From Bacteroidales bacterium (GTDB taxonomy: Bacteria; Bacteroidota; Bacteroidia; Bacteroidales; JAIORY01): a stretch of 37,549 nt of DNA. The notes under the pieces were generated by a model. It searched no databases. It saw nothing but the letters and a program-made list of their open reading frames with translations, and was not told the origin of the DNA. The translations under genes were made by a program, and so were the position numbers. Positions 1-37,549 of the stretch are shown in pieces; the stretch's first letter is position 1; every line of letters starts with the position of its first letter. Where the stretch lies: positions 1 to 37,549 of the forward strand of contig JAIORY010000231.1 of assembly GCA_021107915.1 (NCBI GenBank). The letters are read 5' to 3'.

Positions 1-22
1 TTCACTTTAAGTACTTTATTTA

Positions 23-1609
23 TTACCTCTTCTCATATTTATGAGAAATATCTTCAGCAGTTTTATCAAGAATTTTTATAACCTCATCAGTTAATTTTCC
101 TTCTTTAAGAGTGTTAAGAACCTCTTTGTTGTGAATTTCAAGAAAATGAAGATATTCTTCTTCAAAATCAATAATACTTTTAATAGGAACTTTTCTTAAT
201 AATCCTTTAGCTCCGCAATAAATAATTGCGATTTGTTTTTCAACGGGCATTGGAGAATATTGAGCTTGCTTAAGAATCTCAACATTTCTTCTTCCTTTTT
301 CAAGTACTGCTTTTGTAGCCGGATCGAGGTCAGAACCGAATTTTGAAAAAGCTTCGAGTTCGCGGAACTGTGCCTGATCGAGTTTAAGTGTACCGGCAAT
401 TTTTTTCATTGCTTTAATTTGCGCATTACCACCAACTCTCGAAACAGAAATCCCAACATTAATAGCCGGACGAATACCTGCATTAAATAAATTTGATTCG
501 AGGAATATTTGACCATCAGTAATTGAAATCACATTAGTTGGAATATATGCAGAAACATCACCTGCCTGGGTTTCGATAATTGGGAGTGCGGTTAATGAAC
601 CTCCACCTTTTACCATCGGTTTGATAGAATCAGGCAAATCATTCATTTTTTCAGCAATCTCATTTGAGTTAATGACTTTTGAGGCTCTTTCGAGTAATCT
701 CGAGTGAAGATAAAAAACATCTCCGGGATAAGCTTCCCGTCCCGGAGGTCTTCTAAGCAATAATGAAACTTCGCGATAAGCAACAGCTTGTTTCGACAAG
801 TCATCATAAATAACTAATGCGGGACGTCCTGTATCTCTGAAAAACTCTCCAATGGCAGTACCTGCAAAGGGAGCATAAAATTGCATAGCTGCCGGATCGG
901 ATGCAGTTGCAGTAACAATAATGGTATAAGGTAAAGCTCCATTATCTTCAAGGGATTTTACAATGTTGGCAACAGAAGAACCCTTTTGTCCGATTGCAAC
1001 ATAAATACAGTAAACAGGTTCACCTTTATCGTAAAACTCTTTTTGGTTAATGATAGTATCAATGGCAATTGCTGTTTTTCCGGTTTGCCGGTCACCAATA
1101 ATTAACTCTCTCTGTCCACGTCCTACAGGTATCATCGAGTCAATAGGTTTAATACCGGTTTGAAGAGGTTCGCTAACAGGTTGACGGAAAATAACACCCG
1201 GGGCTTTTCTTTCGAGTGGCATTTCATAAGTTTCTCCTTTTATCTCACCTTTACCATCAATAGGTTCTCCGAGAGTGTTGATAACTCTACCTAACATGCC
1301 TTCTCCAACATTTAGCGAGGATATTTTTCCGGTACGTTTTACTATATCACCTTCGCTAATATTTCGGCTTTCGCCAAGAAGCACAATACCAACATTATCT
1401 TCTTCAAGGTTAAGGACAATTCCTTTTAAGTTTCCTTTTTCGAATTCAACCAGTTCGCCTGATTCAGCATTGTTTAATCCGTAAACACGGGCAATACCGT
1501 CACCTATTTCAAGTACAGTACCTACTTCTTCGAGTTGGACTTCGTCTTTGAATCCAGCTAATTGTTGACGTAAAATTGCGGATACTTCAGAGGGTTTTAT
1601 TTCTGCCAT
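23..1609 (-). CDS. atpA: F-type ATP synthase, F1 subunit alpha
   Basis: The 528-aa product is the non-catalytic nucleotide-binding subunit of the F1 head, on the cytoplasmic face of the inner membrane. The N-terminal beta-barrel is followed by a P-loop GDRQTGKT at about residues 172-179 and the alpha-type segment around SRLLERASK. Length and order are normal for the family. The ATG start at 1609 lies 20 bp after the atpH stop, so the gene ends an atpE-atpF-atpH-atpA run. The gamma subunit gene, expected next, would lie beyond the left edge of the window. Identification is secure from sequence motifs and gene order. Confidence 0.98.
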
Positions 1610-1629
1610 CTTTATAAATATTTAAATTT

Positions 1630-2187
1630 TTAAAATCCTTTTTCGTACAAATTAATATTAAACTCTTTTTTTAGGTCCTCAATCTGTTTTAAAATACTGG
1701 CATCATATTTATTATCGCCAAAATCTAAAACAAAACCACCGAGAAGTTCTTCTTTAATTTCTTCTATTAGTTCAATCTCTCCTCCTGTTTGCTTTTTCAT
1801 TAAGTCAAGAATTTTGTTTTTGATGTCATCATCAATTTTTACAACAGTTTTAAGATATGTAGTTATAATATTTTTATATTTTTTATATAAATTAATAAAC
1901 TCTTTGGCGATAGATTCTAAATAAGCTTCCCTTCTTTTATTAGTTATTATTAGTAAAAAATGAAGTGATATCTTTTGCAAATGCTTTTCGAAAAGAGCAT
2001 TAATAATAGCTATTTTCTTTTTTGAATTAATGATAGGACTTTGCAGAAGAAGCCTGAAATCTTTATTTTCTTTACAAACAGAGATTACAAGCTCCATATC
2101 TTTTGTTGTTTGATCAAGCATTTTTATATCAATAGCCATATCAAACAAAGCTTTTGCGTAACGTTTTGATATCCGTGTTTGTCTCAT
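1630..2187 (-). CDS. atpH: F-type ATP synthase, subunit delta
   Basis: The 185-aa product has the features of the delta (OSCP) subunit, which joins the top of F1 to the peripheral stalk. An N-terminal helical bundle beginning RISKRYAKALFDMA is followed by a C-terminal part with the family-typical GGFVLDFGDNKYDASI (about residues 150-165). It sits between atpF (5 bp away) and atpA (20 bp away) on the same strand, the expected place. The start is ATG at 2187. The family is poorly conserved, but length and context make the call firm. Confidence 0.95.
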   Translation of the reverse strand: MRQTRISKRYAKALFDMAIDIKMLDQTTKDMELVISVCKENKDFRLLLQSPIINSKKKIAIINALFEKHLQKISLHFLLIITNKRREAYLESIAKEFINLYKKYKNIITTYLKTVVKIDDDIKNKILDLMKKQTGGEIELIEEIKEELLGGFVLDFGDNKYDASILKQIEDLKKEFNINLYEKGF

Positions 2188-2192
2188 TATAT

Positions 2193-2687
2193 CTAATTAA
2201 AATTAATATCCTTAATGAGGTCATTAACAAATTCTTTTTGTTTATTATCGTCGGATAGTTCTTTTTTCAGAATTTTTTCAGCGATTTCAATTGATAATGA
2301 AGCGAGTTGATTTTTCAGATTAGTTGTTGCAGCCATCTTTTCGTTTTCGATTCTTTCTTTTGCACTTTCAACTATTCTGTCAGCTTCTTCATTAGCTTTT
2401 ATTTTAGCTTCCTTAATTATCGAATCTTTTACTTTTCTACCGGCACGCAAAATTGCATCCCTTTCTTCTTTAGCCTCTTTAAGTAATTGTTCGTTACTGA
2501 ATTTTAATTCTTTCATTTCTTCTTTTGCGTTGTTAGCTGCATTCAGAGCTTTATCAATAGAAGTTTCTCTTTCGTGCAATGCTTTCATTATAGGTTTCCA
2601 TGCGAATTTTGAGAGTACCCATAATACAATAGCAAAGGATAATGTCATCCAAATAATTAAACCTATGCCGGGTTGTACTAATTCCAT
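2193..2687 (-). CDS. atpF: F-type ATP synthase, F0 subunit b
   Basis: The 164-aa product is the peripheral-stalk b subunit. One N-terminal transmembrane helix (about residues 8-28, GLIIWMTLSFAIVLWVLSKF) precedes a long charged helix rich in K, E and A (about 35-140) that would form the coiled stalk. Its length is normal. It lies directly upstream of atpH with a 5-bp gap. The start is ATG at 2687, after a 280-bp spacer carrying repeats that separates it from atpE. Confidence 0.96.
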   Translation of the reverse strand: MELVQPGIGLIIWMTLSFAIVLWVLSKFAWKPIMKALHERETSIDKALNAANNAKEEMKELKFSNEQLLKEAKEERDAILRAGRKVKDSIIKEAKIKANEEADRIVESAKERIENEKMAATTNLKNQLASLSIEIAEKILKKELSDDNKQKEFVNDLIKDINFN

Positions 2688-2755
2688 TTGTTTATATTTT
2701 AATTTTGTTTAAAATAAAAAATAGTCCTTTATAACTAATTAGTGCCTATAGTTTG

Positions 2756-2866
2756 GAGTGCCTAAAATGCCTAAAGTTGTTGTTTATTATGAATTGATGT
2801 AAAAATGACAAATGTTTCATATACAACAATAAAAATAAAATCATTTTTTATAAACTTTAGGCACTC
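2756..2866. repeat. long-loop inverted repeat between atpE and atpF
   Basis: The perfect 11-bp arms are gagtgcctaaa (2756-2766) and tttaggcactc (2856-2866), with an 89-bp loop. Related 'tgcctaaag' words lie inside the loop. It falls in the 280-bp gap between the c and b subunit genes. It could fold in the transcript, but no U-tract follows, so it is not called a terminator. Confidence 0.6.
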
Positions 2867-2869
2867 TTT

Positions 2870-2885
2870 CCCGAAAGCTTTCGGG
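2870..2885. repeat. 16-bp perfect palindrome
   Basis: The sequence cccgaaagctttcggg is self-complementary and lies downstream of atpE. It resembles another GC-rich palindrome at 11499-11516 in this AT-rich DNA. Both lie in gaps between ATPase genes. Its function is unknown. Confidence 0.6.
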
Positions 2886-2967
2886 ATTAGTTCACTTTAA
2901 GTACTTAAAAATTCACTTTATATCTCAACCAACCGTTAAGATGCAAAGGAAAATTACTCACGTTTGT

Positions 2968-3246
<279 letters not shown>

Positions 3247-3300
3247 TTAATTAATTGTTTAATTTTAAATATGTCTGTCCATAAAGTCAATCATATTGAT

Positions 3301-3355
3301 AAAATTTTAGATTTATGATTTTAAATTTTAAATCTGAATTCTAAAATCTTAAATT
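3301..3355 (+). repeat. left copy of 55-bp inverted repeat bracketing the V-ATPase block
   Basis: This copy lies between atpE and the V-type K gene. It matches the reverse complement of 13372-13426 at 54 of 55 positions. The element is AT-rich and itself an imperfect palindrome (AGATTT...AAATCT). Just inside it is the 11-mer tttatagaccg (3369-3379), which recurs in direct orientation at 13438-13448, next to the atpB stop codon. Confidence 0.85.
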
Positions 3356-3410
3356 GTTAGAGCGTGATTTTATAGACCGGCACTAAATAGTGTTGTTTCA
3401 CTTTATATAC

Positions 3411-3923
<513 letters not shown>

Positions 3924-4097
3924 TTATTTATAACTTTTCAGTACCTAAAATAATTAGTTAACTTTAAGTACTCTTATATAACTAAACAGGTTATTTCTTT
4001 CTGAATTTTAAATTCATCATTTTAAATTTTAAATTTCTTTCAACAATGCAAAATGTAGAATTTTAAATGCAAAATGTAAATCATTCTATTTACTCTT

Positions 4098-5888
4098 TTA
4101 TCCCGAAAAGGGTTTATATTCTTTTCCTCCACCTGTAAACCCGGCATTTTTATAAAACTCAACAAATGTGAGTCGCATAGGATGAACAAACGATCCGAGT
4201 GATGATATTAATATATTTAAACCATGTCCGAGTATAAGAAATATTACAAAAAACACAGGTCCTAATATCGGTGATGAACCAAGTATTTGCATTGCAATAT
4301 TATTTATTACTAACCCTAAAATACCACTTGACAAACCTAATGCAAATAAACGGATATATGATAACAGGTCGCCGAATATTCCGGTTACCGTTGAGTAAAT
4401 ATCCCAAACCCCTTTTCCTATACGAGCAGGAATACTGATTTCGACATCGCTAAAAAATATAATTAAAAATCCGCCAAGCGAAAGAATTGTATATAAAATA
4501 ATATTGTTTGCGGCTATATATTCTAACTTTGTTAAAGCTGCATAAATTCCACCGCCTATTAAAATAATGAGCCATCCAAAAGTTGCAAGTGAGTGCATGA
4601 ACCCATATTGTTTTATCTGATTTGCTGCTTTTATAAACATCCCGAAAATAATTTGTAATGCACCAAGTGCTAATGCCAGATTAAACATGTTGTCGGGATT
4701 AAGAAACAAGTCTTTGTAATTTGCAAATAATTTGGTATTTTCGTCTATTAAATCTATGCCAAATAATGTTCCAGAAATAATCCCAAATATAATGGTTGCT
4801 AAACCAAGAAATTGTACTAAAGACAATATTGGTTTAATTTCCTTTTTTGCCTTTAATTTATAAATACCTGCTCCAATCACAAACAATAATCCATATCCGG
4901 CATCGCCAAGACAAAAACCGAAAAACATCATAAAAAATGGGGCAAAGAACACAGTTAGATCAAGTTCGGAATAAGCCGGTAAAGAAAACAATTTTCCGAT
5001 AGGCTCGAACAATTTACTAAATCTGTTGTTTTGTAACAAAACAGGAACTTTATCCTTTTTTGTGGCTTTATCAATTATGTGCAAAATGTTGCTTTTATCC
5101 AAAAAATCATCAATTTGTTTTTTCTTTGTTTTCGGAACCCAGCCTTCAAGTATTTTCATTTTTTCATCTGCTTCAACGGCAGTATTTAAAATAACTTTCT
5201 CAAATTCCAAATTTGTTGCTATTGCTTCTCGTTCCTGTATAAGCAATGGAATTGATGTTTCGGAGTAATTGTCAAAATCATTGTTTATCAGCGTAATTTT
5301 TTCTTCTATTTCTTTTATATGTTTTTCTATTTCAGAAAGGGAGCTTTCGGGTTGTTTAATTTCTTCGGCATCAATATTTAGTTTTTCATCGCCTTGTTGA
5401 ATAATAATAAAATAGATATGGTTTCCGCTTTCAGTAATTATTTCTGCATTGTATTCAGAAAGAAGTTTGGTGTTAAATTTCTTTTTAGAAGCGAGAAAAA
5501 ACTTCAGGTAAAAATTTTCATCTTTTAGCTTGTTAATAATTTCAGCAGAAAAATCACCCCAGGGTTTTATTTTTATAAGTTCTTTATGGGTAGTAGCAAG
5601 TTCTTGATGCAATGTATCTAATTCCTTTTGCTTTTGTATTATTTCTTCAATAATTTTCAATCCATCTAAATCAGGGCAGTTATCAGTTTTCTCCGTTTCG
5701 CGTTTTTCGAGGGACTTAATTATTTTATCAATGCGATTTACTAATTGATATTTTTCCTTGATATCATCACTGATTTCAGTTTCTTTTTCAATTACATGAA
5801 GCACACCAAGCTCTTGCAGATTTTTCAGAAAATCACCATATTCCTTATGATAAACAAGGAAAGAATATTTTTGCATCGGTATTATCAT
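4098..5888 (-). CDS. ntpI: V-type ATPase subunit I (a-subunit homologue)
   Basis: The 596-aa membrane stator subunit supplies the ion half-channels. The N-terminal half (about 1-310) is cytoplasmic, charged and coiled-coil rich. The C-terminal half has about seven to eight transmembrane segments beginning near LDLTVFFAPFFMM. The essential Arg is R513 in SYIRLFALGLSSG. The length is slightly below the usual 640-660. The ATG at 5888 overlaps the TGA of subunit D (ATGA), with a GGAGG-type Shine-Dalgarno inside the end of that gene, which indicates coupled translation. Confidence 0.96.
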   Translation of the reverse strand: MIIPMQKYSFLVYHKEYGDFLKNLQELGVLHVIEKETEISDDIKEKYQLVNRIDKIIKSLEKRETEKTDNCPDLDGLKIIEEIIQKQKELDTLHQELATTHKELIKIKPWGDFSAEIINKLKDENFYLKFFLASKKKFNTKLLSEYNAEIITESGNHIYFIIIQQGDEKLNIDAEEIKQPESSLSEIEKHIKEIEEKITLINNDFDNYSETSIPLLIQEREAIATNLEFEKVILNTAVEADEKMKILEGWVPKTKKKQIDDFLDKSNILHIIDKATKKDKVPVLLQNNRFSKLFEPIGKLFSLPAYSELDLTVFFAPFFMMFFGFCLGDAGYGLLFVIGAGIYKLKAKKEIKPILSLVQFLGLATIIFGIISGTLFGIDLIDENTKLFANYKDLFLNPDNMFNLALALGALQIIFGMFIKAANQIKQYGFMHSLATFGWLIILIGGGIYAALTKLEYIAANNIILYTILSLGGFLIIFFSDVEISIPARIGKGVWDIYSTVTGIFGDLLSYIRLFALGLSSGILGLVINNIAMQILGSSPILGPVFFVIFLILGHGLNILISSLGSFVHPMRLTFVEFYKNAGFTGGGKEYKPFSG

Positions 5889-6490
5889 TTGTTTGCCTCC
5901 ATTTGTCGTTGCTGACGATCTTTAACAATTTTCTGTGACGATTTTGACAGGTTTTCTTCATCTTCCAAAAAACGTTTAATTTTTCTTATTGCATCTTCGT
6001 AGCCGGGAATTTGAACTTTTTCATACAAATTTACTTTTTGTGTCGTTTTTCTTCGTGCATGATTGAGCAATTCCATTTTTCTGTTAAAAAACTCTCTTTC
6101 TATTACAACCTCTGCTAACTCTTTTACAATTGAAATTCCTTCAGGAAACCATTTCGGGTTATCGAACAAACTGAAATCCTCAGTCTGAAGAAGTACTTCT
6201 TCTAAAACGGGTGTTTTTACCCCTGCAATTTTCTTTGTTGTTGTTTTTACATCATCAATTGTAATAAGGTTTGTATTAAATTCATTCCAAATACCCGGTG
6301 TTAAAGTATATGCTTGTATTTTTTGAGATAATTTTTTATCTAATTCTTTTACCTTGGTCTTTGCTTTTTTCACCTCCATACGTAATGCTGTTTCCTTATT
6401 TTTAATCACAGGAAGTGCATTCAACCTCATTTTTAATTGTTTATTAAGGCTTTGTAATGCTGTTTTATTATATTGAAATTTAATTGCCAT
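5885..6490 (-). CDS. ntpD: V-type ATPase subunit D (central stalk)
   Basis: The 201-aa product from the ATG at 6490 begins MAIKFQYNKTALQSLNKQLK and is helical throughout, with long N- and C-terminal helices expected to form the antiparallel coiled coil that turns inside the A3B3 head. A GTG nine bases upstream is possible, but the ATG gives the family-typical N-terminus. The family signature around RRKTTQKVNLYEKVQIPG is present near residue 150. It overlaps ntpI by 4 bp. Its 5' side borders a block of inverted repeats and a GxxExxY gene that separate it from ntpB. Confidence 0.94.
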   Translation of the reverse strand: MAIKFQYNKTALQSLNKQLKMRLNALPVIKNKETALRMEVKKAKTKVKELDKKLSQKIQAYTLTPGIWNEFNTNLITIDDVKTTTKKIAGVKTPVLEEVLLQTEDFSLFDNPKWFPEGISIVKELAEVVIEREFFNRKMELLNHARRKTTQKVNLYEKVQIPGYEDAIRKIKRFLEDEENLSKSSQKIVKDRQQRQMEANK

Positions 6491-6745
6491 TTTAGACACT
6501 AATTACACTAATTTACACTAAATCCTTTGACACGAATTGCACGAATTTACACTAATGTTTTATTTTATTTACTGACACTAATTTCACTAATTTACACTAA
6601 ATCTACTGACACGAATTGCACGAATTTACACTAATGTTTTATTTTATTTACTGACACTAATTTCACTAATTTACACTAAATATTTTGCAATATATTTCTT
6701 TTTAAAATTCTATTCGTGTTAATTCGTGCAATTCGTGTCAAAGTA
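6491..6745. repeat. tandem plus inverted repeat block flanking the GxxExxY gene
   Basis: Two direct copies of a 79-bp unit (6529-6607 and 6608-6686) consist of gacacgaattgcacgaattt followed by an AT spacer and gacactaatttcactaattt. An inverted complementary arm, attcgtgttaattcgtgcaa onwards, lies at 6711-6740, so the whole block can fold into a long stem. The same word family recurs at 7148-7224, 10385-10527 and in diverged form at 37047-37105. The unit length and lack of spacers exclude a CRISPR array. Confidence 0.85.
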
Positions 6746-6756
6746 CAATTTGTGTC

Positions 6757-7131
6757 TTATAACACAACTCTTTTATAATTTAAACTATCTTCTCCAAAAT
6801 TAACCAGTAATCCCAACTTTAGTTTTGAAGCAGCCATATAGTTCAATGTTTGTTTTATATGGCTGTTTGTTAAAGATTCAATTGCTTTTACTTCCAATAT
6901 TATTTTATCATAAACCACAAAATCAGCATTATAACGATGTGGCAAAATCACATCCTTATATTCAATTTTATATTTTTGTTCTCTTGAATAAGGAATCTTT
7001 TCTTTTTGAAACTCATACTCCAGCGCATCTTTATAGATCACCTCATTATGTCCCTTACCTAAAATACTATGAACTTCCATACATATACCTATAATTTTAT
7101 ACGATTCATCTTTATAAATTAACTTATTCAT
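6757..7131 (-). CDS. GxxExxY family protein inserted in the V-ATPase operon
   Basis: The 124-aa product has the family-naming motif GHNEVIY (about 27-33) and a later RYNADFVVYDKIILEVKA segment resembling nuclease-like cores of the PD-(D/E)XK type. Family function is not established. The ATG at 7131 is preferred over a TTG at 7140. It lies between ntpB and ntpD, where V-type operons normally have nothing, and both sides carry copies of the gacactaattt/attcgtgtt inverted repeat, so it looks like part of a repeat-associated insertion. It remains co-oriented with the operon. Confidence 0.85.
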   Translation of the reverse strand: MNKLIYKDESYKIIGICMEVHSILGKGHNEVIYKDALEYEFQKEKIPYSREQKYKIEYKDVILPHRYNADFVVYDKIILEVKAIESLTNSHIKQTLNYMAASKLKLGLLVNFGEDSLNYKRVVL

Positions 7132-7147
7132 ATTCACCAACTTTATA

Positions 7148-7224
7148 GGACACTAATTTCACTAATTTTTTATAACATAATTTTTCCCAAAATCTAATTC
7201 GTGTTAATTTGTGAAATTTGTGTC
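7148..7224. repeat. inverted repeat overlapping the 3' end of ntpB
   Basis: The left arm ggacactaatttcactaatt (7148-7167) and right arm aatttgtgaaatttgtgtc (7206-7224) are complementary with G-U-like mismatches. The right arm lies inside the ntpB reading frame and encodes its last residues plus the stop codon at 7194-7196. It belongs to the same family as the blocks at 6491-6745 and 10385-10527. Confidence 0.75.
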
Positions 7225-8543
7225 TTGTTTTTTCCGTATTTTTCAACAAGCTCAGATTTTATGCCAATTTCGGCAACTGAAAAATAGTTATTTAATAATT
7301 CCCAAGCTGTGTTGAGCATTGCATCAATTTCAATATTAATATCAATAGCAAGCAGCTTTTCCGAATATTCTTTTGCAAATTTCATGGTTCTTTCATCGTA
7401 ATCAGTCAGGTCGAAACCATTTTCCAATTTTGTTTTTGCATTTGCAGCATCAGCATAAAGCCGGATTGCAGCATTCATAACCTGCGGATGATCTTCTCGT
7501 GTTTTTTTACCGATAACAAGTTGTTTTAATCGCGACAAGCTACGGAAGGGGTCAATAATTACTTTTCCGATATCCGTATCTCTACGCACAAATAATTGTC
7601 CTTCGGTAATATAACCCGTATTGTCGGGAATTGCATGTGTAATATCACCGCCTGATAATGTTGTAACGGCAATAATTGTTATTGATCCCCCACTTGGGAA
7701 TTGTACTGCTTTTTCGTAAAGCCTTGCCAAATCGCTGTAAAGCGAACCGGGCATACTGTCTTTCGAAGGAATTTGGTCCATCCGGTTAGAAACAATACTT
7801 AAAGCATCAGCGTAAAGTGTCATATCTGTTAAAAGAACCAGAACATTTTGGTTTTTTTCTGAGGCAAAATATTCTGCGGCAGATAAAGCCATATCCGGGA
7901 CAAGAAGCCGCTCAACAGGCGGGTCTTCGGTTGTATTTACAAAACTAATAATACGGTCAAGTGCTCCGGCATTTTCAAATATATTTTTAAAGAATAAATA
8001 ATCATCGTTTGTAAGTCCCATTCCGCCAAGGATAATTTTATCGGCTTTTGCACGCAAGGCAACCATTGCCATAACCTGATTATACGGCTGGTCGGGATCG
8101 GCAAAGAAAGGGATTTTTTGTCCTGTAACAAGTGTATTGTTCAGGTCGATTCCTGCTATGCCTGTGGCAATAAGTTCGGAAGGCTGTTTTCTTCTTACCG
8201 GATTTACCGATGGTCCTCCAATTTCTACTGCATTACCATCAACTTCTGGTCCTCCGTCAATAGGTTGTCCATAAGCATTAAAGAATCTTCCGCTCAATTC
8301 ATCACTTACCGATAATTTAGGTGCATGACCCAGAAATACTACTTCTGCATTTGTCGGAATACCTTCTGTTCCTGAAAATATTTGCAGGGTTACCAAGTCT
8401 CCCTGTATTTTAACTACCTGTGCCAGCCTGCCATTTACAGTTGCCATTTCTTCATAACCTACTCCATCGGCATGTAACGAGCATGTTGCTTTTGTAATAT
8501 GATCTACTTTAGTGTGTATTTTTTGAAAAGCTGTTGTTTCCAT
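7194..8543 (-). CDS. ntpB: V-type ATPase subunit B
   Basis: The 449-aa non-catalytic head subunit alternates with A in the A3B3 hexamer. It lacks a P-loop lysine, having FFADPDQPYNQ where A has GPFGTGKT, as expected for B. Characteristic stretches include LLTDMTLYADALSIVSNRMDQIPSKDSMPGS and the SLSRL segment near residue 335. The start is ATG at 8543. The last residues, after about KYGKN, are encoded by a dispersed inverted repeat (KTQISQINTN, then TAG), so the native C-terminus appears to have been replaced. Confidence 0.96.
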   Translation of the reverse strand: METTAFQKIHTKVDHITKATCSLHADGVGYEEMATVNGRLAQVVKIQGDLVTLQIFSGTEGIPTNAEVVFLGHAPKLSVSDELSGRFFNAYGQPIDGGPEVDGNAVEIGGPSVNPVRRKQPSELIATGIAGIDLNNTLVTGQKIPFFADPDQPYNQVMAMVALRAKADKIILGGMGLTNDDYLFFKNIFENAGALDRIISFVNTTEDPPVERLLVPDMALSAAEYFASEKNQNVLVLLTDMTLYADALSIVSNRMDQIPSKDSMPGSLYSDLARLYEKAVQFPSGGSITIIAVTTLSGGDITHAIPDNTGYITEGQLFVRRDTDIGKVIIDPFRSLSRLKQLVIGKKTREDHPQVMNAAIRLYADAANAKTKLENGFDLTDYDERTMKFAKEYSEKLLAIDINIEIDAMLNTAWELLNNYFSVAEIGIKSELVEKYGKNKTQISQINTN

Positions 8544-8603
8544 TTTTTAATTTATGATTTACGATTTACGATTTATGATTTACGATTTTCAAATAGTCAA
8601 TTG

Positions 8604-10367
8604 TCAATCATCAATCATAACTCTTTCATTAATAATTTCCTGTAATTCTTTCTCAAATTTATTGAATTTCTCCGACTCAAATTCAGAATAATTCATTTGT
8701 TTGAAAACATTTATCATTCTTTTAAAATATGGATTTACTTCCTCGAATGTTTCAAATTTTAAATTTGCTTTATAAACATCAAGCACTTTATTCATCATGT
8801 ATTGTTGTCGCTTGATAGATGTTGAAGCATCAATTTTGTCAAAAGCATCTTGTTGAAGAATAACAAAATCAATAACCTCTGATTTCCAAAATATCTGATG
8901 ATAATCAATTGGCACTCCATCATCACCCAATATATTTATCTGCTCATAAGCTTCATGTCCTCTGATAAGGATATTTTTTGCCAGCATTATATTATCAATC
9001 CAATCGGGTGAAATATTTTCTTTGATAAATTCTTGAAATTCGGGATATTCAATATATTTCGAATAACTGTCAACCGCATCAATAGCAGGGTATCTTTTGC
9101 TGTCGGCACGATCCTGCGAAAGAGCGTAAAAACATCGTGCTGCCTTTTTCGTTGATTCAGATACAGGTTCTTTAAGGTTACCTCCTGCCGGCGAAACAGT
9201 TCCTATAAATGTTACGGCACCGGTCTTTCCATTATTAAGATAAACGAAGCCTGCACGAGCATAGAAATTTGAAATAATTGCCGGCAAGTCCATCGGGAAA
9301 GCGTCAGGTCCCGGCAGTTCTTCCATTCTGTTCGACATTTCGCGAAGTGCCTGCGCCCAGCGTGATGTTGAATCGGCAAGTAATAAAACTTTTAAGCCCA
9401 TTGAACGATAATACTCGGCAAGTGTCATTGCTGTATAAACAGATGCTTCACGAGCTGCAACAGGCATATTTGAAGTATTGGCTATGATTGTTGTTCTTTC
9501 CATCAATTTTCGTCCGGTTCTCGGGTCATCAATTTCTGGAAATTCTGCAAATATCTCTACTACCTCGTTGGCACGTTCTCCACAGGCTGCAACAATAATC
9601 ATATCGGCATCGGCTTGTTTCGAAAGTGCATGTTGCAATACGGTTTTTCCTGTTCCGAATGGTCCCGGAATAAAACCTGTTCCTCCTTCTACAATGGGGT
9701 TCAGGCTGTCAATTACCCTGATACCTGTTTCCATGAGGACAAATGGGCGCGGTTTTTCTTTGTATGCTTTTATTGGAATTTTTACGGGCCATTTTTGAAC
9801 CATGCTGACTGGAATTTCATTATTATCTGAATCAATTAAAACAGCAATGGTATCGTTAATTTTATATTCGCCCTGTTCGGTAATGCTCTTTATTGTGAAA
9901 GTTCCTTCAAATTTAAAAGGTACCATAATTTTATGAGGTATCCAGTTTTCTTCGACTTCGCCAAGCCATGAACCCGGAACAACAATATCACCTTTTTTTG
10001 CGATAGGTTTAAATTCCCAAAGTTTATCGTCTTCCAAAGCAGGTGTGTAATCACCTTTTTTCAGGAAAATGCCTTCCATTTTATTTAGATCGTGTTGCAG
10101 TCCGTCAAAATTTTTCGACAAGATACCCGGGCCAAGTGTTGCTTCCAGCATGTGACCGGTAAATTCAACTTCTGTTCCCGGTTTCAAACCCCTTGTGCTT
10201 TCAAATACCTGGACATAAGCATTTTTTCCGCCAATTCTAATAACCTCCGCCATTAGTTTTACATCACTCATTTTGATATAACAAATCTCGTTTTGAGAAA
10301 CCGGTCCGTCAACCTCAACAATTACGAGGTTTGCTATAATACCTGCAACTTTACCTTTTGTACTCAT
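8604..10367 (-). CDS. ntpA: V-type ATPase subunit A (catalytic)
   Basis: The 587-aa catalytic ATPase subunit has the P-loop GPFGTGKT at residues 235-242, the long non-homologous insert before it, GERANEVVEI after it, and the family-typical LLADSTSRWAQALREMSNRMEELPGPDAFPMDL. Length and order are normal. The start is ATG at 10367. It precedes ntpB with a 60-bp gap filled by short iterations of atttatgatttacg. Identification is secure. Confidence 0.97.
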   Translation of the reverse strand: MSTKGKVAGIIANLVIVEVDGPVSQNEICYIKMSDVKLMAEVIRIGGKNAYVQVFESTRGLKPGTEVEFTGHMLEATLGPGILSKNFDGLQHDLNKMEGIFLKKGDYTPALEDDKLWEFKPIAKKGDIVVPGSWLGEVEENWIPHKIMVPFKFEGTFTIKSITEQGEYKINDTIAVLIDSDNNEIPVSMVQKWPVKIPIKAYKEKPRPFVLMETGIRVIDSLNPIVEGGTGFIPGPFGTGKTVLQHALSKQADADMIIVAACGERANEVVEIFAEFPEIDDPRTGRKLMERTTIIANTSNMPVAAREASVYTAMTLAEYYRSMGLKVLLLADSTSRWAQALREMSNRMEELPGPDAFPMDLPAIISNFYARAGFVYLNNGKTGAVTFIGTVSPAGGNLKEPVSESTKKAARCFYALSQDRADSKRYPAIDAVDSYSKYIEYPEFQEFIKENISPDWIDNIMLAKNILIRGHEAYEQINILGDDGVPIDYHQIFWKSEVIDFVILQQDAFDKIDASTSIKRQQYMMNKVLDVYKANLKFETFEEVNPYFKRMINVFKQMNYSEFESEKFNKFEKELQEIINERVMIDD

Positions 10368-10384
10368 ATATTTTTAATTTATTT

Positions 10385-10527
10385 TAGACACTAATTTTCA
10401 CTAAAAAGACTGACACTAATTTCACTAATTTTCACTAATTAATTTTATTATTACAATTCATTTTCAAACTTTTATTCGTGTTAATTCGTGCAATTTGTGT
10501 CTAAATTTAATTTGTGCAATTCGTGTC
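10385..10527. repeat. inverted repeat element upstream of ntpA
   Basis: The left arm gacactaatttcactaattt begins at 10412 and runs to 10440. The complementary right arm, attcgtgttaattcgtgcaa onwards, is at 10474-10501, with a second copy at 10509-10527 (aatttgtgcaattcgtgtc). It fills the 204-bp gap between the DUF2764 gene and ntpA. It belongs to the same family as 6491-6745. Confidence 0.8.
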
Positions 10528-10571
10528 TTTTTATAAGTTTACAATATGGATTAATTAGTTCACTTTAAGTG

Positions 10572-11444
10572 CTAATTAATTCTAATGTTTGTTTTTACGC
10601 TAAATTCCTCAGGAAATTTATAACTCATTTTTATATCATTTATCAATCTGTTAAAAAGTGCTTTCCCTGTTTCGTTATCAAGTTTTATCCAGCGTTCAAC
10701 TATATTTAATTTAATTACAAAGCTTAATATTTTTTCAATAGTAAAATAATTGAAGAACGTATGCTCGTCAAGGAATTGCCATTTTATATTGTCAAGAGCT
10801 TTTTCTTTTTCTGATATATCCATTTCGGATTCTGCGATCTGCAATATTTTTTCAATGTATGGAACTTCGTCTGCAAGTAAATCCGCTTTAGGACTACTCT
10901 TGATTAGAATTTCATACACTTCGTTTTTATCCTTAACGGGAATAAGTTGTTTTTCAATATCATAACCATATTTATGGCAATTTACAGCAGTTAAAATATT
11001 TTTTATATCCCTGTCGAACTTGAACCATTGCTCTAAAAAATCATTTTTCACTTGCAATGCGTACTCATAATATAAACTTTGCAATTCGTTTTCGCTACTC
11101 AAATTTGAATTTCCGGAAGCTTCAGTTTTAATATTGAAGATAAGTTGTTTCATATAATCAACAATATTTGTGGGTTCCTTAATTTGTTCCTCCAAATATT
11201 CTTCTGTATAATTCCCAAGAGTAATAAATTGGTTTTCTTGTTTTAAAAGCAGATTCAACAAATTATTATTATCATAATTCAGATAAAGTAATTCAGCCAA
11301 TTTATAATCAGATGAATGCAGTTGTTCCGCAAGTTCATTTTTAAACTCATGACTTGTTTCCCCGGGTTTGTTTCCGTCAATTATTATATCGGGAAGTCCT
11401 GCAACTAAACAGTAATAATTTCTTTTTAACATTGTTAAATCCAT
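10572..11444 (-). CDS. DUF2764 family V-type ATPase accessory protein
   Basis: The 290-aa product begins with the DUF2764 hallmark YYCLVAGLPDI (about 10-20) followed by an acidic, helix-rich body. In Bacteroidota V-type operons a DUF2764 gene sits between E and A, exactly as here. Its role is not proven. It occupies the place of subunit C, the connector between rotor stalk and membrane ring, so a C-like role is inferred. The ATG at 11444 is used. The 174-bp gap to ntpE holds a GC-rich palindrome. Confidence 0.88.
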   Translation of the reverse strand: MDLTMLKRNYYCLVAGLPDIIIDGNKPGETSHEFKNELAEQLHSSDYKLAELLYLNYDNNNLLNLLLKQENQFITLGNYTEEYLEEQIKEPTNIVDYMKQLIFNIKTEASGNSNLSSENELQSLYYEYALQVKNDFLEQWFKFDRDIKNILTAVNCHKYGYDIEKQLIPVKDKNEVYEILIKSSPKADLLADEVPYIEKILQIAESEMDISEKEKALDNIKWQFLDEHTFFNYFTIEKILSFVIKLNIVERWIKLDNETGKALFNRLINDIKMSYKFPEEFSVKTNIRIN

Positions 11445-11498
11445 AGATTATTTTGATAAAAAAATCAGCTATTCTACTACTTCTTAACAATTTTGCAA

Positions 11499-11516
11499 CC
11501 CCGATAGCTATCGGGG
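11499..11516. repeat. 18-bp perfect palindrome
   Basis: The sequence ccccgatagctatcgggg is self-complementary and lies between the V-type E and DUF2764 genes. A second short inverted repeat (caaactc and gagtttg) follows at about 11538-11555. They could be an RNA-processing or attenuation structure within the operon. No U-tract follows on the minus strand. Confidence 0.6.
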
Positions 11517-11618
11517 AAAGCTGTTTATACATACGCACAAACTCTTATGAGTTTGGAAGTAGTAATGCGGTACAAAACAAAACTATAAATTTTGCAATTT
11601 TGTTCCGTACAAGTATCA

Positions 11619-12230
11619 TTAATCAAAAATCATTTTTTTTGTTTTGTCTTTGAGATAATTTATAAAATAATTTTCAAAATCTTTATCAGTAAAACTTATA
11701 TAATAACTACCGTCTTTTGGTCCGATTTTAAAACCGCTTTTAATATTTGGTTCAAAGTTAATTTCAAGACCTGAATCCAAGAGTTCTTTTGCCTTATTAT
11801 TGAAAAAATCTGTAAGTTCTTTTTCTTCTTTTTGCGGAAGCAGCAAGCTGATATTAAATTCTTCCGGTTTTTGCGGGTTCCAGTTTTTAATAATTGTAAG
11901 GATAATATTTTTTACAAATCCCTCGTCTTTGAATGCATCCTTTACGGGAACTTCGACTTGTGCGGTTGTAATAAGTCCGGTAATTTGTTGTTTTAAGTTA
12001 CTGATAAATTGCCGGGCAGCCAAGCGTATTTCCGAATCTGCATTTTTTTTAAGCTCATCTGCTTGTTTTTGTGCTTGTTCAGCAATTTCTTTTTCTTTGT
12101 TTTTTGATGCATTAATAATATTATCAGCTTCTTTTTTTGCATTTGCAATAATCAGTTCGGCTTCCTTTTTTGCTTTTTCAACTCCTTCGTTGTATATTTT
12201 TTCTGTTAGTTCAAGAATTTTTTTTGTCAT
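11619..12230 (-). CDS. ntpE: V-type ATPase subunit E (peripheral stalk)
   Basis: The 203-aa product has a long N-terminal helix rich in K, E and A (about 1-95), matching the stator stalk helix of subunit E, and a mixed C-terminal head ending DGSYYISFTDKDFENYFINYLKDKTKK. It is the first gene of the V-type set, 85 bp after the antiporter. A TAATTTTG promoter-like box lies upstream, and an AGGAAA stretch sits at ribosome-binding distance from the ATG at 12230. Family identity is inferred mainly from architecture and gene order. Confidence 0.9.
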   Translation of the reverse strand: MTKKILELTEKIYNEGVEKAKKEAELIIANAKKEADNIINASKNKEKEIAEQAQKQADELKKNADSEIRLAARQFISNLKQQITGLITTAQVEVPVKDAFKDEGFVKNIILTIIKNWNPQKPEEFNISLLLPQKEEKELTDFFNNKAKELLDSGLEINFEPNIKSGFKIGPKDGSYYISFTDKDFENYFINYLKDKTKKMIFD

Positions 12231-12258
12231 GATAATTTCCTTTTTTAAAAAACGCTTG

Positions 12259-12266
12259 CAAAATTA
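12259..12266 (-). promoter_or_regulatory. candidate -7 box for the V-ATPase operon
   Basis: On the minus strand TAATTTTG matches the Bacteroidota sigma consensus TAnnTTTG and lies about 29 bases before the ntpE ATG, in the gap after the antiporter gene. No clear -33 TTG was found at ideal spacing. It suggests the V-type genes have their own promoter. Confidence 0.5.
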
Positions 12267-12315
12267 GTAAGTTTTTGCATTGTTTCTTTTATAATTGTTT
12301 CTTTTTTTTGATTTG

Positions 12316-13365
12316 TTAACCAACATTTATTACAGCCCAAACAATGTAAGCAACATAAAGCAGTATTAGAAACGCACCCATTTTTTTGCCTACAACCCAT
12401 TTGTTAATAATAAATAACCCAAACAAAACTGCCACGGAAGCCAAAAGAAACTGTACTGACATATTTAAATCATCAATATGCAGGCTGATATTCCCTCCGG
12501 TAATTAATATAATTAATAAAAAGGGCAACCCAAGTCCTATTAAAATATCAAATATATTCGATCCTATTACATTGCTGATAGCCATGCCGCCACGTCCTTG
12601 CTTAGAAACTACTACTGAAGAAATAAAATCAGGCACAGAAGTGCCGACTGCCAATACTGTAACTGCAATAACAGCCTCGGAAATATTTAAAATATGAGCT
12701 ATGCCTATAGCACTTTCTACAAGAACCCAACTTAATGCAGCTATAATTAAAATCGAAATAAAAAAGATAGCATAATATTTTTCAGGCTTTGGAAAAATTT
12801 TATCTAAAACAAAGTCGAACGGAGAAGTAATTTTTTTGACGAATTCCGATTTATCAATATTTTTTTTGACTTCTTGTTTTTCTTCATTCGGATCAACATA
12901 ATTGAACATTCTTCGCCAAAACACAACAACAATAATATATATAAGGTAAATACCAATAAATAACGCTGCATCTGTCCATTCTACTTTACCGTCTTTAAAT
13001 AAAAATATTAATAATAATATTGCAATTGCGTAAAAAACAAGGTCGCGGATAACTGCCTGCCAGGCAATCAGAGCTTTTCTTACAACTGCTATTGCACCTG
13101 TAATTGCCAAAATATTGAATAATGCTGAACCAACAATGTTGCCTATTCCAATAGCTTCATGGTTTCCTGGGCGCAAGACTGCAAAAAGGGCAATAAATAA
13201 TTCAGGTGCGCTGGAGCCAGCTGCCATTAAAGTTGCCCCAGCTGCATCAGATGACATTTTTAGTTTCGCTGCAATTTTATCCAGCGAGTCCACAAAATAT
13301 CTTTCAATAACTTTTGCTAAAAGATAAAACGACAGAAGCAAAACAATGATCAACAATATAAGCAT
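12316..13365 (-). CDS. Na+/Ca2+ exchanger family antiporter (CaCA, NCKX/YrbG-like)
   Basis: The 349-aa integral membrane protein has about ten transmembrane helices and two internally homologous alpha repeats. Alpha-1 carries AAGSSAPELF (48-57) and GSALFNIL (79-86). Alpha-2 carries GTSVPDF (241-247) and GSNIFDI (268-274). A short charged loop (about 151-190) separates the halves. The AGSSAPE form and the PKPEKYYAIFFIS run resemble K+-dependent exchangers. It lies between atpB and the V-type genes, inside the right copy of the 55-bp inverted repeat, and may use the Na+ gradient made by the neighbouring V-type pump. That link is inference. Confidence 0.92.
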   Translation of the reverse strand: MLILLIIVLLLSFYLLAKVIERYFVDSLDKIAAKLKMSSDAAGATLMAAGSSAPELFIALFAVLRPGNHEAIGIGNIVGSALFNILAITGAIAVVRKALIAWQAVIRDLVFYAIAILLLIFLFKDGKVEWTDAALFIGIYLIYIIVVVFWRRMFNYVDPNEEKQEVKKNIDKSEFVKKITSPFDFVLDKIFPKPEKYYAIFFISILIIAALSWVLVESAIGIAHILNISEAVIAVTVLAVGTSVPDFISSVVVSKQGRGGMAISNVIGSNIFDILIGLGLPFLLIILITGGNISLHIDDLNMSVQFLLASVAVLFGLFIINKWVVGKKMGAFLILLYVAYIVWAVINVG

Positions 13366-13371
13366 AATTAT

Positions 13372-13426
13372 AATTTAAGATTTAAGAATTCAGATTTAAA
13401 ATTTAAAATCATAAATCTAAAATTTT
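13372..13426 (-). repeat. right copy of 55-bp inverted repeat bracketing the V-ATPase block
   Basis: Its reverse complement matches 3301-3355 at 54 of 55 positions. It lies between the antiporter start and the atpB stop. The 11-mer tttatagaccg at 13438-13448, just outside it, repeats 3369-3379 in direct orientation. Together the two copies enclose the antiporter and all seven V-type operon genes. Confidence 0.85.
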
Positions 13427-13455
13427 AACTTTCAGACTTTATAGACCGACTCTAA

Positions 13456-14601
13456 TCAATGATGTTCTTCTGTTGCCATTCCGATATAAAGTGCTGATAA
13501 TAATGTAAAAACATAAGCCTGAATAAGAGCAACAAGCAATTCGAGAAAACCCATGAAAATAGCAAAAGCCACAGATAATACCGAAACACCATATCCTAAT
13601 ACCGGATTTATATTTCCGAAAATAAAAATCAGGCTAATAAAACCCAAAACAATTATATGTCCGGCTGTAATATTAGCAAAAAGTCGCACCATTAATACAA
13701 AAGGTTTTGTAACTAATCCCATAATTTCAACGATAGGCATTAATGGAATAGGGATTTTTAACCACCATGGAACCCCCGGAGTATTAACAATATGTTTCCA
13801 GTAATTTCTGTTTCCGCTAACTGCTGTAATAATAAAAGTAAAAACAGCTAAAACCCCCGTTACGGCTATATTACCTGTAATATTTGCTCCTCCGGGAAAA
13901 AATGGAACTAATCCAAGTAAGTTATTTAGAAAGATGAAAAAAAACAGGGTGAGTAAATACGGCATAAATTTTTCGTATTTTTTTTCACCGATTGCCGGTT
14001 TTACAACATCATCCCTGATAAAAAGAATTATTGGTTCAAGTAATGATTGCAGTCCTTTTGGTGCTTTACCTTTTCTTTTGGTATATGTTCGGGCAATCGA
14101 AATAAACATCCAGCAAATGAGTACCATGCTGATTAATATCGCAAAAACATTTTTAGTGATTGATAGATCCAAAGGCAGGTTAGGATCAATAACTCCGGCT
14201 TCGTCAATACGAACAATTTTACCTTTATATTCTCCATCAGACATTAATTTGTATCCTTTGTATGAATCGTGTCCGTGATGAAATTTACTTGACCAAAAAG
14301 TTACTATCGTTCCATTATCAATTAAAATAATAGGTAAAGGTATTGAAACATGAGTATGTCCATAAGTTAAAATATGCCATTCATGCGAATCAACTATGTG
14401 ACTAATGATTTCTTTCCCAGCTTTAAATTCTGATTTTTCTACTTCTTCTTCCCAGCTTTCAGCATGTTCTTTGTTTTCGTTTACCGGAGAATTATTTGTA
14501 TGTTGTGCATTGATAAATTGGATCTGAAAAACACACAAAAGAAAAGCTAAAAATAAAATCCTGAAAACATTTATTTTATTATGTTTGATCGTACTTTTCA
14601 T
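13456..14601 (-). CDS. atpB: F-type ATP synthase, F0 subunit a
   Basis: The 381-aa product starts with a signal-like hydrophobic segment (about 10-32), followed by a histidine-rich exported domain of about 110 residues usual for Bacteroidota AtpB. The a-subunit membrane domain follows, with about five to six transmembrane helices. The essential channel arginine is R306 in LMVRLFANITAGH. The start is ATG at 14601. The next F-type gene, atpE, is over 10 kb downstream because the antiporter and V-type operon lie between. Identification is secure. Confidence 0.97.
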   Translation of the reverse strand: MKSTIKHNKINVFRILFLAFLLCVFQIQFINAQHTNNSPVNENKEHAESWEEEVEKSEFKAGKEIISHIVDSHEWHILTYGHTHVSIPLPIILIDNGTIVTFWSSKFHHGHDSYKGYKLMSDGEYKGKIVRIDEAGVIDPNLPLDLSITKNVFAILISMVLICWMFISIARTYTKRKGKAPKGLQSLLEPIILFIRDDVVKPAIGEKKYEKFMPYLLTLFFFIFLNNLLGLVPFFPGGANITGNIAVTGVLAVFTFIITAVSGNRNYWKHIVNTPGVPWWLKIPIPLMPIVEIMGLVTKPFVLMVRLFANITAGHIIVLGFISLIFIFGNINPVLGYGVSVLSVAFAIFMGFLELLVALIQAYVFTLLSALYIGMATEEHH

Positions 14602-14801
14602 TTACTTTAGAATATAATTTTTCAAAATGCAATTTTACAAAAAATTAATGAAATCAATTTCTTAATTCTGAAAAAATCAAAAAAAGAAATTGCAATTGAC
14701 AAAAAAAAATCTTATTTTCACAAAAAATATGTAACAACACTATTTTGACCAGCGTAAAACTATTTAATATCATAATTTTCAAAAAAGAAAGGGAGCATTT
14801 T

Positions 14802-15311
14802 ATGAAAAAATTTATTTTATTATTATTTACAGTATTCTTTATCGGACTTACCGGATGTAATGAGTGTGAAAAAAAAGAACCTGCAATTAATCTTGAAGAG
14901 GAAAAACTCCAAATTGAAAATATTCTCGATCAGTATGTTATTGCCAATGAAAATAAGGATTTAAGTATTATTGAAAAAATATGGGCAAATGAAGATGATA
15001 TTGTTTTAATTGGAACCGATAGCGATGAAAAGTTAATAGGTTGGAAGCAAATTAAAAATGCAATCCAGCATCAGTTCAAATCATTTGAAGATGTTTATAT
15101 TTCGGTTTCCGAGCAAATGATATTTGTAAATGAGACAGGAAATACAGCATGGTTTTCCGAAATACTCAGTTATAATTTTATTTATAATGGAGAGGCTATG
15201 AGTTTTGAAGGAATAAGATTTACCGGAGTTCTTGAAAAATCTACTGATTGGGAAATTGTTCAGGGACATTTATCAATTCCTGCAGAAGTTGATATTGAAA
15301 CTAATAAATAA
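14802..15311 (+). CDS. NTF2/SnoaL-like lipoprotein
   Basis: The 169-aa product starts at the ATG 14802, supported by GGGAG at 14791-14795 and by the lipoprotein signal ending LTGC (Cys at about residue 19). The rest fits an NTF2/SnoaL (DUF4440-like) fold: an N-terminal helix LQIENILDQYVIANENKDLS, the WANEDDIVLIGTDSDE strand region, and a C-terminal sheet with AWFSEILSYNF. Such proteins are exported small-molecule binding or enzyme-like domains of varied function, and none is assigned here. It runs opposite to the atp genes and ends at a strong terminator. Confidence 0.75.
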   Translation: MKKFILLLFTVFFIGLTGCNECEKKEPAINLEEEKLQIENILDQYVIANENKDLSIIEKIWANEDDIVLIGTDSDEKLIGWKQIKNAIQHQFKSFEDVYISVSEQMIFVNETGNTAWFSEILSYNFIYNGEAMSFEGIRFTGVLEKSTDWEIVQGHLSIPAEVDIETNK

Positions 15312-15347
15312 ATAAACAACCAAATTATTAACCAAAACCAAATTATC

Positions 15348-15378
15348 AGACCGGACGATTTTTTCGTTCGGTCTTTTT
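15348..15378 (+). terminator. rho-independent terminator after the NTF2-like gene
   Basis: The hairpin arms agaccggacga (15348-15358) and tcgttcggtct (about 15364-15374), with one mismatch and a short T-rich loop, are followed by a run of T. It is the clearest intrinsic terminator in the window. It separates the NTF2-like gene from the TPR gene. Confidence 0.8.
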
Positions 15379-15463
15379 AATGATCAAATGTTATTATTCA
15401 ATTTTGTTGGAGGATTTTTCTATAAAAAAATTAAAACTTAAATTTGCAAAAAAAATTAAAAAA

Positions 15464-16297
15464 ATGAAAGCAATATTTTATTTTATTATAGCAATTCTCG
15501 TATTAGTTTCATGTTCGTCGGGTGAAGATAAAAAAGAAAAATCGGGCAAGGAAATGATTTTAAATAAACAAATATCTCCTGAATCGAAATCAGTTAATAA
15601 TCAAGAGAAAACAATTGTGCCGGATTCCATTTCCGGATTCCAAAAAGAAGATTCTTTAGTAAAAAAAGAGCCACAAACCTCTGAACCAAAACTTACGTCA
15701 AGTAATAAAATGAAGATGATACCTACTAAGGAAAGATTAAATACTGATAAACTTGTCATGAAATATATCAGAAAAGGATTGTTTTATTACCAAAATAAGA
15801 ATTTTGAACAGGGTATTGAAGAATTTGAAATGGTTATAAAATTAAAACCCGGTGATGCAAAGGCATTTTATCATATAGGTATGGGAAAATATAGACTAAA
15901 CGATTATTATGGTGCTTTGGAAGCTTTTTCTGCATCTTCAGGCTTAAATCCTCAGGACACAGTTTCATTGATATATGCGGGTCTTTCGAAGTTTTATCTT
16001 GAAGATTATTATGGAGCAATCAGATATTATGATAAAGCAATTGATCAAAACCCGGATTATGAATATGCATATTTTAATCGTGGGATTGCTAATGGGAAAG
16101 TTGAAAATTATGAAAGAGCAATTACTGATTTTAACAGAGCAATAGAATTGAAATCGAATTATTTTGAAGCGTATAATAATCGCGGAAATGCATATTATTA
16201 TTTAAAGCAAAAAGAACATGCCTGTGCCGACTGGGAAAAAGCAAAAGAATTAGGTGCTAAGGGTATTGATGAAATTTTAGAAAAACTTTGTAAATAA
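15464..16297 (+). CDS. TPR-repeat lipoprotein
   Basis: The 277-aa product from the ATG at 15464 begins MKAIFYFIIAILVLVSC, a lipoprotein signal with Cys at residue 17. A low-complexity K/S/E/P linker (about 20-95) is followed by about five tetratricopeptide repeats (about 100-270), for example FNRGIANGKVENYERAITDF and AYNNRGNAYYYLKQKEHACA. It is probably an outer-membrane-anchored protein-interaction scaffold in the periplasm. An in-frame ATG at 15380 exists, but it falls at the T-tract of the preceding terminator and gives no signal peptide. No specific function can be read from the neighbours. Confidence 0.82.
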   Translation: MKAIFYFIIAILVLVSCSSGEDKKEKSGKEMILNKQISPESKSVNNQEKTIVPDSISGFQKEDSLVKKEPQTSEPKLTSSNKMKMIPTKERLNTDKLVMKYIRKGLFYYQNKNFEQGIEEFEMVIKLKPGDAKAFYHIGMGKYRLNDYYGALEAFSASSGLNPQDTVSLIYAGLSKFYLEDYYGAIRYYDKAIDQNPDYEYAYFNRGIANGKVENYERAITDFNRAIELKSNYFEAYNNRGNAYYYLKQKEHACADWEKAKELGAKGIDEILEKLCK

Positions 16298-16309
16298 ATT
16301 ACAAAGTTT
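16283..16309. terminator. possible bidirectional terminator hairpin
   Basis: Perfect 9-bp arms aaactttgt (16283-16291) and acaaagttt (16301-16309) span the stop codon of the TPR gene, between it and the convergent small gene at 16334. The stem is AT-rich and therefore weak. Confidence 0.4.
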
Positions 16310-16333
16310 ATCGAAAAACCTTAATATACTTGT

Positions 16334-16660
16334 TTAAGACAAAGTCCCTGAAATTGTAGCTAAAGCATAATCGCCTGATTTTGATGTCTCATTAATAATT
16401 TCCCCGTCGTAGAAAACAGAAAGTTCTATAATAGCATTTCTGTTATTGGCCTGAGCAGAGGCATAATAATAATCGCCGGGTTTTCCAACAAATGACTTTG
16501 TCCACCCGTTTTTTACTTCCGGTTTTTGGATTGTTTGTTTTTTAAAATCCTTAAATGTGATGTTGTAGCTATTAGCAGTTCCACCTAATACATATTTGAC
16601 AGTTCCAGGAAGATCCTTTTTCTTAAAAATTGAAGCGAGAAAACTAAATATATTTGCCAT
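16334..16660 (-). CDS. small MmpS-like beta-sandwich protein
   Basis: The 108-aa product has a short hydrophobic N-terminus (NIFSFLASIF) and then a beta-rich body, VKYVLGGTANSYNITFKDF, with a KSFVGKPGDYYYASAQ segment. That pattern (VTGTA.S..ITY... W.KSF..K.GD..YLSAQ) resembles small MmpS-like or secreted beta-sandwich proteins. The call is from pattern memory, with no known substrate. In Bacteroidota a hypothetical gene often lies between atpC and atpB, and this one occupies that place, but it is not an atp subunit. The start is ATG at 16660. Confidence 0.55.
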   Translation of the reverse strand: MANIFSFLASIFKKKDLPGTVKYVLGGTANSYNITFKDFKKQTIQKPEVKNGWTKSFVGKPGDYYYASAQANNRNAIIELSVFYDGEIINETSKSGDYALATISGTLS

Positions 16661-16932
16661 AATAATTTTTTTTCAAATATAAATAATTAATAATTAAAAA
16701 GCAAATAATCAGTATAAAAATAATAATGAAAATATAGGAAAGAATGAAAATAAGGGGAATAATAGAAATATGGAAAAAGAATGGAAATATATAAAACTTA
16801 TACCTTTATACCCCTATTTCCCTATAACTACAGGGTGTCCGTCCAAACGAATTCCTTTCAGTCATATGAATACCATTTTAAAAATTTATTGAGGTTTTTG
16901 ATCTATTAGAAAATTATATTTTTTTTATAAAT

Positions 16933-17169
16933 TTACTCTGCTAAAACAAGAACTTTATTATTTAATACTTCAACTACACCTCCACTGACTTCAAAGAATT
17001 GTGTTTTTTTATTTTTGTCAGAAACTTTTATTTTGCCTTTTTTCAAAACTGAGATCAAGGGAGCGTGATTATTCAAAATTTCAAAAAGCCCGTCAACTCC
17101 GGGTAATTGAACTAAATTTACCTCTCCTTCAAAAATTGTTTTGTCCGGTGTAATAATTTCGATTCGCAT
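16933..17169 (-). CDS. atpC: F-type ATP synthase, subunit epsilon (short form)
   Basis: The 78-aa product is the N-terminal beta-sandwich of epsilon only (MRIEIITPDKTIFEGEV... GLFEILNNHAPLISVLKKG... FEVSGGVVEVLNNKV). The C-terminal two-helix domain that inhibits ATP hydrolysis in other bacteria is absent. Short epsilon is common in Bacteroidota. It lies downstream of atpD on the same strand, with a 147-bp gap containing a large inverted repeat. The start is ATG at 17169. Confidence 0.95.
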   Translation of the reverse strand: MRIEIITPDKTIFEGEVNLVQLPGVDGLFEILNNHAPLISVLKKGKIKVSDKNKKTQFFEVSGGVVEVLNNKVLVLAE

Positions 17170-17219
17170 TTTTATAAAAAAATTAGGTTTTGTGTGAAAT
17201 ATAGTGGGTAATCAAATTT

Positions 17220-17281
17220 GCCACAGATTCACAGATTATAAAATTAATTTTTTTGTAATTAATAATCTGTGAATCTGTGGC
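17220..17281. repeat. perfect-arm inverted repeat between atpD and atpC
   Basis: The arms gccacagattcacagattat (17220-17239) and its complement (17262-17281) flank an AT-rich loop that itself pairs in part (aattaat...taattaat). It could fold into a long stem in the atpD-atpC transcript. No U-tract follows on the minus strand, so attenuation or RNA protection are both possible. The word cacagattcacagatt resembles other dispersed intergenic repeats of Bacteroidota. Confidence 0.8.
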
Positions 17282-17316
17282 TTTTTATTTTTTTCCCACA
17301 TCAAATCAAAAATAAT

Positions 17317-18885
<1,569 letters not shown>

Positions 18886-18982
18886 TTAAAATTTAAAATT
18901 TATAGAATTATTTGCGAAGTGTAGCTCTTTCTTGCGAAGCAGGAGAAATGTCTGAAAGGCAGAGGAGTAAATGAATAATCCT

Positions 18983-19579
18983 TTATTTTTTAAAAAAACT
19001 TCTTTGAAAAAAGATCAAAATAAAAACGCCGATAGTGATTGCAGAATCTGCAATATTAAAAACAGGGCGGAAGAAAATAAATCTTTCGGAACCCCAGAAC
19101 GGAAGCCAGTCAGGGAATGTTCCTTTTAATACAGGGAAATAGAACATATCAACAACTCTTCCGTGAAGAAAAGTTCCGTACCCTCCATCTTCGGGTATAA
19201 ATGATGCTACCTGATGGAAATTACTTTCGCTGAATAATAATCCGTAAAAAGCACTATCAATAATATTTCCCAAAGCTCCTGCAAAAATCAGGGATAGACT
19301 GATGATAAGCCCTGTACTATGCTTTTTCTGAGAAATTTTATAAATATAAATCCCGATTGCAATTACGGCGAGTATCCTGAAAATACTTAGAAAAAGTTTA
19401 CCGAATTCTCCGGCAAACTGAAACCCAAATGCCATTCCGTAATTTTCGGTGAAATGCAGAATAAACCAATCACCCATAACATGAGTTTCCTGTCCAAGAA
19501 ACATAGTAGTTTTTATCCAAAACTTTAATGTCTGGTCGAGGATTAAAACCAGAAGTATTATAATGGCAGATTTCTTCAA
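18983..19579 (-). CDS. lspA: lipoprotein signal peptidase (signal peptidase II)
   Basis: The 198-aa polytopic membrane protease cleaves prolipoprotein signal peptides after lipidation. Four hydrophobic helices are visible. Catalytic Asp-containing motifs are GALGNIIDSAFYG and FNIADSAITIG, with the connecting GRVVDMFYFPV. NIIDS differs from the commoner NLIDR. The product is longer than the usual 160-170 aa because of an insert around the SNFHQVASFIPEDGGYG loop, which is usual in Bacteroidota. The start is TTG at 19579: a stop codon lies two codons upstream and no ATG precedes the first membrane helix. It follows the DksA-type gene by 34 bp. Confidence 0.95.
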   Translation of the reverse strand: MKKSAIIILLVLILDQTLKFWIKTTMFLGQETHVMGDWFILHFTENYGMAFGFQFAGEFGKLFLSIFRILAVIAIGIYIYKISQKKHSTGLIISLSLIFAGALGNIIDSAFYGLLFSESNFHQVASFIPEDGGYGTFLHGRVVDMFYFPVLKGTFPDWLPFWGSERFIFFRPVFNIADSAITIGVFILIFFQRSFFKK

Positions 19580-19613
19580 AATTTATTACGATAAAAATTA
19601 ATGAAAAACGAAA

Positions 19614-20012
19614 TTAATCGTATTGTTTGTTTTTTGCAGCAATGCTCAAAGTAGCATGAGGTACACTTCTTAATCTTTCTTTTGAAATAAGATTTCCGGT
19701 AGCTCTGCAAACTCCATACGAACCGTTTTCGATTCTAATAAGAGCATTTTCGAGGTTTGTAATAAATTTTTGCTGACGGGCAGCTAATTTACTGTTTTCC
19801 TCTTTCGAGAGAACCTGATATCCTTCTTCCAAAACTTTAAAAGTTGGAGAGGTGTCATTGGTTCCATGCTCATTATTGTTGGTATAAGCATCTGTTAACA
19901 TTTTAAGATCGCGGCGTGCTTTTTCAAGTTTATTCAGGATGAGATCCTTAAATTCCTGTAACTCTTCAATAGAGTATTTTGTTTTTTTTATTCCCGTTTT
20001 AGTGTCTTTCAT
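19614..20012 (-). CDS. TraR/DksA family regulator-like protein
   Basis: The 132-aa product has a helical N-terminal hairpin (EELQEFKDLILNKLEKARRD) and the DksA-type C-terminal segment ENGSYGVCRATGNLISKERL. Only one of the four zinc-finger cysteines remains, as is common for Bacteroidota members of this family, so zinc binding of the classical kind is unlikely. DksA proteins act through the RNA polymerase secondary channel, and that role is assumed by homology only. It lies between ileS (40-bp gap) and lspA (34-bp gap), a conserved trio in Bacteroidota. Confidence 0.9.
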   Translation of the reverse strand: MKDTKTGIKKTKYSIEELQEFKDLILNKLEKARRDLKMLTDAYTNNNEHGTNDTSPTFKVLEEGYQVLSKEENSKLAARQQKFITNLENALIRIENGSYGVCRATGNLISKERLRSVPHATLSIAAKNKQYD

Positions 20013-20052
20013 AACTCATTCTTTTAGTAAGAAACGAAATATTTGAGTAATA

Positions 20053-23000
20053 TTATTTATCTGTTTTATTAATATTTATTGTTATTTGAATATCACTATT
20101 CAATTCTATTTTTACAGCTTCGTTAGTTTTTATTTTGTCAAGAAACTCTAAATTATCCGTTAAAGTTTCCGAACAAATGTAAGAAATATTATTGTTAATT
20201 GCATCAAAAACAGAATTATTTTTTTCTATCTGTAAAGCAATCTTATCCGTAACTTCAAAACCTTTGTCTTTTCTCAGATTTTGAATCCGGTTTACTATCT
20301 CTCTTGCAATTCCTTCTTCTTCAAGTTCCTTTGTAATTGTGATATCAAGAGCAACTGTCAGATTATCCAAATTGGTAACAACCCAACCCGGAATGTCTTC
20401 GGTCATAATCTCAACATCATCAATCGTTATTTCTATTTTTTCGTTTTCGAGAGATAACTCATATTTATTGTTTGTTTCGATTAAGCTGATATCTTCCTGA
20501 TTAAATGTGTTGATTGCCTGAGAAATTTGTTTCATCAGCTTGCCGTATTTCGGACCTAATGTTTTAAAATTCGGCTTGATCTTTTTAACTAATATTCCTG
20601 ATGCATCAGAAATATATTCAATTTCTTTTACGTTGACTTCCGACAAAATAAGATTTTCGACTGCCTGTACTTGTTTTTTGAAATTCTCGTCAAGAACAGG
20701 AATCATAATTTTATTAAGCGGTTGACGAACTCTGTTTTTTGTTTTCTTCCGTAAAGATAAAACCATTGAAGAAATTTTTTGCGAAAGCTGCATTCTTTCC
20801 TCCAAGTCTTTATCTATTTGCTTATAAAAGGCTTTTGGGAAATCCGTAAGATGAATAGATTTCACATTATGTTTTTTTGTTACTTTGTTGAGATCAATAA
20901 ATAAATTATCAGTAAAAAAAGGTGCAATAGGTGAAGATAATTGTGCAATTACTTCAAGACATTTATAAAGTGTTTGGTATGCAGATATTTTATCATCAGA
21001 ATAATCGCCTTTCCAAAACCTTCTTCGTGATAAACGAACATACCAGTTACTTAAATAGCTGTCAACAAAATTCTGAATAGCTCTACCTGCTTTTGAAGGT
21101 TCATAATCATCGTAATAATCATCAACATTTTTGACGAGAGTATTTAGTTCTGATAAAATCCAGCGATCAAGCTCCGGTCGTTTTTCAAACGGAATATCAT
21201 CTTCCGAGTAATCGAAACCGTCGATATTGGCATAAAGAGTAAAAAATGCGTAAATATTATAAAGTGTTCCGAAAAACTTCCTTTGAACCTCACCGATTCC
21301 GGCAGGATCAAATTTTAGATTATCCCATGGTTGTGCGTTTGTCATCATGTACCACCTGAGAGCATCCGGCCCGTATTGATTGATAATCTTAAACGGATCG
21401 GCAGCATTGCCAAGGCGTTTCGACATTTTGTTTCCATCTTTGTCGAGAACCAAACCGTTAGAAACGCATGTTTTGTACGATACCGAGTCGAAAAGCATAA
21501 CAGCAATTGCGTGCATTGTAAAAAACCATCCTCTTGTTTGATCAACACCCTCGGCGATAAGATCGGCAGGGAAATTATTTTCAAACTCTTTTTTATTTTC
21601 AAAAGGATAGTGCATTTGTGCATAAGGCATTGCTCCCGAATCAAACCAAACATCAATAAGATCCAGTTCGCGGAACATTTTTTCCCCTGAAGGAGAAACA
21701 AGAATTATCTCGTCGATGTACGGACGATGAAGGTCAAAAGTCTCATAATTTTCTTTTGAGTTATTTCCCGGAACAAAATTTTCGAGAGGATTTGTTTTCA
21801 TAAATCCTTTTTCAACAGACTTTTCGATTTCTTTTTTCAGGTCAGTAACCGAACCGAGACAAATTTGTTCTTTACGATTTTTGGTAAGCCAAATTGGAAG
21901 ACCAACACCCCAAAAACGTGATCTTGATAAATTCCAGTCAACAAGATTTTCTAACCAATTTCCAAAACGACCGATACCGGTTGAGGTTGGTTTCCAGTTG
22001 ATTGTTTTGTTCAATTCAATCATCCTGTCTTTAAAAGCGATAGTTTTTATAAACCACGAATCCAGAGGATAATAAAGAATTGGTTTATCGGTACGCCAGC
22101 AATGCGGATATGAGTGAATATATTTTTCGGTTTTAAAAGCTTTATTTTCTTGTTTTAATTTTACGATTATGTCGATATCCAGAGTTTCTTTTTTCTTGGG
22201 ATCATTATTTGGGTCGAATTCATTTTTTACATATCTGCCTGCAAATTCACCCATTTCTTCGGTGCATTTTCCTTGTTTGTTTACAAGAGTCAACGAACCA
22301 ATTCCGTTTTGTTTTGCCACTCTCTGGTCGTCGGCACCAAAACTTGGAGCAAGATGAACAATTCCTGTACCTTCCTCGGTTGTAACAAAATCGCCAATCA
22401 AAACTTTAAAAGCATCACCATCTTTGGGTTGTGCATAAGGTAATAATTGCTCGTAACGGATTCCTTCCAAATCTTTTCCAACGTACTCTCCGGCAACTTC
22501 AAAAGGAATATTTTTTTGTCCTGCTTCAAAGTCATCCATTTTCAATTCAGCATTTTTTTCAGGAAAATATTTTCCGAGAAGTTCTTTGCCAAGAATTACT
22601 GAAATTGGTTTTGAAGTATATGGATTAAATGTTTTTACTTTTATGTAATTGATTTTTTTACCAACACCCAAAGCTGTGTTCGAAGCAAGAGTCCATGGAG
22701 TTGTTGTCCATGCGAGAAAGCTTACATTTTCATTATCATCATCAAATAAAAAATCAGATTTTTCATTTTTAACAACTTTGAATTGAGCTACAAGTGTGCT
22801 GTCTTTTACATCGCGATAGCAACCCGGAAGATTAAGCTCGTGAGAACTTAATCCTGTTCCTGCGGCAGGCGAATATGGCTGAATTGTGTGACCTTTGTAA
22901 AGCAAACCTTTATCGTTAAGTTTGTTTAAAAGATACCAAACAGATTCAATATATTTATTATCGAAAGTGATATAAGGATTATCGAGATCGACCCAGTAAC

Positions 23001-23421
23001 CCATATTTTTGGTAAGATCATCCCATTTATCCTTATATTTCATTACCTCTTTGCGGCAAGCTTTGTTATAATCTTCAACCGAAATATTTTTTCCAATATC
23101 TTCTTTGGTGATACCGAGAGTTTTTTCAGTTGCGATTTCAATTGGCAAACCGTGAGTATCCCAGCCGGCTTTACGTTTTACCTGAAATCCTTTCAGGGTT
23201 TTATATCTGCAAAATAAATCTTTTATTGTTCGGGAAATCACATGGTGAATGCCGGGCAAACCGTTTGCTGACGGAGGACCTTCATAAAAAACATAAGACT
23301 TATGACCTTCGCGAATAGCCATACTTTTTTCAAATATTTTATGATCTTCCCAATATTTTTCAATATCTTCTCCTATCCCTGCTAAGTTTAGCTTTTTGTA
23401 TTCCCGGTATTTTGCTTTCAT
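20053..23421 (-). CDS. ileS: isoleucyl-tRNA synthetase
   Basis: The 1122-aa class I synthetase charges tRNA-Ile. The HIGH-type signature is in GLPGIHH (about 54-60) and the second signature is KMSKR at 665-669, between VLDKDGN and LGNAADP. The editing domain is the large insert around WTTTPWTLASNTALG. The product is of the long type without the C-terminal zinc finger of the E. coli enzyme. The ATG at 23421 lies downstream of a TACTTTTG promoter box. The gene heads the ileS, DksA-type, lspA group. Confidence 0.98.
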   Translation of the reverse strand: MKAKYREYKKLNLAGIGEDIEKYWEDHKIFEKSMAIREGHKSYVFYEGPPSANGLPGIHHVISRTIKDLFCRYKTLKGFQVKRKAGWDTHGLPIEIATEKTLGITKEDIGKNISVEDYNKACRKEVMKYKDKWDDLTKNMGYWVDLDNPYITFDNKYIESVWYLLNKLNDKGLLYKGHTIQPYSPAAGTGLSSHELNLPGCYRDVKDSTLVAQFKVVKNEKSDFLFDDDNENVSFLAWTTTPWTLASNTALGVGKKINYIKVKTFNPYTSKPISVILGKELLGKYFPEKNAELKMDDFEAGQKNIPFEVAGEYVGKDLEGIRYEQLLPYAQPKDGDAFKVLIGDFVTTEEGTGIVHLAPSFGADDQRVAKQNGIGSLTLVNKQGKCTEEMGEFAGRYVKNEFDPNNDPKKKETLDIDIIVKLKQENKAFKTEKYIHSYPHCWRTDKPILYYPLDSWFIKTIAFKDRMIELNKTINWKPTSTGIGRFGNWLENLVDWNLSRSRFWGVGLPIWLTKNRKEQICLGSVTDLKKEIEKSVEKGFMKTNPLENFVPGNNSKENYETFDLHRPYIDEIILVSPSGEKMFRELDLIDVWFDSGAMPYAQMHYPFENKKEFENNFPADLIAEGVDQTRGWFFTMHAIAVMLFDSVSYKTCVSNGLVLDKDGNKMSKRLGNAADPFKIINQYGPDALRWYMMTNAQPWDNLKFDPAGIGEVQRKFFGTLYNIYAFFTLYANIDGFDYSEDDIPFEKRPELDRWILSELNTLVKNVDDYYDDYEPSKAGRAIQNFVDSYLSNWYVRLSRRRFWKGDYSDDKISAYQTLYKCLEVIAQLSSPIAPFFTDNLFIDLNKVTKKHNVKSIHLTDFPKAFYKQIDKDLEERMQLSQKISSMVLSLRKKTKNRVRQPLNKIMIPVLDENFKKQVQAVENLILSEVNVKEIEYISDASGILVKKIKPNFKTLGPKYGKLMKQISQAINTFNQEDISLIETNNKYELSLENEKIEITIDDVEIMTEDIPGWVVTNLDNLTVALDITITKELEEEGIAREIVNRIQNLRKDKGFEVTDKIALQIEKNNSVFDAINNNISYICSETLTDNLEFLDKIKTNEAVKIELNSDIQITININKTDK

Positions 23422-23452
23422 TAAATATGTTATGTATTTTAAAAATTGGGTG

Positions 23453-23460
23453 CAAAAGTA
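23453..23460 (-). promoter_or_regulatory. ileS: -7 promoter box for ileS
   Basis: On the minus strand TACTTTTG matches the Bacteroidota consensus TAnnTTTG and is followed by CA, 31 bases before the ileS ATG. The -33 element is not clear. Confidence 0.6.
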
Positions 23461-23696
23461 ATAAAAAATTGATGAAATGCCTGCTTGATTGGGAATTATG
23501 ATAAATTTTATTATTTTTGAAGAAAAAATAGATGAAATTCTTATGCTAAGTATTCAAGACAAAAGAGAATGAATATAAAAAGAAATTTGAAATTTGAAAT
23601 TTGGAAAAACTCATTTTGATAACCCAATTTCCAATTTCTAATTTCCAATCACAGGTTTATCAAATAGTTTTTAAATAATTGAAAAAAGAAAAACAG

Positions 23697-23879
23697 ATGA
23701 AAAAGGAAATTCAAGGAAACGCTCCTGCTGGAGCAGTTTATGGTTTAGGCTTTATCGGAGCAGCAATTTTTTTTATTTCTCACGCATGCACTTTTTGGAT
23801 GGGTGTGATTGGATTTTTAAAAGCAATTGTCTGGCCGGCTTTTCTTATCTATGAGGCTTTTAAACATTTGGGGGCGTAA
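23697..23879 (+). CDS. small two-helix membrane protein
   Basis: The 60-aa product from the ATG at 23697 reads MKKEIQGNAPAGAVYGLGFI... and contains two hydrophobic segments (about 12-30 and 36-54) separated by TFWMG. The pattern GAVYGLGFIGA...FW.GV.G.LKAIVWPAFL.YE is one seen in a widespread family of small uncharacterised membrane proteins. Role unknown. A TTG at 23679 is also in frame. It stands alone: repeats lie upstream (aaatttgaaatttgg at 23585 onwards) and the decayed accessory region lies downstream. Confidence 0.75.
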   Translation: MKKEIQGNAPAGAVYGLGFIGAAIFFISHACTFWMGVIGFLKAIVWPAFLIYEAFKHLGA

Positions 23880-23985
23880 GAAAAAAAATATTTTGTGAAG
23901 TTGACACAAATTACACGAATTATCACTAATTTATTTTCGTAAAAAATTATTGTACAACCTTAAATCCGCAAATAAAATAAATAAA

Positions 23986-24079
23986 TAGCCGCGAATGCGC
24001 GAATAATAAAATATAACTTATTTTACTTAACCCAAATTAGTGAAGTAAAATTCGCTTAAATTTGCGATATTAGCGGCTA
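23986..24079. repeat. inverted repeat upstream of the rhuM remnant
   Basis: The arms tagccgc (23986-23992) and gcggcta (24073-24079) frame partly complementary inner words (gaatgcgcgaata and attcgcttaaatttgcgatat). It lies in the 251-bp gap between the small membrane protein gene and rhuM. A tgacacaaattacacgaatt word at 23902 in the same gap belongs to the repeat family seen in the V-ATPase operon. Confidence 0.5.
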
Positions 24080-24130
24080 ATAAAAAAACACTTGCACTAA
24101 ATTTTGTATTATTGGTAAACTAAGAAAAAT

Positions 24131-24843
24131 ATGGCTCAAAAGAAAGATATACCTGCCGAAGGTTTTTCGCAAATATTGCTTTACACCACACCCAATGGAA
24201 ATGTTAAAGTTGAAATATATTTGAAAAACGAAACGGTTTGGCTTACGCAACAAAAAATTGCCGATTTGTTTGGGGTTGACAGAAGTGTGGCGACCAAACA
24301 TTTAAAGAACATTTATGATGATAGTGAGCTTAGCAAAAAGTCAACATGTGCAATTTTTGCACAAGTTCAATTAGAGGGTATTCGGGAAGTTAAAAGGAAT
24401 ATAGAATTCTACAATTTAGATGCAATAATTTCTGTTGGTTACCGTGTAAACAGTCGGCAAGCTACACACTTTAGAATCTGGGCTACCGAAAGGCTGAAAG
24501 AATATATCATCAAAGGTTTTACCATGGATGATGAGCGGTTGAAAAACCCAAACAATATTTTTGGTAAAGATTATTTTGAAGAACAGCTTGCCCGAATACG
24601 CGATATACGCAGCAGCGAAAGGCGATTTTATCAGAAAATTACAGATATATACTCACAGTGTAGTGTCGACTACGATATAAACGACCAGATTACCAAAGAC
24701 TTTTTTGCTACGGTTCAAAACAAATTGCATTGGCAATTACCGGACAAACAGCAGCAGAAATAGAACTTGAAAAATACCGTATTATCCAAGACCGTATATT
24801 AGAATCGGATTTTGATAAAGAGATAAAAAAACTGCAAGGATGA
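24131..24843 (+). pseudogene. rhuM: rhuM-like gene, frameshifted with internal deletion
   Basis: Residues 1-195 match the RhuM/Fic-associated 'virulence protein' family: a winged-helix-like start (VEIYLKNETVWLTQQKIADL FGVDRSVATKHL in two blocks), YNLDAIISVGYRVNS, and FRIWATERLKEYI. After VQNKLH the frame is lost. Skipping two bases restores AITGQTAAEIELEKYRIIQD and an ending SDFDKEIKKLQG at the TGA 24841-24843. Family members have roughly 100 further residues between the AAEI and EKYRIIQD regions, so the middle of the C-terminal part is also deleted. It is probably non-functional. Confidence 0.8.
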
Positions 24844-24917
24844 AATAGGAGTACAATCTTGCCGGCGAGCAGTAAATAATAATAGATAAACCAATAATCA
24901 TTCAAATAGATTACATT

Positions 24918-25435
24918 ATGAATAATGCTAAACTAAAAATATTTCAAGAACAAAGTGTAAGAACACACTGGGACGATAAACAAGAAAAATGGTTTTTTTC
25001 TATTGTTGATGTTATTGGAATTTTAACCGGACAAATTAACCATCAAGGAGCAAGAAACTATTGGAAAGTATTAAAAAAGAGACTTTTGAAAGAAGGAAAT
25101 GAAACGGTTACAAATTGTAACCGTTTGAAAATGCTTGCAGCTGATGGCAAAATGCGAATGACTGATGTAGCAGATACAGAGCAGTTGTTACGGCTAATTC
25201 AATCTGTTCCATCGCCCAAAGCAGAGCCTTTTAAAAGATGGTTGGCAAAGCCTCAACAACAGAAATTGCCCGAAATAAAAATGCTCAGGGGTTTTTCGAA
25301 AACAAAAATGCTGCAAAACAAGGTGGAAGCGTAGCAGGCAAAGCAAGAAAAGACCTTGAGAAACGCAGCGGTAAAAAAGTAATCAGTAAACAAAATTATC
25401 ATCAGTTGGGCGAAGGTAACTATAAAGAAGAATAA
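24918..25435 (+). pseudogene. BRO-N / DinD-like gene with internal deletion and frameshift
   Basis: The first 110 residues are a BRO-N (antirepressor-type) domain: WFFSIVDVIGILTG, GARNYWKVLKKRL, LLRLIQSVPSPKAEPFKRWLAK. At about 25240 the sequence jumps into another frame, ASTTEIARNKNAQGF..., and continues with GKARKDLEKRSGKKVISKQNY, the C-terminal part of DinD-like proteins. The central region (ending in GEASTTEIA in intact members) is missing and the two halves are out of frame. N- and C-termini are otherwise well kept, so the loss looks recent. Confidence 0.8.
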
Positions 25436-25478
25436 GCTATATTTGTTTTTTTTTGATATTTAACCATAAAATTTAAAT

Positions 25479-25486
25479 TAACTTTG
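25479..25486 (+). promoter_or_regulatory. -7 promoter box ahead of the ABC ATPase remnant
   Basis: TAACTTTG matches TAnnTTTG, with TTTG at 25452-25455 as a possible -33 element 23 bp upstream. It lies 17 bases before the ATG at 25503. Confidence 0.5.
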
Positions 25487-25502
25487 TAAATTAGCCAACT
25501 CA

Positions 25503-25648
25503 ATGTTGGAAATCAAAAACATATACAAATCATTTGGAGAACAAAAAGTTCTTCAGGGTTTAAATATGTCTATTGAGAAGGAAAAACTAATGCAATTTAT
25601 GTTGAGCGTGCAAAAGAAGTATTGAAATTTTATAAACCTGATAAATGA
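25503..25648 (+). pseudogene. ABC transporter ATPase N-terminal fragment
   Basis: The frame reads MLEIKNIYKSFGEQKVLQGL NMSIEK, the standard first strand and A-loop region of an ABC ATPase, then breaks before the Walker A motif. A second frame continues TNAIYVERAKEVLKFYKPDK to a TGA at 25646-25648, which I cannot assign. The ATPase core is missing, so it cannot function as a transporter subunit. It follows the same keep-the-ends pattern as its neighbours, though here the tail may come from a different gene. Confidence 0.65.
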
Positions 25649-25690
25649 TTTTGATATTGGAGAAATAAAAATAATGTAGTTCATACAACA

Positions 25691-25870
25691 ATGTTAGTGT
25701 TCATTTTGTTCGAGAAAAGAAGCGCAGGTTTAACACATTTGGGGTTTACCGAAATACGCAAAACACGCAAAAAACCAAAAGGGATACCTTTTGCTGGCAC
25801 ACTAAAAATAAAATGCAAAGACTTGAAAACAAAAAAACATTACAAACGAATTATAAAAGCAAATAAATAA
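25691..25870 (+). CDS. hypothetical small basic protein or remnant
   Basis: An ATG at 25691 opens a 59-aa frame (KRSAGLTHLGFTEIRKTRKK ... KHYKRIIKANK) rich in Lys and Arg. I do not recognise it. It may be the C-terminal end of a broken gene like its neighbours, and it lies in a region of decay. Low confidence that it is expressed. Confidence 0.25.
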   Translation: MLVFILFEKRSAGLTHLGFTEIRKTRKKPKGIPFAGTLKIKCKDLKTKKHYKRIIKANK

Positions 25871-25939
25871 AGAAATGGTAGAGATATTTATTTTTAAATT
25901 AAAAATGACTTACTTTGCAAGTAATTAAGAAATTTATGT

Positions 25940-27361
25940 ATGGAAACAAAAATTAAAACAATAAAAAAGGCAACAATATACTTTAACTATTCATTCATGC
26001 CTAGCTCTAATGACTTCACGTTAAAAGATGATGACATTGAAAAGCTTTACAAAGCATTAGAAAATGAAGATAAACTAAAGGATAGAATTAATGACAAATA
26101 TAATTTTGGCAAACCAAAGGAGAGAATAGGCATATCTTCTTTTAATTCATTGGAGCACAAAAATATTGGTTACCTTCAATTACCGGAAATGTTAGTTAAA
26201 ATTGATTCAATTAATTTAACAATTGAACCATTGTTTCGTTTTTTTCCTAATGGAAGTACCTTGACATTCAAAGTTGAAACCCAGGATAGTGAAATTGATC
26301 AATATATAATCCATAAGGTATTACATATGGTAAGCCAGGAAAGAAACGAAAAAGCAGATGTTACTTTTGTTTTTTCCAAAGAGATAGATAAAGCAAGCAA
26401 ACATTTTTACAAAGACTTTTTTAATATTGATACTAAAGAAGAAGAAAAGGAAATAGTAGTCTATCACAAAGAGAAAGAATTAGATATTAATTATACTCCG
26501 GAAATAAAATTATCACATGACTTCTTTACTGAAGAAAACCAAAATATCACCCTATTTCAATTGTTCAAAGGACTTGTAGAAAAATATATTCTAGTGGCAA
26601 GTAAAGAAGAGAAACTAAATGAAAAAGAGAAAAAGGATAAAAAAGATGTATTATTCAAATTGAAATGCAAGGAATACCTTAATACTAATGAGGAGGAGCC
26701 AAGAACTCCATGGGTAATTACTGTTTTAGATGTAGATGATGAATTAAATGAAATCCTTTGTTCCGGGGGTTCTAATAACGAGAGAACTAATGCCATATTA
26801 GAAAAGTCAAAGCTGATAGCTCCAATTCTATATCGTTCAGTTTCGGGTTCAGACTTTGAGCTAGAGCCATCCTATCCTTTTTTACCTAAAAGATTAAATT
26901 TCTTCAATCTTAATCTGGATTCAAGGCTTTATGTCGACATCTCAAGAAGATCAATTCTTTGTATAAAAACCAATGAACAAAAATATCCTGCGTATTATTT
27001 TATCCCGGTATTGTTAGATATTTCTGAAATGACATTCTCAAGATGGCAATCCCTATTAATTATTAATAAAATTATTGATGAGGCATTAAAAAATTTTACT
27101 GAAAAATCGCTTTCTGCTGGAGATCGTGTTAAAAAAATCATGAATCTTTTAAATAAATTTTCAGCATGTATTGAGGATACTTCAAACTATTTTATTGGTG
27201 GAGATGCTCTTCGAGAAATACATGATAAACTTATAGATAACTTTAAAGTGAATGACTTAATGAATATTACTTTAAGAAAAATAGATATGCTTGAAAGAAC
27301 CTATAAATATCAACTTGAACAAGCCTGGACTGAGCCTTATAAAGTAAGAAATAATGAGTGA
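25940..27361 (+). CDS. unrecognised 473-aa protein paired with a TIR protein
   Basis: There is no signal peptide or clear transmembrane helix. The N-terminal part (1-160) is mixed alpha/beta with repeated short hydrophobic strands (KKATIYFNYSFM, LFRFFPNGSTLTFKVE, ADVTFVFSKE). A lysine-rich stretch lies near 205-225, and an NRxxLDxxxxVDxSRRSI-like segment (about 320-340) follows. The C-terminal part (about 375-470) is helical. I cannot assign a family. Its TGA overlaps the ATG of the TIR-domain gene by 8 nt, so the two are translationally coupled and probably act together. It could be a sensor or regulator for the TIR effector. It is the first gene of a plus-strand run extending to 31415. Confidence 0.8.
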   Translation: METKIKTIKKATIYFNYSFMPSSNDFTLKDDDIEKLYKALENEDKLKDRINDKYNFGKPKERIGISSFNSLEHKNIGYLQLPEMLVKIDSINLTIEPLFRFFPNGSTLTFKVETQDSEIDQYIIHKVLHMVSQERNEKADVTFVFSKEIDKASKHFYKDFFNIDTKEEEKEIVVYHKEKELDINYTPEIKLSHDFFTEENQNITLFQLFKGLVEKYILVASKEEKLNEKEKKDKKDVLFKLKCKEYLNTNEEEPRTPWVITVLDVDDELNEILCSGGSNNERTNAILEKSKLIAPILYRSVSGSDFELEPSYPFLPKRLNFFNLNLDSRLYVDISRRSILCIKTNEQKYPAYYFIPVLLDISEMTFSRWQSLLIINKIIDEALKNFTEKSLSAGDRVKKIMNLLNKFSACIEDTSNYFIGGDALREIHDKLIDNFKVNDLMNITLRKIDMLERTYKYQLEQAWTEPYKVRNNE

Positions 27362-28883
27362 TAGGAAACATTATAGTGAAGAAAGTGATAGGCTGACGAA
27401 AGTATTAGATTCCCGAGCTAGAAAAATTAGAAGATCAGAAAGTTTAATAGTTCTAAGTGAAGAATTTCCTGAGACTAAAAATATTATAGAAAAGATTCTC
27501 GAATACTATTTCTTTGAGTCTAATATGTTTGAAGAATTAGCGACTTCCATTACTTATCTCAAATTAAATAATGAAATCGATAGCCAAAAATTTAAATTTT
27601 GGATACACATAATTGATATTGCAGATGAAATTAGTTGGGAAACAAAACAATCATTTGGTGAATTAATTTATAAGACTTTTGATATAGGAGAAGAGTTTTT
27701 TAATAGACTTAATCGAAATCTTGTCGAAATAGAAAAGGCTCATAATAAGTTTTTTGAAAATATCAAAAAGAACAAGCAGTTATTACCGAAGGATACTAAA
27801 ACATTATTAGATAAATTTCTTGTTAAAAATAACATTTTGGACAATAATGTGAAAGTTGAAAGTGAATCAGTAAAAAATGATAGCATTGAATTGGAAACAA
27901 AAATCAACAATTCGAATAAAAATGTAAATGAAAAAGGCCCTATAAAAGCTTTTATCAGCTATGCCCATGAAGACGAAGATTTTAGAATAAATCTTAGAAA
28001 ACATTTAAAGAGTCTTGAACGCAGAAATCTGATCGAAGTATGGGATGATCGTGAAATTGTTGCTTCAGATGAGTGGAGAGAGGAAATTAAAAAAGCTTTA
28101 AGAAATTGCCAACTTGCTTTGTTATTGATTAGTATTGATTTCATCAATTCCGATTTCATCAATGATCAAGAATTAAATGAATTTTTAAGAAAACGAAAAG
28201 ATGAGGGACTAAAGATTGTTCCGATTATTATTCGTGAGTGTGATTGGAAGGAGGAGATATTTGCTAACCTTCAAGCTACTCCAAAAGACGGAGAATCAAT
28301 TAGTTCATATCAGAATAGAGATTTAGCATGGGTAGAAGTTGTGAATGAAATAAAGAGGGTACTTAAAAATATTTCAGAAACCACATCATCGATTGAAAAT
28401 ACATTAAATGATTCATTTAGTAAAACTAATATAGAGCATAATAAAAGTGTAATTCCTATGGAAACAGAAAAAGCACATACGAAAGCAAATTTGCAGGCAA
28501 TTGAAGTTAGATTATTAGCATCTTTCAATACGATAAAAGTTTTAGATGCAAAATTTAGAAGAAAAGAAATAACACCTGAATTCTATTTTGATAAAAGAAA
28601 AGCATATGTTGAAGATAACTTTTCTGATTTCAATGAAATTATAAAAATATTGAAAGAAACAGGAGCTTCAGATTTTGCAGATGTTTTTGAGAGAACTATT
28701 AATTTAGATACAACTAATAAAGAACAAGAAGTTGCTATAAAGGAGGAATTAATACTTGAAACAGAAAAGGCTGAGGACAAAGGATGGATAAAAAACTTAA
28801 AAGAAAAAGTGAGTCAACATAAAGGTGATATAATTGATGTTGCAATAAAAACAGCTATTGCAATTGGAACAGCATTGCTATAA
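27354..28883 (+). CDS. TIR-domain protein with flanking unknown domains
   Basis: The 509-aa product has three parts. Residues 1-160 are a helical unknown domain resembling effector-associated regions. Residues 197-338 are a TIR domain of the bacterial TIR_2 type: KAFISYAHEDEDF, EVWDDREIVASDEWREEI, LLLISIDFINSDF and NDQEL, where E273 is in the position of the catalytic Glu of TIR NADases. After a linker, a conserved-looking helical region (about 380-460, LLASFNTIKVLDAKFRRKEI) is followed by a hydrophobic tail DIIDVAIKTAIAIGTALL that could touch membrane. NAD-consuming or cyclic-nucleotide-producing activity in anti-phage defence is plausible from the family but unproven. The gene overlaps the upstream partner by 8 nt and precedes an ABC importer by 19 bp. 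Confidence 0.85.
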   Translation: MSDRKHYSEESDRLTKVLDSRARKIRRSESLIVLSEEFPETKNIIEKILEYYFFESNMFEELATSITYLKLNNEIDSQKFKFWIHIIDIADEISWETKQSFGELIYKTFDIGEEFFNRLNRNLVEIEKAHNKFFENIKKNKQLLPKDTKTLLDKFLVKNNILDNNVKVESESVKNDSIELETKINNSNKNVNEKGPIKAFISYAHEDEDFRINLRKHLKSLERRNLIEVWDDREIVASDEWREEIKKALRNCQLALLLISIDFINSDFINDQELNEFLRKRKDEGLKIVPIIIRECDWKEEIFANLQATPKDGESISSYQNRDLAWVEVVNEIKRVLKNISETTSSIENTLNDSFSKTNIEHNKSVIPMETEKAHTKANLQAIEVRLLASFNTIKVLDAKFRRKEITPEFYFDKRKAYVEDNFSDFNEIIKILKETGASDFADVFERTINLDTTNKEQEVAIKEELILETEKAEDKGWIKNLKEKVSQHKGDIIDVAIKTAIAIGTALL

Positions 28884-28902
28884 ACATTTAAAAATATTTA
28901 TC

Positions 28903-29901
28903 ATGAAAACAAGATTATTAATTTTCGCTATCATACCAGTTCTCTTTGTATTAATTGGTTGTAATAGCAACAAAACGAAAAATACGGAAAAAGAAATTCA
29001 GGTTACTTGGGGTGGTCCTAAAAACATTTCAATGTTACCAATTATAGCAGAAAAAAAGGGATTTTTTAAAGAGGAAGGCTTGAACATTGAAACTAAGTAT
29101 TTACAAACCGGCAAAATTGCAATGGATGCACTTTTAAGTAAAGACCTTGATTTTGCGGTAATGGTAGAAACAAATGTTGCCTTTATAGAATACCAGAAAG
29201 GAGCAGATATAGAAGTTATTTGTTCTATTGAGGAAAAATATGATGATGCTATTGTTGCAAGGAAAGATAAAGGCATTAATGAACCTAAAGACTTGGAAGG
29301 TAAAACCGTTGGGATTTTAATCGGGACAACATCTCATGTTTTTGCTGATAGATTTGTAAATTATTACAATCTTGATGCAAGTAAAATCAACTTTATAAAC
29401 TTAGCTCCTCCAGCCATCCAGGCGGGATTATTAACAGGGCAAATAGATGCAGGAAGTGTTTGGCAACCATTCAGGTATAATGTTGAAAAACAACTTGGTG
29501 AAGATGTTATTCAATTCAATGCTAAGGATATTTACAAGGCGTATGGGATAATATCCATCAGGAATCAATTTGGGGAAGAACATCCTGAAACTGTTAAAAA
29601 ATTCCTGGCAGCCTTAATCAAAGCTGAAAACTATGTAAAAACCAATCAAGCTAAATCAATCAAAATTCTAGCGAAAGAATTAGCTATGCAGGAAGAAGTA
29701 TTAAGCGCAATTTGGAGTGAATACATATTGAATGTTAAGCTAGATGCGGAATTATTGACATTAATTAAAGAAGAGGGCGAGTGGATCCATAGCAGCCAAA
29801 AAGGTTTTGAAAATAAACAAGTTCCTTCATACGAAAATGTGCTGAATCCAACTTTTCTTTCAGAACTTAAAAAAGAGAACGCAGAGGAACTCTCAAAATA
29901 A
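28903..29901 (+). CDS. ABC importer substrate-binding lipoprotein (SsuA/NMT1-like)
   Basis: The 332-aa product from the ATG at 28903 has a lipoprotein signal MKTRLLIFAIIPVLFVLIGC (Cys 20). The body is a type-2 periplasmic binding protein of the SsuA/TauA/NMT1-THI5 group: KGFFKEEGLNIETKYLQTGK, DFAVMVETNVAF, DLEGKTVGILIGTTSHVF and LLTGQIDAGSVWQPF. Substrates in this group include sulfonates, nitrate, riboflavin and pyrimidine precursors, and none can be chosen here. It starts 19 bp after the TIR gene and is followed 12 bp later by its permease. Confidence 0.88.
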   Translation: MKTRLLIFAIIPVLFVLIGCNSNKTKNTEKEIQVTWGGPKNISMLPIIAEKKGFFKEEGLNIETKYLQTGKIAMDALLSKDLDFAVMVETNVAFIEYQKGADIEVICSIEEKYDDAIVARKDKGINEPKDLEGKTVGILIGTTSHVFADRFVNYYNLDASKINFINLAPPAIQAGLLTGQIDAGSVWQPFRYNVEKQLGEDVIQFNAKDIYKAYGIISIRNQFGEEHPETVKKFLAALIKAENYVKTNQAKSIKILAKELAMQEEVLSAIWSEYILNVKLDAELLTLIKEEGEWIHSSQKGFENKQVPSYENVLNPTFLSELKKENAEELSK

Positions 29902-29913
29902 TTATCAATTTGA

Positions 29914-30660
29914 ATGAAGAAACTCCTTTTTGTAATAGGGCCAATTGCATTATTAATTCTTTGGTGGATATTAACGAAGTTTGGATTCGCCAATTCTTTT
30001 TTACTTCCGTCACCTGAAGATACTTTTTCAAGATTATTTGGATTATTTTCGTCAGGAGAGGTGTTTAATGATATAAGGTTAACTTTTTATCGGTGGTCAA
30101 TTGGATATCTTTTAGGCTGTGTTGTTGGCATTCCTTTAGGTATTTTAATGGGTTATTCTGAAAAAGTATATAAAAGTTGTGAATTTCTGATTGAATTTTT
30201 CAGGTCCCTACCTGTTACAGCCATGTTCCCTCTATTTTTACTAATGTTTGGAATTGGAGACAGCTCAAAAATTGCCATGACTTTTACAGCAACAGTCTTT
30301 ATTATAATAATAAATAGTGCTTATGGAGTAACACAAACAAAAAAGTCTCGAATTAAAGCTGCCAAAACATTCGGAGCTACAAATTTTCAGATTTTCACTA
30401 ATGTTGTGTTTTATGAATCCCTGCCTCATACCTTGATTGGAATGAGAACAACACTAAGCCTTTCATTGATTGTTGTAATTGTAAGCGAAATGTTTATTGG
30501 TACACAGTTTGGACTTGGGCAACGAATTTATGATGCCTACACCAGAAATTCTGTTGATGAGCTTTATGCTGTGATAGTATTATTGGGAATAATCGGCTAT
30601 TTTTCGAATAAGTTATTTATGTACATGGAAACTAAAATTGCATTTTGGACAGGAAAGTAG
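29914..30660 (+). CDS. ABC importer permease (SsuC/TauC-like)
   Basis: The 248-aa product has about six transmembrane helices and the binding-protein-dependent permease EAA-type loop at about residues 145-165 (AKTFGATNFQIFTNVVFYES). The N-terminus LLPSPEDTFSRLF is typical of the sulfonate/nitrate/taurine branch. The start is ATG at 29914, 12 bp after the binding protein. The end overlaps the start of the ATPase gene by 16 bp. Confidence 0.9.
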   Translation: MKKLLFVIGPIALLILWWILTKFGFANSFLLPSPEDTFSRLFGLFSSGEVFNDIRLTFYRWSIGYLLGCVVGIPLGILMGYSEKVYKSCEFLIEFFRSLPVTAMFPLFLLMFGIGDSSKIAMTFTATVFIIIINSAYGVTQTKKSRIKAAKTFGATNFQIFTNVVFYESLPHTLIGMRTTLSLSLIVVIVSEMFIGTQFGLGQRIYDAYTRNSVDELYAVIVLLGIIGYFSNKLFMYMETKIAFWTGK

Positions 30661-31415
30661 TACATATAAAAGTAGATAAAATATCAAAATCATTTAAAAA
30701 TGATGAAGGTAGAATAGAAGTGCTTAAACATGTAAGCCTGGAAATTTATAAGGGTGAATTTTTAACATTCTTTGGTCCGAATGGCTGTGGAAAGTCGACA
30801 TTAGTAAACATTCTTGCAGGAATTGAAGAGGCTGGAGATGGAGAAATAACCTTTCCGGAAACCAACGGGAAACCGAAAATTGGGTTTGTCTTTCAAAACT
30901 ACCGGGATAGTTTAATGCCCTGGCTAAATGTTGAAAAAAATATCTGTTTCCCATTAAAATTAAAGGGAATAACTAAGAGTGAGCAAAAGGAAAGGTTGAA
31001 AACATTAATATCAGAATTTGAAATTAATATTGACCTGAAATCTAAGGTTTATAATTTATCAGGAGGTCAGGCTCAAATGGTTTCAATCTTACGCGGCTTA
31101 ATTGTTAATCCTGAAATATTGATCATGGATGAACCTTTTTCTGCTCTTGACTATCAGACAAATTTAATGTTGTATGAAGAATTATTAAAAATTTGGAGAA
31201 AGCTTAAGATTACAGTCATTTTAATTTCTCATGAAATTGACGAAGCTATATATCTCGGTGACAGAGTTGCTTTTTTAAGTAAAAAACCCGCTTCAATATT
31301 TAAAGTTTTGAATTCTGATTTACCAAGACCAAGGAAATTGGAAGATATGGGATCGCAAGAGTTTGCTGAATTAAAGAAAAAAGCATTAGAAATATTCAGA
31401 AATACAGCGACGTAA
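30645..31415 (+). CDS. ABC importer ATPase (SsuB/TauB-like)
   Basis: The 256-aa product has Walker A GPNGCGKST (about 44-52), Q-loop FVFQNYRDSLMPW, signature LSGGQ (about 138-142), Walker B ILIMDEPFSALD, and the H-loop in LISHEIDEA. The most N-terminal start available is TTG at 30645, inside the permease gene, and no ATG precedes the first beta-strand. It completes the importer. The 3' end lies 9 bp from the 3' end of the convergent arginase-fold gene, and no terminator is visible between them. Confidence 0.92.
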   Translation: MDRKVVHIKVDKISKSFKNDEGRIEVLKHVSLEIYKGEFLTFFGPNGCGKSTLVNILAGIEEAGDGEITFPETNGKPKIGFVFQNYRDSLMPWLNVEKNICFPLKLKGITKSEQKERLKTLISEFEINIDLKSKVYNLSGGQAQMVSILRGLIVNPEILIMDEPFSALDYQTNLMLYEELLKIWRKLKITVILISHEIDEAIYLGDRVAFLSKKPASIFKVLNSDLPRPRKLEDMGSQEFAELKKKALEIFRNTAT

Positions 31416-31424
31416 TTAAATTTA

Positions 31425-32318
31425 TTATTTAGTTAGATTGGTGTATGAAACAATTTCCATTATAAGATTATTAATCCAATCAACACAATTGTCATTATCT
31501 TTTGATGGTATATAGTTAGCAATGCTAATTCCTGCAATTTCAAAATCTTCTAATAACTGGAGAGTGATATCTGATATCTCTTGTTTTAACAATCCATTAG
31601 AATGTGGAGCATAAACCGGAGGATCTTCCGAAGAGTCAATAACATCCAAATCATAGTGAATGAAAATTGATTTTATCCTATTTTGAATTAACTTTTTTGA
31701 TAATTCAGAAATCTTCTGATCTACATTTTCCTTTAAATTATCACCAGAGTATAATATTATCTTTTGTTTGTCTATAAGTTTTTTCTCTCCTTCATCAAGG
31801 TTTCGCTGCCCTAACATTATAACATTGGATGGTTTAATAAATTCCCTCATTTTATTCAATTCCAGAATTTCCGGGTGACCAAATCCAAGTATATGGGCTA
31901 ATCCCATTCCGTAAAAACAACCACTTGGACTGGTTTCAGGTGTATTAATATCAGCATGAGTATCAAACCAAATTATTCCAACATCATGATTATTAGCTAA
32001 TACGCCATATACAGTACCAATTGTTGATGAATCATCGCCCATTAACACCAATGGAATATTACCAGATTTTACTGTAGTTTGTACTTCTTCCTGTATTACT
32101 CTATTTAATTGTAATATCTCAGGTAAATTCTTAGAATTTGCATATTCACCCTGTGAATGCTCTGGTTTTGGTACTGGTATTTCTATTCTAATAACATTAT
32201 TACTAATACCTTCACCCACCTTTTTTAGTACCGATGATAAAACAACCGGTCCTTTTTCCATTCCACAATTAATATCGGGAGCACCGAGACTGCTTGAAAC
32301 TTCAATTATTTGAAACAT
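31425..32318 (-). CDS. arginase/ureohydrolase-fold protein with altered active site
   Basis: The 297-aa product keeps the ureohydrolase order of motifs but with changes. The usual GGDHS is MGDDS (93-97), so the first Mn ligand His is D96. DTHAD (D119, H121, D123) is intact. The usual SGNxHG is SGCFYG (132-137), replacing the proton-shuttle His by Tyr. DLDVID (D223, D225, D228) is intact. The usual E in the late EVNP-type motif is A267 in IANYIP. Metal binding is plausible, but arginine or agmatine hydrolysis with the standard mechanism is doubtful. It may act on another guanidino, amidine or hydroxy-guanidine compound. It is the last gene of a three-gene operon, 3 bp after the SelO-like gene. 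Confidence 0.85.
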   Translation of the reverse strand: MFQIIEVSSSLGAPDINCGMEKGPVVLSSVLKKVGEGISNNVIRIEIPVPKPEHSQGEYANSKNLPEILQLNRVIQEEVQTTVKSGNIPLVLMGDDSSTIGTVYGVLANNHDVGIIWFDTHADINTPETSPSGCFYGMGLAHILGFGHPEILELNKMREFIKPSNVIMLGQRNLDEGEKKLIDKQKIILYSGDNLKENVDQKISELSKKLIQNRIKSIFIHYDLDVIDSSEDPPVYAPHSNGLLKQEISDITLQLLEDFEIAGISIANYIPSKDNDNCVDWINNLIMEIVSYTNLTK

Positions 32319-32321
32319 ATC

Positions 32322-33446
32322 TTAATGAGGTTTATAAATTGGTTCTCTTTTTGGTAGTTCTTTTATTCTCTCTACTGACAAAACAATTTCGCCAACAGTT
32401 CTTTTAAATATTGGAGTAGAAAATATCCAATTCTCAATATTTATTAATTTATCAACATCCCATCCTCGCTCTGATACCTTTTGTAAAAATACTCTTTTGT
32501 AAGCTTGAAAAATCGTACTATTGTTTAAATAAAACTGAACGGCTTCTTCTTTCGTATCAACTATATGCACAAATGGCAAACTACTTTTAACAACTTCTAC
32601 ATAAGACTGAAGACAAAATCTTTTTAAAAAATCATCGTCCGGTTTTTCTGGTATTCCAACAACTTTAAATGTATCAAAGTCGCATAAAAATAAATCCAGA
32701 TTGCCTTGTTCATCAATATTAATAACATCATTACCAATATTACTGTTAAGCAATCCCCTGAAACCTCCATTAAAATTCATATTTACTAATAGCAAAGCTT
32801 TAGTATAGGTATAAAATGAATTATTAATTCCTGTTAAATTCACTTCCCTTCCCAAGCCATGTCTTAAATCGAATAAATCCGATTTTACCTTTAAATTTAG
32901 CAGACTATCTATTGTTTGATTTTCATATTCAAATCTTGATTCAATTCTTGTTTCTGATACTGTTTTTTCAACAATGCAATATCCTTCTCCAATCGGAAAT
33001 ACAGCAACAGGAATGAGATTAGTTTGTAAATTGTACTTCTTGAAAAAACCATAACCCAGTATTTCTCTAATTACCTGATCTATGGTAAGAATACCATATG
33101 GTATCGTAGTTACTTTAACATTCTCCTCACCAAAAAACATACTCTCGCTTGGGAATTTTCTTTTTTCATGATATGGATTACACCCTTTTAATTTTAGCAT
33201 TTTATCAGATATAAAAGCTGATCTTTCGCCATGTCTATAAGCATATTGAACACCCTTTTCCGACTTTAACCACTTGGCTCTTGATAAAGGAACCTTAAAA
33301 TCATCAATCGAATTTTTGTATAGTTTGTTATCTGAAAGAATTTTTATTTCCCGATTTGATAATTGAACATTATTAATATGCTTACTAACAAAATCGGTAA
33401 TTGAATAAATATTACTTTCAAACTCATATAGCTTTATCTTTTCCAT
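32322..33446 (-). CDS. divergent SelO/YdiU-like (pseudokinase-fold) protein
   Basis: The 374-aa product shows, in order, pieces that resemble the SelO protein AMPylator: LKLKGCNPY (84-92; compare LKGAGxTPYSR), VIREIL (125-130; compare IRExL), a Leu-Ile-Pro strand LIPVAVFPI, GGFRGLLNSN (227-236; compare GxxHGVMNTDN), CDFDTF (255-260; compare the metal-binding DYGPF), and a helical tail with FCLQSYVEV. The length is well below the roughly 480-600 of SelO proteins, and the Asp of NTDN is not aligned. A kinase-like fold that transfers AMP or phosphate is the inference. It is encoded 2 bp after the carbamoyltransferase, so a partnership with it is likely. The start is ATG at 33446. Confidence 0.5.
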   Translation of the reverse strand: MEKIKLYEFESNIYSITDFVSKHINNVQLSNREIKILSDNKLYKNSIDDFKVPLSRAKWLKSEKGVQYAYRHGERSAFISDKMLKLKGCNPYHEKRKFPSESMFFGEENVKVTTIPYGILTIDQVIREILGYGFFKKYNLQTNLIPVAVFPIGEGYCIVEKTVSETRIESRFEYENQTIDSLLNLKVKSDLFDLRHGLGREVNLTGINNSFYTYTKALLLVNMNFNGGFRGLLNSNIGNDVINIDEQGNLDLFLCDFDTFKVVGIPEKPDDDFLKRFCLQSYVEVVKSSLPFVHIVDTKEEAVQFYLNNSTIFQAYKRVFLQKVSERGWDVDKLINIENWIFSTPIFKRTVGEIVLSVERIKELPKREPIYKPH

Positions 33447-33448
33447 AT

Positions 33449-35263
33449 CTATCGCAGGTGTTCAGAAACTGTCTGAAAACTTAAATTCATTCTGGATAAA
33501 AGTTCCAGGTCATGCTCGTTTTTTCTGGCAATCAAATAATTATTCATGACCAAAAAGTCAATTTTTCCTTTGCCAGATGAAAGGAAATTTTCAAGTGCAT
33601 GTTGTGGACTGTGAACAATAGGTTGTCTGATATTAAAAGATGTATTTACTAATATTGGAATTTTGGTTAATTTATGAAACTCTTTAATGAGATTATAAAA
33701 TGGTTTGTTCGAATCTTCTGAAACGACCTGCACTCTACCAGTATTATCATAATGCGTTACTGCCGGGATTTCCCCAATCTTTTCCGGTTTTATTTTATAA
33801 GAAAAAAGCATCCATTTATCAGATTCGGCACCACCTTTAGGTCTGATAAACCAATTATCCACCTCACTTTCCAAAACAGAAGGAGCTAATGGTCTAAACC
33901 ATTTACGTCCTTTAATATCCTGGCTTAATCTCTTTAATATATCACTTCGTCTGGGATCAGATAGAATACTTCTATTACCTAAAGCTCTTGGGCCAAATTC
34001 CATTCTACCCTGATACCAGGCTATTATTGCTCCTTTTGTTAACAGATCAGCGGTTATTGTGTCAATGTTTTCAATCTGAATAAACTGTATTTCATCACAA
34101 TTTGCCAGATACTCACTAATTTGATTATTATCAAATTGCGAACCCAGATATGGTGTAAATAGTTGATGATTAGTATTGCCAACAATATGTTTATCTACAT
34201 AAAGAGCAGCTCCTAATGCAGTTCCCATATCATTAGCTGCTGGTTGAATAAAAATATTTTTAAACTTACTATTTTCGAGAATGTATGTATTGGTAGTACA
34301 ATTAAGAGTAACTCCTCCCGCCATACATAAATTATCTGATCCAGTTAAATCGTGTAGCTTATTTGCCCAAATCAATACTATTTCGTTTGTTAATTTTTGC
34401 ATTGCTGCGGCAAAATCCATGTGATCCTGAGAAAACTCTTCATTTTCTTTTCTTGCTTTAAACCCAAATAATTTTTCATATTCTTCATGTGTTTCATATC
34501 TGAATTGAAATATCTCATCATTAATTTGGAAGTCACCTTCATTGTTGTAGTAAACAAATGACCGAAATTCTTTATAATAATTATCTGGATTTCCATAAGA
34601 TGCAAGAGCCATTAACTTTCCAGCTCCATATTCGCCCATTCCATTTATCAGTGCACTAAGAAATCTAGATGCTTTAGTCCATAGAAAACCAAGCGAATTG
34701 GGATAACCACCTTTTTCTTCAAATATTTGTAATAACCCCTTCCCTCCTTTTGCAAACATTCTGCTATAGTATTCTCCAATTCCATCAATGGTTAAAACAG
34801 CAGAATCCTCAAATGGTGAAACAAAATATGCACTTGCAGCATGACAAACATGATGAGGTATCCAATGCCATTTATTTCTTAAATCAACTCCATATTTACT
34901 TTCTAATATTTCTGGTATTGAGTTAACTAATTTATAATATTTGCTTTCTCCGGAAAGGCTCCCCCAATCTCCTTCAATAACATTACCATTTTGATCAATG
35001 TTTCTGATAAGTCTTTGAATAGGATCAAATGAAAATCCAATGTGATTAATTTCTTTAAAAGTAATATTAGCAAACTTCAAACATTCATTAATTGCTAGAA
35101 ATGGTAATTGATGTGGATTGGTAATTAAAGCTGATTTTCCATGCCTAACCCTGTTTAGTCTTTCTTCTTCAATTGCAAATAATACTTCACCATTTTTTAA
35201 TAAACAGGCTGCCGGTTCATGATAAACAGAATTAATTCCTAATATAAAAGTATCTTTACTCAT
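33449..35263 (-). CDS. NodU/CmcH-type carbamoyltransferase
   Basis: The 604-aa product has both domains of the family. The N-terminal Kae1/YrdC-like acceptor domain begins FILGINSVYHEPAACLLKNG, with AIEEERLNRVRHGK and the metal-binding HHVCHAASAYFVSPF followed by LTIDGIGEYYS. The C-terminal carbamoyltransferase domain has GRMEFGPRALGNRSILSDPR, then WFRPLAPSVL. Such enzymes transfer carbamoyl from carbamoyl phosphate, via carbamoyl-AMP, to a hydroxyl of a sugar or natural product. The acceptor is unknown. It is first in a tight operon with a SelO-like and an arginase-fold gene. The ATG at 35263 lies downstream of a TATTTTTG box and an inverted repeat. Confidence 0.9.
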   Translation of the reverse strand: MSKDTFILGINSVYHEPAACLLKNGEVLFAIEEERLNRVRHGKSALITNPHQLPFLAINECLKFANITFKEINHIGFSFDPIQRLIRNIDQNGNVIEGDWGSLSGESKYYKLVNSIPEILESKYGVDLRNKWHWIPHHVCHAASAYFVSPFEDSAVLTIDGIGEYYSRMFAKGGKGLLQIFEEKGGYPNSLGFLWTKASRFLSALINGMGEYGAGKLMALASYGNPDNYYKEFRSFVYYNNEGDFQINDEIFQFRYETHEEYEKLFGFKARKENEEFSQDHMDFAAAMQKLTNEIVLIWANKLHDLTGSDNLCMAGGVTLNCTTNTYILENSKFKNIFIQPAANDMGTALGAALYVDKHIVGNTNHQLFTPYLGSQFDNNQISEYLANCDEIQFIQIENIDTITADLLTKGAIIAWYQGRMEFGPRALGNRSILSDPRRSDILKRLSQDIKGRKWFRPLAPSVLESEVDNWFIRPKGGAESDKWMLFSYKIKPEKIGEIPAVTHYDNTGRVQVVSEDSNKPFYNLIKEFHKLTKIPILVNTSFNIRQPIVHSPQHALENFLSSGKGKIDFLVMNNYLIARKNEHDLELLSRMNLSFQTVSEHLR

Positions 35264-35304
35264 TCAATTATTAAGTTAAAACATTAAAATTAAAAATTAG
35301 GAGA

Positions 35305-35312
35305 CAAAAATA
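35305..35312 (-). promoter_or_regulatory. -7 promoter box for the carbamoyltransferase operon
   Basis: On the minus strand TATTTTTG matches TAnnTTTG and lies 41 bases before the ATG at 35263. The inverted repeat at 35321-35339 sits just upstream of it. Confidence 0.45.
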
Positions 35313-35320
35313 ATAAAGTA

Positions 35321-35339
35321 ATGTAGAATTATACTACAT
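35321..35339. promoter_or_regulatory. operator-like inverted repeat upstream of the carbamoyltransferase operon
   Basis: The sequence atgtagaattatactacat has 6-bp arms ATGTAG and CTACAT around a 7-bp AT spacer. It lies just upstream of the predicted -7 box of the operon, where a regulator could bind. The word TGTAGTATAA also occurs after the promoter boxes at 35591 and 36291. Confidence 0.35.
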
Positions 35340-35422
35340 TTTTGAAATTAATTGAGCTATACTCACACAGCTAACCACCTTTCTAATCCCCCAAAAACCA
35401 AACCCCAACAAAGTTTTTTCCA

Positions 35423-35608
35423 TCAAATCATCTTCCCAATCCTCGAATTTACCAGTATTCCGCTTAAAATTCCAATAGAGGTTTCGTATCCGAAGACTTT
35501 TAGTTTTTCGGAAATCTTTGTTTTTCTTTTGCACCGAGGTTTGATTTGATAATTTTCGTAGCATAGTTATTTATACATAAAGAATTATTGTAAATTTGTA
35601 GTATAAAA
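35423..35608. repeat. 186-bp direct repeat, copy 1 (3'-gene fragment plus promoter)
   Basis: This is near-identical over its length to 36123-36308. On the minus strand it is a degenerate copy of the last ~45 codons of the gene at 37167-37549, with frame breaks. Its right end holds taaatttg (35591-35598), a TAnnTTTG box on the plus strand, just ahead of the antitoxin gene at 35619. The rest of the 355-bp gap left of this copy shows no gene. Confidence 0.85.
35591..35598 (+). promoter_or_regulatory. -7 promoter box for the antitoxin-like gene
   Basis: TAAATTTG matches TAnnTTTG and is followed by tagtataaaa. It lies 20 bases ahead of the ATG at 35619 and is part of the duplicated 186-bp repeat. 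Confidence 0.5.
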
Positions 35609-35618
35609 AGTTATCATT

Positions 35619-35939
35619 ATGAAACATTTAGAAATAAAACAAAACGAACAAAATTATCCTGATTTATTTGAAAAAGACAATACCGAGCCTTTTTTAGTTG
35701 AAAATAGCAAAGGCAATCATTTTTTAGTTTTACCATTGCAACAAATGAATTGGCAGGAAATATTTTTTCAGTTATATCAATTACCTTCAAATTTGTTTTT
35801 ACATAAAAAAGAAGTGAAAACAAATTATGATAATATTGAGAATTTATGTGGTTCTATGGAAGGGTTGTTATCATCAAGTAATAGTTTTGCGCAAAACAAA
35901 CAAAATGAAATTGATTTGGAAAATAAAAAGTGGAAGTAA
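35619..35939 (+). CDS. antitoxin-like protein (partner of a PIN-type toxin remnant)
   Basis: The 106-aa product has an N-terminal strand-rich part ending in LVENSKGNHFLVLPLQQMNW, as in Phd/AbrB-style antitoxins, and a charged tail LCGSMEGLLSSSNSFAQNKQ NEIDLENKKW of the type seen before VapC-like toxins. The stop overlaps the next ATG (TAATG), a hallmark of toxin-antitoxin pairs. The downstream toxin frame is broken. The call depends on overall form and context rather than a clear domain match. Confidence 0.55.
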   Translation: MKHLEIKQNEQNYPDLFEKDNTEPFLVENSKGNHFLVLPLQQMNWQEIFFQLYQLPSNLFLHKKEVKTNYDNIENLCGSMEGLLSSSNSFAQNKQNEIDLENKKWK

Positions 35940-36035
35940 TGAAAACATATATTCTTGATGCTGTTGAAAAAAACTCAAAACTTAAATTTTATTGGTTGCG
36001 ATGAAACCATTGCTTTAAAAGAAACAAAAAATTGA
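35939..36035 (+). pseudogene. PIN-domain toxin remnant
   Basis: The frame opens MKTYILDA, the usual start of PIN toxins up to the first catalytic Asp, then breaks. After a frame change LNFIGCDETIALKETKN resembles the PIN C-terminal strand with its late acidic residue. About 80-90 central residues are missing. The remaining DNA to 36122 shows no gene. Confidence 0.45.
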
Positions 36036-36122
36036 TACTGATTATGAAGTTCAGTTTTTTTATTGTTGGCAACCATTTTTTAGAAATACAGAGTAAAAGA
36101 AAAAGATAGGAAAACTTATCTT

Positions 36123-36308
36123 TCAAATCATCTTCCCAATCCTCGAATTACCCAGTATCCCGCTTAAAATTCCAATAGAAGTTTCGTATCAAAAGACTTT
36201 TAATTTTTCGGCAATCTTTGTTTTTCTTTTGCGCCGAGGCTTGATTTGATAATTTTCGTAGCATAATTTTTAATACGTAAATAATTATTGTAAATTTGTA
36301 GTATAAAA
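36123..36308. repeat. 186-bp direct repeat, copy 2
   Basis: It has the same structure and length as 35423-35608, 700 bp further on. It again holds a degenerate 3' fragment of the gene at 37167-37549 on the minus strand and a plus-strand TAAATTTG box (36291-36298) ahead of the nucleotidyltransferase gene. Confidence 0.85.
36291..36298 (+). promoter_or_regulatory. -7 promoter box for the nucleotidyltransferase gene
   Basis: TAAATTTG matches TAnnTTTG, 18 bases ahead of the GTG at 36317. It is duplicated from, or the source of, the box at 35591-35598. Confidence 0.5.
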
Positions 36309-36316
36309 TAGAAATA

Positions 36317-36640
36317 GTGAAAACAAATATTAAAATTCTAAAAAAACTAAAGAAATCTCTTATTAACAAGTTTGGAGAAAACATAAAAGAAGTGATTTTA
36401 TTTGGTTCCCATGTAACAGGCAAGGCTCACGAAAATTCCGATTATGATGTATTGGTTATATTAAACAATGATTATAACTGGAAATATAAGAGAGAAATCT
36501 TACACGTTTGTTATGATATTGAATTAGAACACGATATTTTTATTGATATTAAAATTATTTCTATTAATGAGTTAAATCATTCTATTAAAGGGCAGCATCC
36601 TTTATACGAAGAAGCTTTAAATAAAGGAATACTAATATGA
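36317..36640 (+). CDS. MNT-type minimal nucleotidyltransferase (antitoxin-type)
   Basis: The 107-aa product starts at GTG 36317. The nucleotidyltransferase signature is VILFGSHVTGKAHENSDYDV (about 30-49), with GS and the DxD pair (D47 and D49), and a third carboxylate is likely in HDIFIDIKI. In MntA/HepT systems the nucleotidyltransferase AMPylates and silences the HEPN toxin. Its TGA overlaps the ATG of a HEPN frame (ATGA), but that frame is damaged. It therefore appears to be an antitoxin left without its toxin. Confidence 0.85.
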   Translation: MKTNIKILKKLKKSLINKFGENIKEVILFGSHVTGKAHENSDYDVLVILNNDYNWKYKREILHVCYDIELEHDIFIDIKIISINELNHSIKGQHPLYEEALNKGILI

Positions 36641-36833
36641 CATTAAATGATGAGAACAGGCAAAGTTTGATAAAAAATATAATCAGATTTTGAGAGATGC
36701 TTTTACTGTCCGTTCAGAGGCAGATTATGGAGAATTTGTTGAATTTACTGAAGATCAAGTACTCGAAATGTTTGAAGAAATGAAAGACTTTATAAATGTT
36801 GTTAAGCCATTAATACTATCCAAAGAATATTAA
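36637..36833 (+). pseudogene. HEPN toxin remnant with internal deletion
   Basis: The frame starts MTLNDENRQSLIKN, the N-terminus of UPF0332-type HEPN proteins, and then shifts directly to ILRDAFTVRSEADYGEFVEF TEDQVLEMFEEMKDFI, the C-terminal helix pair. About 70 central residues, including the usual YYAMFYAA-type helix, are absent. The ATGA overlap with the upstream nucleotidyltransferase is preserved. It is non-functional as a toxin. Confidence 0.7.
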
Positions 36834-36963
36834 TATTAATTTTCGGTTATACCGATACGGAATAGAATTGTAAATTTTTATAAAGTTTATCCTTACGGCA
36901 TAACTACTTCTAATAGAATACATGAAGTTTTCGGGATAATGTTTTTAATAGGAATCAGGATTT

Positions 36964-36989
36964 TAAACCTATCGAATTCGATAGGTTTA
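36964..36989. repeat. 26-bp perfect palindrome
   Basis: It is fully self-complementary and centred on ATCGAATTCGAT, with arms beginning taaacct. It is isolated, with no T-tract and no adjacent gene within 100 bp. It could be a regulator or recombinase site. Its function is unknown. Confidence 0.7.
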
Positions 36990-37046
36990 GAAATAAAGTC
37001 GGGAGTAATTATTTTGTATTATCTAATGATTTATGGAAAAAATTTA

Positions 37047-37105
37047 TCATCGAATTGAACGAATTATACGAATTTTCAATTCGTTCAATTAGTGTAATTC
37101 GATGA
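37047..37105. repeat. imperfect inverted repeat of the gaacgaatt family
   Basis: The outer arms tcatcgaatt and aattcgatga match perfectly around inner words gaacgaatt and aattcgttc. It resembles, in diverged form, the gcacgaattt repeats of the V-ATPase operon. Confidence 0.6.
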
Positions 37106-37166
37106 CAAAAATTATAATTTGATGACAAAACAAGGATATTTGTCATACACCCAATCTGCCTGTTTT

Positions 37167-37304
37167 TCAAATCATCTTCGCAATCCTCGAATTTCCCAAT
37201 ATTCCGCTTAAAATTCCAATAGAAGTTTCGTATCCGAAGACTTTTAGTTTTTCGGCGATTTTGGTTTGTTTTTCTTTGGAGCTTAGGCTTGATTTGATGA
37301 TTTT
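37167..37304. repeat. source-like third copy of the 186-bp repeat family (138 bp shared)
   Basis: The segment from tcaaatcatcttc to about ttgatttgatgatttttt matches copies 1 and 2. Unlike them it is in frame with an intact gene end. Similarity stops at 37304, where copies 1 and 2 pass into the promoter segment. Confidence 0.75.
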
Positions 37305-37549
37305 TTTAAGTTCTTTATATTGAGAGCCTTTTAGTTCGTCTTGTAATATTTCGTTAATGATGTTGATGATTTCTATTGAACTTGCATCATCTGTTTTTCC
37401 CGGAATACCGAAAATTTCAATTTCTGCTATTGCTGCTTCGAGAATTTCGCGGGCAAGTTTTTTTGAGGCGTCAATAATGGAGGATGAGCCTGATGTATCT
37501 CGTAATGACCAACTGCTATAATCAGATTCAATTTTTTCGATCTGAATTA
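37167..37549 (-). CDS. hypothetical protein, C-terminal part (runs off the right edge)
   Basis: The minus-strand frame is open from the window edge to the TGA at 37167-37169, giving 126 complete codons: IEKIESDYSSWSLRD... DASKKLAREILEAAIAEIEI ... and an end GYETSIGILSGILGNSRIAK MI. It is helix-rich and lysine-rich. I do not recognise the family. The last ~45 codons are copied in degenerate form twice upstream (35423-35608 and 36123-36308), which suggests this 3' end is a recombination or insertion site. The start lies outside the window. Confidence 0.7.
   Translation of the reverse strand, partial: IQIEKIESDYSSWSLRDTSGSSSIIDASKKLAREILEAAIAEIEIFGIPGKTDDASSIEIINIINEILQDELKGSQYKELKKIIKSSLSSKEKQTKIAEKLKVFGYETSIGILSGILGNSRIAKMI

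What the first reader, a model, noticed from the sequence alone, without database searches (positions are those of the whole stretch)
31425..35263. Three-gene operon of carbamoyltransferase, SelO-like protein and altered arginase-fold protein
Gaps of 2 and 3 bp show a single operon. One enzyme adds carbamoyl groups via an adenylate, one resembles an AMP-transferring pseudokinase, and one has a ureohydrolase fold. Together they could build or tailor a nitrogen-rich small molecule or peptide (carbamoyl or guanidino chemistry). It converges with an importer gene set only 9 bp away. I know of no described pathway with this trio.
Basis: partly seen in the sequence, partly recalled or inferred. Interest (0 to 1): 0.68.

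Follow-up and report, generated by a model that had tools for sequence, protein, structure and literature searches.

The report
Carbamoyl-transfer gene trio, altered arginase
Three adjacent bacterial genes (a carbamoyl-adding enzyme, an arginase-like protein with rebuilt working parts, and a protein of no known family) sit together in two very distantly related bacteria, so they probably form a small undescribed pathway that modifies an arginine-like amino acid.

Summary
The operon is real: three intact minus-strand genes with 2- and 3-bp gaps, converging 9 bp from an ABC importer. Gene 1 is a two-domain NodU/CmcH-type carbamoyltransferase (CT). Gene 3 is an arginase-fold protein. The linkage is conserved: the only relative of gene 2 found in an 84,980-genome collection (36% identity, a reduced 0.9-Mb genome) lies beside a CT and an arginase-fold protein, the same trio. 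Both arginases share H101D, H141Y and E277N, seen in none of 33 ordinary arginases checked, yet keep the other five metal ligands and the free alpha-amino-acid pocket. The trio's CTs group (100/98) with a Streptomyces clavuligerus CT encoded beside an arginine-beta-hydroxylase-family enzyme. Best reading: a tailoring cassette in which an arginine-type amino acid, probably hydroxylated, is carbamoylated and processed by a repurposed arginase; the orphan's step is unknown. Substrate, product and chemistry are inferred. The cassette is rare and sporadic.

The parts
33449..35263 (-). Carbamoyltransferase (604 aa), first gene of the operon; NodU/CmcH type with N-terminal Kae1-like and C-terminal YrdC-like domains
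   Evidence: Pfam PF02543 + PF16861; GdmN/TobZ alignments; 45% identical to the CT of L002
32322..33446 (-). Orphan protein (374 aa), second gene; no known family
   Evidence: No match in Pfam, NCBIfam, PHROGs, PADLOC; one relative, L002:9935-11140, about 35% identical
31425..32318 (-). Arginase-fold protein (297 aa), third gene; D96, Y136, N268 at the H101, H141, E277 positions
   Evidence: PF00491, PDB arginases, residue table, 33% identical to L002:8897-9793
35320..35340 (.). Palindrome AATGTAGAATTATACTACATT about 57 bp upstream of the operon's first codon; candidate operator, unproven
   Evidence: 22 of 100 shuffles give a match within 2 mismatches; only exact copy in the genome
28858..31415 (+). 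Convergent SsuA/TauA-type ABC importer (binding protein, permease, ATPase); association by proximity only
   Evidence: Pfam NMT1, BPD_transp_1, ABC_tran; SsuA_fam 140.8 bits, below the 163.5 cut-off

Best explanation
A rare, probably horizontally spread tailoring cassette acting on a free arginine-type alpha-amino acid. Step 1 (activity class well supported by family): the carbamoyltransferase uses carbamoyl phosphate and ATP to form carbamoyl-adenylate and passes the carbamoyl group to an acceptor, probably a hydroxyl of a hydroxylated arginine/ornithine-type amino acid (acceptor inferred). Step 2 (inferred): the arginase-fold protein holds the substrate's alpha-amino and carboxylate groups as arginase does, but with D for the metal ligand H101, Y for the gateway H141 and neutral N for E277, which grips the guanidinium in arginase. 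It therefore probably acts on a different end group, such as a carbamoyl/ureido group or a modified guanidine, by hydrolysis or elimination. Step 3 (unknown): the orphan protein does an unassigned, perhaps ATP-using, step.
For: Trio linked in both genomes where the orphan was found, although the orphan was the only query. The D/Y/N triple is shared by two arginases only 33% identical and absent from 33 ordinary ones, while five metal ligands and the amino-acid pocket residues N130, S137, D183, E186 are kept; E277 and N130/E186 roles from PMC9475637. CT clade 100/98 with an S. clavuligerus CT followed 53 bp later by an arginine-beta-hydroxylase-family enzyme (GntD model 414 bits, cut-off 345). 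A second class of altered arginase lies in an operon with a methyltransferase and a sulfotransferase-like protein (L094).
Against: Only two copies of the trio. No hydroxylase or carrier is encoded in the trio itself. The CT family mostly acts on sugars and polyketides, so the acceptor may not be an amino acid. Loss of H101, or of H141 and E277, is tolerated by enzymes that still cleave arginine (zmARG; OspR). The window CT sits on a long branch.
Confidence: 0.42

Rival explanations
1. Gene 3 is still a ureohydrolase that releases urea from an arginine derivative, leaving an ornithine-type product; the changed residues only tune it. The trio is then a carbamoylated-ornithine pathway or an arginine-derivative degradation route.
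For: zmARG with Cys at the H101 position is a Mn-dependent arginase (PMC6988801). OspR with Ile and Ser at H141 and E277 cleaves arginine in peptides (PMC10028609). Amino-acid pocket kept. The search of the window's class found no second arginase-family match in its own genome.
Against: All three guanidinium-side positions are changed together and identically in two very diverged proteins; no paper read here reports an arginase with that triple.
Confidence: 0.25
2. The CT carbamoylates a sugar or other non-amino-acid scaffold made elsewhere in the genome (its commonest role), and the arginase-fold protein is a metal-dependent amidase/deacylase acting on that scaffold, in the manner of the related deacetylases.
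For: Many CT relatives lie in glycosyltransferase clusters and the solved relatives act on antibiotics. Loss of the metal-A histidine could leave mainly the B site.
Against: The amino-acid pocket is kept. The nearest CT clade is linked to an arginine-hydroxylase-type enzyme and to an NRPS, not to sugar genes, although a glycosyltransferase follows the S. clavuligerus hydroxylase.
Confidence: 0.15
3. The middle protein is a SelO-type pseudokinase that AMPylates the substrate or one of the partner enzymes.
For: By eye, the order of conserved blocks (KxKG, RExL, SExR, NxxxND, DFD) resembles SelO and other kinase-like folds; one hhalign run picked the same RE...S..R register.
Against: PF02696 does not match; hhalign probability 0.1%, and 106 of 200 column shuffles scored as high; no significant fold match from a low-confidence model.
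Confidence: 0.1

Closest known systems
NodU/CmcH-type carbamoyltransferases (GdmN, TobZ, decarbamoylnovobiocin carbamoyltransferase)
   Same: Both domains and the aligned PHHxxHA, DGxGE and FGPRALGxRS motifs
   Different: Own clade with CTs next to an arginine-hydroxylase-type enzyme or an NRPS; far below the NodU cut-off
Arginase (RocF) and other ureohydrolases
   Same: Fold, five of six metal ligands, alpha-amino-acid pocket
   Different: D, Y, N instead of H101, H141, E277; 140.7 bits against the arginase cut-off of 227.6
Peptide arginase OspR (landornamide)
   Same: Also lost H141 and E277 (PMC10028609)
   Different: OspR lacks the amino-acid pocket and works on a peptide; the trio protein keeps the pocket
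Zymomonas mobilis arginase zmARG
   Same: Also lost the H101 ligand (Cys) and has a HxDxD motif like the trio's
   Different: Single enzyme with arginase activity; not described in such an operon
SelO pseudokinases
   Same: Vague order of conserved blocks only
   Different: No statistical similarity
Guadinomine pathway (carbamoyltransferase proposed in cyclic guanidine formation; from memory, not found in the paper library)
   Same: Would be a precedent for a carbamate serving as a leaving group near a guanidine
   Different: No arginase-fold protein or orphan known to me there; untested

Membership tests
NodU/CmcH carbamoyltransferase | Carbam_trans_N plus Carbam_trans_C domains, full length | tested here: met
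   178 and 203 bits, cut-offs 24 and 27
NodU/CmcH carbamoyltransferase | Conserved catalytic motifs aligned to GdmN | tested here: met
   PHHxxHA, DGxGE, FGPRALGxRS
NodU/CmcH carbamoyltransferase | Carbamoyl transfer activity and acceptor | not testable with these tools
   Needs an assay
NodU (nodulation) | NodU equivalog score | tested here: not met
   146.9 bits, cut-off 1000
Arginase superfamily (ureohydrolase fold) | PF00491 and fold match | tested here: met
   110.9 bits, cut-off 22; Foldseek 1e-10
Arginase (RocF) | Equivalog score | tested here: not met
   140.7 bits, cut-off 227.6
Arginase (RocF) | H101, H141, E277 | tested here: not met
   D, Y, N in both trio proteins; H, H, E in 33 ordinary ones
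Arginase (RocF) | Other metal ligands and alpha-amino-acid pocket | tested here: met
   D124, H126, D128, D232, D234, N130, S137, D183, E186 kept
Peptide arginase (OspR type) | Amino-acid pocket missing, peptide substrate | tested here: not met
   Pocket residues present; comparison from PMC10028609
SelO pseudokinase | PF02696 match | tested here: not met
   No match at E up to 1 nor in the whole genome
SelO pseudokinase | Profile-profile similarity above shuffled controls | tested here: not met
   106 of 200 shuffles score as high
Kinase-like fold in general | Two-lobe ATP-binding fold | tested here: inconclusive
   Model from two sequences has pLDDT 41; kinases only among non-significant fold matches

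The most novel reading that the evidence does not exclude
The trio makes an unknown carbamoyl- or guanidine-derived amino acid (for example a cyclic guanidine or a carbamoylated non-protein amino acid) in which the carbamate installed by the CT is a leaving or activating group, the arginase fold has been turned from hydrolase to cyclase or lyase, and the orphan is a new ATP-using enzyme family.
Probability: 0.12. Interest if true: 0.85.

Novelty: new variant of a known kind. Interest (0 to 1): 0.55.

Why it matters
A protein family with no known relatives is tied by conserved linkage to two well-understood enzyme folds, one carrying three coordinated active-site changes. That gives a short, testable route to a new amino-acid-derived metabolite and to how the arginase fold changes its chemistry, in uncultured bacteria that include one with a very small genome, where such pathways are unexpected.

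Tried and rejected
SelO membership: Pfam, whole-genome Pfam, and hhalign with a shuffle control, rejected. PDB hits to the orphan: multicystatin at 4e-5 in the single-sequence search vanished with the two-sequence profile, rejected as chance. Structure-based naming of the orphan: pLDDT 41, no usable fold match. Mobile-element origin: no orphan relative in viral contigs, phages or plasmids. Defence system: no PADLOC match for the trio. Closest CTs from the same order: none has the arginase or orphan beside it. RNA element: none in Rfam. Literature: no paper held links these families. Arginase tree: branches too long to place the trio's arginases, not used.

Full report
1. The observation. Three ORFs on the minus strand (33449-35263, 32322-33446, 31425-32318; 604, 374 and 297 aa) are complete, start with ATG and are separated by 2 and 3 bp. 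The last converges, with a 9-bp gap, on an ABC importer (28858-31415, plus strand). The window lies in a 3.27-Mb, 461-contig genome; the genes are not at a contig end.

2. Gene 1 is a standard-architecture carbamoyltransferase (CT): Carbam_trans_N and Carbam_trans_C domains, best solved relative GdmN, with the PHHxxHA, DGxGE and FGPRALGxRS motifs aligned. It is not NodU itself (147 bits, cut-off 1000).

3. Gene 3 has the arginase fold (PF00491; PDB arginases to 1e-39; Foldseek 1e-10). The alignment to Bacillus caldovelox arginase runs at a constant +3 offset across the active site, so residues can be placed: D96, Y136 and N268 stand at the H101, H141 and E277 positions of human arginase I. In that enzyme H101 is one of the residues around the two manganese ions, H141 stacks on the guanidine and has been given a catalytic role, E277 holds the guanidine in place, and N130 and E186 contact the carboxylate and ammonium groups (PMC9475637). 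The GGDHS histidine as a metal ligand is stated in PMC6988801; S137 and D183 as pocket residues are from memory. Gene 3 keeps D124, H126, D128, D232, D234, N130, S137, D183 and E186.

4. Gene 2 matches nothing in Pfam, NCBIfam, PHROGs or PADLOC. No PDB match is credible: a multicystatin hit at 4e-5 in the single-sequence search disappears with the two-sequence profile. The SelO label was tested directly and fails. PF02696 finds nothing in this genome although it rings in four control genomes, and hhalign against six SelO proteins gives 0.1% probability, with 106 of 200 column-shuffled profiles scoring as high. Structure prediction from two sequences is unusable (pLDDT 41; no significant fold match). 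The blocks conserved between its two members (KLKGCxP, RE, KTxSExRxES, GGFRGxLNSNxGND, CDFDTFK) come in an order that would suit a kinase-like ATP site; this is a reading by eye, not a result.

5. Conserved linkage. A scan of 84,980 species genomes with peptides of the orphan alone found one relative (36% identity, L002). Around it, on one strand, lie a methyltransferase, a CT, an arginase-fold protein and the orphan (L002:6431-7168, 7183-8895, 8897-9793, 9935-11140). The order differs (CT-arginase-orphan there, CT-orphan-arginase here), yet all three proteins are homologous along their length: 45, 33 and 35% identity. L002's genome is about 0.9 Mb and its sampled phylum mates are mostly 0.5-1.4 Mb, so it is probably a reduced-genome, Patescibacteria-like lineage; the tools gave no name.

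6. Rarity. The orphan is absent from 395 other genomes of the window's phylum and 392 others of its order (a smaller order sample, overlaps), and around L002 from 286 phylum and 85 order genomes. It is absent from the viral, phage and plasmid collections as searched. The genome scan needed exact peptides, so diverged copies were probably missed and 'two genomes' is a lower bound. Sporadic presence in distant lineages suggests horizontal transfer (inference).

7. The coordinated change. All 29 other arginase-family loci retrieved from the window's class and four from a bacillus, a clostridium, a haloarchaeon and a reduced-genome bacterium have H, H and E at the three positions; both trio proteins have D, Y and N. 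Because the two trio proteins are only 33% identical, the shared substitutions look selected. They lie where arginase handles the guanidinium, while the part that holds the amino acid is untouched. Precedents show such losses need not abolish ureohydrolysis: zmARG has Cys at the H101 position and is Mn-dependent, and OspR has Ile and Ser at H141 and E277, though it acts on peptides and lacks the amino-acid pocket. A changed substrate is favoured, but plain ureohydrolysis remains possible. Other atypical arginases exist with other residues at these positions (L004, L005, L094).

8. The CT's relatives. In a tree of 35 CTs the trio's two CTs form a 100/98 clade with one from Mycetohabitans rhizoxinica and one from Streptomyces clavuligerus (the window CT is on a long branch, so its place within the clade is unsure). 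The S. clavuligerus CT is followed 53 bp later by a member of the arginine-beta-hydroxylase family (GntD model over its cut-off; VioC model and PDB arginine beta-hydroxylases). The Mycetohabitans CT is followed by an MTS-type methyltransferase and an NRPS. The closest CTs from the window's own order have no arginase or orphan neighbour.

9. A further altered arginase. In another small genome (L094) an arginase-fold protein with C, G and A at the three positions lies in a tight operon with an MTS-type methyltransferase and a sulfotransferase-like protein; L002 also has an MTS-type methyltransferase 14 bp before its CT. This hints at a wider class of repurposed arginases in small operons beside group-transfer enzymes.

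10. Verdict. Shown: the operon, two enzyme families, the orphan status of the third protein, conserved linkage in two distant genomes, and three coordinated substitutions. Inferred: the substrate class (arginine-type alpha-amino acid), the order of steps, and the chemistry of genes 2 and 3. Importer involvement rests on proximity only.

Noticed in passing
window 23-18855 (-): V/A-type ATPase genes (K 3411-3881, I 4098-5888, D 5885-6499, B 7194-8543, A 8604-10367) lie between F-type ATP synthase genes (atpA, delta, b at 23-2687; a subunit at 13456-14601; beta at 17317-18855), so one ATPase set is nested inside the other.
   Followed up: partly
window 25940-28883 (+): A 473-aa protein without Pfam match overlapping a TIR-domain protein similar to ThsB of Thoeris (PADLOC 1.4e-36); a possible defence pair.
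   Followed up: partly
window 24131-25334 (+): RhuM-family and Bro-N-domain ORFs that look like remnants of mobile elements.
   Followed up: no
window 36317-36640 (+): Small nucleotidyltransferase (MNT-like; PADLOC candidate PDC-S09).
   Followed up: no
L094:8452-11883 (-): Tight four-gene operon in a small genome: unassigned 235-aa protein, MTS-type methyltransferase, sulfotransferase-like protein, and an arginase-fold protein with C, G, A at the H101, H141, E277 positions.
   Followed up: partly
L037:11884-14768 (+), Streptomyces clavuligerus plasmid pCLA1: Unannotated pair of carbamoyltransferase and GntD/VioC-type hydroxylase, followed by a glycosyltransferase; possibly a small unassigned biosynthetic cluster.
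   Followed up: partly
L005:5947-6797, Hymenobacter volaticus plasmid: Arginase-family gene split over two ORFs, with D and S at the H141 and E277 positions: another atypical arginase.
   Followed up: no
L082:128-2023 (contig 16 of the window's own genome): A second, ordinary carbamoyltransferase that groups with those of related genomes, unlike the trio's CT.
   Followed up: partly
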